From Ignavibacteriales bacterium (GTDB lineage Bacteria > Bacteroidota > Ignavibacteria > Ignavibacteriales > SURF-24), in the NCBI GenBank assembly GCA_026390815.1, contig JAPLFH010000016.1, positions 1 to 64,000 of the forward strand: a DNA stretch of 64,000 bases, written 5' to 3'. The position numbers were made by a program, and so were the translations under genes. Positions 1 through 64,000 of this stretch are shown here, in pieces. Position 1 is the first letter of the stretch, and every line of letters starts with the position of its first letter. Below the pieces are notes generated by a model. The model saw only the letters and a program-made list of their open reading frames with translations, ran no database searches and was not told the origin of the DNA.

Positions 1-1
1 A

Positions 2-838
2 ATGGACATAAGAAGCAGAGTAAATGAAAAAGTTAAGAACAAAGATTTTGGTATTGATGATTTTATTCCTGAGTACAATGCTGTTATAGCCAATCTGAAT
101 GGTTTGATGCAAAGAACTTCTGATGCAAGCATAATCAAAACAATAATATTCAGATTATCGCAGTGCTATCAATTGATGAATAAAACCAATGAGTTGAAAA
201 GTTTTGTTGATAAACTTCTTGGAATAAAAAAGATGGAGGATTACTCACCGTACATAAAACGGCATCTCATGCCTTATTATATCGATCAAAAAGACTACTC
301 ATCAGCTCTAGCAATAGCAGATGAAATAATAAAAGTAGCTTCAAGCGATGAAGATTTATTATGCGAAATGCTTTATGAAAAAGCATTGATATACAAGTAC
401 AGCTTAAATGAATTGGAAAGAGCTGATGCGTTCTTTAATGAAATAGTAAATAAATATCCTGAAAACATAATGACTCGATTTGCAAACTCAGAATTAGGTA
501 AAAAGAACAGTTCAGAAAGAAATGTTATAAAACCAAATGATGAAATAGTAGTAAGTCATAAGAATGATTTGGATATTAATAACTATCCTAACCCCTTCAA
601 CCCAACTACAACAATAAGCTTTACTTTACCATCAGATGGAAGGGTAACAATTAAAGTTTATGATATGCTTGGAAGAGAAGTAAAAACGTTGGTTAATGAT
701 TTTAAGAGCACTGGCAGTTACTCAATTATTTGGGACAGCAAAGATAATTACAGTAATGAAGTTTCTTCAGGAATATATTTCTATAATATCAAGTTCAAGG
801 ATAATTCAGTAACAAAGAAAATGTTGCTCGTTCGTTAA
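2..838 (+). CDS. Partial secreted protein with helical repeats and a T9SS type A sorting domain
   Basis: The reading frame is open from the window edge and no signal peptide is visible, so the true start is probably upstream. Residues about 20-160 are helical and TPR-like, with hydrophobic and acidic spacing like periplasmic tetratricopeptide repeats. From about residue 190 there is a classic type IX secretion C-terminal domain: NYPNPFNPTTTISFTLP, then GREVKTL, then the terminal strand ending KKMLLVR. Such domains direct export through the outer membrane and are removed or anchored at the surface. The function of the repeat part is unknown. The last roughly 280 bases are nearly identical to the end of the gene at 2346-3878. 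Confidence 0.75.
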   Translation: MDIRSRVNEKVKNKDFGIDDFIPEYNAVIANLNGLMQRTSDASIIKTIIFRLSQCYQLMNKTNELKSFVDKLLGIKKMEDYSPYIKRHLMPYYIDQKDYSSALAIADEIIKVASSDEDLLCEMLYEKALIYKYSLNELERADAFFNEIVNKYPENIMTRFANSELGKKNSSERNVIKPNDEIVVSHKNDLDINNYPNPFNPTTTISFTLPSDGRVTIKVYDMLGREVKTLVNDFKSTGSYSIIWDSKDNYSNEVSSGIYFYNIKFKDNSVTKKMLLVR

Positions 839-844
839 TCATAT

Positions 845-876
845 TTTGTAGGTCGAACTTAAGTTCGACCTACAAA
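845..876. terminator. Perfect 32-bp palindrome after a T9SS gene, probable terminator
   Basis: The half-site TTTGTAGGTCGAACTT (845-860) is followed directly by its exact reverse complement (861-876), then TTTT. It starts seven bases after the stop codon. A related hairpin with the same outer 13 bases and a six-base loop follows the T9SS gene ending at 3878, so this is a shared 3' element. Termination is inferred from position and the T run. Confidence 0.6.
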
Positions 877-1054
877 TTTTCTTAACTTTCAGGATCCATA
901 TTTAAATAACCGAAGGATATTATTGCTATTATTTCTGTGTGTAGTTTAGCTTTCAAGTTTGTTCTATTATATAATTATTTCTGAATAGCATTCTCGTTTA
1001 GGCAGCGGTTTAATTGTAATACCAAAATACTTATTTAAACAAAAAGGAGGTACA

Positions 1055-1174
1055 ATGAATACAAAACAATTCTATTAAATGCGGACAAAACCTTATTACA
1101 AATGTGAAAAATCTATAACCGTAGATAATTTAACAATTGCATTAGGCTTCATCCGCATTAAAATGAAGTCCTAG
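1055..1174 (+). pseudogene. Small reading frame with a strong ribosome site and an in-frame stop at codon 8
   Basis: AAAGGAGG sits seven bases before an ATG at 1055. The frame reads seven residues (MNTKQFY), meets TAA at 1076-1078, and resumes immediately with ATG at 1079 in the same frame for 31 more residues ending at TAG 1172-1174. This could be a decayed small gene, a leader peptide followed by reinitiation, or chance. A ten-pair stem with a one-base bulge (1143-1152 with 1163-1173) overlaps its end. I do not recognise the peptide. Confidence 0.3.
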
Positions 1175-1206
1175 ATTAAATCTAAAGAAATTTAGGAGTA
1201 AAAATA

Positions 1207-2295
1207 ATGAAAAAATTACTTTTGTTTTTTATGATAACAATCATATCTAGCCCAATTCTGTATGCAAGACATACATATGAAGCTAGGTTTGAGCGAATCA
1301 ATAAAGGCTCATCATGGAATGTAACAATAACCTTTGAAGCAGTTAGTTCGAGATGGGACGAAAATTATAACTTTAGTAGCGGGTATTCTTATGGGGAACA
1401 AACAGCCTCAGATGGAATATTAGCGACTGGATTTGATTTAATTACTGATCCAAATGCTGGAACAAATCCAATCATGGCACTTGGAAAATATAAGATAACA
1501 GCTTACGAAAATGATCAAGCAACAGCTTATTTCTACATGGATTGGAGAACTTCTGGTTATGGATCTTCTCCAGATGTGCAATTTAAATATGATGTTGGTA
1601 ACAATAGATTTAGAGATTTCGATGACACTCAAACGATTGATGGTACTAACCAAACAGTTTGGGATTTGAGGTCAGATTGTGATCTTGTTACCACAGAGTT
1701 TGAACCAAGCACACCGCAAAACGCAAGTGTTGCAAGTTATAATAGTATGCCAAAAATAACCTGGGAAAAACTGATTACTGATGATTATGTTACAGGATAT
1801 GATATTTATAGAAGTTTTACTTCGCCAAACGTGGGTTTTACGAAGATTGCAACTACAACCAGTTTGCAATATATAGATAGCGATGTACATGTAGGATCTG
1901 GGGGGTATGTTCATTATAGGGTTAAGGCAGTGAATGGTAATCGGGAGACTGGCTATTCAAATGTTGCAAGTATTACTTATGATGGCTTACAAAAACAAAA
2001 AGATAAACAACTTTCAGCGAAAGACATTTTATTTAACTATAGTTTGTCACAAAATTATCCCAATCCGTTCAACCCGAATACAATCTTTGAGTATTCGATA
2101 AAGAATTCTGGAAGCGTTAACTTAAAAATATACACACCTATAGGAAAAGAAGTTGCAACATTAGTAAATGAATACCAATCTGCTGGCAATTACAATTTAG
2201 AATTCGATGCATCATCACTTCCAAGCGGTATATATATTTACCAGTTAATGACTGATGATTTTATTGATTGTAAAAAATTCACATCATTGAAATAA
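1207..2295 (+). CDS. Secreted fibronectin type III-like protein with T9SS sorting domain
   Basis: The 362-residue product begins with a signal peptide (MKKLLLFFMITIISSPILYA). Residues about 20-160 form a beta-rich region of unknown family. Residues about 168-258 look like a fibronectin type III domain (PKITWEKL, GYDIYRSF, HYRVKAVN, GYSNVASITY). A type A T9SS domain starts near residue 280 (NYPNPFNPNTIFEYSI) and ends IDCKKFTSLK. TAGGAG precedes the ATG by about seven bases. The protein is probably exported to the cell surface or released; its ligand or substrate cannot be read from the sequence. It carries its own terminator. Confidence 0.85.
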   Translation: MKKLLLFFMITIISSPILYARHTYEARFERINKGSSWNVTITFEAVSSRWDENYNFSSGYSYGEQTASDGILATGFDLITDPNAGTNPIMALGKYKITAYENDQATAYFYMDWRTSGYGSSPDVQFKYDVGNNRFRDFDDTQTIDGTNQTVWDLRSDCDLVTTEFEPSTPQNASVASYNSMPKITWEKLITDDYVTGYDIYRSFTSPNVGFTKIATTTSLQYIDSDVHVGSGGYVHYRVKAVNGNRETGYSNVASITYDGLQKQKDKQLSAKDILFNYSLSQNYPNPFNPNTIFEYSIKNSGSVNLKIYTPIGKEVATLVNEYQSAGNYNLEFDASSLPSGIYIYQLMTDDFIDCKKFTSLK

Positions 2296-2297
2296 GC

Positions 2298-2331
2298 AAA
2301 GTTGGGCTGTTTATGTAACAGCCCAAACTTT
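2298..2331 (+). terminator. Rho-independent-type hairpin after the FN3/T9SS gene
   Basis: AAAGTTGGGCTGTT (2298-2311) pairs with AACAGCCCAAACTTT (2317-2331) with one bulged base and a five-base loop. It lies three bases after the stop codon and is followed by ATTTA. Confidence 0.65.
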
Positions 2332-2345
2332 ATTTAGGATTTATT

Positions 2346-3878
2346 ATGAAAATTCATATAAGCATAATTATACTTTATTCAATAGTTACCTGTTTTGCTC
2401 AACCAACGCAGAAAAAAATCTTATGGCCAACTTTAGCAGATTCACCATGGCCTATGATAAAGCATGATCCTCAATTTACAGGTCGTTCACCTTATAAAGG
2501 TCCTCAAACACCAACTATAATCTGGACCGCAGATATGAAGGACGGAATCTTCTCAGGTCCAGTAGTCGATACAGGAGGTAATCTTTATTTTGGTTCTTAT
2601 TATCAGCTAAATAGTGCAGATCATTTTTACTCATTTACATCTGATGGAGAATTAAGATGGGATTATAACACGGGTAGTAATCGTCCACCTCAAACAGGTA
2701 TTCTAATAGATTCCAGCAACACAATTTATTTCGGCTCACTCGATAAATACTTTTACGCATTAAATCCCGATGGTACATTTAAATGGAAATATGAAACATC
2801 GGCACCAATTGTAGAACTTGCTATACCGAATATAGATTTAGAAGGAAGATTGTATATAACAAATGGTTTAGGAGAATTATATTCTATTAATCCCGATGGA
2901 ACATTAAACTGGAAAGTAAAATATGAAAATGGATTCTTTGCGGATTCGCCTGTTTTTTCTCCCGAAGGTAATACTATTTATATTGCGGGAAGAGATTCTA
3001 ATATTTTTGCGATTAACTTAGATGGAAGTCTTAAATGGAAATTTAAGTGTGGAAAAATATTTAGGTCACCGATAATAGATTCTTATGGTAATATCTATTT
3101 TATACCTAAAGTCCTGCCTCAATATTTATATTCACTCTTTCCCAATAGCAATGTAAGATGGAAATATGGCGTTAGAAGTGTTGCAGAAGTTTTTTCAATA
3201 CCAACTATAGATTATGAAGGTAATATTTATTTTATTGCAATTGATTCAACAGTATTTCCCAATAGAGCTTTGATATCATTAAATTTTGATGGTTATTTTA
3301 GATGGAGTTATATTTTCGAAGAATACGAAGATTTTTGGCAACCATTAATTTGTGATTCTGAGGGAACAGTTTATTTGGGCTCAACTTATGGTAAATTCTA
3401 TTTCGCGATTTCAACTGATGGAAAATTAAAATGGAAACTTCCATTGAATGATTACCAAGTGGACAACACGGGTTCTATTGCGAAAGATGGAACACTTTAT
3501 TTAGGTGTTCATAAAAGTTCACTGGCTACCAATCAACAAAAAACTTTAATAGCTATAAGAGATACTGGTACAACAAGTGTTGGTACCTATCCTAAAGTTT
3601 TCAATTTTCAGTTGGAGCAAAACTATCCCAATCCATTCAACCCTACTACAACAATAAGCTATACTTTACCATCAGATGGAAGAGCTACAATTAAGATTTT
3701 TGATATACTTGGAAGAGAAGTAAAAACGTTGGTTAAAGATTATAAAACTGCAGGGAGCTATTCTGCTGTTTGGAATAGTCAGGATATTTATGAAAATGAA
3801 GTTTCTTCAGGAATTTATTTCTATAATATCAAGTTCAAGGATAATTCAGTAACAAAGAAAATGTTGCTCGTTCGTTAA
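2346..3878 (+). CDS. Secreted PQQ-type beta-propeller protein with T9SS sorting domain
   Basis: The 510-residue product has a signal peptide (MKIHISIIILYSIVTCFA), then SPWPMIKHDPQFTGRS, an opening motif seen in many PQQ-like outer-surface propellers. Residues about 60-400 contain repeated blades with the pattern YxxNPDGTxKWKY or NLDGSLKWKF, each preceded by a G-x-IYF strand. A T9SS type A domain follows from about residue 420 (NYPNPFNPTTTISYTLP to KKMLLVR). No catalytic residues of quinoprotein dehydrogenases are apparent, so a binding or structural propeller is more likely than an enzyme. The tail-encoding DNA is nearly the same as that at 580-857. Confidence 0.85.
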   Translation: MKIHISIIILYSIVTCFAQPTQKKILWPTLADSPWPMIKHDPQFTGRSPYKGPQTPTIIWTADMKDGIFSGPVVDTGGNLYFGSYYQLNSADHFYSFTSDGELRWDYNTGSNRPPQTGILIDSSNTIYFGSLDKYFYALNPDGTFKWKYETSAPIVELAIPNIDLEGRLYITNGLGELYSINPDGTLNWKVKYENGFFADSPVFSPEGNTIYIAGRDSNIFAINLDGSLKWKFKCGKIFRSPIIDSYGNIYFIPKVLPQYLYSLFPNSNVRWKYGVRSVAEVFSIPTIDYEGNIYFIAIDSTVFPNRALISLNFDGYFRWSYIFEEYEDFWQPLICDSEGTVYLGSTYGKFYFAISTDGKLKWKLPLNDYQVDNTGSIAKDGTLYLGVHKSSLATNQQKTLIAIRDTGTTSVGTYPKVFNFQLEQNYPNPFNPTTTISYTLPSDGRATIKIFDILGREVKTLVKDYKTAGSYSAVWNSQDIYENEVSSGIYFYNIKFKDNSVTKKMLLVR

Positions 3879-3884
3879 TCATAT

Positions 3885-3916
3885 TTTGTAGGTCGAATTG
3901 AACTTCGACCTACAAA
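3885..3916 (+). terminator. Hairpin after the PQQ/T9SS gene, sibling of the palindrome at 845-876
   Basis: TTTGTAGGTCGAA (3885-3897) pairs with TTCGACCTACAAA (3904-3916) across the loop TTGAAC, followed by TTTT. The outer arms match the 845-876 palindrome exactly; only the centre differs. Confidence 0.65.
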
Positions 3917-4084
3917 TTTTCCCAACTTTAACTGGATTACCCTGCGCAATTTTTATCTACAGCTTTATAACTCAAGATTTTATTCAGGGTAAAAAGATGA
4001 TACTTCAAAAGTGAGAAATTATTGTCGCTAACTTAGGGGAGTAAATAACTTACTAAATATATGTTAAAATTATTTTTAAAACGT

Positions 4085-4261
4085 TAGTACTTGTACCATG
4101 ATTTTGGAATAATTTTTTTACCCTCAAAAACTTTGATTACGCACTGTAAACGAACTATTTTAAGCGATTTTTAAAAAGTGTCTCATAATGGTGCCCGAGA
4201 ATGAGACACAATTTTGGGTACTTGTACCCAAAACGCCCTTACGATTTAGTACAAGTACCAT
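4085..4261. promoter_or_regulatory. Cluster of three GTAC(TT/AA)GTAC palindromes, possible operators
   Basis: GTACTTGTAC occurs at 4087-4096 and 4218-4227, and its reverse complement GTACAAGTAC at 4249-4258. The first and third share the frame TAGTAC..GTACCAT; the second is embedded in a longer palindrome, TTTTGGGTAC-TT-GTACCCAAAA (4212-4233). The last site ends about 70 bases before the ATG of the next gene. Such repeated dyads often bind a dimeric regulator, but no regulator gene is adjacent and the role is inferred. Confidence 0.4.
4178..4209. terminator. Nine-pair hairpin, possible terminator
   Basis: GTGTCTCAT (4178-4186) pairs with ATGAGACAC (4201-4209) across 14 bases, followed by AATTTT. 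It lies about 300 bases from the nearest upstream gene, so it could instead be part of a 5' leader or a regulatory dyad. Confidence 0.3.
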
Positions 4262-4328
4262 TTACTTTTTAATTTCCTAAAAGTATGTTACCCAAAGCAA
4301 TTAATAATATTAAAAAGGAGAAAATACT

Positions 4329-5057
4329 ATGGCAAGCAAAATATTTCTAAAATATAACTTGCCTTATACAAATATTCTAACAGCGGCAGATACTATTAAT
4401 ACCTACTATGCTGACGATGAAAAAGATTTCAAAAATTTTAACAATTCTTTGTTTACCGATTCTTTTAAGTCAGAATTCCTTGCAGAAGTAGCTGCTGCCA
4501 AAAGTTTGATGAATGATTTTTGCGCTGTAGAAGAGCAATTAAAAGAAATTGATGATATAAAGAAAATAATTGCATTGTGTACATCGGCTTACCAGGAATT
4601 AAAATTCTTTGTCGAAAGAACTTTCCCTGGAAATCTTACAGTTTGGAATCAATTTGGTTTTATAGATTATTCTATAGCAACTAGTTCATTAACAAGATTG
4701 ATTCAATTCATGGGGAGACTTTGTTACATAGCAGAAAAATTTAAGGATGTATTAGCAAATAATGGTTATAGCACTATCAAGTTAATAAGGCTAAACAATT
4801 TGAAAGATGAATTAATTAAAGAAGTAGCTGAGCAATCAGAAGCAAAAAAAAACGGAGCTTCTCAAACCTCTGATAGAATAAATTCTTTAAACAAAGTATG
4901 GGAGAAGATGGTGGATATTAATGAGGCGTCTTTAATTATCTTTAAAAATAATTATGCTAAACTTCAAAAGTATTTATTGCCATCAAACAATTTTGATTTT
5001 CAGAATAATTATGAAAATAAAGCTATACCAAGTGACGAAAAAGTTCAGAATATATAG
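4329..5057 (+). CDS. Unrecognised helical cytoplasmic protein, 242 residues
   Basis: The gene starts at an ATG nine bases after AAGGAG. The product has no signal peptide or membrane segment and is rich in Lys, Glu and Asn with predicted long helices (about residues 45-90 and 120-210). One aromatic patch, FVERTFPGNLTVWNQFGF, sits near the middle. I do not recognise the family. It stands alone between two gene-free stretches and is preceded by the palindrome cluster, which suggests its own regulation. Codon use looks like that of its neighbours. Confidence 0.7.
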   Translation: MASKIFLKYNLPYTNILTAADTINTYYADDEKDFKNFNNSLFTDSFKSEFLAEVAAAKSLMNDFCAVEEQLKEIDDIKKIIALCTSAYQELKFFVERTFPGNLTVWNQFGFIDYSIATSSLTRLIQFMGRLCYIAEKFKDVLANNGYSTIKLIRLNNLKDELIKEVAEQSEAKKNGASQTSDRINSLNKVWEKMVDINEASLIIFKNNYAKLQKYLLPSNNFDFQNNYENKAIPSDEKVQNI

Positions 5058-5122
5058 TTGAGTATATAAATGATTTTTGTTTTTAGAAAAATAAAGCTTA
5101 TCAAAAAGCAATTTTCCTTTCA

Positions 5123-5189
5123 GCCCCATTTACAGGATTGCATTTTAGCAACCTGGCAAGTTAATCATCAGCTTGCGGGGGAATGGGGC
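5123..5189. other. Long-range inverted repeat in the gap before the next small gene
   Basis: GCCCCATT (5123-5130) is the reverse complement of AATGGGGC (5182-5189), enclosing a smaller possible stem (GCAAG with CTTGC). This GC-richer patch stands out from the surrounding AT-rich DNA. It may be a folded RNA leader or a relic of a repeat; nothing identifies it. Confidence 0.25.
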
Positions 5190-5283
5190 ATGGGGATTTG
5201 TTCATATGCTTGAATTGAAATTTAGGCAGTTAGATTATGTAGGTTGTTTTAAATAATCAATAAATTATTTTGGAGTACAATTT

Positions 5284-5532
5284 ATGGGTTGGGAAAAAGT
5301 AAATGAAAAACTTAAAAATAAGTACAAATCTGATTTTGTTTCTTGTGATGAACTTAACGAAAGGAGTTATATTTTTCAAATTATACTTGAGGAATATCCA
5401 ATGCTTTCTAGGATGATGGTGGAAAATGCACTTGAACATTATTGTAGAATTACCAAACCACCGCGAGAAAGAGAACATTTTATAAAGTGTGTTGCACGAT
5501 ATTTAGGATTTGGAGAAATATCGCTTAACTAG
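5284..5532 (+). CDS. Small unrecognised protein, 82 residues
   Basis: An ATG follows TTTTGGAG by nine bases. The product is soluble, probably helical, with three cysteines and a segment PPREREHFIKCVARYLGFGE near its end. It does not match a family I know. The ribosome site and normal amino-acid composition favour a real gene over chance; the overlapping antisense frame lacks both. Confidence 0.55.
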   Translation: MGWEKVNEKLKNKYKSDFVSCDELNERSYIFQIILEEYPMLSRMMVENALEHYCRITKPPREREHFIKCVARYLGFGEISLN

Positions 5533-5847
5533 AAACAAACTTAATTTTTAAAACATTAAATATTTTTTGCAGGATTATCGAATAAGAAAAACACTCTTAA
5601 CAAACACAAAAATGCACATAATAAATAAAATGTTTGATGCTGGATACTTGATGCTGGATAATGGGGAAATCCAGTATCAAGAATCAAGCTCGCTTTTAAA
5701 ATAACATTTCAATATGAATATCCTAATCAAGGGACTTCTATCCAAATGATATTTTATTTTCATTTCTAAGGTTTTCTCACATTTTTTTTTTATAATAGTA
5801 CCCAAGGTTAGTTAATTTTCTATTTATACTCTTAATCAGGAGCAATT
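5533..5847. other. Gene-free stretch before folP containing a repeat hairpin
   Basis: No reading frame is supported. It holds two direct copies of TTGATGCTGGATA and an inverted partner (listed separately), a run of T at 5784-5792, and the ribosome site CAGGAG used by folP. Confidence 0.6.
5634..5685. repeat. Direct plus inverted repeat, interspersed-repeat type
   Basis: TTGATGCTGGATA occurs at 5634-5646 and 5648-5660. The second copy lies in a 17-base arm (5643-5659) that pairs, with one G-T and one mismatch, with 5669-5685 (ATCCAGTATCAAGAATC), giving a hairpin with a nine-base loop. It resembles small dispersed intergenic palindromes; copies elsewhere in the genome cannot be checked here. 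Confidence 0.45.
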
Positions 5848-7026
5848 TTGAATATCCAATTTGTAAATATTTCTTTTTTAGAAGTTTTTCAAAGATACAG
5901 TAAAAAGTATAATATTTTTAGAGAGAATTATGAATTAGGTTTACATGGGCTTGAATTACGAAATATTAGTTTGATTAATGCAGATGTTATACAAAAAATT
6001 ATTCTTGATAAAAAGGAAATCTGTTACAAAGCATTGGATAATGGAAAGGAAACCGCTGATTTATTAGTAATAGCATCAATTGGTAAATTAAAAGAATTAT
6101 CGCGCGAAATTGTTTCTGTTGGTAATGAAGAATTAGGCTACAGAATTAAAAAAGTTATACGCAATTTTGTTGAATTTGACCAGCAATCATTTACAATCGG
6201 AGATAAGGTTTTCTCTTTCTCAAATTCTTTTATAATGGGTATACTTAATGCTACACCGGATTCATTCTCAGACGGTGGTAAATATTTAGAACAAGAAAAA
6301 GCTGTCCCGTATGCTCTGGCAATGTTAAATGATGGTGCGGATATTATTGACGTTGGAGGAGAATCCACAAGACCAGGAGCGGAAAAAATATCTCTGGAAG
6401 AAGAACTTAAAAGAGTTTTACCAATAATAAATGAAATACTAAAAATAAAACCAAACGCAATTTTATCAATAGATACAACTAAAAAAGAAGTTGCGTTTGA
6501 AGCGTTAAGGCGCGGTGTAAAAATAGTAAATGACATCAGTGCCGGAACTTTTGAATCTGAATTACTTGAAGTGGTAAAAAGATTTAATGCTACATTAATT
6601 TTGATGCATATGAAAGGGAATCCCCAAAATATGCAGGTAAATCCAAGTTATGATGATGTTGTTTCCGAAGCTTATGACTTTCTAAATCATCGACTGATTG
6701 CTGCAAAAAAGCTGGGAATAAAAAATATAATTATAGATCCAGGAATAGGGTTTGGAAAAAGGGTGCAGGATAATTATGAGTTGATAAAAAGATTAGATGA
6801 ATTCAAAGGATTAGGATTACCAATTATGATTGGTGTATCAAGAAAATCATTCTTAGGAAAATCTCTTGGTCTGGAAGTGGAGAATAGAGATATTTCATCA
6901 GTTATTGCGGAATCTATTGCAATAAAAAATGGCGCTAATATAATCAGGACACACAATGTTAAATCGGCTGTTCAATCAAGAAAGATTTTAAATTTTATTC
7001 AAAACCCGGAAGAAATTAATGTTTGA
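5848..7026 (+). CDS. folP: Dihydropteroate synthase with N-terminal extension
   Basis: It condenses p-aminobenzoate with 6-hydroxymethyl-dihydropterin diphosphate to form dihydropteroate in folate synthesis. Signature segments are present: FIMGILNATPDSFSDGG near residues 128-144, DIIDVGGESTRPGA, NDISAG, IIDPGIGFGK and a terminal IRTHNVK. The start is TTG, with CAGGAG upstream. At 392 residues it is about 110 longer than typical FolP; the extra N-terminal part is helical with no motif I recognise. It overlaps cdaA by eight bases, so the two are co-transcribed, as in many Bacteroidota and Firmicutes relatives where cdaA follows a folate gene or glmM. Confidence 0.95.
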   Translation: MNIQFVNISFLEVFQRYSKKYNIFRENYELGLHGLELRNISLINADVIQKIILDKKEICYKALDNGKETADLLVIASIGKLKELSREIVSVGNEELGYRIKKVIRNFVEFDQQSFTIGDKVFSFSNSFIMGILNATPDSFSDGGKYLEQEKAVPYALAMLNDGADIIDVGGESTRPGAEKISLEEELKRVLPIINEILKIKPNAILSIDTTKKEVAFEALRRGVKIVNDISAGTFESELLEVVKRFNATLILMHMKGNPQNMQVNPSYDDVVSEAYDFLNHRLIAAKKLGIKNIIIDPGIGFGKRVQDNYELIKRLDEFKGLGLPIMIGVSRKSFLGKSLGLEVENRDISSVIAESIAIKNGANIIRTHNVKSAVQSRKILNFIQNPEEINV

Positions 7027-7837
7027 TCTGTTTAAAATAGGATTCCTTACCATAACTTTTTTGGATGTTGTAGATGTTTTAATTGTTGCATATATAATTT
7101 ATAATGTTTATGGATTTATTAAAGGTACAATAGCGGCACAAATATTTATCGGGTTGATAATTGTTGTATTACTATCATTTGTTGCGCAGGCAGCCAACCT
7201 TAAAGCATTGGGATGGTTATTAAAAATAATTACAGATATTTGGGTAATTGCATTTATTGTTTTGTTCCAACCAGAAATAAGAAGATTGCTTTTGCTTGTA
7301 GGCAGAAATCCATTCTTCAAATGGAATTTAAGAAGAGATGAAAAAAATATTGCAAATATTTTAACGGAATCAGCATTCGAATTATCTCAGCTTCAACACG
7401 GTGCTTTAATTGTACTTGTAAAAACAACTGGAGTAAAAAGTTTTATAGAATCTGGAATTATTCTTAAAGCCAAATTAAGCAAAAGTCTCTTAATGTCAAT
7501 TTTTTATCCACGTTCACCATTGCACGATGGTGCGGTTATTATTAAAAACGATAGCGTTGAAGCAGCAAGATGTACTTTGCCGCTCTCTTCAACAACAATT
7601 GTAGATGGTCATTCTTTAGGTATGAGGCACAGGGCTGGATTAGGAATTGCAGAACAAGCCGATGTTTTAAGCCTAATAGTTTCAGAGGAAACTGGCAGTA
7701 TTTCCATTGCAGAGGAAGGGAAATTAACAAAAGGACTTTCCAAAGAAAAATTAAGAGAACGACTCTCAGTTGTAATTGAACATCAGAAAGAAAGAGGATT
7801 GAAGGCAGTTTTTTCTGGTAATGAAAAAGAAAGTTGA
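7019..7837 (+). CDS. cdaA: Diadenylate cyclase, membrane-bound CdaA type
   Basis: It makes the second messenger cyclic di-AMP from two ATP. The N-terminus has about three membrane segments (roughly residues 15-85), followed by a DisA_N catalytic domain with the two diagnostic motifs: DGA at residues 170-172 and RHR at 203-205 (GMRHRAGLGI). Length (272) is normal for CdaA. It overlaps folP. A c-di-AMP phosphodiesterase or receptor is not visible in the window. Confidence 0.95.
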   Translation: MFDLFKIGFLTITFLDVVDVLIVAYIIYNVYGFIKGTIAAQIFIGLIIVVLLSFVAQAANLKALGWLLKIITDIWVIAFIVLFQPEIRRLLLLVGRNPFFKWNLRRDEKNIANILTESAFELSQLQHGALIVLVKTTGVKSFIESGIILKAKLSKSLLMSIFYPRSPLHDGAVIIKNDSVEAARCTLPLSSTTIVDGHSLGMRHRAGLGIAEQADVLSLIVSEETGSISIAEEGKLTKGLSKEKLRERLSVVIEHQKERGLKAVFSGNEKES

Positions 7838-7993
7838 AGTTTCTTCAATCATTAAATGGTTGAAATTAAAAATGAAATTAAATCTACAAGTAAATATTTA
7901 TTGTCTTATTGTTGGCAACGGAATGATTGTAATGAAGTTTCACTTATAACATTTTGCGCAGCTCAAACTTATTTTAATTAATTGTTAAGCTAA

Positions 7994-8443
7994 ATGGCAA
8001 ATAAAATAAAAGGGTTATCAAAAAATAAATCTTTTGTAGAATCTGCTTTTATCATACTAAAGTTCCGATTTAATGTAATTAGAAAAAAAACAAAAGAGTA
8101 TCTTAATGCTGATACAGTTGAAAATCTTCATAACTTAAGAATTGCCATAAGAAGATTGCGCTATTCAATGGAGAATTTTGAGATTTGTTATAGAAAAAAA
8201 GATTTCACCAAAATGATAGAGTTTATGCGTTACCTCCAAGATTTAATTGGAGAGGGAAGAGACCTTGATGTGCTTGAAGAAAAAATAAAACATTTATCAG
8301 AAGAAAATGAAATTGAAGTTCCGGAAGCACTTTACCAAAGTATTGAAAAAAGAAAAGTAGATTCAACTCATAACATAAAATTGATGTTAATGAAATTTCT
8401 AAAAGACAAAGAAATAAAAGGATTTTTTACAAACAAAATTTAG
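7994..8443 (+). CDS. Short CHAD domain protein
   Basis: CHAD domains are helical, histidine- and arginine-rich, and bind polyphosphate. The line LHNLRIAIRRLRYSMENF and the segment DLIGEGRDLDVLEEKI are typical. At 149 residues it covers about half of a standard CHAD domain, so it is either a minimal form or a truncated gene; the frame itself is intact. A possible functional link is the broken ppx/gppA (polyphosphate/ppGpp phosphatase) 7 kb away, but they are not in one operon. Confidence 0.8.
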   Translation: MANKIKGLSKNKSFVESAFIILKFRFNVIRKKTKEYLNADTVENLHNLRIAIRRLRYSMENFEICYRKKDFTKMIEFMRYLQDLIGEGRDLDVLEEKIKHLSEENEIEVPEALYQSIEKRKVDSTHNIKLMLMKFLKDKEIKGFFTNKI

Positions 8444-8451
8444 GACGGCTG

Positions 8452-9129
8452 ATGAAACTAAAATATTTTTCTCATTCAGCATTTCAACTTACATCTGGCA
8501 GCGGTAAGATAATTTTGATTGATCCATTCTTAGACGATAATCCAACTTCCCCCGTAAAATCGATAGATGTAAATGCTGATTATATAATTTTAACTCACGG
8601 ACATAGCGATCACATAGGTGATGCCTGGAAGATTGCAAAAAGAACCGGTGCATTGTTTATTTGTGTAAACGAATTAGCAAACTATTGTATATCTAAAGGA
8701 TTCAAGGCGCATAATATGCACATCGGTGGCAGCCATAAATTTGATTTCGGCAAAGTTAAATTTACAATTGCGCATCATGGTTCTTCAACTTCAGATAATT
8801 ACTATTGCGGTGAACCTTCCGGAGCAATAATTTCTGCAGATGGAATTACAATTTATCATACAGGTGATACAGGATTATTTTATGACATGAAATTAATTGG
8901 AGAAATGAATCCTATTGATTATATGCTTTTACCAATCGGTGATAATTTTACGATGGGTTTAACTGATGCGGCTAAAGCTGTTGAGTTAGCAAATCCAAAG
9001 GTTGCAATACCAATGCATTATAATACTTTTTCAGTAATAGATTCCGACCCCTACCAGTTTAAGAAATTAGTTGAATCGAGAAATATGAATTGCCGGGTTA
9101 TGGGTTACGGTGAAGAAATAGAATTATAA
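8452..9129 (+). CDS. UPF0173 family metal-dependent hydrolase
   Basis: This is a metallo-beta-lactamase fold protein. The metal-binding motif THGHSDHIGD is at about residues 47-56, with a further His in AHHGSS, an Asp in HTGDTGLFYD and a late His in IPMHYNTF. The 225-residue length and order of motifs match the YtkL/UPF0173 family, whose substrate is not known. It begins eight bases after the CHAD gene and is probably co-transcribed with it. Confidence 0.85.
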   Translation: MKLKYFSHSAFQLTSGSGKIILIDPFLDDNPTSPVKSIDVNADYIILTHGHSDHIGDAWKIAKRTGALFICVNELANYCISKGFKAHNMHIGGSHKFDFGKVKFTIAHHGSSTSDNYYCGEPSGAIISADGITIYHTGDTGLFYDMKLIGEMNPIDYMLLPIGDNFTMGLTDAAKAVELANPKVAIPMHYNTFSVIDSDPYQFKKLVESRNMNCRVMGYGEEIEL

Positions 9130-9306
9130 GTTTGTTTCTCTTCTTTTATTCATGATTCATTTCAGGTTAACTTATCCTGATTAAATAAGAAGTATCGGCT
9201 TTGAAGTTTCAACCATATAAATTCAACTAAATTTCTTTATTTAACTTTTTATTCTTAATTTTTACCAACAGTTTTAATCAGTTAACTTATCATAAAAAGA
9301 AGATTA

Positions 9307-10086
9307 TTGGCTAAAATAATTGCGATAGCGAACCAAAAAGGCGGTGTTGGTAAAACAACTACTGCAATCAATTTATCGGCATCAATTGCCGCAGCGGAAA
9401 ATAAAACTCTGCTTATTGATATCGATCCACAATCCAACTCCTCTTCCGGATTAGGCTATGATGGAAAGGAAAAATCGATTTATGAAGTTCTCGTAGGTAC
9501 AGATGACATTCAAAACTGCATATTAAGCACATATATGCCATATCTTGATCTTCTTCCATCGACTATTAATCTTGTTGGAGCAGAAGTTGAATTGGTTGGT
9601 ATAGAAAATCGTGAGTACCTGATTAAAAATTCCCTGCAAACAATTCAAGACAATTATGATTTTATCTTTGTTGATTGTCCACCTTCGCTAAGCATTTTAA
9701 CATTAAACTCATTAACTGCATCTAATTCGGTTTTAATTCCAGTTCAATGCGAGTATTTTGCTTTGGAAGGATTAGGACAACTTCTTAATACAATTAACAT
9801 AGTTAAAAAGCATTTCAATCCAGATTTGGTTATTGAAGGAGTTTTATTAACAATGTTCGATACAAGGTTAAGATTATCCCACCAGGTTGCTGATGAAGTA
9901 AAAAAATACTTTGGCGAAAAAGTATTTGATACGATTATCCATCGAAATGTTAGAATATCGGAAGCGCCAAGCCACAGCAAACCAGTTATACTTTATGATG
10001 CTGTTTCAACCGGTGCGCAAAATTATATCAGCCTGGCAACAGAACTAATGAAAAGAAATCATTTATATAAAGATTCTAATGTCTGA
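9307..10086 (+). CDS. parA: Chromosome partitioning ATPase ParA/Soj
   Basis: It is a Walker-type ATPase that works with ParB-parS in chromosome segregation. The deviant Walker A motif KGGVGKTT is at residues 10-17, with the signature DCPPSL and the region [10 protein letters not shown]. The start is TTG (9307), directly giving [13 protein letters not shown]. Length 259 is typical of chromosomal Soj. It overlaps parB by eight bases. A TTG start with only a weak AAGAAG site suggests modest translation. Confidence 0.95.
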
Positions 10087-11038
10087 TCACATAAGTAAAA
10101 TAAAACCAGGACTTGGAAGGGGATTGGATGCCCTCATTTCGCCAAATTTAAAAACAACTAATCAAAATCTTACAATTCCTGCAAAGGATATTAAGCAGGA
10201 TGATGGACAGGATTATGAGATTTTGGTAAAAATTCCTGTGCATGCGGTTTCTCCAAATCCATTTCAACCAAGGACTAATTTCAATCCAGCCGCTTTGGAT
10301 GAACTAAAGAAATCTATTTTATCAAATGGATTAATCCAACCAATTACCGTCCGACGTTCCGCTTATCAGAAGTATGAGTTGATTTCTGGCGAGCGAAGAC
10401 TTAGAGCCTGCAAAGATATTGGTTATAGGGAAATTCCAGCGTATATCATCAAGGTAGACACCAAAGAAGCGATGTTAGCGCTTTCTCTGATTGAAAACAT
10501 CCAGAGAGAAAAATTAAATGCAATTGAGATTGCCAACGCTTATAAACGATTAATTGAGGAATGTAATCTTTCCCAGGAGCAAATTGCAGAGCAAGTGGGT
10601 AAGGATAGAACAACTATAACTAATACCATCAGACTTTTAAAACTTCCCAAGGAATTACAGGATAGTATAATTAAAGAAGAATTGAGTGCTGGACATGCAC
10701 GAGCATTAATAAATTTGCCAAGCGAACGGATTCAAATAGAGTTGATGCACAAAATAATAGATGAAAATCTTTCAGTTAGAAAAGTTGAGAATATTGTTAA
10801 GAAATATTTGACTGGAGGCTTTGGCAAAAGAAAAGCTACAGTTGATATTTCAAAACAGAATATGCAAAATCTTTCGCAAGCTGACCTGGAAGATAAATTG
10901 AGAAAGATTTTGGGAACCAAAGTAACGTGTAAATTAAAACCAAATGGTGCGGGTGAACTAATAATTGAATTTTACTCCAACGACGAGCTCGATCGTCTTT
11001 ATGAAATGTTTGAGATAATTGGAAAGACGTATAATTAA
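10079..11038 (+). CDS. parB: Chromosome partitioning protein ParB/Spo0J
   Basis: It binds parS and is a CTPase clamp. The start [10 protein letters not shown] is the ParA-contact peptide; the ParB/Srx domain carries [15 protein letters not shown] and SGERRLRAC; the helix-turn-helix region carries [20 protein letters not shown] and [10 protein letters not shown]; the C-terminal part is a dimerisation domain. Length 319 is normal. No consensus parS (TGTTTCACGTGAAACA) was seen by eye in the window. Confidence 0.95.
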
Positions 11039-11519
11039 AATATTTTTTTTTATTGCAATTCTCTTTTCCTCAACGATTGCACAGACAGATTCTGTCCAGG
11101 CATCTGCTGATACTACCCAGCAAAAATTTGTAATGCAAAAATCTCCGCTTGGTGCTGTTTTACGTAGTGCAATTATTCCTGGCTGGGGTCAGCTATATAA
11201 CCGGTCATATTGGAAAGCTCCAATCGTTTGGGGTTTTGTTGGTTACTATCTTTACTATTGGATAAAGAATAACAATAAATATATTGATTGGGGTGATCTT
11301 TATACGAAAAGTCTACGGGAAACCAAAGACGGTAATTCTAATTATATAACAAGCAGAGATATTTATCATGATCAGCGTGACCTGTTTGCAATTTATATTG
11401 CAATAACCTACTTCTTAAATTTAATGGATGCTTATGTGGATGCACATCTTTTTGATTTTGATATTAAGGATGAACCATTTGGACAGACTGCTCGGATGAA
11501 CTTGAAAATAAGGTTTTAA
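11019..11519 (+). CDS. DUF5683 envelope protein
   Basis: The 166-residue product has a signal peptide ([18 protein letters not shown]) and then the DUF5683 hallmark SAIIPGWGQLYNRSYWKAP, with one or two membrane segments (about residues 68-85 and 124-140). Function is unknown. The TTG start at 11019 overlaps the end of parB by 20 bases, an arrangement that suggests translational coupling. In many Bacteroidota a DUF5683 gene follows parAB, which supports the assignment. Confidence 0.8.
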   Translation: MERRIIKIFFFIAILFSSTIAQTDSVQASADTTQQKFVMQKSPLGAVLRSAIIPGWGQLYNRSYWKAPIVWGFVGYYLYYWIKNNNKYIDWGDLYTKSLRETKDGNSNYITSRDIYHDQRDLFAIYIAITYFLNLMDAYVDAHLFDFDIKDEPFGQTARMNLKIRF

Positions 11520-11588
11520 TATTTCTCAATTAGGTTACGACTTTTATATATTCTGCTCGTCTAAATTGCACAACAACTAAAAACAAAT

Positions 11589-12287
11589 ATGAAAAACATA
11601 ATCACTTGTAAGAACTGCGGTACTGAAAATCCTTTTTACAGTTTTATCTGTTCCAAATGTAATTCATATCTCCGCGAACGAATTGTTAATATTGATTTGT
11701 GGAATATGATCGGAATGTTGATTGAAACACCTTCAAAAGCATTCCAGAAAATGATTTATGCTGAACATAAAAATTTTGTAACCCTAATTGCTTTTATAGT
11801 TGAAATCAAGCTGTTCATTAATTCATTAATTTTAACTCCATATGTTTCGGCAAATCCAGAAATTGTTAAAAATACATTGCTTCTTTTCATATTTTCAATT
11901 GTATTCTTTGTAATATTTGTTGGAATATTTTCTTACAAAATAAAATTCCTTTCCAATTTTATGGGAATCAAAACCCGATTCAAAGATAATTTTTCAATGA
12001 TTATTTATAGTTTTACTCCGCAAATTTTTGCTTTACTTTTTTTATTCCCAGTAGAGATAGTGCTGTTTGGTGGTTTTCTATTTTCAAGTAATCCATCACC
12101 ATTTCTTCTAAAGCCAATGCCTGCATACATTATGTTGGGAATGGAAATATTAATTATTTTATGGAGTGTCCTTTTAATATTCTTTGCAATAAAAACCACA
12201 ACTAAACTTAAAATCTTTTCTTTGATAGCTGCACTTTTAATCGTTGTCGGAATAAATTTAATTCCTCTGATCATATTGTATATTTGA
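11589..12287 (+). CDS. Zinc-ribbon Yip1-like membrane protein
   Basis: The N-terminus carries a zinc ribbon (CKNCGTENPFYSFICSKC, residues about 5-22). The rest is a Yip1-type region with about five membrane segments, starting with the family phrase MIETPSKAFQKMI in modified form. The role in bacteria is not known. It sits alone after the parAB group with a 70-base gap. Confidence 0.7.
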   Translation: MKNIITCKNCGTENPFYSFICSKCNSYLRERIVNIDLWNMIGMLIETPSKAFQKMIYAEHKNFVTLIAFIVEIKLFINSLILTPYVSANPEIVKNTLLLFIFSIVFFVIFVGIFSYKIKFLSNFMGIKTRFKDNFSMIIYSFTPQIFALLFLFPVEIVLFGGFLFSSNPSPFLLKPMPAYIMLGMEILIILWSVLLIFFAIKTTTKLKIFSLIAALLIVVGINLIPLIILYI

Positions 12288-12386
12288 TCTAGAGGTTAAC
12301 TAATTGCTGTTTCCTAAGCTAATCTTTATCTTAACAATATACTTTTTGTATTACTTCATTATTATAAATTGAGGATTTAAGATCAT

Positions 12387-13559
12387 ATGGAATCAATCTT
12401 TGCCAGAGAAAAAGAATTATTTCTTCCAACTTACAACCGAATACCAATCGAGATTAGTAGCGGTGAGGGCGTTTTCCTTTTTGATAAGAAAGGGAGCAAG
12501 TACCTTGATTTTTTTACTGGATTAGCTGTTAATGCACTTGGTTATGCTCATCCAAAAATTGTTAAAGCAGTTTCAGAACAAATTACAAAGTTTGGTCATC
12601 TTTCCAATAATTATATAACAGATATTCAAATAGAATTTACAGAAAAGCTATTGAAGTACTCAAAGATGGATAAAGCATTTTTAACCAACAGCGGAACTGA
12701 AGCAGTAGAAGGAGTTATAAAATTAATTCGTTTAAAAGAAGGACCAGATAAAAAAATATTTTCGCTTACCAATTCTTTTCATGGAAGAACATACGGTGCT
12801 ATGACGTTGACTGCAAGAGAAAAATATAAAAAAGGATTTGAGCCGCTCGTTCCAAATATTTATCACATAAATTTTAATGATGTTCAAGATCTTCAATCCA
12901 AAGTTGGGAACGATACCGCAGCAATCATTTTTGAATTTATACAAGGTGAAGGTGGAATAAACGAAGTATCTGAAGAGTTTTTAGAAAAAGTTGTTGAGCT
13001 GAGAGAAAAATATGGCTTTACCCTAACTGCCGATGCTATTCAGGATGGAATTGGAAGAAGTGGTAAACCATTTGTACATAATTATTACAGCATCAATCCG
13101 GATATAATAATAGTAGCAAAAGCAATTGGCGGCGGACTTCCGCTTGGTTCATTTTTAACATCCAACAAATACAAAGATGTTTTTACAGTTGGCAAACACG
13201 GAACTACATTTGGTGGTAATCCTGTTTCCTGTGCTGCAGGAAAAGTTGTTCTGGAAGAAGTTTTTGAAAATGGATTAATGGAATCGGTTTTTGATCTTGG
13301 TGGATATTTCAAAAATAAATTGCTGGATTTGAAGAAAGAATTTCCCGACAAAATAAAAGATGTTAGAGGAAAAGGATTTATTCTTGGCGTAGAAATTTTT
13401 AATGATTGTGCAGAAGTTGTTAAGAAAATGCGAAGCAAAAATGTTTTGGCAAATTGCACCAATCAGAATGTTATCAGAATTCTTCCACCGCTTATTTCTA
13501 CACAGGAACATATTGATATTTACTTAAAAGCATTAAAAGATACTTTGGAAGGGAAATAA
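12387..13559 (+). CDS. Class-III PLP aminotransferase, acetylornithine/ornithine type
   Basis: The fold and length (390) match ArgD-like fold-type I aminotransferases. The PLP lysine is K245 (IVAKAIGGGLPLG) and the ring-nitrogen aspartate is D216. NSGTEAVEGVIKLIR and SFHGRTYGAMTLT are typical. The usual DEVQTG motif reads DAIQDG, an unusual change beside the PLP aspartate. No other arginine genes are nearby; nadB starts three bases after its stop, so the substrate may not be acetylornithine. Confidence 0.85.
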   Translation: MESIFAREKELFLPTYNRIPIEISSGEGVFLFDKKGSKYLDFFTGLAVNALGYAHPKIVKAVSEQITKFGHLSNNYITDIQIEFTEKLLKYSKMDKAFLTNSGTEAVEGVIKLIRLKEGPDKKIFSLTNSFHGRTYGAMTLTAREKYKKGFEPLVPNIYHINFNDVQDLQSKVGNDTAAIIFEFIQGEGGINEVSEEFLEKVVELREKYGFTLTADAIQDGIGRSGKPFVHNYYSINPDIIIVAKAIGGGLPLGSFLTSNKYKDVFTVGKHGTTFGGNPVSCAAGKVVLEEVFENGLMESVFDLGGYFKNKLLDLKKEFPDKIKDVRGKGFILGVEIFNDCAEVVKKMRSKNVLANCTNQNVIRILPPLISTQEHIDIYLKALKDTLEGK

Positions 13560-13561
13560 AA

Positions 13562-15187
13562 ATGAACGTTGATGCTGATGTTTTAATCATAGGAAGCGGA
13601 ATTGCGGGGTTGTATGCAGCTTTAAACATTTCATCCAAAGCTTCCATTATAATTGTAACTAAAAAAGACAGCACAGAATCCAATACAAATCTTGCTCAAG
13701 GTGGGATTGCATCCGTAATGAGCCAGCACGATACTTTTGAAAATCACATTAAAGATACATTGATTGCCGGCGCTGGATTATGCAAGAAAGAACCAGTTGA
13801 AATTATGGTTAACGAAGGTCCAGACAGAATTAAGGATTTGATAGTACTCGGAACGCACTTTACAATTAAAAATGGCGAACTTGATTTAGTAAAAGAAGGT
13901 GGTCATTCAACACATCGGATAGTTCATGCTGCTGACTTGACTGGAAAAGAGGTTGAGCGTGCATTACTAAATGCTGTTAGCGAAAGAAATAATATCACAT
14001 TGTTAGAAAATCATATTGCAATTGATTTAATAACCGAGCATAATGTTTTTGGACTTAAGCACGAAACAATAAATAACAGGCATTGCTGGGGGGTTTATGT
14101 TTTAGATATTAAGAATGATAAAGTTCTTACAATAATTTCTAAAGCAACAATTCTTTCTACTGGTGGATTAGGACAGGTTTACCTGCACACAACTAATCCT
14201 AAAATTGCATCAGGAGATGGATTTGCAATGGCTTACCGTGCTGGTGCTGTAATTGGAAATATGGAATTTATTCAGTTTCACCCAACAGCGTTTTACTCGC
14301 AATCTGATTTTTCAAATATTTTCAAACCATCTTTTTTAGTTTCGGAAGCCGTGCGCGGTTTTGGAGGAATACTACGAACGAAAGATGGAAACGAGTTTAT
14401 GCTAAAGTATGATTCGAGGAAAGAATTAGCTCCACGTGATATTGTTGCAAGAGCGATTGATAATGAACTTAAAAAACGTGGTGATGATTTTGTTTATTTG
14501 GATATCACACATAAAAATAAAAATGACATCCTTGAACATTTTCCTCACATCAATAAAAGCTGTTTGGAAAAAGGAATTGATATAACGAAGGATTTTATAC
14601 CAGTTGTGCCGGCTGCTCATTATGCTTGTGGCGGCGTTGTAGTTGATGTAAATGGTAGAACTTCTTTAACAGGATTGTACGCATGTGGAGAAGTGTCGAT
14701 GACTGGAGTTCATGGTGCTAACCGCTTGGCAAGTAACTCATTATTGGAAGCACTTGTGTTTTCTTTTCGTGCGGCTGAAGTAATAAATAGTTTCATTAAA
14801 AAAAATAAAATTGATATTCCTTCCATTCCAGCTTGGGATGATTCTGGTACGCTTTCCAGGGATGAATTAGTAATGATAAGTCATAGTTTTAGAGAAGTTA
14901 AACAGGTTATGTGGGATTATGTTGGTATCGTCAGATCAAATCTTCGCTTGGACAGAGCTGAGCACCGGCTGCATAATCTTTATATGGAAATTGAGGATAT
15001 GTACAAAAAAACCAAGGTGTTTGAAGATATTCTGGAATTAAGAAATCTGATTACATGTTCACATACAATTATAAAATCAGCAAAGACAAGAAAAGAAAGC
15101 CGGGGGCTTCATTACACACTGGATTACCTGAATACAGATGATTCCATAGAACCGAGGGATACTATAATTCAAAATAGAATTCCATAA
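13562..15187 (+). CDS. nadB: L-aspartate oxidase
   Basis: It oxidises aspartate to iminoaspartate, the first step of NAD synthesis. The FAD-binding motif IIGSGIAGLYAAL lies near residue 9. NLAQGGIASV, HSTHRIVHAADLTG, FIQFHPTAF, SEAVRGFGGIL and GVHGANRLASNSLLEALVF cover the flavin and substrate sites shared with fumarate reductases; the 541-residue length and these motifs fit NadB rather than SdhA. It probably shares a transcript with the aminotransferase upstream. No nadA or nadC is in the window. Confidence 0.95.
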   Translation: MNVDADVLIIGSGIAGLYAALNISSKASIIIVTKKDSTESNTNLAQGGIASVMSQHDTFENHIKDTLIAGAGLCKKEPVEIMVNEGPDRIKDLIVLGTHFTIKNGELDLVKEGGHSTHRIVHAADLTGKEVERALLNAVSERNNITLLENHIAIDLITEHNVFGLKHETINNRHCWGVYVLDIKNDKVLTIISKATILSTGGLGQVYLHTTNPKIASGDGFAMAYRAGAVIGNMEFIQFHPTAFYSQSDFSNIFKPSFLVSEAVRGFGGILRTKDGNEFMLKYDSRKELAPRDIVARAIDNELKKRGDDFVYLDITHKNKNDILEHFPHINKSCLEKGIDITKDFIPVVPAAHYACGGVVVDVNGRTSLTGLYACGEVSMTGVHGANRLASNSLLEALVFSFRAAEVINSFIKKNKIDIPSIPAWDDSGTLSRDELVMISHSFREVKQVMWDYVGIVRSNLRLDRAEHRLHNLYMEIEDMYKKTKVFEDILELRNLITCSHTIIKSAKTRKESRGLHYTLDYLNTDDSIEPRDTIIQNRIP

Positions 15188-15195
15188 ATTTTATT

Positions 15196-15213
15196 AAATC
15201 GTAATTACGATTT
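15196..15213. terminator. 18-bp perfect palindrome between convergent genes
   Basis: AAATCGTAATTACGATTT lies between the stop of nadB (+) and the end of the ppx/gppA frame (-). A hairpin here could end transcription from both sides, but it lacks a GC-rich stem. Confidence 0.3.
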
Positions 15214-15235
15214 GATTCTAAAATCCAAAACGCAA

Positions 15236-16155
15236 TTAGCCACACTTTTGCATGTATTCAATTATTGAACCATACCTAATTCCTTTTGCGCTTACAATAA
15301 TCTTTTTAGTTTTTAACAATTTCATTAATTCAGCTAAGATAATTGTTCCAGCCAAAATAACATCTTCCCGTCCTGCTAAAAACTCCGGGTGATCGCTTAG
15401 CAGCATCTTGCTGGAACAACTTGAAAAATAATTAATAAACTTGTTCAAATCATTATCGGTAAGGATGGAATTTTCAATCATAGTTTCATCATATTTAGGC
15501 AAATTAAGTTTAATACCCGAAAGGGAAGTTGGAGTACCTGCAACTGCAATTGTATTTATACCAATTGGAAATGTATTTTCAATTTCTTTGAATGTATTAT
15601 AAGACTCAATTTTCATTCTTTCAACTTCATGTGGTTTAGGAGTGTCATTTTTAATAATCATTTCGGTTAACCTTACAACTCCAGTGGAAAAACTTTTACT
15701 AAACTTTATTCCATCTTTATTGCCATAAATTAATTCTGTACTTCCTCCGCCAATATCAATTACAATGTTTGAATCTGAACTACTCTCATAAGTAGCACCA
15801 AGGTAAGATAGTTTTGCCTCCTCATTTCCTGAAATTATTTTTACATTAAAATTCCATCGTTTTGCAATTTCGTTAATTATCCAGGTACTATTCGATGCTA
15901 ATCTTAATGCGTTTGTACCAACCAAAATAGTTTCTTTACAATCATATTGCTTTATAATTTTGAATATTCTTCAAGTACCTGAAATAGCGATTGAATTCTT
16001 TCTGATTGAATTTCACATCCAGGTTGTAAACCTTTTCCTATGCGCGGCATTCTATATTCATTTAAAATGGTTTTAAGGAATTTATTGCTTAAATTTACCT
16101 CAGCGATTAAAAGCAAAACTGTATTAGTCCCTATATCTATCGAAGCAATATTCAT
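15236..16155 (-). pseudogene. Ppx/GppA family phosphatase broken by a frameshift
   Basis: Two adjacent frames make one protein. The first (16155 to 15952) gives NIASIDIGTNTVLLLIAEV and ends EEYSKL-stop. The second encodes VGTNALRLASN, IDIGGGSTELIYG, FSTGVVRLTEM and AGTPTSLSGI. Adding one A to the AAAA run at 15958-15961 (minus strand) joins them as EEYSKIIKQYDCKETILVGT, exactly where family members continue. The total would be about 305 residues, the usual short Ppx/GppA length. Family members hydrolyse polyphosphate or pppGpp. Either the gene is recently inactivated, it is frameshifted in translation, or the base call is wrong. Confidence 0.85.
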
Positions 16156-16194
16156 AAAATTTTTTTATTTTTTAGACAAACTTAATAATAATTT

Positions 16195-16713
16195 ATGGAA
16201 AATCTTTCTAAACTTGCCAAATTCTTTTTATTCGTTTGCGTTTTATCTGTAGTCCTTTGGTTCGGCGGATATTTCTTAAGATTACTTTTAACTTATCAGT
16301 TGTATGAGCCAAGAGATTTAATTTTAAAATCCTATGTTAATCAAAATAATCTATCTGGAATATTATTTACATTAAATACAGCCGTTACTTTTACTTTAAT
16401 CTTATTCCCAATTTTTTTAATTTCTTTTGTGTTGTTTCTCTTAACCTCAAAAGTAAATTTGAAAAGAGAAGGTTGGTTGTTAATAATTTTGTTAGTTGTT
16501 ATAATAACAGCCCCATTTGAAATCTTTTTGATGACTATTGATTATAAGATTGCAACAAAAGTTTTATATGGTAATTTTATGGTTGAAGAAATTCTTAATT
16601 TATATAGTAAAAGATTGGCCATTCTAAGCAGCTTTCCTTTGATAGAAATATTTTCATATGCTGGTATAGTATTTTTGGCTTTGTTTAAACCGTTAAAAAT
16701 GAAAAATAAATGA
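16195..16713 (+). CDS. Unrecognised membrane protein, four predicted segments
   Basis: The 172-residue product has hydrophobic stretches at about residues 10-33, 58-82, 92-112 and 146-165. I do not recognise the family. It starts 39 bases from the divergently read ppx/gppA gene and overlaps the next gene by ATGA, so it heads an operon with the small 90-residue gene and aroQ. Confidence 0.7.
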   Translation: MENLSKLAKFFLFVCVLSVVLWFGGYFLRLLLTYQLYEPRDLILKSYVNQNNLSGILFTLNTAVTFTLILFPIFLISFVLFLLTSKVNLKREGWLLIILLVVIITAPFEIFLMTIDYKIATKVLYGNFMVEEILNLYSKRLAILSSFPLIEIFSYAGIVFLALFKPLKMKNK

Positions 16714-16982
16714 AGATAAAAGAAAAGGAGTTCGAAGATATTCTTGATGAATTAAAATCGTTAGCTGGCGAGTTAGGCGCTTCTATACGTTTTGAAAAAG
16801 GTGATTTTAAGGGCGGTTATTGTTTATTAAAAGATTCTAAAGTAATTGTAATTAATAAAATGGCAAACCTTCAGCGTAAGGTGATGATATTGTCCGCTGC
16901 TTTGAAGGAGTTGGGAATAGATCAAATTTATCTTAATCCGCGTTTGAGAGAAGTGATTGAAGAAATGACTGAGGAAGCATGA
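16710..16982 (+). CDS. Small conserved-looking protein before aroQ, 90 residues
   Basis: The gene is joined to both neighbours by four-base ATGA overlaps, strong evidence of a real operon gene. The product is soluble and mixed alpha/beta, with GASIRFEKGDFKGGYCLLKD followed by a helical half. I know no function; the linkage to aroQ is the only clue. Confidence 0.7.
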   Translation: MKIKEKEFEDILDELKSLAGELGASIRFEKGDFKGGYCLLKDSKVIVINKMANLQRKVMILSAALKELGIDQIYLNPRLREVIEEMTEEA

Positions 16983-17410
16983 AAATTCTTGTTTTAAACG
17001 GACCGAATTTAAATCTTCTTGGTAAGAGAGATAATGAACAATACGGGAATTTTACCTTACAGGACATTGAGAAATTGTTGATAAAAGAATTCTCAGATGA
17101 ATATTTCGAATTCTATCAATCCAATGTTGAAGGAGAATTAATAAATAAAATTCAATCAGCAGAATCTTATTTTGATGGAGTGATAATAAATCCTGGTGGT
17201 TATGCACACACGTCGGTGGCAATCCGCGATGCATTGGCTGAATGCAAATTACCAAAGGTAGAAGTTCATCTTTCTAATTTATCCACAAGGGAGCAATTCA
17301 GACAAGTTTATATAACTGCTTCAGCTTGTAATGGCTACCTTTCGGGCTTTAAAGAACAAGGATACTTGGCAGCCGTCTTTTTATTAAAAAAATTATCACT
17401 TAAAAGGTGA
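16979..17410 (+). CDS. aroQ: Type II 3-dehydroquinate dehydratase
   Basis: It removes water from 3-dehydroquinate in the shikimate pathway. The opening ILVLNGPNLNLLGKRDNEQY contains the catalytic Tyr (Y23); INPGGYAHTSVAIRDAL holds the catalytic His, and KVEVHLSNLSTRE the substrate-binding loop. Length 143 is standard for the dodecameric type II enzyme. Confidence 0.95.
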   Translation: MKILVLNGPNLNLLGKRDNEQYGNFTLQDIEKLLIKEFSDEYFEFYQSNVEGELINKIQSAESYFDGVIINPGGYAHTSVAIRDALAECKLPKVEVHLSNLSTREQFRQVYITASACNGYLSGFKEQGYLAAVFLLKKLSLKR

Positions 17411-17483
17411 GAAGGTTATTTAATTGAAATTACAAATTATTGATATTTGAAAACCCTTTTACTATTTTGTCTTCGAGTAAAAA

Positions 17484-17882
17484 ATGGCTTTGATGAAAGA
17501 TCTTAGTATTAAAAGATTATACTATTCGATAAGTGAGGTCAGTCGCCTTACTGATCTTGAGCAGTACATTTTGCGTTACTGGGAAACTGAATTTGAAGAA
17601 ATAAAACCTTCAAAAAACAGAGCCGGTAACAGGATTTATACGAATAGAGATATTCAGGCAATATTAAAAATTAAGAAATTGTTACGCGAGCAGAAATATA
17701 CTATTGAGGGAGCAAAAAGAGTTTTGTTAGATAATATTCCAGAGGAAGTTGAAGAACCTCAATTATTTACTGAAACTAATTCCATTGAAAAAATAAAAAA
17801 AAGCAATGGTAAAAATTCATCATTAGAAAAAGATTTAGAAGAAATAAAAAAGTTTTTGTTAATCATTCAATCGCGACTGTAA
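17484..17882 (+). CDS. MerR family transcriptional regulator
   Basis: The N-terminal winged helix is clear: YYSISEVSRLTDLEQYILRY, then WETEF, then NRAGNRIYTNRDIQAILKIK. The C-terminal part (about residues 85-132) is a short charged helix with no metal-binding Cys, so the effector is unknown. Bacteroidota often carry such a short MerR near the tRNA or housekeeping genes. It ends four bases before the tRNA, so read-through into the tRNA is possible. Confidence 0.85.
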   Translation: MALMKDLSIKRLYYSISEVSRLTDLEQYILRYWETEFEEIKPSKNRAGNRIYTNRDIQAILKIKKLLREQKYTIEGAKRVLLDNIPEEVEEPQLFTETNSIEKIKKSNGKNSSLEKDLEEIKKFLLIIQSRL

Positions 17883-17886
17883 AAAT

Positions 17887-17960
17887 CGGAACGTAGCGCA
17901 GCCCGGTAGCGTACCTGAATGGGGTTCAGGTGGTCGTGGGTTCAAATCCCACCGTTCCGA
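17887..17960 (+). tRNA. tRNA-Pro, anticodon GGG
   Basis: The seven-pair acceptor stem CGGAACG (17887-17893) matches CGTTCCG (17953-17959), followed by discriminator A. The anticodon arm is CCTGA-ATGGGGT-TCAGG, giving anticodon GGG with G37, typical of tRNA-Pro. The T arm is GTGGG-TTCAAAT-CCCAC. The CCA end is not encoded. Confidence 0.95.
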
Positions 17961-17964
17961 CTAT

Positions 17965-17992
17965 AAAGGTGCATATTTTATGTGCCTTTTTT
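17965..17992 (+). terminator. Terminator of the tRNA-Pro gene
   Basis: AAAGGTGCATA (17965-17975) pairs fully with TATGTGCCTTT (17979-17989), allowing two G-U pairs, across a TTT loop, and is followed by a T run. Confidence 0.8.
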
Positions 17993-18039
17993 ATTATTAA
18001 TATTTCATAATTTTGTCTTGTAACTGAAAGAGATTTGCC

Positions 18040-19512
18040 TTGATACCAGATAAACCAAATTCATATTGTGGAATTTTTGGAGTCTTTGGATCTGAGAATG
18101 CTTCAATGTTAACTTACTACGGACTTCATGCCTTGCAGCATCGCGGACAGGAAGCTTCTGGAATTGTATCCGCTGATCTTAAAGAAAATGGTAAAACTAC
18201 TTTTAATATTCATAAAGCTTTAGGATTAGTTTCTGAAATATATGATGAGAATATTTTGAAGACAGAGCTGCCAGGTTTTGCTGCTATTGGTCATAATCGA
18301 TATTCAACTACAGGAGCTTCGGAATCAAGGAAGAACATTCAACCGTTTATGGTAAATTATCGTTTAGGTCATTTGGCGGTTGCACACAATGGAAATTTAA
18401 CCAATGCTCACATACTTAGGAAACAATTGGTAAATGATGGTGCAATCTTTCAAACAACCAGCGATACAGAAGTAATTCTTCATTTGATTGCACGCAGCAG
18501 ATTAGAAAATCAAATCGATCAGGTATTGGAAGCTCTTCAAAAAATTGAAGGTGCTTATTGCCTTGTTATACTTACAAACGACAAATTAATTGTTGCCAGA
18601 GATCCTTATGGATTTAGACCACTTGCATTAGGAAGATTAAACGGTTCATATATTTTTGCATCAGAAACATGCGCTTTTGATATTAATTATGCTGAATATG
18701 TGAGAGATGTAAAACCAGGTGAAATGATTGTTATCGACCGAAATGTTTTAGAAAATCATAGGATTAAATCTTTTCAAATACATCAGAGTTCTTTTCCAAC
18801 CAAACATTGTGTCTTTGAATATATTTATTTCTCAAGACCGGACAGTAAAATATTTGGTCATAGTGTTGATAAGATTAGAAGAAAATTGGGAAAAGTGCTC
18901 GCCAAAAATCATCCTGTAATAGACAAAGATGGCGAGAAAGTTATTGTAATAAGTGTTCCTGATAGCTCTAATACCGCTGCGATGGGATACGAGAACCAAT
19001 TGGAAAAGGATGGAATAAAAGCAAAGTTTGAAATTGGTTTAATCAGAAGTCATTACATTGGACGAACTTTTATTCAACCAGGACAGCAGAAAAGAGAAAT
19101 GGGAGTTAGAATAAAATTTAACGTTGTAAAAGGTGTACTTCATAATAAAACAATTGTTTTAGTTGATGATTCCATCGTACGCGGAACCACATCCAAGCAG
19201 CTTGTTAATTTAATTAAAGAAGCAAATCCTAAAGAACTTCATATCAGGATAACTTCACCACCGATAATAAATCCTTGTTATTACGGAATGGATTTTCCAT
19301 CAAAAGAAGAATTGATAGCGCACAAAATGAACAGCGATATTGAAAAAATTAAAGAACATCTTGAGGTTGATAGCTTGGAATATCTGACGATAGATGAAAT
19401 GCTTCAAGCAATGGTTGATCAGGAGCCGCATCATTTTTGTACGGCATGTTTCTCTGGTAATTATCCTACTGAAGTTAATTCTACATTTACCAAGGAAGTT
19501 TATGAAGAATAA
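18040..19512 (+). CDS. purF: Amidophosphoribosyltransferase
   Basis: It catalyses the first step of purine synthesis, making 5-phosphoribosylamine from PRPP and glutamine. The N-terminal Ntn-hydrolase domain has Cys10 (YCGIFGVFG) after a nine-residue propeptide, with LQHRGQEASG and GHNRYSTTG. The PRPP site is IVLVDDSIVRGTTSKQ. Four cysteines (KHCVFEY, NPCYYG, HFCTACFSG) match the [4Fe-4S] pattern of the Bacillus-type enzyme. The start is TTG. It overlaps the secreted subtilase gene by 11 bases, an odd partner for a purine gene. Confidence 0.95.
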   Translation: MIPDKPNSYCGIFGVFGSENASMLTYYGLHALQHRGQEASGIVSADLKENGKTTFNIHKALGLVSEIYDENILKTELPGFAAIGHNRYSTTGASESRKNIQPFMVNYRLGHLAVAHNGNLTNAHILRKQLVNDGAIFQTTSDTEVILHLIARSRLENQIDQVLEALQKIEGAYCLVILTNDKLIVARDPYGFRPLALGRLNGSYIFASETCAFDINYAEYVRDVKPGEMIVIDRNVLENHRIKSFQIHQSSFPTKHCVFEYIYFSRPDSKIFGHSVDKIRRKLGKVLAKNHPVIDKDGEKVIVISVPDSSNTAAMGYENQLEKDGIKAKFEIGLIRSHYIGRTFIQPGQQKREMGVRIKFNVVKGVLHNKTIVLVDDSIVRGTTSKQLVNLIKEANPKELHIRITSPPIINPCYYGMDFPSKEELIAHKMNSDIEKIKEHLEVDSLEYLTIDEMLQAMVDQEPHHFCTACFSGNYPTEVNSTFTKEVYEE

Positions 19513-22500
19513 ATTTTTATTCTTTTACTTTATTCTTTTAAACTATCTTTCTTTTTCTCAAACAACTTTTTTTATTAAATATAAAGAAAGTGTGTCTTCT
19601 TCTAACATTCAGAAAGTAATTGAACAGAAAGATTTAACACTAAAGTCCAATAATGTATTGAACAAGAGTACTGGTATATCCATAAATTATTTGGCTAATG
19701 GAACCGGGAAAGGAATTGAGGTTTTATCTAAAATTCTAAAAGTAAGATCTAACAAAACTTTAACTGATGACGATTTGAGAAATCTACAGCTTGCCTCATC
19801 AGATATTGAATATATCCAGAGAGCTCATACTTATAAGATTGATATGATTCCAAATGATAAATTCCTTAGCCTACAGTGGGCTTTGCAAAAGATTCAAGCC
19901 TTCGATGCATGGAATATAACTCAGGGGAATGATTCTGTAATTATTGGAGTTATTGATACTGGGATTGATTATCTCCATCCGGATTTGGAAAGAAAAATAT
20001 TTATTAACTCTGCGGAAGACTTAAATCATAATGGAATTTTAGATGCGGGTGATTTAAATGGGATTGATGATGATGGAAACGGTTTTATTGATGATGTTAT
20101 TGGTTGGGATTTTACAGACAGGCAAGGTTTTCCATTCGATTCGACCGGAGGCGATTATTTAAAATGGGATAATAATCCTAAGGATGAATACGGACATGGA
20201 ACAAATATAGCCGGAATTATAAGTGCGGAAACAGACAACGATATTGGTATTGCAGGTACCGCACCAAAAATAAAAATATTAAATGTTCGTGCATTCGATC
20301 CGACTGGCAATGGCGAAGAAGATGATGTAGCTGCAGCAATTCTTTACGCTGTTAAAATGAAAGTAAAAGTTATAAATATGAGTTTTGGTGATGATTCGTT
20401 TTCGTTAGTTCTTCAAGATGTAATTAAATACGCCAACAGCCAAAATGTTGTTCTTGTTGCCAGTGCGGGAAATTCTACATCAGATCTTCCTCATTATCCA
20501 TCATCATATTCCGAAGTAATAAGTGTTGGTGCATCAACAAAAGAAGATTATGTTGCTTCATTTTCTAATACTGGTTCCACAATTGATTTGATTGCACCAG
20601 GCTCAGAAATTTTTACAACTGCCCGCAACAATGAATATGAAAATGTTGGTGGAACTTCTGCTGCGGCTCCTTTTGTAAGTGCGGCTGCTGGGTTGATTTT
20701 ATCATTAAAGAATTTTTCTTCTGAAGAAATAAAACAAATTCTTAAATCCTCATCTGATGATATTGCTCCAACAGGATGGGATTTGCGAAGTGGTGCTGGA
20801 AGATTAAATCTTTTTAATGCATTGAAAGTTCTCGCCCCATCAATTATAAAATTTAATTATCCGCTTCAGGATTTTGCCACAAATCAGGATACTCTTAAAA
20901 TTTCCGCTTCAATCCTTTCACCATATTTTATGCATTATAATCTTGATTATGGAATTGGATATAATCCGCAAAATTGGAATTCACTTTTAAGTAATCAAAA
21001 ATTTCAATTCACTGATAGAGAAATTTACAAACTAAATCTGGCTGGATTAGAAGATACGGTTTACACCTTAAGACTGATAGTTTCCTTATCTAATGGAAGA
21101 ACAACAGAGGAGCGGGTCAATTTTATTGTTGATCATACTCCACCGAAGATTTCTTTAATATCGGTTTCGCCAAGTTACTATGGAGAAAAGTCAACTATCT
21201 TAGCACAAGTTTTAACGGATGATCCTTCAACTGTTCGAATGTATTATCGAACCAAAGGTTCAAGTAAATTTAACTTCATTAGCCTGGATGGATTTAGTAC
21301 TAATAATCAATTCATTAAAAAACAACATTACGGATTTATACCCAAAGATATAATTCTTTCTGGAACTGATTATGAAATTTATTTTGAGGCGATTAATTTA
21401 GCTGGGTTAAAATCATTATTGAAAGATGGGGATAAATTTTATCAAGTCAGAACTGATTCCTATTTCAATTTGGTAGCAGAGTATGAGCAAACTTTTTCAT
21501 TACCTCCGGGATTAATATTTAAGGACCCAGTTAACTTTACAAACAGTGGATACAAAGAAATAATTTTACAGGAATTAAGTAATTCAAAATATCCAACAAA
21601 GATTTATAAATATGAATTTGGTTCATTGGTTAAAATCGATTCGTTAATAAACAGATATCCAAAGGAATTTGGAGATTTTAATCTTGATGGAAAATGGGAC
21701 TTGTTAAGCTCGCTTAACCGTACTGGTTATGTGGATGAGCAAAAAGCCATCGGCTCAACAAAGTTAGAAAATAAATGGGTAGATTCAAGCGGTTTCTTTT
21801 TCCCCATTTTAGCAAGGGATATTGATAAAGATGGTAAAACAGAAATTTTATCGATTATGAAAGACAAAACTTTAGCAGTTTGGCAAGTGATGAATGATCT
21901 GGCAGTTTCATTAGAAGATACTCTAAATAATTTTTCCCAGAATGATCCTTTAAATGAATTTGGGAATAACTTTACTTATCCAAATGCAGTTGTAACCGAC
22001 AGTGACAATGATGGTAAAGATGAAATTTGGACGGTTGATCAGGATGGAGACATAATTAGTTTTGTTATTAATGGTCCAGATAATTATTCAGATGGTGTTG
22101 TTATACCCACGGATTATAATAGTAATAATTCTCTTATTACAGCTGGAGATTATGATGGAGATGGAAAAAATGATATAGCAGTATTGCTACAATCATCTAA
22201 AAATTACAGCATTGCTCCTTTCAATTTGCTTATTGTATTTAATACACTTGGAAATAAATTTAATGTTTTATACGAAAAAATATTTCTTGATCCTTCTGCA
22301 GAATATAAATCGAGTTTTCAAAGTGCGGAAAGCTCAATAAGATTCGCAGATATTGATAACGATAAGAAGAATGAACTAATTCTTTTTGCTTTTCCATATT
22401 CATACATTATTAAAAGAGAGGGCGGGGAAAATAAAATTATTAGTTATATGGAAAATATAAATTCAAATTCTATTTTTATTGGAGATATAAATTCAGATGG

Positions 22501-23719
22501 TGTAAAAGAAATTGCATATCCAACATCAGCTGGGATTAAATTTTTTGAATTTGCTCTTCCAGAAAAACCGAACTTACCTATAGAGTTAACAGGTTACAGC
22601 CCGGATAGTTTTACAGTAAAGATTAATTGGAAAGGTTCATCTCCACTTTATTTTATTTATAAAGGAACTAATGAACAGAATATTAACTTATATGATTCTA
22701 TTACATCCACTACTTATTTTGATAGAAAAGTTCTAAACCATGCTAATTATTTTTATAGGATAGTGGCGTTTGATCATACAATTAAAATGGAATTTTCAGA
22801 TCAAAGTAAAACTATAAATGTATTTGTGCATACTCCGGCACGAGCTATATCTGCCGAAAGTAAAAGCGAAAACTCTGTAGTGGTAAAGTTTAGCGACAGG
22901 ATAAATCCTACTATAGAAAATTTAATGAGTTTTGAAATAGTAGGGAAGGGGATTCCTAATTCGATTACACCAGCTACTCAGAATTCCTATTTGGTTTCAT
23001 TCAGTCAATCATTAACTGGTGCAAACAATTTAGTAATTAAAGGTTTGAAAGATTTCTATGATTCACCAATTCAAACCGATACTTTGAGTTTTATATTATC
23101 GCCAATTGAAAAAGAAAAAGAGTTTTACATTACGTCGTTTGAATTACTTACTTCCAACAAAATTAAAATAAATTTTAACCTGGAAGTTGATGAGAGTTCT
23201 TCAAGCAAAATTGAAAATTATAAATTTGAACCTACAAATGATGTAACGTCAATAGTAGCTGATAAGTCAGATCTAAAATCAATTATTATTACTTCAAATT
23301 TTCCAGTTGGCTCAATTGGTAAAGAATATAAATTGAAAATTAATAATTTGTTTTCTTCAGCCTCCACCGGTAAAATTGAAATTAATAATGAATCGGGTAG
23401 TTATATATTATTAACTTCTTATGCAAAAGATTTAAATAATATATTTGTTTATCCGAATCCTGTAAAATTATATTCTAAAAATCAGAATGTAACTTTTGCT
23501 AACCTAACTAAAAGTGCAACAATTACAATTTTTAATCTTAATGGAAAGAAAATTAAAACCCTTAATGAAAATAATGGTGATGGCGGAATAAATTGGGATC
23601 TGATAAATGAATCTGGTGAGATTATTGATAGCGGTATTTATATTTATAGAGTTGCAGTTATTGATAATCAGAATAATGAAGGTGAAATAAAAATAGGAAA
23701 ATTTGCAGTAGTAAAATGA
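19502..23719 (+). CDS. Large secreted subtilisin-like protease with repeat region and T9SS-type tail
   Basis: The start chosen is ATG 19502, which gives a signal peptide (MKNKFLFFYFILLNYLSFSQ); an earlier in-frame ATG inside purF does not. The S8 catalytic triad is D152 (GVIDTGIDYLHPDL), H232 (EYGHGTNIAG) and S386 (GGTSAAAPF). After residue about 480 come beta-sandwich segments and FG-GAP/VCBS-like repeats with calcium-type loops (DIDKDGKTEIL, DSDNDGKDEIW, DYDGDGKNDIA, DINSDGVKEIA). The C-terminus (VYPNPVKLYS, TIFNLNGKKIKTL, SGIYIYRVAV) is a T9SS sorting domain. It is a predicted extracellular peptidase of 1405 residues, translated in overlap with purF and pgsA. Confidence 0.9.
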   Translation: MKNKFLFFYFILLNYLSFSQTTFFIKYKESVSSSNIQKVIEQKDLTLKSNNVLNKSTGISINYLANGTGKGIEVLSKILKVRSNKTLTDDDLRNLQLASSDIEYIQRAHTYKIDMIPNDKFLSLQWALQKIQAFDAWNITQGNDSVIIGVIDTGIDYLHPDLERKIFINSAEDLNHNGILDAGDLNGIDDDGNGFIDDVIGWDFTDRQGFPFDSTGGDYLKWDNNPKDEYGHGTNIAGIISAETDNDIGIAGTAPKIKILNVRAFDPTGNGEEDDVAAAILYAVKMKVKVINMSFGDDSFSLVLQDVIKYANSQNVVLVASAGNSTSDLPHYPSSYSEVISVGASTKEDYVASFSNTGSTIDLIAPGSEIFTTARNNEYENVGGTSAAAPFVSAAAGLILSLKNFSSEEIKQILKSSSDDIAPTGWDLRSGAGRLNLFNALKVLAPSIIKFNYPLQDFATNQDTLKISASILSPYFMHYNLDYGIGYNPQNWNSLLSNQKFQFTDREIYKLNLAGLEDTVYTLRLIVSLSNGRTTEERVNFIVDHTPPKISLISVSPSYYGEKSTILAQVLTDDPSTVRMYYRTKGSSKFNFISLDGFSTNNQFIKKQHYGFIPKDIILSGTDYEIYFEAINLAGLKSLLKDGDKFYQVRTDSYFNLVAEYEQTFSLPPGLIFKDPVNFTNSGYKEIILQELSNSKYPTKIYKYEFGSLVKIDSLINRYPKEFGDFNLDGKWDLLSSLNRTGYVDEQKAIGSTKLENKWVDSSGFFFPILARDIDKDGKTEILSIMKDKTLAVWQVMNDLAVSLEDTLNNFSQNDPLNEFGNNFTYPNAVVTDSDNDGKDEIWTVDQDGDIISFVINGPDNYSDGVVIPTDYNSNNSLITAGDYDGDGKNDIAVLLQSSKNYSIAPFNLLIVFNTLGNKFNVLYEKIFLDPSAEYKSSFQSAESSIRFADIDNDKKNELILFAFPYSYIIKREGGENKIISYMENINSNSIFIGDINSDGVKEIAYPTSAGIKFFEFALPEKPNLPIELTGYSPDSFTVKINWKGSSPLYFIYKGTNEQNINLYDSITSTTYFDRKVLNHANYFYRIVAFDHTIKMEFSDQSKTINVFVHTPARAISAESKSENSVVVKFSDRINPTIENLMSFEIVGKGIPNSITPATQNSYLVSFSQSLTGANNLVIKGLKDFYDSPIQTDTLSFILSPIEKEKEFYITSFELLTSNKIKINFNLEVDESSSSKIENYKFEPTNDVTSIVADKSDLKSIIITSNFPVGSIGKEYKLKINNLFSSASTGKIEINNESGSYILLTSYAKDLNNIFVYPNPVKLYSKNQNVTFANLTKSATITIFNLNGKKIKTLNENNGDGGINWDLINESGEIIDSGIYIYRVAVIDNQNNEGEIKIGKFAVVK

Positions 23720-24294
23720 GAATTAATTACCGGGAAATTTATACTAAGTCTAATATGTTAAGTATTTTTAGATTGTTACTTGGAATTCCTATTTACTATT
23801 TAGTTTTTAAAATAAATGATTCTGCAACCTTTAGATATTTAACAATCGGATTAGTATTATTTGCTACATTAACAGATTTACTTGACGGATATCTTGCAAG
23901 AAAATATAATGAGATTACAGAATTTGGAAAAATTATTGATCCATTCGCTGATAAAATAGTTGTTGGTATTGTGCTAATTCAACTTTATTTTATTAAAGAA
24001 ATCCCACTTTATTATTTAATAATTGTTATTGGAAGGGATTTACTTATTCTTTTGGGAGGATTGTTACTTTCTCAAAAAATAGGAAAAGTATTACCATCGA
24101 ATATGCTTGGAAAGATTACGGTACTTTCGATTGGCTTTTTTATTCTATCAGCATTATTTGGCGCCAGATCTACTTTTTTACTATTATATGATATTCTTTT
24201 TTATTTAAGTATCAGTTTGGTTTTCATTTCATTTTTTGCTTACACAATTAGAGCGATTGAATCAGTAATAAGGAATCGAAATGGGTCTGTTTAA
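23716..24294 (+). CDS. pgsA: CDP-diacylglycerol-glycerol-3-phosphate phosphatidyltransferase
   Basis: It makes phosphatidylglycerol phosphate in the membrane. The CDP-alcohol phosphotransferase signature D-G-x2-A-R-x8-G-x3-D-x3-D is present in DGYLARKYNEITEFGKIID and continues PFADK. The 192-residue protein has about five membrane segments. The gene overlaps the protease gene by four bases and ftsY by 14. Confidence 0.9.
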   Translation: MRINYREIYTKSNMLSIFRLLLGIPIYYLVFKINDSATFRYLTIGLVLFATLTDLLDGYLARKYNEITEFGKIIDPFADKIVVGIVLIQLYFIKEIPLYYLIIVIGRDLLILLGGLLLSQKIGKVLPSNMLGKITVLSIGFFILSALFGARSTFLLLYDILFYLSISLVFISFFAYTIRAIESVIRNRNGSV

Positions 24295-25219
24295 AAATCT
24301 AAACTTTGAAAAATTAAAAGAAGGTCTTTCAAGAACAAGAGAAAAACTTGTAAATAGAATTACTGAAACTATAACTGGTAAAGCTAAATTAGATGAAGAG
24401 TTATTGGATGAAATTGAAGAAATACTTCTCACCAGCGATGTCGGTTATGACACTACATTGAAAATAATTGACAATACCAGAACTAAATTAAAAACCGAAA
24501 GCGATCGTAGTAAAACTAAAATTATTTCAATTATTAAAAACGAAATGATCGGTATTTTAGAAAACAATTCTAAATATTCAATTGATTTCGAATTAGAAAA
24601 ATATAAACCTTATATTATTCTGGTTGTTGGAGTTAATGGAGTTGGTAAAACAACTACTGTTGGAAAATTAGCATATAATTTTAAACAATCTGGTTTGAAT
24701 GTTTTAATCGCTTCAGCTGATACATTCCGAGCTGCAGCCAATGAACAATTAGAAATTTGGGCAAATCGAGCAAATGTAGAAATTATTCAAAAAGCTTCGG
24801 GGGCAGATCCTTCATCGGTGGCTTACGAAGCTCTGGAGCTGGCAAAAAAGAAAAATATTGATGTTGTAATAATAGATACTGCTGGTAGACTACATACAAA
24901 GCACAATCTTATGGAAGAATTGAAGAAAATAAAAAAAGTAATGAAAAAGATTTTTGATTATGCACCGAATGAAACATTTCTCGTTTTAGATGGAACGACT
25001 GGACAAAATTCATTACTTCAAAGTAAATATTTTAATGAAGCAACAGAAATTAGTGGATTGATTTTAACTAAGTTAGATGGCACTGCTAAAGGTGGAGTAA
25101 TATTTCAAATTTGTTCAATTCAAAAAATCCCCGTTAAGTATATTGGTGTTGGGGAAACTATAAATGATTTACAAAATTTTGATCCAAAATCTTTTGTAGA
25201 AGCTTTATTTTTTAATTAA
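24281..25219 (+). CDS. ftsY: Signal recognition particle receptor FtsY
   Basis: It is an SRP-type GTPase that docks ribosome-nascent chain complexes at the membrane. The N-terminal helical N domain (about residues 1-90) lacks the long acidic A domain of E. coli. The G domain carries GVNGVGKTTTVGKLA, DTFRAAANEQLE, DTAGRLHTKHNLM and TKLDGTAKGG, and ends with the GVGETINDL motif. Length 312 is usual for the short form. Confidence 0.97.
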   Translation: MGLFKNLNFEKLKEGLSRTREKLVNRITETITGKAKLDEELLDEIEEILLTSDVGYDTTLKIIDNTRTKLKTESDRSKTKIISIIKNEMIGILENNSKYSIDFELEKYKPYIILVVGVNGVGKTTTVGKLAYNFKQSGLNVLIASADTFRAAANEQLEIWANRANVEIIQKASGADPSSVAYEALELAKKKNIDVVIIDTAGRLHTKHNLMEELKKIKKVMKKIFDYAPNETFLVLDGTTGQNSLLQSKYFNEATEISGLILTKLDGTAKGGVIFQICSIQKIPVKYIGVGETINDLQNFDPKSFVEALFFN

Positions 25220-25237
25220 TAGTTATTTTAGGTAGAA

Positions 25238-26155
25238 ATGGATTCAAAAAGAAAAATTTTATTTATCGTTAATCCTATTGCTGGAAGAGGGAGAACTCAA
25301 AAGATTCTACCTAAATTGAAGACGTACTTAGACAATTCCTCAGCCTATTCAGAAATTTTTATTACTGATAAGAAAGGAAGGGCTCACGAATATGTTTCAA
25401 ATACTACAGATAATTTCAATATCATTGTATCTGTTGGTGGTGATGGCACTTTAAATGAGATTATAAATGGACTTAATGGTAATAGTCATATTAAATTAGG
25501 TATCCTTCCATATGGCTCTGGAAATGATTTTGCTAAAGCTCTGGGAATTAAGAATAATTTTGAAAATAATATTCATACTATCATAAATAGTACGAATGTT
25601 TTTACTGTAGATGTTGGAAAGATTGAATACAAGGAGTTTCATAATGATCAAATTATTGCAAGTCATTTTATAAATAGTTGTGGGATTGGTTTCGATGCCC
25701 TAGTTTCGCAATTAATATTAAAGAATCATTTCCTAAAAGGATTACCACTTTATTTGTCAGCAGTACTTAAAGCATTATTTTGTTTTAAACCTTTTGAAAT
25801 TGATGCGGCATTTGATGATAAGAGAATTACTGGGAAAAAACTTCTCGTTGCTATTGGTAATGGGAAGACATCTGGAGGGGGTTTTAAACTAAATCCTTAC
25901 GCTAAATTAAATGACGAAAAATTGGATGCATGTATTATTGATTCTTTATCCAAGTTAAAAATTTTGCAAAAATTATCAAAAGCCATTACTGGTAAACATA
26001 ATTTGTTAAAAGAAGTTAAACTATTGCAATTTCAAAAATGTACGATACATTTATCTGATCCAAGTTATCTTCATTGCGATGGGGAAGTGATAAGTTCGTC
26101 AGTCTCAAAGGTGCAAATAGAATTAAGAAAAGATAAATTAAGGTTCATTATTTAA
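25238..26155 (+). CDS. Diacylglycerol kinase-family lipid kinase
   Basis: The DAGK catalytic domain shows FIVNPIAGRGR near residue 10 and the nucleotide loop SVGGDGTLNEIING, followed by PYGSGNDFAKALG. Length 305 fits the YegS/DgkB/BmrU group, soluble kinases that phosphorylate diacylglycerol or related lipids. It is the last + strand gene before the orientation switch and ends eight bases before the dif-like site. Confidence 0.9.
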   Translation: MDSKRKILFIVNPIAGRGRTQKILPKLKTYLDNSSAYSEIFITDKKGRAHEYVSNTTDNFNIIVSVGGDGTLNEIINGLNGNSHIKLGILPYGSGNDFAKALGIKNNFENNIHTIINSTNVFTVDVGKIEYKEFHNDQIIASHFINSCGIGFDALVSQLILKNHFLKGLPLYLSAVLKALFCFKPFEIDAAFDDKRITGKKLLVAIGNGKTSGGGFKLNPYAKLNDEKLDACIIDSLSKLKILQKLSKAITGKHNLLKEVKLLQFQKCTIHLSDPSYLHCDGEVISSSVSKVQIELRKDKLRFII

Positions 26156-26163
26156 TAATTATA

Positions 26164-26191
26164 AATTTACATAATATACATTATCGGACAA
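26164..26191 (-). other. Putative dif site (XerCD recombination site) at the gene-orientation switch
   Basis: Read on the minus strand, the XerD-side arm is TTATGTAAATT (26174-26164), one base different from the B. subtilis dif arm. The centre is TGTATA (26180-26175), as in E. coli dif. The XerC-side arm is TTGTCCGATAA (26191-26181), which keeps ATAA and is otherwise variable, as this arm usually is. Over 28 bases I count 21 matches to B. subtilis dif and 20 to E. coli dif. It fills the gap between two convergent genes, exactly where gene direction changes from + to - for the rest of the window, the expected position of a terminus. Confidence 0.7.
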
Positions 26192-27040
26192 CTACTTGTA
26201 AAGATAAAAACCTTCACCATTCTTTTTCCCTAACTTATTGGCTGCAACCATTTTTCGTAATAATGGACATGGTCTATATTTGGAATCCTTAAATCCATCA
26301 TATAATACTTCCATAATATTTAAACAAACATCCAATCCAATGAAATCTGCAAGTCTAAGTGGTCCCATTGGATGATTCATTCCTAATTTCATAACACTAT
26401 CAATATCTTCTTTATTTGCCACTCCTTCCATTAATGCAAAAATGGCTTCATTGATCATGATCATTAACAAACGATTAGAAACAAATCCTGGAAAATCATT
26501 TACAAGAATTGGAGTTTTGTCTAATTTTATCACTAAATCACTTATTGAAGCAAATGTATCATCTGAAGTTGAATAACCTCGAATGATTTCCACTAACTGC
26601 ATTAAAGGAACTGGGTTCATAAAATGCATTCCGATAGTTTTTTCTGGTCGAAATAATGAAAGCTCAGTTATTGATATTGATGAAGTATTTGTTGCAAAAA
26701 TACAATTTGAAGCGATTATTTCATTTAAAGTTTGGAATAAAGCCAACTTCACGTCCTTTTTTTCAATTATAGCTTCAATAATTAAATCCATTTCCTTAGG
26801 CAGTTGATCAATTGAAAATATTAATTCAATATTTTTTAATATCTCAATTTTATCTTCCACAATAAGGATTCCCTTGGAAATAAGTTTATCAATATTGTTC
26901 GATAAGGTTGATTGAACTTTGTCTAATTTTGATAAGTCACTATCAAATAAATACGTTTTAATTTTTTTGTGAGCAACTGTTTGCACAATCCCAATACCCA
27001 TTGTACCGGCGCCTATTACAGCAATTTTATTAATTTTCAT
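26192..27040 (-). CDS. 3-hydroxyacyl-CoA dehydrogenase (3-hydroxybutyryl-CoA type)
   Basis: It uses NAD(P) to interconvert 3-hydroxybutyryl-CoA and acetoacetyl-CoA. The Rossmann motif IAVIGAGTMGIGI is at the N-terminus. ATNTSSISITEL, GMHFMNPVPLMQLVEIIRG (with the catalytic His), PGFVSNRLLM and HPMGPLRLADFIGLD match the 282-residue stand-alone enzyme. It follows the thiolase gene by one base gap in the transcript, giving a two-gene pathway unit. Its stop codon touches the dif-like site. Confidence 0.9.
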   Translation of the reverse strand: MKINKIAVIGAGTMGIGIVQTVAHKKIKTYLFDSDLSKLDKVQSTLSNNIDKLISKGILIVEDKIEILKNIELIFSIDQLPKEMDLIIEAIIEKKDVKLALFQTLNEIIASNCIFATNTSSISITELSLFRPEKTIGMHFMNPVPLMQLVEIIRGYSTSDDTFASISDLVIKLDKTPILVNDFPGFVSNRLLMIMINEAIFALMEGVANKEDIDSVMKLGMNHPMGPLRLADFIGLDVCLNIMEVLYDGFKDSKYRPCPLLRKMVAANKLGKKNGEGFYLYK

Positions 27041-27041
27041 T

Positions 27042-28226
27042 TTAAACCTTTTCGTAGCTTTTGATTATTAATGCAATTCCTTCACCACCGCCAATACAAA
27101 GAGATGCTAATCCGTATTTAAGCTTATTTGCTAAAAGGCTATGAATTAATGTTACTAAAATTCTAGCACCGCTTGCTCCTATTGGATGTCCCAATGCAAT
27201 AGCACCGCCATTAATATTTACTTTGCGTGGATCTAAATCCAGAATTTTATTAACGGCTAAAGAAACAACAGCAAAAGCTTCGTTGATTTCAAACAAATCA
27301 ATTTGTGATAGTTCTAAATGAGCTTTGTTACATACTTTCCTTATAGCATCTGCTGGTGCGGTTGTGAAATCAATTGGATTTTTTGCTATCGAACAATAAG
27401 CAACAATTTCAACTAAAGGAGTTAAACCGAGTTCCAATGCTTTATCTTCAGACACTATTATTAGAGCTGCTGCACTATCATTTATTTTTGAGGAATTAGC
27501 AGCTGTTAGTACTCCATTTTTTTCAAAAGCAGGTTTAAGTTTAGGTATTTTTTCAAAATTAACTTTCTTAGGTTCTTCATCCTCAGCAAAGAATTTTTTT
27601 TCACCACTCTGAATTATTTCAATCGGTACAATTTCGTTTTTAAATTTATGATTGTTTTGAGCTTCGATAGCTTTTTGGTATGATTCGATAGCATATTTAT
27701 CAAGATTCTCTCTTGTAAAATTAAACTGGCTGGCGCAAGTTTCTGCACAAGTTCCCATATGAATATTATTGTAAACATCCCATAATCCATCTAAAATTAA
27801 GGAGTCAAGAATATCACTATGTCCAAGTCGTAAACCATTTCTTGCTTTTTGAATAAGATAAGGAGCATTGGACATACTTTCCTGTCCGCCAGCAATGATT
27901 ATATTAGCATCCCCTAAAGCAATAGCCTGGTGAGCGAGCATAACAGCTTTTAATCCACTCCCACACATTTTATTGATCGTTAAACATTCGACGCTATCCG
28001 GTAACCCAGCCAACAATGCAGCTTGCCGTGCAGGAGCTTGTCCTAATCCAGCTGTTAATACATTACCTAAAATTATTTCATCTATTAAATTTTTGCTAAT
28101 CCCAGTTTCAGCCAGTATTGATTTTATAACAAGACTGCCTAATTGCGGTGCATTAAATTTTGCCAAACTACCAAGAAATGAACCAATTGGAGTTCTCTTA
28201 GCTGAAGTAATTACAACCTTTCTCAA
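27042..28226 (-). CDS. Acetyl-CoA acetyltransferase (thiolase II)
   Basis: It condenses two acetyl-CoA to acetoacetyl-CoA or the reverse. The active-site Cys lies in NKMCGSGLKAVMLAHQAI; the second Cys in LASLCIGGGEGIAL; the His in INGGAIALGHPIGASGARI. Length 394 is standard. The start is TTG. With the downstream dehydrogenase it forms part of a short-chain acyl-CoA cycle; crotonase and acyl-CoA dehydrogenase are not in the window. Confidence 0.93.
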   Translation of the reverse strand: MRKVVITSAKRTPIGSFLGSLAKFNAPQLGSLVIKSILAETGISKNLIDEIILGNVLTAGLGQAPARQAALLAGLPDSVECLTINKMCGSGLKAVMLAHQAIALGDANIIIAGGQESMSNAPYLIQKARNGLRLGHSDILDSLILDGLWDVYNNIHMGTCAETCASQFNFTRENLDKYAIESYQKAIEAQNNHKFKNEIVPIEIIQSGEKKFFAEDEEPKKVNFEKIPKLKPAFEKNGVLTAANSSKINDSAAALIIVSEDKALELGLTPLVEIVAYCSIAKNPIDFTTAPADAIRKVCNKAHLELSQIDLFEINEAFAVVSLAVNKILDLDPRKVNINGGAIALGHPIGASGARILVTLIHSLLANKLKYGLASLCIGGGEGIALIIKSYEKV

Positions 28227-28345
28227 TTTTGCCCTCGATCGTTTGAAATAATTAATAGTATAAGAAAAAGATAGTTGAAAGAAAAATGCTGTAAAAAAAA
28301 TTTACTGATGAGTCCACTCTAAAAAACCCAAATACTCAAATTGTA

Positions 28346-28448
28346 ATTCCCACGAACCTGCCAGCTGTAGGCGGGAGTGGAAATCTATTCAAAATTCCAG
28401 GTTCTTTAAATTCCCGCTTGCCTGCTGCAAGCAGGTTTTCACGGGAAT
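28346..28448. repeat. Two tandem REP-like palindromic units
   Basis: Unit one is bounded by ATTCCCAC (28346-28353) and GTGGAAAT (28377-28384), with inner stem CCTGCC/GGCGGG. Unit two is bounded by ATTCCCG (28410-28416) and CGGGAAT (28442-28448), with inner stem CCTGCT/AGCAGG. They are GC-richer than the surroundings, resemble each other, and sit in the intergenic gap downstream of ricT. Such units are usually dispersed through a genome; here they may also act as terminator for the ricT-holB operon. Confidence 0.6.
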
Positions 28449-28470
28449 GACCTTTTTAGATCAAACTCAT

Positions 28471-29325
28471 TTATTGATTTAAATAATTATATTCTATTTC
28501 AAATGATAAGCAACATTTTAATTTTCCGCATGGTCCACTTAATTTAGAAAAATTAGGTGCAATATTTTGATCCGTAGCAAGTTGAGTTGTGATCCTTTTA
28601 AAATTACAAAGAAATAAAGAACAGCAAAATTCCCTTCCACAAATGCCAATGCCACCTACTCTTTTTGCTTCATCCCTTACGCCAATTTGCCTTAATTCAA
28701 TCCTTGTTCTAAATTCAGAAGCTAGGTCCTTTGCAAGTTCACGAAAATCAATTCTACCATCGGCAGTATAAAAAAAGAATAATTTATTTCGATCAAATTG
28801 AAAATGTACTTCAACAAGTTTCATTGCAAGACTATATTTTAAAGATTTTACTTTAAATGATTCTTTGGCGGTTTCTTCATTTTCAATATTTTTTTTCTGA
28901 ATTAATAAATCTTCACTATTTGCCTTACGAATTAATTTAGGCAAATATTCTCCGGACAAACCCAATCTTTGTCTTTTTACTTCAACTATTTTTCCTAATT
29001 CTTTAATCGTTGCCATTTCTGTTACATCTTCACAATTGATAATTACTGAATCACCTTGCTTCAGTTCATTTACAAGTTCTTGTGTAGCATGGCAATAAAA
29101 AATGTTCATTACTCCCCCACATCTGGCTTCAATAATCAATCGATTATCAATCGGTACTAAAGTAAAACTTTCCTCCCCTTCATCTAAGCAATCAATAATT
29201 TTATTTTGTGGAGAAGAAAGATTTTGTGCTATAAAATCATGGAAGAGGTCTTGAATATAATTTTTATTTATTTCAAGTTTTGAATGACTTTTACTTTCGG
29301 TTAAAGAGTATTCTAATTCATCCAA
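28471..29325 (-). CDS. ricT: PSP1 domain protein, RicT/YaaT homologue
   Basis: PSP1 proteins such as B. subtilis RicT form an Fe-S-containing complex affecting RNA processing. The core here has the conserved Cys clusters GICGREFCCSLFLCNF and GPCGKLKCCLSFE near the C-terminus, typical of the family. The start is TTG. It lies 12 bases after holB, the same neighbour as in Bacillus, supporting an ancient linkage. Partners RicA and RicF are not in the window. Confidence 0.9.
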   Translation of the reverse strand: MDELEYSLTESKSHSKLEINKNYIQDLFHDFIAQNLSSPQNKIIDCLDEGEESFTLVPIDNRLIIEARCGGVMNIFYCHATQELVNELKQGDSVIINCEDVTEMATIKELGKIVEVKRQRLGLSGEYLPKLIRKANSEDLLIQKKNIENEETAKESFKVKSLKYSLAMKLVEVHFQFDRNKLFFFYTADGRIDFRELAKDLASEFRTRIELRQIGVRDEAKRVGGIGICGREFCCSLFLCNFKRITTQLATDQNIAPNFSKLSGPCGKLKCCLSFEIEYNYLNQ

Positions 29326-29337
29326 TGGTTAATCCTA

Positions 29338-30444
29338 TTATCGTAGTGTGGTCAATTCAAATATAAGATTCAATGAAGCAATATTCAAGTTAACATTGCC
29401 TTCTAAAATCTTTAGAAGTTCATTTAAAATAACGATTGAAGTATTTATTTGTACACTTGGAAAGCTATGATTAAATTTTTTAAGATTCTCAATATTATTG
29501 TTAAAATAAAAATCTGAAATTCCAGAACGTTCTTTTTGAATATCATTTAACCAAATGATAATCATTTTAATAACGAGTTTAATGGAATCAGAAGAATTTT
29601 CTGAAGTAAGTTGATTTAGTTCCTTAATGGCTGAGTGGATTTTATGTGTTAATGAAAAGCGCAGAATGTTTATTGTTAAATTAATTAAATGCTCGAAATT
29701 ATGATTTAATAATTCGATTGCTTCGGTTACCGATCCAGAGGCAAAAGAAGCCACAGAATCAGCTCGGTTTTTTTGAATGTTAAAATTATTAATTAAAATT
29801 TCGCTAATATCATTTGGTTCTAATGGATCGAAGTTGATTTGCCAACAACGAGATTTTATCGTTTCAAAAAGTGTTTCTGGTTGATTAGTAATTAAAATGA
29901 ATATAACTTTTTCCGGAGGTTCTTCCAGGCTTTTTAATAATGCGTTCTGCGATTCATCACTCATCAAATGAGCATCTTCAATTAAAATTACCCGGTATTG
30001 TGCCTCATCAAAAGTATATGATAAGAAATTTTTAATTTCCCTTATGCTGGAAATTTTTATATTGTTTGCATTTGGTAGGTTTATTTTATAGTAAGGATTA
30101 TTAATTTTGATTTGTTGCTCACTTTTTAAAATCTCTAAGACTTCTTTATTAAGTTTATCTAATGGTGAATCAGTTGGTGATTCGCTTTTACCTCGTGGTA
30201 GTGGGATTATCAACTTAACAAATGGTTCAGAAAAATTTTTTATTTTTGAAGAGACTAAACTATTTTTCTCAAATGTTTGATTAGAATTAAGTAATTGTAT
30301 AAACCGAATTGCAGTAAAATGTTTTCCAATGCCATCGGGACCTTGGAAAAGAAATGCGTGAGGTATTTGCGAAGATTGCAAAACTCTATCCAGACATTCC
30401 TTTACTTTTTGCTGCCCATAAACGTCATTCCAATTATCAATCAT
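29338..30444 (-). CDS. holB: DNA polymerase III delta' subunit
   Basis: It is part of the clamp loader. The P-loop is FQGPDGIGKHF (near residue 33); the arginine-finger-like segment is ETIKSRCWQINFDPL, and NALLKSLEEPPEKVIFILIT is the sensor region. Length 368 is usual. The four-Cys zinc module found between the P-loop and the sensor region in many delta' proteins is absent. The neighbour ricT supports the assignment. Confidence 0.9.
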   Translation of the reverse strand: MIDNWNDVYGQQKVKECLDRVLQSSQIPHAFLFQGPDGIGKHFTAIRFIQLLNSNQTFEKNSLVSSKIKNFSEPFVKLIIPLPRGKSESPTDSPLDKLNKEVLEILKSEQQIKINNPYYKINLPNANNIKISSIREIKNFLSYTFDEAQYRVILIEDAHLMSDESQNALLKSLEEPPEKVIFILITNQPETLFETIKSRCWQINFDPLEPNDISEILINNFNIQKNRADSVASFASGSVTEAIELLNHNFEHLINLTINILRFSLTHKIHSAIKELNQLTSENSSDSIKLVIKMIIIWLNDIQKERSGISDFYFNNNIENLKKFNHSFPSVQINTSIVILNELLKILEGNVNLNIASLNLIFELTTLR

Positions 30445-30480
30445 TTTAAAAAAACTGAGGTACTTAGAAGATTTGATAAA

Positions 30481-30705
30481 CTAATTATCATCATCATCAC
30501 TATAAAAGAAGTCTTCATCGCTTGGGTAATCTGGCCAAATATCTTCAATAGATTCATAAGGTTCGTCAGAATCCTCAAGTTCCTGAAGGTTTTCAATAAC
30601 TTCAATAGGAGCCCCAATCCTTTCGGTATAATCAAGTAATTCTTCTTTAGTCGCGGGCCAAGGTGCATCATCTAAATATGATGCTAATTCAACTGTCCAA
30701 ATCAT
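30481..30705 (-). CDS. DUF2795 family acidic small protein
   Basis: The 74-residue protein starts MIWTVELASYLDDAPWPATK and continues with GAPIEVIENLQELEDSDEPY and a very acidic end (DEDFFYSDDDDN). This matches the DUF2795-type small proteins seen throughout Bacteroidota, function unknown. AGAAGG precedes the ATG. A longer overlapping frame on the same strand (30441-30671) has no such pattern and is a shadow. Confidence 0.8.
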   Translation of the reverse strand: MIWTVELASYLDDAPWPATKEELLDYTERIGAPIEVIENLQELEDSDEPYESIEDIWPDYPSDEDFFYSDDDDN

Positions 30706-30730
30706 TAAATCCTTCTCCGGTAATTAAATA

Positions 30731-31660
30731 CTAATTTTTTCTCGTTAGATCAAATGCTTCAAGATCATCAAAAATAAAATCAATTGGATTTTGTTTAATA
30801 CCATTATGTTGTACTTCATAATGTAAATGCGGACCACTTGATAAACCAGTATTACCGGTCTTAGCTATAATTTGCCCTCTGGAAACTTTTTGACCAACAC
30901 TAACCTCCGTAGCTGAAAGGTGACCATAAATTGTTCTATATCCAAAACCATGATCAATTTCAATACAAAGACCTAAACCACCTTTATAACCAACAAAATC
31001 AACATTACCAGATCCTGTAACTTTAACTGGTGTTCCAACATTAGTAAGAATGTCAACACCTTCGTGCATTCGATTAATTCCAAGTATGGGATGCATTCTC
31101 ATTCCAAATCCATGTAATCCCAAAGTGCCAGTTGTTGGTTTAATGGCGGGCATTGCAGCATAGAATTTTTTATTTTCTTTTAACTTGCTTGAAATATTTA
31201 AATAATTATTCTTTTCAAACTCTATTTTTTTCTGTACACCGTTTATAAACGATTGAATTTCATCAATATTGATTTTAGAACTTCCTTTAACAATTGAAAG
31301 TAAATTATCAAAAGCATTACCACCTGTTCCTAATATTTTTTCTTCAGCAGAAATGGGTGGTAAATCTGCGGCAATTCGCAAATCATCATTTGATTTTGAT
31401 AAACTATCTAAATCTCCACTAATTTCTTTATACAAAGAAACTATCTCAGAGTATTTTTTACTTAATTCTTTATTTTCTGATCTTAAATTATCAATTTCGG
31501 AACCAGAATTAGAGAATGAGTTTACTATAGAATATCCACCAATGAGTACACCCAAAAGGATAAAAGTTGAAATTATAACCGATAAAGCGAACTTTTTCGG
31601 TAAATTCTTAATTTCAACGAATTCTAATTTTGATTTGGAAAAGTAATAAAATTTATTCAT
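30731..31660 (-). CDS. Membrane-anchored M23 family metallopeptidase
   Basis: Residues 25-48 form a membrane anchor, about 50-165 a coiled coil, and the C-terminal 130 residues an M23 (LytM) domain. Metal ligands are in MRMHPILGINRMHEGVDI and HLHYEVQHNG, with the family motif GYRTIYGHLS. Such proteins cut or regulate cutting of peptidoglycan cross-links; the coiled coil is like that of EnvC/NlpD-type activators. It is monocistronic or reads on into the DUF2795 gene. Confidence 0.9.
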   Translation of the reverse strand: MNKFYYFSKSKLEFVEIKNLPKKFALSVIISTFILLGVLIGGYSIVNSFSNSGSEIDNLRSENKELSKKYSEIVSLYKEISGDLDSLSKSNDDLRIAADLPPISAEEKILGTGGNAFDNLLSIVKGSSKINIDEIQSFINGVQKKIEFEKNNYLNISSKLKENKKFYAAMPAIKPTTGTLGLHGFGMRMHPILGINRMHEGVDILTNVGTPVKVTGSGNVDFVGYKGGLGLCIEIDHGFGYRTIYGHLSATEVSVGQKVSRGQIIAKTGNTGLSSGPHLHYEVQHNGIKQNPIDFIFDDLEAFDLTRKN

Positions 31661-31719
31661 AATCGTAGGCGAAATTATTAAAATATGAGCGATATGTCAA
31701 GCTAAAAATTTTTTAATTT

Positions 31720-32736
31720 TTACTCAAAATCGTGCTCAAAATAGTCAATAAACCTTCTATCCTCCAATTTTACCTTATTTGCAATTTTTTCTTCTAATCT
31801 TTTTTGTAAAACCTTAGCAGGTTCATAACCATAATGTTTTAATAAATAGTTCAATGCAATTACTTCTGCAATTACAGTAATGTTTTTACCTGGAATAATT
31901 GGTAATCTAATATACGGAATTTCTTCATCCAGAATATTTGCTGTTTTATCTTCAAGTCCAGTACGCGTGTACTCTTGTTTATCGTCCCAAAGTTCTAACT
32001 CAACAATAATTTCTAATCTCTTCTGAAATCTTATAGAGCGAACACCGAAAATACTTTTAACATCAATTATACCAATTCCTCTAACTTCCATAAAGTGTTT
32101 AACTAATTCAGTTCCGGAGCCGATTAAAATGCCTTCTCCCTTTTTTGTAACAATTATTACATCATCTGCAACAAGCCGGTGCCCTCTTTCAACAAGATCT
32201 AATGCAACTTCGCTCTTCCCTATTCCCGATTTACCTATAAACAAAATACCAATACCATAAACATCTACAAAGGAACCGTGAATAGAAACACGGGAAGCAA
32301 ATTGATCATCTAAAAAATCACTGATTAGGAAGGAAATTTTTGTTGTAGAATATTTCGTTCCAAACATTGGAATGTTGTTATCATTTGCTAAATCAATCAT
32401 CTCTGCAAAAGGATTATTGCCATCAGTTAGAATTATGCAGGGAATATCGAATTGAAAAATTCTTTTTAAAGTTTCAATCCTAGCTGGTTCATCAAGTTGA
32501 TTTAAATATTTCATTTCTGTATTTCCAAATATCTGAACGCGGGTATATGAAAACAATTCAACAAACCCGGCTAATGCAAGTCCGGGTCTGTGAAGATGAT
32601 TTTCATAAATTTTTCTATCAAATCCAGAAGTATTTGTAAATAAAGATAATTGAAATTTATCTTTAACAATTTTGTACAAAAAATCCACTGTAACATGTTC
32701 TTTTTTTACAATATGTTTGTTTTGGATTTTGATCAT
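31720..32736 (-). CDS. hprK: HPr kinase/phosphorylase
   Basis: It phosphorylates a serine of HPr or Crh in Firmicutes; in other groups the target is less clear. The P-loop is GKSGIGKS at residues 168-175, H153 lies in SIHGSFVDVYG, ADDVI follows, and KHFMEVRGIGIIDVKSIFG is the family signature. Length 338 is typical. ATGA overlaps with hpf. No ptsH, ptsI or EII genes are visible here. Confidence 0.95.
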   Translation of the reverse strand: MIKIQNKHIVKKEHVTVDFLYKIVKDKFQLSLFTNTSGFDRKIYENHLHRPGLALAGFVELFSYTRVQIFGNTEMKYLNQLDEPARIETLKRIFQFDIPCIILTDGNNPFAEMIDLANDNNIPMFGTKYSTTKISFLISDFLDDQFASRVSIHGSFVDVYGIGILFIGKSGIGKSEVALDLVERGHRLVADDVIIVTKKGEGILIGSGTELVKHFMEVRGIGIIDVKSIFGVRSIRFQKRLEIIVELELWDDKQEYTRTGLEDKTANILDEEIPYIRLPIIPGKNITVIAEVIALNYLLKHYGYEPAKVLQKRLEEKIANKVKLEDRRFIDYFEHDFE

Positions 32737-33050
32737 TTAATCTTTTCAACTCTTTTATTATCAATTCTTTTAGTTTTCAATCTAGTTATTTGCCGTTCTA
32801 ATTTTTCTATAACAATACTAACTGATTTATTAAAATCGTCCGTAGATGCCGTAGCTTTTAAAATTTTATGAGGTACCTTTAAAATAATCTCGGCATCTTT
32901 TACACTGTCTTTATTATTTTGGAAACTAAGAATAACCTCAACATCAAGAATTTCATCACTTATTTTTTCCAAGGAACTAACTTCTGCTTCAATAAAATCC
33001 TTTAGGGAATCTTTTGCCTTAAACTTTCTTGAAGTAATTTGAATGTTCAT
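32733..33050 (-). CDS. hpf: Ribosome hibernation promoting factor, short form
   Basis: The 105-residue product has the beta-alpha-beta fold of HPF/YfiA: MNIQITSRKFKAKDSLKDFI, SFQNNKDSVKDAEIILKVP and a basic end (RQITRLKTKRIDNKR). It inactivates ribosomes in slow growth. AAAGGAG lies before the start and the stop overlaps hprK, so the two are coupled. Confidence 0.9.
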   Translation of the reverse strand: MNIQITSRKFKAKDSLKDFIEAEVSSLEKISDEILDVEVILSFQNNKDSVKDAEIILKVPHKILKATASTDDFNKSVSIVIEKLERQITRLKTKRIDNKRVEKIK

Positions 33051-33064
33051 ATGAGCTCCTTTTT

Positions 33065-33991
33065 TTATGATTTGGGATGAGCTTGTTTATAAATTTGCTT
33101 CAACCGCTCTATACTTACATGCGTATAGATTTGTGTAGTTGATAGATTTTCGTGACCTAATATTTCTTTGACTGCTAAAAGATCGGCACCTCTATCAAGC
33201 ATATGTGTTGCTGCAGAGTGCCTTAAAACGTGTGGACTCCTTTTTTTAATATCAGATACTTTTGATAAGTATTTATTTACAATTCTATGAACGTATCTGG
33301 GATAAATTCGTAAATTGTTTGTTGTTATTAATAATGGTGATTTATGCACCAATTGTTCCCGTGTGATTAAATATTTTTTTAGTATTGAAATTGATTCTTT
33401 TCCGATTGGAACTATACGCATCTTTGATCCTTTACCGAATACTCTAATAGAATTGTTTGTAAAATCAACATCGCCATAATTTAAATTGCACACTTCAGAA
33501 ACACGTAAAGCGCAACCATAAAGTAATTCCAACACTGCAACAATCAACTTAAAATTATCTGTATCCGATGAGTTCTGCTCCTCTTTTTTTTGAAAAGTAA
33601 TTCTTTTTTGCTTTTCAATTTCTTCAGGAATCTTTTGATATTCTTCATAAGAAATTACTTCAGGAAGATTCCTTTTAATTTTAGGACCTACAATTGAACT
33701 TAATGGATTTGAAGAAACATAATCATTCTTTATTAAAAAATCAAAAAGACTTCTTAGTGACGATAATTTTCTTGAAATGGATGAAGTTGTTAACTTAGAT
33801 TCACTTAGTACCATAACATACTTTCGAATAAGTTTTTCACTAACATCTTCAATTTCAAATTTTTCATGTTCATTAGAAAATGAAACAAATTGAAAGAGAT
33901 CATTCCTATATGCCCGATGCGTTTGAATGGAATATCTCCTAACTTTCTGAATATCATCAAGGAAAAATTCTACACCTGTTTTAATTATCAT
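33065..33991 (-). CDS. Tyrosine recombinase of the XerC/XerD family
   Basis: The 308-residue product has an N-terminal SAM-like core-binding domain (residues about 5-100) and the catalytic domain with R163 (GCALRVSEV), K187 (FGKGSK), H254-x-x-R257 (HVLRHSA), H280 (LGHENL) and Y289 (IYTHVS). These are the complete active-site set. It probably resolves chromosome dimers at dif; whether it acts as XerC, XerD or alone cannot be told. It lies 7 kb from the dif-like site, in one run with topA upstream. Confidence 0.92.
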   Translation of the reverse strand: MIIKTGVEFFLDDIQKVRRYSIQTHRAYRNDLFQFVSFSNEHEKFEIEDVSEKLIRKYVMVLSESKLTTSSISRKLSSLRSLFDFLIKNDYVSSNPLSSIVGPKIKRNLPEVISYEEYQKIPEEIEKQKRITFQKKEEQNSSDTDNFKLIVAVLELLYGCALRVSEVCNLNYGDVDFTNNSIRVFGKGSKMRIVPIGKESISILKKYLITREQLVHKSPLLITTNNLRIYPRYVHRIVNKYLSKVSDIKKRSPHVLRHSAATHMLDRGADLLAVKEILGHENLSTTQIYTHVSIERLKQIYKQAHPKS

Positions 33992-36305
33992 TTGTTACTT
34001 GATCTTTTTCTTCAACAATTACTTCTTCGCCGCAAGTTGGACATTTTAGATATTCACCTTTTTTAGAGCTATATCTTTTTTCCATATAAGTTGAATCGCC
34101 ATTTGGACAATCGCCATTTACTGGCTTGTGCCAGGTTACAAAATCGCATTCGGGATATCGAGTACACCCATAAAAAACTTTCCTTCGTTTGGAAACTCTT
34201 TCTGTAACATCTCCAATTTTACATTTAGGGCATTTTACATCGATAGTAATTGCTTTAATGAAATCACAATCAGGATATTTTTCGCAACCAATAAATCGAC
34301 CAAATTTTCCAACCCGATAAACTGTATTCGAACCGCATTTCTCGCATTTGTCTCCTGTTAATTCCACTTCGTCTTTTTTATCTCCCATCATTTCTTTAAG
34401 AGATTTTATGTTTTTACATTCAGGATAATTACTGCAAGCTAAAAACCTACCGAACCTTCCAACTTTCATAATCATTTCACTATTGCACTTTTCGCAATAA
34501 ATTTTTTCCACAGTCAATTCAACTTTTTCAAGATCTTTCAAGAAAGGAACATAGAAGTCATTCAGTACTGTTGTGTAATCAATTTCACCTTGTGCAATTG
34601 AATCTAATTCTCCCTCCATCTTAGCAGTAAAATTAACATTTAATATATCTGGAAAACTCTTTACCAGGATTTCATTTACTCTTTTTCCTAAATCAGTAGG
34701 CTTAAGTCGGCGTTCTTCGGTTACAACATAATTTCTATCCTGGATAGTTGTAACTATAAGCGCATAGGTACTGGGTCTTCCTATTCCTTCACTTTCCAAT
34801 TCTTTTATTAATGAACTTTCACTATAACGTGCCGGCGGTTTTGTAAAATGTTGAGTTTTATGTAAATCGTTCAACTCCACTTTCTGATTCTGTTCTAATC
34901 CTGAAGGAATTAAATCATTTTCTCCTTCATCCTTGCCATTACTTTCTTCATTTTGTTCATCATAAATTTGCATAAAGCCATCAAACTTAATTGCAGTACC
35001 GGAAGCTTTAAACAAAAATTTGTCGGCTCTAACTTCAACTGTTGTAGTTTCAACAATGGCAGAATTCATTTGAGATGCAACAAACCTTTTCCAGATTAGT
35101 TCGTACAATCTAAACTGCTTTGGTTCTAAAAATGGTTTAACAAATTCCGGTGTATATTTTAAAGAAGTGGGACGAATTGCTTCGTGAGCATCCTGAACAT
35201 TCGTATCATTCTTTTTTTCAAAACTTTTAACAGTTTCGGGTAGATATTTTTCACCATAAGTAGCAACAATATATTCACGTAAATCAGTTAATATTTCCGA
35301 ACTAATCCTGGTGGAATCAGTTCGCATATAAGAAATAAGACCAACAAGACCTTCATTGCCTAAATCTATTCCTTCATAAAGATTTTGCGCAAGCTGCATA
35401 GTTTGTCTTGGTCTGTAACGTAAACTTTTAGAAGCTTCTGATTGAAGTGAACTGGTAATAAAAGGTGGAGGTGCGTTTCTTCTTCCCTCTTTTTTAATTA
35501 TGTCAGAAATTACAAATTCTTTTTTACTTTCAACTTCTTCCAAAAGTTCCTGGGCAGTTGTTTCATTATTAATTGCAAAATTTACTTTAAGGAATTCCTG
35601 CCAATCTTCATCAGACATCACAGGCTTAGGTTGTAATCTAATATTTTTACCATCAATCTCTGCTAACTTGGCTTTAAATGTTTCATTCTTATCAGTGCGG
35701 AAAATAGCCCAGATTGCCCAATATTCAGTTTGAATAAAATTAGCTATTTCTTCCTCTCGTTCACAAATTAATCTAAGAGAAACAGATTGAACTCTACCAG
35801 CCGATAAGGCATTATCCGAAGAACTAACGATATATTTCCAAAGCAAAGGACTAATTTTATAACCAATAATTCTGTCCATCACTCTTCTTGCTCTTTGCGA
35901 TGTTACCAGGCGAGTATCAATTTCAAGTGGAGCTTTAATTGCTTTAAGTACGGCATTCTTAGTAATTTCATTAAACAAAACCCGGAATATTTTTGCTTTA
36001 GTTGTTCCATTAATTACATCAGCAATATCCTGGGCTATTGCTTCACCCTCGCGGTCAGGATCGGTAGCTATAAATATATTTTTACTTTTAGATGCTAACG
36101 ATTTAATTTTTTTAATTATATCGCCCTTGCCCCTAATGTTTACTAATTGCGGTTTAAAATTATCTTCAACATCAACACCTAATTTAGTTTTAGGCAGATT
36201 TCTGATATGTCCAATTGTTGCTTCAACATGGTAATCTTTACCAAGGTACTTGTTTATTGTTTTAGCTTTGGAAGGTGATTCAACCAAAACAAGATTTTTG
36301 CTCAT
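33981..36305 (-). CDS. topA: DNA topoisomerase I
   Basis: It relaxes negative supercoils. The start chosen (ATG 36305) gives MSKNLVLVESPSKAKTINKY, the family's usual opening, preceded by AAAGGAAA; a frame-open extension upstream is not homologous. Toprim residues are E9 and D82-x-D84 (TDPDREGEA); the active Tyr is in GLISYMRTDSTR. Four C-terminal zinc-finger-like modules follow (CEKCNSEM, CEKCGSN, CPKCKIGD, and an eroded last one beginning CPNGD). The length is 774. It overlaps the recombinase gene by 11 bases. Confidence 0.95.
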   Translation of the reverse strand: MSKNLVLVESPSKAKTINKYLGKDYHVEATIGHIRNLPKTKLGVDVEDNFKPQLVNIRGKGDIIKKIKSLASKSKNIFIATDPDREGEAIAQDIADVINGTTKAKIFRVLFNEITKNAVLKAIKAPLEIDTRLVTSQRARRVMDRIIGYKISPLLWKYIVSSSDNALSAGRVQSVSLRLICEREEEIANFIQTEYWAIWAIFRTDKNETFKAKLAEIDGKNIRLQPKPVMSDEDWQEFLKVNFAINNETTAQELLEEVESKKEFVISDIIKKEGRRNAPPPFITSSLQSEASKSLRYRPRQTMQLAQNLYEGIDLGNEGLVGLISYMRTDSTRISSEILTDLREYIVATYGEKYLPETVKSFEKKNDTNVQDAHEAIRPTSLKYTPEFVKPFLEPKQFRLYELIWKRFVASQMNSAIVETTTVEVRADKFLFKASGTAIKFDGFMQIYDEQNEESNGKDEGENDLIPSGLEQNQKVELNDLHKTQHFTKPPARYSESSLIKELESEGIGRPSTYALIVTTIQDRNYVVTEERRLKPTDLGKRVNEILVKSFPDILNVNFTAKMEGELDSIAQGEIDYTTVLNDFYVPFLKDLEKVELTVEKIYCEKCNSEMIMKVGRFGRFLACSNYPECKNIKSLKEMMGDKKDEVELTGDKCEKCGSNTVYRVGKFGRFIGCEKYPDCDFIKAITIDVKCPKCKIGDVTERVSKRRKVFYGCTRYPECDFVTWHKPVNGDCPNGDSTYMEKRYSSKKGEYLKCPTCGEEVIVEEKDQVTNDN

Positions 36306-36318
36306 ATTTAAATTTCCT

Positions 36319-36768
36319 TTAGTTAATAGTATCTGAAGAGTAGAGTAGAAATCTGCTGCCTGGGGGCACATCTTCACTGAAATCAACCAAAGAAAAAAGT
36401 ATTATCCAGTTAATTTCTTCCTTTGTGATAGTTTCACCCGGATACAGAAAAAGTTGGTCTAGAATTGAATCTAGATCGGATGCATTTATCAATCCAACAT
36501 TAATTAAATGAGAAATATAATTATGATTTTCAGCTCCCAGAAAATTTATTTCTTCATTTGACAAAAAGCGATAATTATTTCTCTTTAATTTAAACTTCCC
36601 ATTAAATTTATTTAATTTTTTATCATACAACCAGCTAAAAGCAGCACTAATTGTTTGCTTGTTAAGACTTTTCTCTTTTGAAAGCTTTTTATTTACTTCT
36701 TCAAGTGAAAAGTTTTTGTCTAATCCATCAAGTATTTTTGCAAGCACTTCAACAAATTCTGCTGTCAT
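36319..36768 (-). CDS. DUF494/Smg family protein
   Basis: The 149-residue helical product has the Smg-like core ISAAFSWLYDKK and an end resembling the family's LEWVILFAL (EEINWIILFSLV). Function is unknown; in other bacteria smg lies near topA and dprA, as here with topA 14 bases downstream. It overlaps ybeY by 20 bases. Confidence 0.75.
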   Translation of the reverse strand: MTAEFVEVLAKILDGLDKNFSLEEVNKKLSKEKSLNKQTISAAFSWLYDKKLNKFNGKFKLKRNNYRFLSNEEINFLGAENHNYISHLINVGLINASDLDSILDQLFLYPGETITKEEINWIILFSLVDFSEDVPPGSRFLLYSSDTIN

Positions 36769-37222
36769 ATATCAATTCTTTACCATTTATTAAAAGATGA
36801 AAAAAAGCAACAAAATGATCTTCTATTATTTCCATTTTTTTTCTTCTACTTGGTTTATCATCATTGTAACCAATTAAATGAAGAAAACCGTGCACAATTA
36901 ATCTAACAATTTCTTGCTCAAATGAACACTTAAATTTTTTTGCGTTGCGTTTTGCTTCTTCAACCGAAATGAATATCTCGCCTTCTAAATTATTTTCAGA
37001 ACCAGAATAATTAAATGTCAGAATATCTGTCGGGTAATTATGTTTAAGATATTTTTTATTTATAACCTGAATAGTTTGTGTTGATATTAAATTTAATTCC
37101 ATTGACTGAATAGTAAAATTTAATTCTTCCATCAATATATTCACAATCTTATGTACGAGTTGTTTATTTACTCCAGGTAAATTCTTTTCAACAGTAACAA
37201 AAAAATTCTTAATCACTTGCAA
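36749..37222 (-). CDS. ybeY: Endoribonuclease YbeY
   Basis: It matures the 3' end of 16S rRNA. The zinc motif reads HGFLHLIGYND: two His as usual, with the third ligand position Asp rather than His, as in several Bacteroidota relatives. NYPTDILTFNYS and GEIFISVEEA are typical. The listed start is TTG; a GTG two codons later is possible. Confidence 0.9.
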   Translation of the reverse strand: MQVIKNFFVTVEKNLPGVNKQLVHKIVNILMEELNFTIQSMELNLISTQTIQVINKKYLKHNYPTDILTFNYSGSENNLEGEIFISVEEAKRNAKKFKCSFEQEIVRLIVHGFLHLIGYNDDKPSRRKKMEIIEDHFVAFFHLLINGKELIYDSRIC

Positions 37223-37266
37223 TCATAATTATATAAACAAACATTCAAAATATAGGAAATATAAAT

Positions 37267-38136
37267 TTAGATTTCTAATTCAAGTCCTTCCCAGGAAGCA
37301 ATGCAATTAATTTTTGAATTATTTATTTCAAAATGATTTTTTGTTTCAAAAAACAATATATCGATAACTTCATCAGTGTAATCTGGATCGAAGTGGAATA
37401 GAACTAAGTTTTTTACATCACCTATAAGCGCAAGATAACCCGCAGATATATTATTTGAATGCCCCCATCCAAGTTTATTTTTATAATCCTCTACAGTATA
37501 CATTGAATCATGAATCAGGTAAGTACAATTTTTACAAAATTTGATCAGGTCATTATTTAAAATATTTAAACTGTTAACATCAATTGAATCATTTTGTTTA
37601 TCATATTTGATTTCATTATCGGTCATGTAAACAACTGAATTATCACCTTCCGTAATTTTAAAAGCAAGCGTTCCATTTGAATGGTTAACTTTTATTGTTT
37701 CAATTGAAGTGTTGCCAATTGTAAATATTTGACTGGCATAAATGGAATTGTATGAGATTTTTGCATTGAATATTTCTTTATCTACAGGAAAAAAAGTGGG
37801 ATTCATAAGTGCATCAACAACTGATTCTGAGTTTATTCCACTTTCTGGATTAGAATAAAAATCTACAGAAAATTCTTTTCTGAACAATGGAAGAAAAAAA
37901 GGAATTCCCTGTATATGATCCCAATGATTATGTGAAATGAGAATACTAAGCCGTTTAAATTGATTTTCTTTAACCAAGTGATTTCCTAATTGCCTAATAC
38001 CGGTACCCGCATCTAAAATAATACATTCATTTTCCTTTGTTATAATTTGAACACAGGGAGTATTACCACCATACTTTATGGTTGTTGCTCCAGGTACTGG
38101 TATAGAACCTCTTGTTCCCCAAAATTTAACAATCAT
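37267..38136 (-). CDS. Metallo-beta-lactamase fold hydrolase
   Basis: It opens MIVKFWGTRGSIPVPG with YGGNTPCVQI, typical of the cyclic-nucleotide phosphodiesterase-like MBL group. Metal motif ISHNHWDHIQG is at residues about 88-98; further ligands are in VNHSNG, YMTDNE, GWGHSNN and LFHFDPDYTD. Length 289 is usual. The substrate is not known. It follows the gamma carbonic anhydrase gene by four bases. Confidence 0.85.
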   Translation of the reverse strand: MIVKFWGTRGSIPVPGATTIKYGGNTPCVQIITKENECIILDAGTGIRQLGNHLVKENQFKRLSILISHNHWDHIQGIPFFLPLFRKEFSVDFYSNPESGINSESVVDALMNPTFFPVDKEIFNAKISYNSIYASQIFTIGNTSIETIKVNHSNGTLAFKITEGDNSVVYMTDNEIKYDKQNDSIDVNSLNILNNDLIKFCKNCTYLIHDSMYTVEDYKNKLGWGHSNNISAGYLALIGDVKNLVLFHFDPDYTDEVIDILFFETKNHFEINNSKINCIASWEGLELEI

Positions 38137-38140
38137 AATT

Positions 38141-38719
38141 TTATTTTGATGTTTTTAATAATGATTCAACGGTTAGCTCTGTATAATGTTTATAACGTAA
38201 AGCTGATTTTTCAAATTCTTCCATTTCAATATTAGTTAAATCTCTTATAATTTTTCCAGGTACACCAGCAACTAATTTTCCAACTGGAACAACAAAGTTT
38301 GGTTTAACAACCGCTCCCGCAGCCACCATAGAATATTCCTCAACAATTGCACCATCTAACACAACTGCACCAATACCAACAAGGCAATTGTTTTTTATTG
38401 TACATCCATGCAATTTTACACTGTGTCCGATTGTTACTTTATTTCCTATGTTCAATGGATATTTTCCATTTGTAACATGTAACATGCTGCAATCTTGAAT
38501 GTTAGTTGTGTCGCCAATTTTAATATAATGAACATCTCCCCTGATTACTGTATTATACCACACACTGGAATCCATGCCAATTTTTACATCCCCAATAATT
38601 TTTACTCCATCGGCTAAAAATACTGATGAATGAATTTCAGGATACAAATTTTGATAAGGAAATAATTTTCCAGTACTTGCTAACTGTATTTTGGAGGTTT
38701 CCAATCCTGTTTTTTCCAT
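38141..38719 (-). CDS. Gamma-class carbonic anhydrase family protein
   Basis: The 192-residue product has left-handed beta-helix hexapeptide repeats (VKIIGDVKIG, NTVIRGDVHYIKIG, GNKVTIGHSVKLHGCTI, GIGAVVLDGAIVEEYSMVAAG). The expected zinc His residues are present in MLHVTNG, IGHSVKLHG. Enzymatic activity as carbonic anhydrase is unproven for many members. The start overlaps the DUF3108 gene by 40 bases. Confidence 0.88.
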   Translation of the reverse strand: MEKTGLETSKIQLASTGKLFPYQNLYPEIHSSVFLADGVKIIGDVKIGMDSSVWYNTVIRGDVHYIKIGDTTNIQDCSMLHVTNGKYPLNIGNKVTIGHSVKLHGCTIKNNCLVGIGAVVLDGAIVEEYSMVAAGAVVKPNFVVPVGKLVAGVPGKIIRDLTNIEMEEFEKSALRYKHYTELTVESLLKTSK

Positions 38720-39501
38720 TTCTTTAATTCAAGAGCTACACTTCCAATATAAACTTTCATTCTTGCAATAGTTGGAACAGCATATTTATCGTTAGTAAAC
38801 CATCCTTCAAACTCGCCAGTTAAACCATATATGCTCTTAAATGTTGTATAACCATCAAGCTTAACACAAGCTATGTCATAATCAACTGCATCAATTTCAA
38901 TTTTTTCTATATTATTATAAAAATTTATAACTGTAGTTTCAAATTTTTCTGTTACAAAACAAGGAATGTTTACCGTTTTAATTTGACCGGTATTTAAACG
39001 TGCAAAATAAAACAAAGAAAGCCCATCCTGAAATTTCTTAGTTATTTTTGTTGTTGAATCAGTCCACATTTGATACGGATTGAACTTTCCCTTTTTTACT
39101 TCAAGTCTGTTCTTTTCATATTTGAAAAAATACTCTGTGAATTTTATATAATTCTTTTCCTTTTCTGTTGCACGGAAATAAGTTGAGTATTGATCACTTG
39201 TAAAGTTGCTTTCATAAATCTGATGGATGCTGACGAATGGAATTCCACCATATGAATCTATGTAAGCTTTTGATTTGAAAAACGCTTGTCCCTTATTATC
39301 TTTTTTCTCAAGAATTACTAAACGAACTTCTCCAAGTTTAATAAAGCCGAACTTAACTACATAAGTAATATCTTCATTTACCTGCATTTCTTTTGGAATA
39401 TTTCTGGTTGAAGAATTGGACTCACTTAAAAATGATCTGTCACTAAAACCAGAAAAATAAAAAAACAGAATTATCAACAAAATATTTTTTATTGTTTTCA
39501 T
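38680..39501 (-). CDS. DUF3108 envelope protein
   Basis: The 273-residue product begins with a signal peptide-like stretch (NILLIILFFYFSG). Then follow DUF3108 features: EDITYVVKFGFIKLGEVRL, IHQIYESNFTSDQYSTYFRA and GLTGEFEGWFTNDKYAVPT. Family members are periplasmic beta-barrel-like proteins of unknown job. It starts eight bases after the CtpA gene. Confidence 0.8.
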   Translation of the reverse strand: MKTIKNILLIILFFYFSGFSDRSFLSESNSSTRNIPKEMQVNEDITYVVKFGFIKLGEVRLVILEKKDNKGQAFFKSKAYIDSYGGIPFVSIHQIYESNFTSDQYSTYFRATEKEKNYIKFTEYFFKYEKNRLEVKKGKFNPYQMWTDSTTKITKKFQDGLSLFYFARLNTGQIKTVNIPCFVTEKFETTVINFYNNIEKIEIDAVDYDIACVKLDGYTTFKSIYGLTGEFEGWFTNDKYAVPTIARMKVYIGSVALELKKWKKQDWKPPKYS

Positions 39502-39509
39502 TAGATCAC

Positions 39510-41114
39510 TTATAGATTTGCAAGTTTTTCAGCTTCAGTAAATTGATTAACTGCCTTCTTGAACTGATTATCAATTCCTAATAGTACCTGATACCAACCT
39601 TCGTTCTTCCAGAGATCGCGTGCTATGTATGCCTTTAATTGTATACGTATGAATTCTTTATCCTTGTTGAAATCTTCCTTATTGAACTCAATATTTTTGC
39701 TTGAAGAAAATTTTATTAAATCATTCAGATCACCGTCAGAAAATTTAAATTCCTTATTAAATCCTTGAAAGTTCTTTAGATATTTCTTTTTGATTTGCTC
39801 ACCATTCTTATCCATGTAAGCAAGTACAAATTGATAATAAATATTTGCTCTTCTCAATGCAACAGAATAACCCTGAATTTTATCTGAGTTGACGATGTAG
39901 TCCGGTGTTATACCTCCACCACCATAAACAATTCTACCACCTTTAGTTTTATATATCGGTTTAGTTGAATCCTTTTCTACTTTATGTTCTAGGTTATCGA
40001 CTTCACCTTCTACCCTATTGGCGACATCAGAATAGTACGCTTTTTTATCTTTATAATCTCTCTGGATAAGCCTTCCGGAAGGTGTGTAATATTTAGATAT
40101 TGTAAGTCTAATTGCAGAGTTATCTGGTAACAGAAGTTGCTTTTGAACCAATCCTTTCCCAAAAGTAGTTTCACCTACAACCATACCTCTATCCCAATCC
40201 TGAATTGCGCCAGAAACAATTTCACTTGCCGAAGCGCTTCCTGCATTAACAAGAACTATGAGCGGAATTTTTTCATATGGATATGATATTTTGGCATGAA
40301 ATTCTTCATTAAATTCAGACTTTCGTCCTTTGGTATAGACAATCATTTTATCATCATCAATAAACAGATCTGCAATTTGAAATGCCTGGGTTAAATATCC
40401 TCCCGGATTATTTCTTAAATCAAACACCAGACGCTTCATTCCTTTCTTTTGCAGATCGTTCAGAGCATCAACAACTTCTTTTGTTGTTGTTTCAGAAAAA
40501 CGGGAAACACTTATATAACCAGTCTTTTCATCATACATAAAATGTGAATCTACAGAATAGAGTGGAATTTTATCTCTTGTGATAATGTAGTCATTAATTC
40601 CTTTTACTCCGGGACGATAAATAGAAACAATTACTTTAGTTCCAGCAGCACCACGAAGTTTTTGCCTCACCAGTTCATTGGTAATACCTATACATTCCTT
40701 TTTGTTTATTTTAATTATTCTATCTCCTGCCATAATTCCAAGTGCTTCGCTCGGTCCGCCGCTGATTGCAGAAACAACAGTTAGTGTATCATTAACAACC
40801 TGGAATTCAATTCCAATTCCTTCAAAATTTCCTCTGAATTGTTCATCTATTCCTTCCATATTTTTAGCAGGGATATAAACGGAATGTGGATCCAATGAAT
40901 CCATCATACCATTTATTGCAGCATCAACTAATTTTTGGGAATCAACAGAATCTACATAATATTTATTTGTATAAGTAAGAACATCATTAAACTTCCGTAA
41001 ACCTTCACGAAGATTATCACTGGAAATTACTTTTTGAATTTCAATTCCAAGTAGAATTCCAACAGCTAATACAATAATTCCGATATAAGGAAATTTTATT
41101 TTTTTCAAATCCAT
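39510..41114 (-). CDS. C-terminal processing peptidase (S41, CtpA type)
   Basis: One N-terminal membrane anchor (residues about 10-28) precedes a PDZ domain (FEGIGIEFQVVNDTLTVVSA, GGPSEALGIMAGDRIIKIN) and the S41 domain. The catalytic Ser is in VNAGSASASEIVSGAIQD and the Lys in GETTFGKGLVQ. A long C-terminal part (about residues 390-534) is extra relative to the shortest family members but usual in Bacteroidota. Periplasmic quality control is the likely job. Confidence 0.93.
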   Translation of the reverse strand: MDLKKIKFPYIGIIVLAVGILLGIEIQKVISSDNLREGLRKFNDVLTYTNKYYVDSVDSQKLVDAAINGMMDSLDPHSVYIPAKNMEGIDEQFRGNFEGIGIEFQVVNDTLTVVSAISGGPSEALGIMAGDRIIKINKKECIGITNELVRQKLRGAAGTKVIVSIYRPGVKGINDYIITRDKIPLYSVDSHFMYDEKTGYISVSRFSETTTKEVVDALNDLQKKGMKRLVFDLRNNPGGYLTQAFQIADLFIDDDKMIVYTKGRKSEFNEEFHAKISYPYEKIPLIVLVNAGSASASEIVSGAIQDWDRGMVVGETTFGKGLVQKQLLLPDNSAIRLTISKYYTPSGRLIQRDYKDKKAYYSDVANRVEGEVDNLEHKVEKDSTKPIYKTKGGRIVYGGGGITPDYIVNSDKIQGYSVALRRANIYYQFVLAYMDKNGEQIKKKYLKNFQGFNKEFKFSDGDLNDLIKFSSSKNIEFNKEDFNKDKEFIRIQLKAYIARDLWKNEGWYQVLLGIDNQFKKAVNQFTEAEKLANL

Positions 41115-41126
41115 TAAAGTTCTCCG

Positions 41127-42815
41127 TTATATTCTAAGATCAATAACTAAATAACCAGTTAATAATTTTTGAGTTACTGAATTTTGTAATGAATTAACCT
41201 GGTAATTTAACTTACCACCAAAAAAATAATTTTTAATTGGTTCGAATGCAGCACCAAAAGTTATGCTTCGGTAATATTCCTTATCACCTTCTAAAAAGTT
41301 AACATACATTCCATCAAATTCTCTATGACCCACCAACATATTACCCCCAACGTTTTTCTTTATTGTTCCATTAGGATTTAATTCGTTTGCACCATGCCGG
41401 GAGTAATTCCAATCCAATGTAATTTGCAAACGGTAGTAAGGTGTATATTTTGCGCTTAATAAAAACATATCACTATTTGGCTGGATTGGAGCCGATAAGC
41501 TGTAACCTGAATTAGCATAATTGTTATTACTAATCCTATGCGTAAAAACATATGGCTCGCACCTTAGATACTGAGCATAAAATTCCATAGGAATTATATC
41601 GTATAAGTTAGAAGAATACAAAGTGAAATTGTATAATAGTTCATTGCCATACCAACTTGTACCCAACTTGCTGAAATCAAGATCATCAATTAGAATTGAG
41701 CCGAACAATTTTAATCCTTTAATAGAGTTGTTCATTACATCTAAAAAAAGTAAAGAATTATCTCTATCCTGATTTGCATGCTCAACACTTTTATAATAAT
41801 TAAATGGATTTAGGTAGGAAAAGTCAATCGAACGATCTCCGTAAATAATCATTTCTCCCAAACCAAAAGAAATATCCCGTGAAATATTAATCCCGATCCG
41901 ATGGTAGCCGATATATTTATCCTTAACTGTTCTTATTCCACCTTGAACTGAATCTGTTCGTGCAGATAAATTGCCAAGAAGTTTACCATGGAAGTATGAA
42001 AATGTTAAAGGTTGGATATTCAGGTCGAAAGAAATATAATCGAATTGTGGAGCATTATCGCTAAGAATATAATTGACAGGACCATAACCGATTTGTTTTC
42101 TATCTCTTCCAATTTTGAATCTTATCAACTCAAAATCAGCAGTTAAATATCCTTCAGTGTTATCTACATAATCAGTTGCCGAATGAACCAATGGATCTGT
42201 ATTATATTTATAACTGAACTTTATATCATTCAGATTTTCTGCTGCAGTTTTGTCACCAAAAACTTTTCCATTCGTACCTTTCATATAAAATCCAAATCGA
42301 TTTAATACTGTTCCTCGTATCTGTCCACCATATTTAATATATGCTGCGTTAAAATTCTTTTGGAGTGATTTATCATTTTCATAAATGCTATTTACCTGTC
42401 CAACAAGATTAATAAACAAAGCTGCTTTATCCGGATCAACCATGGAAAAAAGATATTTTTCTTTTTGTGAAAGAAAATTGTACTCCGAATTTCCAATTAA
42501 GGAAACAGAATTATTTAAAGTACCGGATAGCTCAAACTCAAATTCTTTCTTATAATCTTCCAGAATATTTATATCAACATCGTTAAGTAAATTTTTGTTT
42601 TCTATAACTTGTTTAAGGTAGTTTGAGATTTGTTTCCGGGTTTTAGGTTTTTCAATACTGTTATAATCAGAAATTAAATGTCTGGAATCCATTCTTTCCA
42701 AAAAATTATATACAGCATGATCATAAGAAACATATTCAGCCTGGGAGAATGAACGTGTGCTTAACAGAAGCATAAAAGTAAAAATGAAAATGATTTTTAT
42801 CTTATTTGTTCCCAT
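41127..42815 (-). CDS. Outer-membrane beta-barrel protein, Wzi-like
   Basis: The signal peptide is IKIIFIFTFMLLLSTRSFSQ. A short helical region (AVYNFLERMDSRHLISDY) leads into alternating amphipathic strands, with ELIRFKIGRDRKQIGYGP and SYLNPFNYYKS like capsule-assembly Wzi-family barrels, and ends LTGYLVIDLRI. Assignment to that family is by overall look; a generic porin-like barrel is possible. It sits between a glycosyltransferase and CtpA, consistent with an envelope job. Confidence 0.6.
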   Translation of the reverse strand: MGTNKIKIIFIFTFMLLLSTRSFSQAEYVSYDHAVYNFLERMDSRHLISDYNSIEKPKTRKQISNYLKQVIENKNLLNDVDINILEDYKKEFEFELSGTLNNSVSLIGNSEYNFLSQKEKYLFSMVDPDKAALFINLVGQVNSIYENDKSLQKNFNAAYIKYGGQIRGTVLNRFGFYMKGTNGKVFGDKTAAENLNDIKFSYKYNTDPLVHSATDYVDNTEGYLTADFELIRFKIGRDRKQIGYGPVNYILSDNAPQFDYISFDLNIQPLTFSYFHGKLLGNLSARTDSVQGGIRTVKDKYIGYHRIGINISRDISFGLGEMIIYGDRSIDFSYLNPFNYYKSVEHANQDRDNSLLFLDVMNNSIKGLKLFGSILIDDLDFSKLGTSWYGNELLYNFTLYSSNLYDIIPMEFYAQYLRCEPYVFTHRISNNNYANSGYSLSAPIQPNSDMFLLSAKYTPYYRLQITLDWNYSRHGANELNPNGTIKKNVGGNMLVGHREFDGMYVNFLEGDKEYYRSITFGAAFEPIKNYFFGGKLNYQVNSLQNSVTQKLLTGYLVIDLRI

Positions 42816-43552
42816 TCGGTAGCCAGAGATTTATTTTTGAATACAACATAAAATGAATTTATAAACCAGGATTTACACACATTAAGATAACCATATTTCC
42901 TGTATCTTCGTGGAGATTCAAAAACACAAAGATTTCTTGCATATAAAATATTCCCTTCTTTCCTTATGCGCCGGAACAAATCGAAATCTTCTCCAGCAGC
43001 AAGGTTTTCATTGTAACCGCCAAATTTTTCAAAAATTGTTTTAGGAATTATCTGGCACTCGCCTCTTCCCATACCCATTCCAAGAACATTTAAGGAATAA
43101 AAATAAAAATTTAAAAATGAATGAAAAAATCTATCACTAAATCTTTCTTCATTTGGCGCAACTTTAACGTTGCAAGTCATTCCAAGAAAAGTTGATTCGC
43201 TAAAATATTTTTCAATAAACTCAAAGAAATTAATAATTTCCGGAATGACAATATCTGCTCCCAGAAAAATGAGAATTGAACCTTCAGCTTTTTGAACGCC
43301 TGCATTCCTTCCCATCGCAATGTTTTGTTTTTTTCCGTTTTGATGAACAATAACCTTAACTTCAAATGAAGAAACAATTTCTAAAGTTTTATCTTCACTT
43401 CCTCCATCAGAAATTATTACCTCAGCATCAAAACGAGAAGTGATTTTATTCTCCTTAATTTGACGTAAGATATTTGGAAGAAGTTTTTCTTCATTCAAAG
43501 TTGGAATGATGATGCTATATTTCAATATAAATCCTTTAAAAACATAGAACAA
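42797..43552 (-). CDS. Family 2 glycosyltransferase
   Basis: The GT-A fold is shown by YSIIIPTLNEEKLLPNIL, VIISDGGSEDKTLEI, MGRNAGVQKAEGSILIFLGA (DxD equivalent reads GAD) and AGEDFDLFRRI. Length 251 is usual for the TIGR04283-like group. An in-frame TTG nine codons in, directly before KYSIIIPT, is an alternative start. It overlaps the downstream barrel gene by 19 bases and the DUF2279 gene by 17. Confidence 0.85.
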   Translation of the reverse strand: MFYVFKGFILKYSIIIPTLNEEKLLPNILRQIKENKITSRFDAEVIISDGGSEDKTLEIVSSFEVKVIVHQNGKKQNIAMGRNAGVQKAEGSILIFLGADIVIPEIINFFEFIEKYFSESTFLGMTCNVKVAPNEERFSDRFFHSFLNFYFYSLNVLGMGMGRGECQIIPKTIFEKFGGYNENLAAGEDFDLFRRIRKEGNILYARNLCVFESPRRYRKYGYLNVCKSWFINSFYVVFKNKSLATEWEQIR

Positions 43553-44513
43553 AAAATTTGGAATTTGGTGTTATGCGAATACCAGGCATTGGAAAGTGAA
43601 TATAATTAAATGAGTTTTTCATAAATTGCCAGAAGCTGCCATACAATGGTAGTTCTTCAGTATCCAGATCGAAAGCAATATAAAATTCCCTTTGTCCACC
43701 ACCAGAACCATTCAGATTTTTAACACCCATACCAACTGAAAGATTCAGAAATGAAGGCCAGTAATCCGCTATTCCCTCTGGGAGAATATTTTTCATCCGC
43801 ATGCTCATCCAGTATTTTTGTCCTTCGTAATCATCAATAAAAATTTTGTTTGGTGTATGTTTTAATTTTTCCGTTGGAATATAACTAAATCTTGGTTGAA
43901 AATTTTTAAGGAATGGATAATAATATTGAGCTATATAAAATGCGCTTCCAAGAACATCTCCACCAGCATCACCTGGGCTAAAACCATAATCCTTATGAAA
44001 TCCATCTTCTGTTTCGATATACAACTCAAACAGGAGAGCAGAGAGAGCGCTGAACCAGGTTGATTGTTCTGCCTGCATATTTGCTGCCTCATATCCACCA
44101 GAGAATGCATGCGCATATAAATTCGTTGCATAGAAGTGACCAATCTTATCAATGTTTAAAGCATAAGACCAATCATTCTGTAAATGGAGTTTAGTGCGCC
44201 CGCCTAACCACCAGGCTTTTCTTTGGTAGTAATCTATGTAATAACCCGTGCCTAAAAATAAGGCACCCATTCCGGCAAGTATATTGTAATTGATTTCTGT
44301 TTTGAAAGGATTAATCGAAATTAGTTTTATTGGGAAGTCATCGTCTACACAGACTAATTTGCCCGTAAAATCCCTTTTAGGATGTGGGAAAATAGTACTA
44401 TTAAAATCAATCAAAGGCTTGGCTTTTACCTTATCAATCAGTGTAGAATCATTTTCCTTATAAGGATAAACTGATACAATCATCAAGAGCAACCAAAAGA
44501 TTGAATATTTCAT
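43536..44513 (-). CDS. DUF2279 family envelope protein
   Basis: A short signal peptide (YSIFWLLLMIVSVYP) leads into a region with DKIGHFYATNLYAHAFSGGY and DYGFSPGDAGGDVLGSAF, the hallmarks of DUF2279. Several short hydrophobic stretches suggest a membrane-embedded or outer-membrane position. Function unknown. Confidence 0.75.
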   Translation of the reverse strand: MKYSIFWLLLMIVSVYPYKENDSTLIDKVKAKPLIDFNSTIFPHPKRDFTGKLVCVDDDFPIKLISINPFKTEINYNILAGMGALFLGTGYYIDYYQRKAWWLGGRTKLHLQNDWSYALNIDKIGHFYATNLYAHAFSGGYEAANMQAEQSTWFSALSALLFELYIETEDGFHKDYGFSPGDAGGDVLGSAFYIAQYYYPFLKNFQPRFSYIPTEKLKHTPNKIFIDDYEGQKYWMSMRMKNILPEGIADYWPSFLNLSVGMGVKNLNGSGGGQREFYIAFDLDTEELPLYGSFWQFMKNSFNYIHFPMPGIRITPNSKFFVLCF

Positions 44514-44538
44514 ATTGAAGAAATTATTTTCGTTGAAA

Positions 44539-46044
44539 TTATTTTTCTGGTCGCATTAATGGAAATAAAATTACATCTCTAATTGATGATTGATTAGTGA
44601 GTAGCATTACCAACCTATCAATTCCAATTCCCAAGCCAGCAGTTGGTGGCATTCCAAACTCAAGTGCTCTAACAAAATCTTCATCAATCTGGTGGGCTTC
44701 TTCATCGCCAGCCTCGCGCATTTTGCCCTGATCTTCAAATCTTTTTTTCTGATCGATTGGATCATTTAACTCGCTGAATGCATTGCAAATTTCTCTACCC
44801 AAAACAAATGCTTCAAATCGTTCAACCACACCTTCTTTGCTTCTATGCTTTTTGGCAAGCGGGGAAATCTCAACCGGATAATCCATTACAAATGTTGGTT
44901 GTACTAATTCGCTCTGTACAGCTACTTCAAACAATCCATCTATTAGTTTTCCTCTCCCCTCTTTAGGATCTATTTCCATTCCTCTGGATTTAAGTGCAGC
45001 TTTAAGTTCGTCATCAGTCGCAGTAAGAATATTAATTCCAGTTTTCTTCTCAATTTCTTCAACCATAGAAACTCTATTCCAGGGTGATTGGAAGTTTACA
45101 ACTTTACCTTCAATCTCAAATTCTAATTTTCCAAAAACTTCTATACAAGTATTAGAAACCATTGCTTCAACAAAATTCATCATCCATTCGTAGTCCTTGT
45201 AAGCAACATATAGTTCGAGCATTGTAAATTCTGGATTATGAGTTCGATCCATTCCTTCATTTCGGAAATCTTTTGATATTTCATAAACGCCATCAAATCC
45301 ACCGACAATTAATCTTTTCAAATAAAGCTCATCTGCAATGCGCAAATAAAGCGGAATATTTAGAGCATTGTGGTGTGTTGAAAATGGTTTTGCCGCAGCA
45401 CCGCCATATATTGGTTGCAATACTGGTGTTTCAACTTCAAGATATCCTTTAGCATCAAGAAATTTTCGGAGAGATGAAATCATTTTACTGCGTTTAATAA
45501 AAACTTCTTTAACACCAGGATTAACTATTAAATCTACGTAACGCTGGCGGTATCTTAGTTCTTTATCAACAAATTGATCATGTACAACTTTATTTCCGTT
45601 TTCATCAACTTCTTCTTTAACAATGGGAATTGGTCTGATCGACTTAGAAAGAAGTTTCATCTTTCTTGTATGGATAGAAGTTTCCCCAGTTTTTGTTTTG
45701 AAGACATAACCTTCCACACCGATGATGTCACCGATATCTAAAAGCTTAAACACATCGTAATCATCTCCTACATCATCTTTCTTAATATAAATTTGGATCT
45801 TTCCCTGTATATCCTGAATATGAGCAAAAGATGCTTTTCCCATGCGTCTTATTGCCATAATTCTTCCGGCTGCTTTAACATTTTTTTCTACACCATCAAC
45901 GAAAGAATTTTTAATTTCAAGAGAATATGAATCAACATCAAAACTGTAAGCAAACGTTTCTATATTTTTCTTTTGCAGTTCTTCTAATTCCTCAAGTCTT
46001 CTTTTAATAAGTGTATTTACATCTTGAACAATATTATTTTCCAA
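44539..46044 (-). CDS. lysS: Class II lysyl-tRNA synthetase
   Basis: The N-terminal OB fold ([20 protein letters not shown]) is followed by the class II core: motif 1 region [20 protein letters not shown], motif 2 [18 protein letters not shown] and motif 3 [14 protein letters not shown]. Length 501 fits LysS. The TTG start has a strong GGAGG site eight bases before it. Confidence 0.97.
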
Positions 46045-46056
46045 AATTCCTCCATT

Positions 46057-47550
46057 TTATTTTCGAGAGAAGTTTGCCAGGCGCAAACAAACTAAATCTT
46101 GCAGATTATCTGCCAAGGCAGATGGAACGATATAATTATTTACAATCATTGTAAAGGTAACAGCTTCTTTATCGGCAGTATTTACATATCCAGATAAAGA
46201 TCTTACACCATCAATGTACCCGGTTTTAGCTTTTACATTATTTTCAGCTTTGGATTTTCTCAATCTTCTGGCAAGAGTTCCATCAATGCCTGCTATTGGT
46301 AATGATTCCAGAAAAACAGGAAATATCTCATTCCTATAAATGAAAGAAAGCAGATCGACAATTTGGCGTGGAGTAACTAAATTCAAACGGGAAAGACCTG
46401 AACCATCAACCATTATAAAATTTTCCGGATTGATTCCAAAATCGCGTGATAGTTTTTTTATTTCTTTAACTCCATTCTCTATCGACCCATAACCATTTTT
46501 TTCATAACCAATTGCTTTAAGTATTTGTTCAGCGTAAAAATTGCGGCTGTTCTTATTTGTAATCTTAATTATTTCTTCAAGCGAAGGTGAATAATAAGTA
46601 AACAATTTTACTAATCCGTTATAATCAAGATTTGTAATTTCTTCATCAAGATCTGCTGCGTACCCGCTTACTTTAATTCCTTTCCTTTGAAGCACTTCTT
46701 TTAAAACAACCATAGAGTATTGTGTAGGATTATTTACAGTTGCCGAAGTTTTCTTTTCTTCAGAATTCTCAGCAATCTTACCAAATACAGTTATTATATT
46801 AGTCCCTTTTTCGCGGTAGACATCAATATCAGAGTTAGTGTTTAAATTGGTTGTATTAACTTTATTTATGATGGTAACATATCTTGTATCCGGCACAATT
46901 GTAATCTCTGCCGGCAAACCGCTTTTTGTTGGTTTAACAATTATATCAACGCAGTTGTCATTAAACGAAATAGCACCGGTTGGTGCGGAATACCAGTAAC
47001 TTTCATAATCCCAAGCCCAACCAGAACCAAGTCCATTATCATCAAAGGTATTATCATCTCCAATCAAATTTCCTTTTATCTCATCTATACCGAGAGACAA
47101 AAGTGAATCCGCCCATTGATTATAAACCTTATAAACATCACCATCAGAAAATCGCCCGCCAATAGTTGGATCGCCAAAACCCTGAATAATTAAATCTCCC
47201 TGGAGTATGGAACCATCTAAAGTTCCATTGATATAAAGATTTGTTATAAAGTGATAATATTTACCAAGCAACATCAATCCAGCAGAAGTAGTAAATAATT
47301 TTAGATTTGAAGCCGGCATAAATAATTTGTCTTCATTTCGTTTATACAAATATTCACCGGTTTCAAGGGATTTTATAACAACTCCCCAACTTGCCGAATT
47401 GAAGTTTGGATCATTGAAAATATCATCAATTTGCTGCCAAAATTCCTGGACTCGTGATTGATTAAACTTTCCGTAATTAGGAAATGTTTGTGAATAAACT
47501 GAGCCTGCAAAAAAAAGAAATAAAAAAATGGCAGGTTTAATTATTTTCAT
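46057..47550 (-). CDS. dacB: D-Ala-D-Ala carboxypeptidase/endopeptidase, PBP4 type
   Basis: It trims peptidoglycan stem peptides in the periplasm. The start chosen gives MKIIKPAIFLFLFFAGSVYS, a clean signal peptide; an ATG nine codons earlier is possible but overlaps rluB more. Catalytic motifs: S81-x-x-K84 (PASNLKL), S-R-N in NKNSRNFYAEQ, and KTG in KAKTGYIDGV. The extra domain between the first two motifs is class C PBP4-like. Confidence 0.93.
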   Translation of the reverse strand: MKIIKPAIFLFLFFAGSVYSQTFPNYGKFNQSRVQEFWQQIDDIFNDPNFNSASWGVVIKSLETGEYLYKRNEDKLFMPASNLKLFTTSAGLMLLGKYYHFITNLYINGTLDGSILQGDLIIQGFGDPTIGGRFSDGDVYKVYNQWADSLLSLGIDEIKGNLIGDDNTFDDNGLGSGWAWDYESYWYSAPTGAISFNDNCVDIIVKPTKSGLPAEITIVPDTRYVTIINKVNTTNLNTNSDIDVYREKGTNIITVFGKIAENSEEKKTSATVNNPTQYSMVVLKEVLQRKGIKVSGYAADLDEEITNLDYNGLVKLFTYYSPSLEEIIKITNKNSRNFYAEQILKAIGYEKNGYGSIENGVKEIKKLSRDFGINPENFIMVDGSGLSRLNLVTPRQIVDLLSFIYRNEIFPVFLESLPIAGIDGTLARRLRKSKAENNVKAKTGYIDGVRSLSGYVNTADKEAVTFTMIVNNYIVPSALADNLQDLVCLRLANFSRK

Positions 47551-48256
47551 ACTTTTGAAGTATTCCATTAATCTCATCTCTTGTTAATTCTCTATAAGCG
47601 CCAACAGGTAGTTTTTCAACTCCAATTCCAGCGTAGTTAATTCTTGAAAGTGCTGTTACCATGTAACCTAATGCTTCAAACATGTTTTTTACAAAATGAT
47701 TTCTACCTTCCACCGTTTTAACAGTAATCAATTTTTTAGTTTTAAAGTTATTGATTTTTATATCTTCAAATTTACCCTTCTTACCATCCAAATAAATTCC
47801 TTTTAACATTTTTAGTTTATCTTCTTCAACCAAGGGTTTATCAATAGTTGCAAGATAAATACGAGGTACTTTATTATTTGGGTGTAAAAGTAAATTTGTA
47901 AAATCGCCATCATTTGTTAAAAACAGAACACCAGTTGTGTTAAAATCCAATCTGCCAACGGGAAATATTTTCAGATCCGTTTTTATTAACTGTATAACAG
48001 TTCTTCTATTTTTTTCATCTGAAGTTGTGGTTACAAAAGCTTTTGGCTTATGAAGCAAGTAATAAACTTTTCTTGGTCGTTTAATATTTTCTCCGTCAAG
48101 TGTAACATGATCTTTATCAGGATCCACTTTAACAACAAAGTCAGTAATAACTTCGTCATTAACAGCTACTCTTCCGTGTAAAATTAATTCTTCAACTTTA
48201 CGTCTGGAATCAACTCCACATTCTGAAAGATACTTATTTAATCGAATTGTCTTCAT
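47537..48256 (-). CDS. rluB: 23S rRNA pseudouridine synthase, RluB/RsuA family
   Basis: An S4 RNA-binding domain (IRLNKYLSECGVDSRRKVEE) precedes the catalytic domain with FPVGRLDFNTTGVLFLTNDG, which holds the essential Asp, and EGRNHFVKNMFEALGYMV. Length 239 fits RluB. It overlaps scpB by 23 bases, the standard scpA-scpB-rluB order. Confidence 0.92.
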   Translation of the reverse strand: MKTIRLNKYLSECGVDSRRKVEELILHGRVAVNDEVITDFVVKVDPDKDHVTLDGENIKRPRKVYYLLHKPKAFVTTTSDEKNRRTVIQLIKTDLKIFPVGRLDFNTTGVLFLTNDGDFTNLLLHPNNKVPRIYLATIDKPLVEEDKLKMLKGIYLDGKKGKFEDIKINNFKTKKLITVKTVEGRNHFVKNMFEALGYMVTALSRINYAGIGVEKLPVGAYRELTRDEINGILQKYENN

Positions 48257-48887
48257 CAGTACTTATTTCTCCTTCCTTTTCTAAGTTTTCTTCTAGTGCA
48301 TTCATCATTATTTTTTGTTTCTGCTCAATAAAATCTTCATCTTTCATTATTTCTTCAATCTCACGCGGTTTTGGAAGATCAGATATTTGATACAATCCAA
48401 AGTATTTTAAAAATTCAATGGTAGTAATGTAAAGCAATGGTCTTCCAACAGTTTCAGATCTACCTGTAATTGTAATTAGATTTTTTTCCAATAACGTGTT
48501 AATAATGTAATCCGAGTTTACTCCACGGATCGATTCAATTTCTGGTTTTGTAATCGGTTGTTTATACGCAATTATAGCCAGTGTTTCTAAAGCTGCCTGG
48601 CTTAATCTTCTTTTACTTTTTTCGGTTGAAAGATAACCGACATATTTTCCAAATTCCGGCTTTGTAGCAAAGATATAACCATTTGCTACTTTAACAATAT
48701 TAAATGAAAAGTCGTCTGATAAATATTTGGTATTCAATTCTTCAACACATGTATCAATTTCATCAACTGATAAATTTATATCTTCACCATCTATTTCCTT
48801 AATCGCATTAAAAATAAGCTGTACCGGTATCGGCTCATCAGATGCAAAGATTAATGCTTCTATAACTGTGGAGTAAACTTTATCCAT
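48234..48887 (-). CDS. scpB: Segregation and condensation protein B
   Basis: This winged-helix kleisin partner of SMC carries VIEALIFASDEPIPVQLI and the family phrase LSQAALETLAIIAYKQPITKP, then IRGVNSDYIINTLLEKNLI. Length 217, with an acidic C-terminal tail. It overlaps scpA by eight bases. Confidence 0.95.
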   Translation of the reverse strand: MDKVYSTVIEALIFASDEPIPVQLIFNAIKEIDGEDINLSVDEIDTCVEELNTKYLSDDFSFNIVKVANGYIFATKPEFGKYVGYLSTEKSKRRLSQAALETLAIIAYKQPITKPEIESIRGVNSDYIINTLLEKNLITITGRSETVGRPLLYITTIEFLKYFGLYQISDLPKPREIEEIMKDEDFIEQKQKIMMNALEENLEKEGEISTDEDNSIK

Positions 48888-49602
48888 TTTGCAGCATGAT
48901 ATAAATTACAAAATCATTAAAACTCTTTGACGTTTTTAATCCAATTTTTCCCATTTTAATTAACTCAAGTAGTGCAATAAATGTAACAATAATTCTGATT
49001 TTTTCCTGCATATCTTTTACCAATTCTAAAAAATGCAATTCACCTTTATCTTTTACTATGCTCAAAATATATTCAATTTGCTCATCTATGGTTATAGGCT
49101 GTTTTTTTATTTCGTGAAATATTTCCTTCGGTTTGTCCAACAATGCATTCTTAAATGCTTTTATCAAATCGAACAAAGTAATGTTCTTTAATAATGTTTC
49201 ATATTCAGGATATGCTACTTTATTATCAGCTGAATAATTTCCACGATAACTTACTCTTCGTTGATTAGCTTCGAAGAATGAAAGCTCTTCGGACATTTCC
49301 TTATAACGTTTATATTCAAGAAGCGCGCGAACTAAATCTGCTCTTGGATCAATTTCTTCACCTTTTTCATCAATCTCTTTGGGAAGAAGCATTCTTACTT
49401 TAATTTGCATTAATGTAGTTGCCATTAAAATAAAATCACCAGCAACTTCAAGATCCATCATTTTTATTAGATTAAGATATTCAACAAATTCTCCAGTTAT
49501 TGTAGAGATAGGAATATCATAGATATTCAGTTCATCTCTTTTTATAAAGAATAAAAGTAAATCTAATGGACCTTCAAAATTGAGTAATTTTATTTTATAC
49601 AA
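48880..49602 (-). CDS. scpA: Segregation and condensation protein A
   Basis: The kleisin subunit of the bacterial condensin. NFEGPLDLLLFFIKRDELNI at the N-terminus binds SMC; ISTITGEFVEYL and AGDFILMATTLMQIKVRMLLP follow; the C-terminal winged helix ends the protein. The TTG start lies two bases after the trpS stop. No smc gene is in the window. Confidence 0.95.
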   Translation of the reverse strand: MYKIKLLNFEGPLDLLLFFIKRDELNIYDIPISTITGEFVEYLNLIKMMDLEVAGDFILMATTLMQIKVRMLLPKEIDEKGEEIDPRADLVRALLEYKRYKEMSEELSFFEANQRRVSYRGNYSADNKVAYPEYETLLKNITLFDLIKAFKNALLDKPKEIFHEIKKQPITIDEQIEYILSIVKDKGELHFLELVKDMQEKIRIIVTFIALLELIKMGKIGLKTSKSFNDFVIYIMLQNG

Positions 49603-49604
49603 GA

Positions 49605-50588
49605 TTAACCCAGCTTCATTTTTTCACGAACTTCACTCATAGTTTCCTGTGCAACTTTTCTACCACGTATTTCACCATCCAATAAAATTTCTTTTACAGA
49701 ATCAAGATGGCTTTCATAATATTTCCGTTTTTCTATTATTGGTGCCAATATCTGGTTAATTCTTTCTGAACATTTAAGTTTGCAATCCACACATCCTAAA
49801 GCACCAGATCGGCAGTTGCTTTCAATTTCATTAACTTCACTTAGTTGATTGAATTTTTTATGATATGTAAATACAAGACAAATTTCGGGTCTACCAGGAT
49901 CGCCTTTTCTTATTTTAAGAGGATCGGTAACTGCTTTTCTTAACTTAGCTTTTACAATTTCTGGTTCATCTGAAAGTAGAATTGTATTGTCAAGTGATTT
50001 ACTCATCTTTGCCTGACCATCCAATCCTGGAAGCCGAGCAAATTTTGTTAGCAATGGTTCGGGTTCTGGAAAAACAAATCCATACTGCGAATTAAATTTT
50101 CTTGCAATCTCTCTTGTTATTTCAACGTGCGGTACCTGATCTTCACCAACTGGTACAACTTCTCCTTTGTATAATAGTATATCTGCAGCCTGAAGCACCG
50201 GGTAGCCAAGATGACCGTAGGCAACGTTGTCAATATTCAATTCCCTTAGTTGATCTTTCAACGTTGGATTTCGTTCAAGTCGGGCGGTTGTTATAAGCAT
50301 TGAAAATATCAAATGAAGTTCTGTATGCTCTTTTATTTGAGACTGTCTGAAAAAAGGACTTTTTTGCGGATCAAGTCCGGAAGCAAGCCAATCAATCACC
50401 ATCTCAATCGTATTCTGATAAATTAAAGACGTATCTAAGTTAGTTGTAAGATTATGGTAATCTGCAATTAAATGATAACCTTCATAATCATCCTGTAGTT
50501 TAATCCAATTTTCAAGAGCACCAACATAATTACCCAGATGCAATTTTCCTGTTGCTCTCATTCCACTTAAAATTCTTTTCTTCTGCAT
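49605..50588 (-). CDS. trpS: Tryptophanyl-tRNA synthetase with a four-Cys insertion
   Basis: A class I synthetase with the HIGH-like HLGNYVGALENW, the KMSKS loop (GQAKMSKSLDNT) and length 327. Between the KMSKS loop and the anticodon-binding end are four cysteines spaced C-x21-C-x6-C-x2-C (EICLVF ... SNCRSGALGCVDCKLK). Thermotoga maritima TrpRS binds a [4Fe-4S] cluster with an almost identical spacing, so this enzyme may too. Confidence 0.95.
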   Translation of the reverse strand: MQKKRILSGMRATGKLHLGNYVGALENWIKLQDDYEGYHLIADYHNLTTNLDTSLIYQNTIEMVIDWLASGLDPQKSPFFRQSQIKEHTELHLIFSMLITTARLERNPTLKDQLRELNIDNVAYGHLGYPVLQAADILLYKGEVVPVGEDQVPHVEITREIARKFNSQYGFVFPEPEPLLTKFARLPGLDGQAKMSKSLDNTILLSDEPEIVKAKLRKAVTDPLKIRKGDPGRPEICLVFTYHKKFNQLSEVNEIESNCRSGALGCVDCKLKCSERINQILAPIIEKRKYYESHLDSVKEILLDGEIRGRKVAQETMSEVREKMKLG

Positions 50589-50648
50589 ATCTCTATGAAT
50601 TGTTATTAATATTTGGCGGATAAAATTCTATTATGGATTCCCGAATTA

Positions 50649-51134
50649 TTATTGGAATAAATAAGGTTTCCAATTTTCATCAATCTTGCTTACAGAATTA
50701 CTGATGAATAGTATGTAATGTGGTTTATAAGGACGGAACCTTAACTTCAACTCAGCTTCTTCTAAAGTTCTATCCCCTTTTTTATTGTTGCAGGCAACGC
50801 AAGCAGTAACAAGATTTTCCCATGTTTCTTCTCCACCGCGTGCTTTTGGAATAATATGATCAACTGTTAATGGTAAATCACTTCTTCCACAATAGGCACA
50901 TTTGTACATATCTCTCTTTAAGATATTTTTCCTGGTCATCATTACTTTTTTATGGGGCACCAGGATATATCTGTTTAACCTAATAACGCTTGGCCATGGA
51001 AATTGATTGAAAGCACTGTGGATGATTTTACCATTATTGCTTGCAACAATTTCTGCTTTTTCAAGAAGAGTTAATACTATTGCTTTTTTAACATTACAAA
51101 CAGTAAGTGGTTCATAACTTCTGTTTAAAATCAA
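50649..51134 (-). CDS. HNH endonuclease, McrA-like
   Basis: The HNH core is CAYCGRSDLPLTVDHIIPKA, then GGEETWENLVTACVACNNKK, with two Cys pairs for a structural zinc. The upstream phrase ILNRSYEPLTVCNVKKAI is typical of a widespread family of single-domain HNH proteins. The first possible start codon is TTG 51134, but homologous sequence (AKV before LILNRSYEPL) continues upstream and the strong AGGAGG (51190-51185) is 45 bases away, so the start is uncertain. Confidence 0.85.
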   Translation of the reverse strand: MILNRSYEPLTVCNVKKAIVLTLLEKAEIVASNNGKIIHSAFNQFPWPSVIRLNRYILVPHKKVMMTRKNILKRDMYKCAYCGRSDLPLTVDHIIPKARGGEETWENLVTACVACNNKKGDRTLEEAELKLRFRPYKPHYILFISNSVSKIDENWKPYLFQ

Positions 51135-51188
51135 AACCTTTGCATTTAATTTACCGTTTAAATGTTTATAAGGTTCGAAGACTACCTC

Positions 51189-51377
51189 CTATTTATCATT
51201 TTTATTTTGAATGAATATGACAACTCTTAAAACTACTCTTAAAATTAACGAAAGAATTACAAATATTATTATATAAATGTTAGCTTCCGGAGGAATTATT
51301 TTAAATAATACAAGCAAAAATAATAGAATCACTCCGCCTAAACCAACAAGACTATATATGTCAAATCTTTTAATCAT
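51189..51377 (-). CDS. Small two-segment membrane protein
   Basis: The 62-residue product has hydrophobic stretches at about residues 9-27 and 33-56 with a basic end (IQNKNDK). It lies directly behind mnmA (its ATG adjoins the mnmA stop), which supports a real gene. No function known. Confidence 0.6.
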   Translation of the reverse strand: MIKRFDIYSLVGLGGVILLFLLVLFKIIPPEANIYIIIFVILSLILRVVLRVVIFIQNKNDK

Positions 51378-52496
51378 TTAAACCTGATTGATAATACCAC
51401 CAGCCAAAACGTATCCCCGTTCATCATATAATACGGCTGATTGTCCGGGAGTAATTGCACTTTTAGCTTCATTAAATAATATTTTAAATGTTTTTTCATC
51501 CGCAGAAATCAATTCTGCCATTGTTCCTTTATCGGAATATCTAATTTTACAAAATACTTTTTCCCCAGGTTTAAAATAATCTTTGCTTACATAATTTATA
51601 TCATCAGCAATTAATTCATAAGTAAGCAAATCGTTTTTGTCACCAATTTCTATGGTATTAGATTTATGATCTATTTTTGTAACATAAACTGGTTTTCCTT
51701 TTGCTATACCTAAACCTCTTCTTTGTCCTACTGTGTAAAATGGTATTCCTTTATGCTCGCCAATTTTTTCTCCATTATAAAGAAAATCACCTATGGGAAG
51801 ATTTTCAATTACCTCAGGAATTCTTTCTTTAAGAAATCTTTCATAATTATCATCTGCTACAAAACAAATTTCCTGGCTATCGGGTTTGTTAGCTGTCTTC
51901 AGTCCAAATTCTTCTGCCAATTTACGCACTTCAGTTTTATTCAATTTTGCTAATGGAAAAATTGTTCTTTTCAAACTTTCCTGTGATAAACCCCAAAGAG
52001 CATAAGTTTGATCTTTCCTATCATCAGCAGAGTTTTTTAGGCAATACCTGCCTGTTTCTGTGTTAAATTCAACTTTAGCATAATGACCTGTTGCTACAAA
52101 CTCTGCATCAAGTGCGTCAGCTTTTTTTAATAATTCTTCCCATTTTATTTTTCTATTACAAATAACGCAAGGATTGGGTGTTCTTCCATTAAGGTATTCT
52201 GACACGAAATTATCAATTACTTCATCCTCAAATGCTCTGGTAAAATCAACCGTGTAATGAGGAAATCCAAACATTGTGGCAACATTCTTAGCATCAAAAA
52301 TAGCATCAAGTGAGCAGCAACCGGATTCGTGCTTAGGTGCTCCACCAACTTCCATGAATCCCCATGTCTTCATTGTTATACCAACTACTTCATAACCTTC
52401 TTTGTGAAGAATGACCGCTGCAACTGAAGAATCAACCCCTCCACTCATAGCAACAACTACCCGCCCTTTAGGCATAAAAACCTTTCTTTTCATCAA
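51378..52496 (-). CDS. mnmA: tRNA-specific 2-thiouridylase
   Basis: It thiolates U34 of tRNA-Lys, Glu and Gln. The P-loop VAMSGGVDSSVAA is near residue 15. The two active-site cysteines lie in NPCVICNRKIKW and SQEICFVADDNY; FYTVGQRRGLGIA marks the central domain. The listed start is TTG; an ATG directly follows and is equally likely. Confidence 0.95.
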   Translation of the reverse strand: MMKRKVFMPKGRVVVAMSGGVDSSVAAVILHKEGYEVVGITMKTWGFMEVGGAPKHESGCCSLDAIFDAKNVATMFGFPHYTVDFTRAFEDEVIDNFVSEYLNGRTPNPCVICNRKIKWEELLKKADALDAEFVATGHYAKVEFNTETGRYCLKNSADDRKDQTYALWGLSQESLKRTIFPLAKLNKTEVRKLAEEFGLKTANKPDSQEICFVADDNYERFLKERIPEVIENLPIGDFLYNGEKIGEHKGIPFYTVGQRRGLGIAKGKPVYVTKIDHKSNTIEIGDKNDLLTYELIADDINYVSKDYFKPGEKVFCKIRYSDKGTMAELISADEKTFKILFNEAKSAITPGQSAVLYDERGYVLAGGIINQV

Positions 52497-52569
52497 ACCT
52501 GTTACAATATAGGCAATTATAGAGGAAGATTCTATGTAAAAGGCATTGGCTGATAAATAGGTATAAGTT

Positions 52570-52947
52570 CTACTTTTTTTGGTGAACTATTGCAAAGCAA
52601 GTAACATAATTCTGCGAATGACTCATTGTAATTTTAAGTTCCTTATTATCACTTAAAATTTTCTTCAATGAATTAAACAAAACAACAGATGGCATCCCAT
52701 TTGGCTCATTATAAATCTCAATATCTTTCCAGTGAAATCCTTTATCGCCATTAAAAGATAATGCTTTTGCAACAGCTTCTTTTGCAGCAAATCGAGCAGC
52801 AAGGTGCTGGTATTTATTTGGTTTTAAAAGTGAATAGTCAAGTTCAGTTTGAGTGAAAACTTTATTTAGAAATCTGTCGCCAAATTTATCTATGCTTTCC
52901 TTAATCCGATCAATCTCAATTATGTCAATGCCTATCCCAAAAATCAT
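52570..52947 (-). CDS. acpS: Holo-[acyl-carrier-protein] synthase
   Basis: It transfers 4'-phosphopantetheine to ACP. GIGIDIIEIDRIKE and AARFAAKEAVAKAL hold the Mg ligands; the C-terminal strand reads MSHSQNYVTCFAIV. Length 125 is standard. The start overlaps the ggt stop by one base (TAATG). Confidence 0.95.
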   Translation of the reverse strand: MIFGIGIDIIEIDRIKESIDKFGDRFLNKVFTQTELDYSLLKPNKYQHLAARFAAKEAVAKALSFNGDKGFHWKDIEIYNEPNGMPSVVLFNSLKKILSDNKELKITMSHSQNYVTCFAIVHQKK

Positions 52948-54656
52948 TAAAAACCTACTGCTTTACCATAACCACGCGGATCACTGGCTCCATAGATGAT
53001 ATTATTATTATTATCGATTTGTATTCCTTCTGCAAGACCCAGATGGGTTTGCTTTCCGAAAATATGTCCCAGTATTTTCAAATTTTCAATTACATCTTGA
53101 GATAAACCATAATCTTCATAAATAATTTCATCAGGCAACCACTGATGATGAATTCTTGGTGCATCGATTGCCTCCTGAATATTCATTCCAAAATCGATGT
53201 AGTTCAAGATTACTTGTAAGACAACTGTAATTATTGTGGAACCGCCAGGAGAACCGATAACCAAAACAGGTTTACCATCTTTAAGAACAATTGTTGGAGA
53301 CATTGAACTGAGCATTCTTTTACCAGGTTGAATTGAATTTGCTTCGCTTCCAATTAATCCAAATTGATTTGGAACCCCGGGCTTCGAACTAAAGTCATCC
53401 ATTTCGTTGTTTAAAAGGAATCCTGCTCCATCTACTACTATCTTTGATCCATACGCTGAGTTAATAGTTGTAGTAGTACTAACAACATTTCCATAACTAT
53501 CTGCTACACTATAATGGGTTGTTTCTTTACTTTCATTTTGAAAAGGCACGCCAGGATAAATTTCTTTTGATGGAACAGCTTTATCTTTAATTTTATCAAA
53601 GAGATTGTGGGCATACTTTTTAGAAGTCAACCAGTTTTTTGGCACTTTGTAAAAATCCTCATCCCCAAGATGTTTTGAACGATCTGCGTACACAAATTTT
53701 AATGTTTCAACTAATTTATGAATGTATTGACTACTGTTCCAATCAGCTTTACTGAAATTATAATTTTCTAAAATATTTAATGCTTGAATGATTGCAATTC
53801 CACCAGAAGAAGATGGAGGCATTGAAATAATTTCATATCCGCGGTATGTTCCTTTAACTGGTTCTTTTTCAATTACTTTATAATTTTCTAAATCTTCAGA
53901 AGTGATATATCCTTTCATTGACTGGATTTGTTTGATAAATAATTGAGCAATTTCCCCTTTGTAAAAACCATCTCTTCCCTTTTCCTTAATTAAAGTTAGA
54001 GTTTTAGCTAAATCAGGCTGCTTAAAAATATCTCCTTCAGAAAATGGATCTCCTTGCTTTGTAAAAACTTTTTCTGATGATTTATATTTTCTCCAATCTT
54101 TTAACTCACTATTTAATGATTCGGTTAACCTAAAGTTAAGTGGATAACCATCTATTGCTAAATTAATTGCTGGTTGAATAACTTCTTCTAATTTCATCGT
54201 ACCATATTTTTCAAGAACATATAATAAACCTGCAACACTTCCAGGAACACCAACAGAGGTTGTTCCTTCCAAACTAAGTTCTGGCGAATAATTGCCGTTT
54301 GAATCAAGATACATTTCTTTAAAAGCTTTTGCTGGTGCAGTTTCGCGGAAATCGATAGCGACATCTTTTCCATTTGCAAGATGAAGCACCATAAATCCTC
54401 CTCCACCAAGGTTACCTGCCGAAGGATATGTAACAGCTAAAGCAAATCCAACTGCAACTGATGCATCAATTGCATTACCTCCGCGTTTTAGCATTAAGGT
54501 TCCAACCTGAGAAGCAAGTTCACTTGCAGAAACAACCATTCCTTTTTTACCACGCGCAGGATCCGGCGAAGCCGCATTAGAAAAGTTGAGTAACAGTAGG
54601 AAAAGGAATAAAGTAAAAACTATTTTTTTAGAAGAGATCAACATTTGCATCAACAT
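52947..54656 (-). CDS. ggt: Gamma-glutamyltranspeptidase
   Basis: It is a periplasmic Ntn hydrolase that degrades glutathione and other gamma-glutamyl compounds. A signal peptide (KKIVFTLFLFLLLLNFSNAA) precedes GGNAIDASVAVGFALAVTYP and GGGGFMVLHLANG. The autocleavage Thr is in KETTHYSVADSYGNVVS, and LLNNEMDDFS and GGSTIITVVLQ follow. Length 569 is typical. An in-frame ATG four codons in is an alternative start. Confidence 0.95.
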   Translation of the reverse strand: MLMQMLISSKKIVFTLFLFLLLLNFSNAASPDPARGKKGMVVSASELASQVGTLMLKRGGNAIDASVAVGFALAVTYPSAGNLGGGGFMVLHLANGKDVAIDFRETAPAKAFKEMYLDSNGNYSPELSLEGTTSVGVPGSVAGLLYVLEKYGTMKLEEVIQPAINLAIDGYPLNFRLTESLNSELKDWRKYKSSEKVFTKQGDPFSEGDIFKQPDLAKTLTLIKEKGRDGFYKGEIAQLFIKQIQSMKGYITSEDLENYKVIEKEPVKGTYRGYEIISMPPSSSGGIAIIQALNILENYNFSKADWNSSQYIHKLVETLKFVYADRSKHLGDEDFYKVPKNWLTSKKYAHNLFDKIKDKAVPSKEIYPGVPFQNESKETTHYSVADSYGNVVSTTTTINSAYGSKIVVDGAGFLLNNEMDDFSSKPGVPNQFGLIGSEANSIQPGKRMLSSMSPTIVLKDGKPVLVIGSPGGSTIITVVLQVILNYIDFGMNIQEAIDAPRIHHQWLPDEIIYEDYGLSQDVIENLKILGHIFGKQTHLGLAEGIQIDNNNNIIYGASDPRGYGKAVGF

Positions 54657-55542
54657 TTAATCCTTTGCCTTTTAATTGTTCAAGGATGATTTTTGTAAGT
54701 TCTTTTACTTGCTCCAATGAAGTTTTCAGATCGGTAATCAATTGATCATCGTACAATAATTTACCCACATTATTTTTTTTATTTAATGTTTCATCAGTAA
54801 GGTTATTAATCTTTGCGACTAATTCATTTGTACTTTTAATAACTATGCGAACGTCATCTATTGCAGCTTTTACTTGGTCCTTATTTTCATTAAGAAAAGC
54901 AGTAGCCTCTTTCGTCAATTCTGCAGTGTTATTGGTAATAGTTTTTAAATTTGTTCTATTCTCTTCTATCATCACGTTAAGTTTAGAACTTATCTGAGCA
55001 AGATTTGAAATTGAAGATCGAATCTGAGAGTTAAATTCCTTATCACTTATAATATTATTTACCGAAGATAAAGTAACTTGTAAATCTTTAATTATTTTCA
55101 CAAGATCATTTTGAACTCCACCCACCATTGCCATAACAGTTGAAATATCGCCTTCAAACTTTCCCTTTTGGATGATGGTGTAATCAATTGTTTTAGATGA
55201 CAAGCCAGGTTTAACTTCTATTTTTTTACCACCCATTAAATCAAGCATTGATATTGAAAAAACAGCATCTTCCTTTAGTTGAACATCCGGATTAACAACA
55301 ACTTTAACAATTACATTATTACCTTTAACCAAAATATCATCAACAAAACCTGATCTTACACCATTAACCATTACCGGATCGCCGCTCTCCAGTCCGGAAG
55401 CAGTTTCAAATTCTACATCAATATATTTTTGATTTGCGTAAACCTTATAGTTTTTTGCCCAACCAAAAATATAAATCAAGGCAATTAAACCGAGCAGTAC
55501 AGTTATCCCGACTTTAATTTCTGTTTTTCTTTGGTCTTTCAT
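54628..55542 (-). CDS. MlaD/MCE family protein
   Basis: One N-terminal membrane segment (ITVLLGLIALIYIFGWAKNY) leads into an MCE domain (QKYIDVEFETASGLESGDPV, VNGVRSGFVDDILV) and a long helical part with coiled-coil character. Such proteins form the substrate-binding ring of lipid transporters between the two membranes. The MlaE/MlaF ABC partners are not in this window. It overlaps ggt by 29 bases and the small gene upstream by 29. Confidence 0.9.
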   Translation of the reverse strand: MKDQRKTEIKVGITVLLGLIALIYIFGWAKNYKVYANQKYIDVEFETASGLESGDPVMVNGVRSGFVDDILVKGNNVIVKVVVNPDVQLKEDAVFSISMLDLMGGKKIEVKPGLSSKTIDYTIIQKGKFEGDISTVMAMVGGVQNDLVKIIKDLQVTLSSVNNIISDKEFNSQIRSSISNLAQISSKLNVMIEENRTNLKTITNNTAELTKEATAFLNENKDQVKAAIDDVRIVIKSTNELVAKINNLTDETLNKKNNVGKLLYDDQLITDLKTSLEQVKELTKIILEQLKGKGLNVDANVDLF

Positions 55543-55900
55543 TGGTATTAAAATCTTCCTTCATTAATGTTTTTAGATTTTTAATTTCAATCGAATCGAT
55601 TTTTCCATCCATTAAAGCAAATTTAACCTGGTCAAAATAATTCCCGGCTTTATCCATGCTGAAATCTTTTCTTTTTTTTATTAGAATCATATAATCAGCG
55701 ATAATGGATTTTAGAGAATCTTTGTAAATTGAATTCTTAACGCTATCTATTTTTTTTGATAATTCACTTTCAACCGAACTTATTATAACAGGTTTAAAGA
55801 TACCAATTACGTCATTCTTATGATTTTTAAAGATATAAATGATTACAGAAATTATAACAGTAAGTACAACCAGAAGAATAATAAAACATCCTTTTTTCAT
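55514..55900 (-). CDS. Single-pass membrane protein upstream of the MCE gene
   Basis: The 128-residue product has one membrane segment at residues 4-24 and a charged helical remainder ending NERPKKNRN. No family is recognised. The overlap with the MCE gene suggests a partner or regulator of that protein. Confidence 0.65.
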   Translation of the reverse strand: MKKGCFIILLVVLTVIISVIIYIFKNHKNDVIGIFKPVIISSVESELSKKIDSVKNSIYKDSLKSIIADYMILIKKRKDFSMDKAGNYFDQVKFALMDGKIDSIEIKNLKTLMKEDFNTNERPKKNRN

Positions 55901-56366
55901 TTCATTTAATATTAGAAATTATTTCTATCAATTTTATAATGTACTTATTTACTATTTCTATTGTATCAAATTTATGATTTTTATTAATAATATTATAACT
56001 CTTACCAAGATAAAATTGGATTAGTTCAATTGCTTGTTTCAATTACAAACTTAACTTTCCTTGTTATCTTCTCCAAATTTAACCTGAAGTGCTAAATGAT
56101 ATGCTGAATTGGTTGTATAAATAAATTGATTTTGCAGGAACAGTTTATTGGATACGATATTAAAATAAAGTATAATGTTTTATCTGCAGTTGTTAAACTC
56201 TTCTTGAACTTGCTCTTTAACTTTATCAACCACATAAACTAAATCCTCTTTTTATTAAAGAAGATTATTAAGATTGAATTCAAGATTAAGAGCAAGATCA
56301 AGAAATCATTTTAATTTTTATGAATTATAGTTATTAATCCATTATAAATTAAAAACTAGAAAAACA
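55901..56366. other. Gene-free stretch between ssb and the MCE operon
   Basis: No intact gene. It holds a decayed coding remnant on the minus strand (listed separately), an AAGATTA-rich patch at 56262-56303, and AT-rich sequence that may promote the small membrane protein gene. No clear hairpin terminator for ssb was seen. Confidence 0.55.
56051..56179 (-). pseudogene. Relic of the C-terminus of an outer-membrane beta-barrel-like protein
   Basis: The minus strand reads, after an in-frame stop, NIILYFNIVSNKLFLQNQ then FIYTTNSAYHLALQVKFGED and NKES-stop. The alternation of polar and hydrophobic residues and the final LALQVKFG strand look like the last strands of a barrel. Upstream in the same frame another piece (KEDLVYVVDKVKEQVQEEF, between stops) is also readable. 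No start or full domain remains, so a decayed gene is the best reading, but chance cannot be excluded. Confidence 0.4.
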
Positions 56367-56795
56367 CTAGAATGGAAGGTCATCATTTTCGTCAACAGAT
56401 ACTTCACCTGCATTTGTAGTTTCTGCCGTACTTGTATCCTTGGTATATTCACTTTCTTCACCACCGCGGGCATCAAGCGGAATTATTTTTTCAGAAACAA
56501 CTTCAGTCATATAACGTTTAATACCTTCCTTGTCGGTATAATCTCTTTTAGTAAGTCGCCCTTCGACATAGAATTTTTTACCTTTTTTAAGAGCTTCTTT
56601 GAAGTAATCAGAAAGATTAAAAGAAACTACATTGTGCCAAGTAGTTTCATTTACCCAATTTCCATCTTTGCCTTTGTAACTATTAGTTGTAGCTAAAGAA
56701 AACGTAGTAATAGAAACATTAGATGTAGTAAACCTGGTTTCTGCATCATTGCCTAAATTACCAATAAGAAGAATCTTGTTAAGTGAAAAAGCCAT
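56367..56795 (-). CDS. ssb: Single-stranded DNA-binding protein
   Basis: An OB fold (LNKILLIGNLGNDAETRFT, WVNETTWHNVVSF, KGKKFYVEGRLTKRDYTDKE) is followed by a short acidic tail ending DENDDLPF, the protein-docking tip of bacterial SSB. Length 142. It probably has its own promoter in the 107-base gap upstream. Confidence 0.95.
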   Translation of the reverse strand: MAFSLNKILLIGNLGNDAETRFTTSNVSITTFSLATTNSYKGKDGNWVNETTWHNVVSFNLSDYFKEALKKGKKFYVEGRLTKRDYTDKEGIKRYMTEVVSEKIIPLDARGGEESEYTKDTSTAETTNAGEVSVDENDDLPF

Positions 56796-56902
56796 TTTAC
56801 ATTTGCCCCTATAATGTTAATATATATTGAATTAATTCTGTTTTAATATAAGTAGAAAAAATTAACTTGTAAACAATTAATATTTCTAAAACTTCACCCA
56901 GA

Positions 56903-57592
56903 TCAGTTTAAGACGAATAGGTAAAGAATAGCAATAATTGCCGGAACAACTAAGTTGTCTGAATCTTTTGGACTAAAAGCTTCTGCAATTGTTGCAGCAA
57001 TTCCCACTATAATATTTTCAGTAAGTCTAATATTTCCAAATAAAATGTAATTGAATAAAAGTGATGATAAAAATCCAAATATTAAAAATGCAAAACTACC
57101 TTCAATGCTTTTTTCGGAAAGGAATTTAAATTTATGTTTCCCAAATTTTTTCCCAAATATCGGAGCTATACCATCACCCCAGCCTAAGTAAGACATAGCA
57201 GTAACTGATAAAGTCGTATTGTAGAATAACGTCCCCATCAGGTTCATTACCAAAGTAAAATACAAAGGTCCTTTAAGTAATTCTCTTCTATCTCCGGCTC
57301 TGGTCATAGTTTTAACAGCTTCATCTTCTGGTTTAGCAAAAAATCCTTTTTGTAAAAGAAGTATTGACCAAATAAGCGCCGGAGCGATATTGAAATATTT
57401 GGACCAATGTGAGTTATCATAAAATGCCCAGAAGATAATCCAGGAACCAGCAGCAATGTGTACTAACTTTCGCGAAATATCCTGTGGAAATCCTTTCTTA
57501 ACAAAATGATCCATGATTGCAACAACAGAAAAAACATAAACTACAGAAAAGATCATTACGATAAGATTATAAAGAATGGGAGAGATAGTCAT
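56903..57592 (-). CDS. CTP-dependent prenol/phytol kinase-like membrane protein
   Basis: The 229-residue product has about six membrane segments, SRKLVHIAAGSWIIFWAF, GWGDGIAPIFGKKFGKHKF, KSIEGSFAFLIFG and FSPKDSDNLVVPAI. This arrangement matches the phosphatidate cytidylyltransferase/dolichol kinase (SEC59, VTE5) superfamily. The substrate alcohol is unknown. The preceding gene fadL has its terminator between the two. Confidence 0.85.
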   Translation of the reverse strand: MTISPILYNLIVMIFSVVYVFSVVAIMDHFVKKGFPQDISRKLVHIAAGSWIIFWAFYDNSHWSKYFNIAPALIWSILLLQKGFFAKPEDEAVKTMTRAGDRRELLKGPLYFTLVMNLMGTLFYNTTLSVTAMSYLGWGDGIAPIFGKKFGKHKFKFLSEKSIEGSFAFLIFGFLSSLLFNYILFGNIRLTENIIVGIAATIAEAFSPKDSDNLVVPAIIAILYLFVLN

Positions 57593-57632
57593 ATAAATTC
57601 CAAAAATAATTGGAGTTTAATGGAAAATAAAA

Positions 57633-57659
57633 ACGGAGAAAGAATAATTCCTTCTCCGT
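57633..57659 (-). terminator. Terminator of the fadL-like gene
   Basis: ACGGAGAA (57659-57652 on the minus strand) pairs with TTCTCCGT (57640-57633) across 11 bases, followed on that strand by TTTTTATTTT. It lies 18 bases after the stop codon. Confidence 0.8.
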
Positions 57660-57677
57660 AAATATAAATTGGGTTAA

Positions 57678-58985
57678 TTACATATTATAATTAAAATTCA
57701 ATCCGAATAAATGAGCACTGGATTTATACTTTCCATTCCATGGTTGCTGTAAATTAGTTACACTTAAAGGAACGATATCCGTTGAAGTATTAATTGTTCT
57801 TTCCTTGAACATTATAAACAGATAAGCAATATCAACAGTAACATTCTTTGCTAATTTTACTCCCAAACCAACGTTTACACCAAATCTGTCAGCATCTGGC
57901 AGAGTTGCATCTAATCGTTCATCCTTAATAGGATTTTTATCATAAAGTCCTCCACCTCTTATTGTAAATTGATCACTAAGAATATATTCTGCACCTAATC
58001 TTGCAATAAATGAATTCTGATAATCTCTAACTGAAGTAGAAATATAAGGATTCTTTCCATCCGGTTTATAATCTGCAAATGTTACTTCTAACTTGTCATA
58101 ACTTTTCCATCCGGTATACTGAAAATCTCCAGTAATTACCAACTCATCATTTGCATGATATGCAAGCCCTGCGGTAAAAACATAAGGAGTTTTAAAGGGA
58201 GCTGAAATCTTTCCAAAAGGAATATATTTTGCCATTGCAGCAGGAGTTTTGAGACCAAGAGTAACAACTGCATCTCCCTTAAAATCATATTTAACATTAC
58301 TGTGGAAAGACAATCCAACTGACAGTTCCTTTGTTGGTTTATATAGCAATCCTGCAGAATAACCAATGGCTGTATTGTCACCGGTCATTTCAATATTAGC
58401 ATCGTCTGGAAGAACAAGAAGAGGATTTGCTGGGTTACCAGTTGGGATGTATTTAACTTTTCTTGCTATAATAACATCGGCAAAAGATACTGTTACTCCA
58501 GCAGCGATTGATAATTTTTCTGAAATCTTATAAGCAAATGTAGGAGAAAAATTATAAGTTTTTAATTCCATTTTTGTAGTTTTATATCGACCGACCCAAT
58601 CATCTTCCCATTCGATTCCATTCCCGTAAGGATTCTGAAATCCAAATCCCAGCCAGAAATCATTTCCTAAATCATAAGTAAAATAAAAATTAGCTGGTGT
58701 GAAATATCGAGGTTTCAACTTAGATTCTGTAGTGGCGGGAGTTGGACCGGTAAACGCAGTGTTTGGACGAATATAGGTTGCTCCAAAACTAAAACGAGCC
58801 CCAGCTAATTGCGTTATACCCGCTGGGTTAAAATAAACTGCTGATGGATCATTTGCTAATCCAACGAATGCCCCGGACATACCCATTGCTCGTGCACCGT
58901 TTTCGTTTATTTGAAATCCGCTGCCAAAAACCTGGATTGCGGAAAACCCTATTATAAAAAACATAGTAAGTAGATTCTTTCGCAC
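57678..58985 (-). CDS. FadL/TodX family outer-membrane transport protein
   Basis: The 435-residue barrel has a signal peptide (NLLTMFFIIGFSAIQVFG), then GFQINENGARAMGMSGAFVG and NDPSAVYFNPAGITQL, the family's N-terminal hatch motif. Further strands resemble the OMPP1/FadL barrel and it ends SAHLFGLNFNYNM. It takes up long-chain fatty acids or other hydrophobic compounds, which fits the thiolase/dehydrogenase pair elsewhere in the window. The start is GTG with AAGGAGG five bases before. Confidence 0.9.
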   Translation of the reverse strand: MRKNLLTMFFIIGFSAIQVFGSGFQINENGARAMGMSGAFVGLANDPSAVYFNPAGITQLAGARFSFGATYIRPNTAFTGPTPATTESKLKPRYFTPANFYFTYDLGNDFWLGFGFQNPYGNGIEWEDDWVGRYKTTKMELKTYNFSPTFAYKISEKLSIAAGVTVSFADVIIARKVKYIPTGNPANPLLVLPDDANIEMTGDNTAIGYSAGLLYKPTKELSVGLSFHSNVKYDFKGDAVVTLGLKTPAAMAKYIPFGKISAPFKTPYVFTAGLAYHANDELVITGDFQYTGWKSYDKLEVTFADYKPDGKNPYISTSVRDYQNSFIARLGAEYILSDQFTIRGGGLYDKNPIKDERLDATLPDADRFGVNVGLGVKLAKNVTVDIAYLFIMFKERTINTSTDIVPLSVTNLQQPWNGKYKSSAHLFGLNFNYNM

Positions 58986-59067
58986 GGGACCTCCTTATTG
59001 AATTTTGAAAACTATTTATTAATTTGGCAAGTGATAATATGAATTGTAGGAAATAAAGTCAATATTT

Positions 59068-59568
59068 TTATTCAATCGAAAGAAGAATACTTCCTTTTTC
59101 AATTGAATTACCTTCTTTTACAAATATTTCTTTAATTATTCCAGATGATGGCGCTCTTAAATCATTTTCCATTTTCATCGCTTCTAAAATTATAACAGAT
59201 TCACCAATCTCTATTTTTTCTCCAACAACTTTTTTTATTTTAATTATAAGTCCGGGCATAGGAGCCTTGATCGAATCATGATGATTCTTCTGGTTTGTAA
59301 GAATCGTTAATTCATTAGCTTTCTCTTGAAGGGACGTTCTGATTGTTGTTTCAAAATAATGTCCATCTATAAGTACACCGATTTTTTCGTTGTTAATAAT
59401 GTTAGTAGTTAAATCGTAAACCCTGTTGCCAATTTTCAGCAGGTAGGAAAACTCACTTATTTTGGAAAGTGAGTATTCAATTTCAGTTTCCTTAAAAAGA
59501 ATTATTTGGTTATCTATAACTGTAATGTATTTTTTATTTCCATTTACTGTAGCAACAAATTCATTCAT
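59068..59568 (-). CDS. Biotin carboxyl carrier protein of an acyl-CoA carboxylase
   Basis: The C-terminal biotinyl domain shows APMPGLIIKIKKVVGEKIEI and the biotin-accepting Lys in ILEAMKMENDLRAPSSGII. The start chosen (ATG 59568) overlaps accC by eight bases; an earlier in-frame GTG-type start at 59607 would overlap by 47. The N-terminal 90 residues are a linker domain as in PCC/MCC-type carriers. The carboxyltransferase subunit is not in the window. Confidence 0.88.
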   Translation of the reverse strand: MNEFVATVNGNKKYITVIDNQIILFKETEIEYSLSKISEFSYLLKIGNRVYDLTTNIINNEKIGVLIDGHYFETTIRTSLQEKANELTILTNQKNHHDSIKAPMPGLIIKIKKVVGEKIEIGESVIILEAMKMENDLRAPSSGIIKEIFVKEGNSIEKGSILLSIE

Positions 59569-61057
59569 AATTCTGCTGGATCCATTTATTATTTTTAGCA
59601 CAGTCAATTGATGAAGGATTTACTTCTGTCATTTTTTGTTTTAGCAAAGCACTAAGAATTGCAGCAACATCTTCATATTCCTGTGCGCTTTCTCCTTTCC
59701 ATTTATCTGGTAATAGCGGTATCCAATAATCCTCAACAAAATTTATATTATAACTACCATCTATAAATGACGGCTGTTTTAGTACCCATCTTAATGCGGC
59801 AATGTTAGTTAAAATTCCCGCAATTTTATATTCACCCAAAGCGCGCTTCGTTCTTTCAATAGCTTCTAATCTTGTTCTTCCCCACGCAATTAATTTTGTA
59901 AGAAGCGGATCATAATAAACCGAAATGTTAGAGAACGGATCTATTCCTGTATCTACTCTAATTCCAATTCCATCAGGTCGCCGGTGCAGTCTAATATGTC
60001 CAGTTGATGGTACAAAATTATTATCAACATCTTCGGCATAAACACGGCATTCAACGGCGTACCCATTAATTTTCAAATCTTTTTGTTTGAAAGAAAGTTT
60101 TTGTCCATCTGCAATATTGATCTGTTCTTTTACCAAATCGATTCCTGTTATTGCTTCTGTAACGGGATGCTCAACCTGAAGGCGTGTATTCATTTCCAGG
60201 AAATAGAAATTTTTATTTTTATCAACAAGAAATTCAATTGTGCCAGCGTTATAATAATTACATGCTTTTGCTGCATTAATTGCAGCATCAGTTAATTTTT
60301 TCCTTAGTTCCTTATCCACAAAAGTAGATGGTGCTTCTTCAATTACTTTTTGATGCCTTCGCTGAATGGAACAATCTCTTTCAAAAAGATGTGCATAATT
60401 CCCATGTTTATCAGCAATAATTTGAACTTCGATATGCTTGGGATTATCTATGTACTTTTCTATATAAATATCCGAACTACCAAATGCTTTTAAGGCTTCT
60501 CGTTGTGCGCTGGTAAATGCTGATTCAAATTCCTTTTCTGAAGTAACTTTTTTCATTCCTTTACCACCACCACCAGCAGATGCTTTAAGCAAAATCGGGT
60601 AACCAATTCTTTCCCCTTCACGCTTCCCGTCTGCTAAAGATATAATTGGACTTGTAGTTCCAGGCACAATTGGAACCATATGCGAAGACATTAACTTCCT
60701 TGCTGAAGTTTTATCGCCCATTAATCTTACTGAATTAGAATCGGGACCGATAAAAATAATTCCTGATTCCTCAACTGCTTTAATGAATTCATAATTTTCT
60801 GATAGAAAACCATATCCTGGGTGAATTGCGGATGCATTAATTTTTTTTGCTGTTGAAATGATTTGAGAAAAATTCAGGTATGACTCGGATGATGGCGATG
60901 GACCAATATGATAAGCTTCATCTGCAAGTCTTACGTGAAGTGAATTTTTATCAGCTTCTGAATAAACTGCAGCAGAAATTATCCCAAGCTCGCGGCAAGC
61001 TTTAATTATTCTAACTGCAATCTCACCGCGGTTAGCGATAAGGATTTTCTTTATCAA
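59561..61057 (-). CDS. Biotin carboxylase subunit of an acyl-CoA carboxylase
   Basis: It carboxylates biotin using ATP and bicarbonate. KILIANRGEIAVRIIKACRE, HPGYGFLSENYEF, LLKASAGGGGKGMKKV, FLEMNTRLQVEHPVTEAITG and EDVDNNFVPSTGHI are diagnostic. At 498 residues, with C-terminal additions beyond AccC, it could serve acetyl-, propionyl- or methylcrotonyl-CoA; the separate carrier gene favours a propionyl/methylcrotonyl-type or general carboxylase. The start is TTG. Confidence 0.93.
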   Translation of the reverse strand: MIKKILIANRGEIAVRIIKACRELGIISAAVYSEADKNSLHVRLADEAYHIGPSPSSESYLNFSQIISTAKKINASAIHPGYGFLSENYEFIKAVEESGIIFIGPDSNSVRLMGDKTSARKLMSSHMVPIVPGTTSPIISLADGKREGERIGYPILLKASAGGGGKGMKKVTSEKEFESAFTSAQREALKAFGSSDIYIEKYIDNPKHIEVQIIADKHGNYAHLFERDCSIQRRHQKVIEEAPSTFVDKELRKKLTDAAINAAKACNYYNAGTIEFLVDKNKNFYFLEMNTRLQVEHPVTEAITGIDLVKEQINIADGQKLSFKQKDLKINGYAVECRVYAEDVDNNFVPSTGHIRLHRRPDGIGIRVDTGIDPFSNISVYYDPLLTKLIAWGRTRLEAIERTKRALGEYKIAGILTNIAALRWVLKQPSFIDGSYNINFVEDYWIPLLPDKWKGESAQEYEDVAAILSALLKQKMTEVNPSSIDCAKNNKWIQQNYE

Positions 61058-61257
61058 AACTATTGCCCTCTTTTAAAATAAGATATAGATTCAAATAAGA
61101 ATAGAAATATTTAATTAACAGAACGCAAATTACTAATAAAAATCAATTAACAATATTCAAATGAAGCAGGAATTTTGAATGTTCAAATTATTAGGAATTT
61201 GCAATTTGCTTATTGGATTTTATTTAATAAAAATCCAACTAAAAAAACATAATTTAA

Positions 61258-63606
61258 TTACTTCAATTCAACGATTGTAATTCCATCACCGCCATATTCT
61301 ATGTTTGCAAAATAAAATTTACTCACACCAGGATGTTCTGACAGAATATCCTTCGTCATTTTTTTCAGTACACCAGTTCCTTTACCATGTAAAATTTCAA
61401 CCCGGTTCAATCCAGATGTATAAGCGTTATCTAAAAATTTAATCACTTCAAATTCAGCTTCTTCAGGTTTTTGTCCTCTTATATCAATTCTAACCTCTGC
61501 TTCTGTTTGATGGAAACTGCTCTGAAACCTCTCTTGGGATTTAGCTTCTTTACCACTTATCGGAATTATTTCATCAAGTTTAACCTGAAGTTTAACGGTA
61601 CCGGTAACCAATACAGCTTTATTCTTTTCAAAATCAATTTCTATAATTTTACCGCTAAGTTCAGAAGTTCTTAATTTGGCAAAACTACCAATCGCAAATT
61701 CCATTTTAGCTACATTCTGAATTTTAACTTCAGCAACTTTTTCTACATCTTTTTTCAAATCAGATATTTGTTTTCGTACATCTTTAATAACTTCTCTATT
61801 TGCTTGCGATTCTCTGATCTGTTTGATAGCATTTTCAACTTTCTTATTCACATCTTTAATAAACGATTCAGCTTTAGTTTTCGTATCAATCAATATATCT
61901 TTCTTTTGCGTTTCCAGTTTTTCCAAATTTTGTTTGTAAAGATTTGTTAATCCTTTTAACCTGCTATTTTCTACTTCATATTCATTTAATTTTGTCTGTA
62001 GATTTCTGGAACGTGTTTCAAGTTCAACTAAAAATTCTTCTACTTTCATTTTATCGGAATCAAGGTAGTTTTTTGCCAAAGAAAGAAAATCTTTAGTGAA
62101 ACCGATTCTTTCAGCAACTTCAAATGCGTAAGATGAACCTGGAACTCCTTGCCTGAATTTGTATGTTGGAATTAGATTATCTGAATCAAATTCCATTGAG
62201 GCATTTTGAAAACCTTCAAGCTCTTCTGCCATTAATTTCAAACTTCCGTGATGAGTTGTTGCAAGTACTTTTGATTTTTTGTTCTGCAAAGTTAAGAGGA
62301 TTGCAATTGCCAATGCAGATCCTTCAGCAGGATCAGTTCCGGTCCCAATTTCATCGAGAAGTATAATCGAATTTTCTACAGCTTCATAAATAATTTTTCG
62401 GATGTTGGAAAGATGTGAGCTAAATGTACTCAAGTCATCTTCAATTGATTGCTGATCGCCAATATCCATTAGAATATTTTCTAAAAAATGTAGATTGGAA
62501 TCCGCCTGTGCTGGTATATGAATTCCTGATAAAACCATTATGGACAACAATCCAACTGTCTTGAGTACAACAGTCTTTCCACCGGCATTAGGTCCGGTAA
62601 TTAGAATAATATTTGTTCCATTTTCTATCGATAAGTCCAATGGAACAGCGTTGCTTCTTCCAATTTTTTTAATAAGTAACGGATGCCTGGCTTCCATTAT
62701 TTTAATTGGTTTTGAATTATCGATTGATGGGAAAGATCCAATTATTTCAATTGAGTATTTTGCTCTGGCAAAAATACTATCAAGATCTGCGATGGCGCTT
62801 AAAGATTTCTTTAACGGTAGAACATACTCACCAATCTTTTTCGTAAGCTCGCGCAGGATTCTTTCAATCTCACGTTTCTCTGCAAAGTAGAGAGAAAGTA
62901 TATCATTGTTTAGTTCAAGAGTTTCTTCCGGTTCAATATAAACGGTTTGTCCGGTTGCAGATTCTGAATGAATAAATCCTTTAACATGACGTTTATGTTC
63001 AGCTTTTACCGGTACTACAATTCTTCCATCCCGTTGTGTTACATATTCTTCTCGGACAAGATAAGCATCACTTAAAGATTTCAAAATTCTATTTATTACC
63101 TTTTGAAGAGTCTCGGATTTTCTTCTAACTTCTTCACGAATTTCTTTTAACTTACTACTGGCATTTTCTTTAACTTCACCGTTTTCATTTATAACTTTTG
63201 TTATATGATGTTCTAAAACTTTATCTACAAAAAGATCATTCAGAAAATCTTTACTTATACTTTTTCCTTCAGCATTTGATTTTAAGAATAGAAATAAATA
63301 GCGCGAGGTTTCAGCTAATTTTAGAATTTCTAAAATAGCTTTACTATCCAGAACACTTCCATCAATTGCACTTAGTGATAATGAATCGGCAAGTTCCGGA
63401 ATATAATTTATCGGAGGGAAATCATTTTTAATTAAAATTTCTTTTGCTTCTGTTACATAATCTCCTTCCTGAATAGCGAGGTATAAACTCTCAAATGGTT
63501 TCAATCCTAATAGGATTTTTTTACCTGGTTCAGTAGAAGAATATTTGGAAATTTGCTGGAGGATTTTAGGAAATTCTAATTTTTCCAATACAGCTTCTGA
63601 AATCAT
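61258..63606 (-). CDS. mutS2: MutS2 endonuclease
   Basis: It acts on recombination intermediates and on stalled ribosomes in some species. An N-terminal MutS core, the ATPase P-loop ITGPNAGGKTVVLKTVG, and ILLDEIGTGTDPAEGSALA are followed by a coiled coil (about residues 510-640) and a C-terminal Smr domain (VDIRGQKPEEAEFEVIKFLD, VEILHGKGTGVLKK). Length 782 is usual. It starts seven bases after the cvpA stop. Confidence 0.97.
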   Translation of the reverse strand: MISEAVLEKLEFPKILQQISKYSSTEPGKKILLGLKPFESLYLAIQEGDYVTEAKEILIKNDFPPINYIPELADSLSLSAIDGSVLDSKAILEILKLAETSRYLFLFLKSNAEGKSISKDFLNDLFVDKVLEHHITKVINENGEVKENASSKLKEIREEVRRKSETLQKVINRILKSLSDAYLVREEYVTQRDGRIVVPVKAEHKRHVKGFIHSESATGQTVYIEPEETLELNNDILSLYFAEKREIERILRELTKKIGEYVLPLKKSLSAIADLDSIFARAKYSIEIIGSFPSIDNSKPIKIMEARHPLLIKKIGRSNAVPLDLSIENGTNIILITGPNAGGKTVVLKTVGLLSIMVLSGIHIPAQADSNLHFLENILMDIGDQQSIEDDLSTFSSHLSNIRKIIYEAVENSIILLDEIGTGTDPAEGSALAIAILLTLQNKKSKVLATTHHGSLKLMAEELEGFQNASMEFDSDNLIPTYKFRQGVPGSSYAFEVAERIGFTKDFLSLAKNYLDSDKMKVEEFLVELETRSRNLQTKLNEYEVENSRLKGLTNLYKQNLEKLETQKKDILIDTKTKAESFIKDVNKKVENAIKQIRESQANREVIKDVRKQISDLKKDVEKVAEVKIQNVAKMEFAIGSFAKLRTSELSGKIIEIDFEKNKAVLVTGTVKLQVKLDEIIPISGKEAKSQERFQSSFHQTEAEVRIDIRGQKPEEAEFEVIKFLDNAYTSGLNRVEILHGKGTGVLKKMTKDILSEHPGVSKFYFANIEYGGDGITIVELK

Positions 63607-63613
63607 TTAGACC

Positions 63614-64000
63614 TTATTTCTTTTTCTTTTCGATTTGTTTAACAGGTTGATTGTTTTTCTGTTTGTCAGATGATTTGTTTTTTTGCTTATTATTAGCAGA
63701 AGTATCTATGTCTTTGCTTTCGATAAATTCTTTTACAAAATCTTTTCCACCAATTAGAAATCCAATTGTACTTGGAACAACATTATAAACCGGTTTATAC
63801 AGCCAAGAAGCTTCTGCAGTTTTTGTTTTTGGAAAAGTAAATACACCAAGTAACAAAAGCAGTACGCTTAGGAAAAATACAATCTGAACTGTTCCAATTA
63901 TTCCGCCTGAAATCTGGTTAACTAATTGGTTCACTTTGTCGTGAGGATGTACTAATCTTTTTATAACTGAAGCTGCAATAATTGTAATGATAAAAATAAC
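63614..64000 (-). CDS. CvpA family protein, partial
   Basis: The frame is open to the window edge, so only the last 129 codons before the stop are seen. Residues read VIFIITIIAASVIKRLVH, then VNQLVNQISGGIIGTVQIVF and another membrane segment, typical of CvpA colicin V production-like membrane proteins. The C-terminal tail is very lysine-rich (NNKQKNKSSDKQKNNQ to EKKKK). mutS2 follows, the usual neighbour in this group. Confidence 0.85.
   Translation of the reverse strand, partial: VIFIITIIAASVIKRLVHPHDKVNQLVNQISGGIIGTVQIVFFLSVLLLLLGVFTFPKTKTAEASWLYKPVYNVVPSTIGFLIGGKDFVKEFIESKDIDTSANNKQKNKSSDKQKNNQPVKQIEKKKK

Follow-up and report, generated by a model that had tools for sequence, protein, structure and literature searches.

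In E. coli and B. subtilis, dif is a 28-bp site found in a single copy per chromosome at the switch of the skew. According to the scheme established in these bacteria, daughter chromosomes that homologous recombination has fused into a dimer would be pumped by FtsK until both dif copies meet at the septum, and the FtsK gamma domain would activate XerD for strand exchange at the XerD arm, after which XerC would resolve the junction at the XerC arm. At the locus analyzed here, the loading of FtsK, the sequence in which the strands are exchanged and the resolution of dimers in the cell may be expected to follow the same course, by analogy with E. coli and B. subtilis. Within the Bacteroidetes, the survey of Kono et al. 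2011 (PMC3025954) predicted dif in 19 of 19 genomes, and placed xerC for the most part close to dif, with xerD located near the origin. In addition, Xer-dependent prophages residing at dif have been described in this phylum, i.e. the BMV microviruses (PMC3091885) and the PhiCjT23-like prophages (PMC9719478). In view of these reports, the claim accompanying the original prediction of a dif site in this DNA, namely that a terminus is seldom mapped in the group, could not be maintained.

The 28-bp site and its position at the replication terminus

The window, i.e. the whole stretch of 64,000 nucleotides that was analyzed, contains at 26164-26191 a sequence that reads AATTTACATAATATACATTATCGGACAA on the + strand, where the XerD arm comes first. 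The site, its parts (the last three delimited on an alignment of 55 sites) and the two adjoining genes are as follows:

25238..26155, + strand: lipid kinase gene (YegS/DAGK family), the final one of the left arm, ending 8 bp before dif
26192..27040, - strand: 3-hydroxybutyryl-CoA dehydrogenase gene, its stop codon abutting dif
26164..26191, - strand: dif site, 28 bp, with the XerC arm TTGTCCGATAA, the centre TGTATA and the XerD arm TTATGTAAATT as read on the - strand
26164..26174, no strand: predicted XerD-binding arm, AATTTACATAA
26175..26180, no strand: six-base centre TATACA (opposite strand, TGTATA)
26181..26191, no strand: predicted XerC-binding arm, TTATCGGACAA

The anatomy is that of dif, with two partly palindromic 11-bp arms flanking a 6-bp centre and an XerD arm that is better kept than the XerC arm. 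The XerD arm, the TGTATA centre and the inner XerC arm that had been recognized previously were all confirmed in the letters of the - strand; the XerD arm is one base off that of B. subtilis dif, and TGTATA is also the centre of E. coli dif. The arms are predicted, from their sequence, to bind XerD and XerC, respectively. When further dif matches were sought at up to 3 mismatches, none was found in the window (0 were expected according to 100 dinucleotide shuffles) and none in the 4.52-Mb genome, for which the reversed-pattern control was also 0. Because the last base of the lipid kinase gene is 26155 and the dehydrogenase stop codon starts at 26192, dif lies in a gap of 36 bases (26156-26191) and touches the right-hand gene. 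Hence, the convergent gap of the original prediction was real, but it is not 37 bases long, nor does the site fill it, since the 28-mer is placed against the stop codon at 26192.

GC skew calculated in 2-kb steps along the window was positive in all steps before 26 kb and negative in all later ones, and the cumulative GC skew of the 124-kb contig reached its maximum at 26143, 21 bp from dif. In nine relatives, in which 20 kb on each side of dif were analyzed, the cumulative maximum was separated from the site by 1, 5, 7, 25, 30, 67, 100, 435 and 735 bp. The skew change to be expected at a terminus was, therefore, present at this position both in the window and in the relatives. The switch from + to - gene orientation was also verified, the only real - strand gene to the left of dif being that at 15236-15925 (Ppx/GppA) and all larger ORFs to the right being on the - strand, nested ORFs excepted.

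The parS motif is present in two neighbouring copies, usually separated by 40-130 bp, in the vicinity of dnaA or of the inferred origin, and was not found in the window. The angle between dif and the parS pair was 166-178 degrees in six single-contig relatives, and that between dif and dnaA was 168-177 degrees in the single-contig relatives with the exception of one genome (G026). Chromosome-wide skew, sampled in two single-contig relatives, was noisy, and the positions of dnaA and parS were clearer. In the genome of the window itself, contig 24 carries both dnaA and a parS-like palindrome, dif being located on contig 16; because this assembly consists of 59 contigs, the antipodal position of dif refers to the relatives only.

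In the exceptional genome (G026:C1), dnaA and the parS pair were 556 kb apart, and the dif-dnaA and dif-parS angles were 131 and 178 degrees, respectively. Since it is parS, and not dnaA, that is antipodal to dif, dnaA is a poor origin marker in G026. Hi-C work on gut bacteria has reported that the origin is not marked by dnaA in all cases, whereas parS clusters do mark it (PMC10197239).

Taken together, the single copy, the skew switch, the conservation presented below and the position opposite parS in six single-contig relatives bore out the original prediction of a dif at the replication terminus, and the 28-bp site is almost certainly the chromosomal dif that marks the terminus of this genome, for which it provides a precise coordinate.

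Conservation of dif and the Xer recombinases

The 28-mer at up to 3 mismatches gave a single match in each of 25 of the 59 genomes of the order (own genome included), and the core AGTTTACATAATATAYATTAT at up to 2 mismatches gave a single match in each of 33 of the 34 remaining ones, i.e. exactly one dif in 58 of the 59 genomes. Reversed-pattern controls matched in 0/59 genomes in the 28-mer search and in 4/34 in the core search. The site is thus single-copy in its own genome and kept in 57 of 58 relatives of the same order, so that neither of the two corresponding outcomes named as refuting the prediction, a second site or a lack of conservation in relatives, was observed.

Among the 59 genomes, only G018 gave no match when the core was sought at 2 mismatches; its site has either diverged or been missed by the assembly.

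Alignment of 55 sites revealed the profile of a dif, in which the XerD arm, the centre and the inner part of the XerC arm are near-invariant and the outer XerC arm is variable, and no conservation was visible in the flanks of these sites. Among the 21 leading positions, 14 were invariant and the other seven showed 1.55-1.87 bits, a conservation that is partly selected because the 21-mer served in the search; the single count per genome is not so selected. At position 2 of the XerD arm the window has the only A in the column, G being present in 52 of the 55 sites. The inner TTAT of the XerC arm was invariant, and within its variable outer part the third base (position 24), which is outside the 21-mer search, was G in 52/55 sites. 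When the analysis was extended to a class-wide sample, 63 of 129 genomes matched the core at up to 2 mismatches, often as CTTTACATAATATATATTAT, although some of those at 2 mismatches will be due to chance. Within the order, a simple 21-mer finds dif in nearly every genome, draft assemblies included.

To the right of dif in the window are xerC and the gene next to it:

33065..33991, - strand: xerC, 308 aa; best NCBIfam model XerC TIGR02224, 289 bits, under the 335-bit cut-off
33981..36386, - strand: topA, DNA topoisomerase I, adjoining xerC

A Xer recombinase with a full active site had been announced 7 kb from the site, and the xerC product (6.9 kb away) indeed retains R-K-H-R-H-Y in a translation read by eye. 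The same residues, likewise read by eye, are kept in an XerD that scored above the NCBIfam cut-off and is encoded on contig 41, and the genome contains one FtsK-gamma domain (99.5 bits, contig 54). A second Xer of the same type is present in most relatives. In all 51 genomes that have both on one contig, xerC was located on the XerC-arm side of dif and pointing to it, at a distance of 3.7-14.3 kb, or 48.7 kb in one genome. Because a location of xerC near dif was already reported by Kono et al. 2011, this arrangement is an example of a known tendency, although a tighter one. On the other hand, dif within 10 kb of xerC was not found in 18 other Bacteroidota-type loci, and the close linkage is therefore not phylum-wide. 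A search for skewed 7-mers gave no KOPS-like motif standing out; G-rich 7-mers were skewed, but they could not be separated from codon and strand bias.

In G047 (C9:69673-118399), a block of ~44 kb with nearly all genes directed to dif separates dif from xerC. No second dif-like site was found in this spacer, which is for that reason not a Xer-type insertion.

A Xer gene found consistently 3.7-14 kb off (48.7 kb in one genome) might also be expected if the site were served by a single recombinase, as in the XerH/difH or XerS/difSL systems. Nevertheless, the XerS and XerH genes usually adjoin their site, and the xerC gene of the window is 6.9 kb away from dif. The full XerD above the curated cut-off on another contig and the second Xer of most relatives do not fit this explanation either, and Kono et al. 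(PMC3025954) give as the general rule for two recombinases that xerC is close to dif and xerD is located near the origin. A site for a single recombinase is, accordingly, very improbable, and the data are better accounted for by a chromosomal dif acted upon by XerC and XerD.

An element within dif of a relative

In the relative G034, 8,929 bp to the right of dif are missing from its sister species G057. This element (G034:C1:2942817-2951773; 118-9074 of the analyzed locus) lies between the XerD and XerC arms of the host dif. Its left boundary is a complete dif with an XerC arm ending GTGTTAT. The right boundary is formed by an equally oriented dif-like site, whose XerD arm, CTTGAAAATAA, is degenerate and whose XerC arm, with the ending GTGCTTA, is that found in the intact dif of G057. 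The outer flanks were 91/110 (83%) and 176/200 (88%) identical to G057, whereas the sequence just inside the boundaries agreed with it in 119/243 aligned columns, i.e. no match. A weak match to an endolysin was obtained, and the remaining proteins had no assignment; no integrase was matched among the proteins scanned and no capsid was recognized in the element. A putative structural protein of 360 aa had no match in PHROGs, phage records or viral contigs, and the predicted structure of the putative capsid protein showed a mean pLDDT of 35. The element is probably a small Xer-dependent prophage of unassigned family, since, as with the Xer-dependent phages of Bacteroidetes (PMC3091885, PMC9719478), it is bounded by dif-like sites and the host XerC arm has been moved to its far end. 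Judged from its boundaries, the insertion pattern is that left by Xer-exploiting phages, and it would represent a natural integration within dif.

The presence in the order of elements that exploit Xer, such as that of G034, raised the question of whether the site of the window could be a plasmid-type or mobile-element dif (a pdif or att remnant) rather than the site of chromosomal dimer resolution. However, the site is present once per genome, is located at the skew switch and opposite parS, and the same core genes are on both sides throughout the order; moreover, the window has no second site, and no better conserved second site at a skew switch elsewhere was found in the relatives. A mobile origin is thus scarcely credible. 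It is hardly more conceivable that the site is a bidirectional transcription terminator resembling dif merely as an AT-rich palindrome, an idea that draws on the 36-bp gap between convergent genes and on the inverted repeat ATAATRTAYATTAT but is largely refuted by a single site per genome and a sequence kept across more than 40 genera, by letters kept across 55 genomes beyond mere pairing, including the G at position 24 of the outer XerC arm (52/55) that was outside the 21-mer search, by a repeat without a G+C-rich stem, and by the integration of the G034 element exactly at the site. Chromosomal dif remains, therefore, the preferred identity of the site.

Gene neighbourhood of dif and comparison with known systems

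The surroundings of dif include three further genes related to chromosome segregation and structure:

9307..10086, + strand: parA (AAA_31/CbiA ATPase)
10079..11038, + strand: parB (ParB_N, HTH_ParB, ParB_C), 15.1 kb left of dif
48234..48887, - strand: scpB, condensin subunit, 22 kb from dif

Within ~20 kb on both sides of dif, most genes are represented in nine relatives by orthologues whose order and orientation are unchanged. The dif block is also syntenic in G104, which belongs to another family of the class; around 248485 of G104:C1, ~10 kb to the left and 26 kb to the right of dif keep the gene order, and a set of genes that in the window are 26-37 kb right of dif (52570-63606) sit on the left with their orientation flipped. 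Symmetric inversion is a rearrangement typical of the terminus, and the exchange of arms in G104 is consistent with such an inversion around dif.

Several relatives have a gene of ~2 kb between dif and the dehydrogenase gene, which was considered and turned out to encode an ordinary CLC channel.

The parAB genes are on the opposite side of dif from xerC. In all 37 genomes with parB and dif on one contig, the side of dif on which parB lies and its orientation were the same, and the distance was no more than 22 kb in 34 of them. In three genomes of another family of the same class (f13), parB was 27-30 kb from dif, with side and orientation unchanged. The linkage is, nevertheless, not class-wide, because parB and dif are 1.7 Mb apart in G087, a single-contig genome of yet another family. 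The distance from parB to parS was 1.5-2.1 Mb in six single-contig relatives. These data indicated that the genes around dif, parA and parB among them, make up an unusually conserved cluster. That the terminus, in the order and in at least one further family of the class, is such a conserved cluster, made up of dif, xerC, topA, scpB and parAB, with the parS pair at the opposite pole near the origin, is possible but rather doubtful. If the arrangement is selected and not inherited by chance, genes for the segregation of the origin would be held at the locus that is replicated last, and the supply of ParAB could then be tied to the end of replication. Whether the pattern of parAB, dif and xerC recurs can be checked in closed Bacteroidota genomes. 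No description of parAB beside dif with a distant parS was found in the open literature, in a search that lacked the main parS survey (Livny 2007).

When the site is compared with those already described, the 28-bp layout, the single copy and the skew switch are shared with E. coli and B. subtilis dif, and XerC, XerD and FtsK-gamma are encoded here as in those systems. The outer XerC arm, CGGACAA, has other letters than in E. coli or B. subtilis, which is normal variation between groups. The dif sites predicted in Bacteroidetes by Kono et al. 2011 are from the same phylum and lie near GC-skew shift-points (PMC3025954); those predictions rest on the small genome set of 2011, and the likeness drawn here is one of position and gene placement. 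The dif of the window belongs, therefore, to an already known type of site, and its surroundings are more interesting than the site itself. As parAB is usually described as origin-proximal, the neighbourhood of parAB, dif and xerC, with parS at the other pole of the chromosome, departs from the picture in which parAB adjoins the origin.
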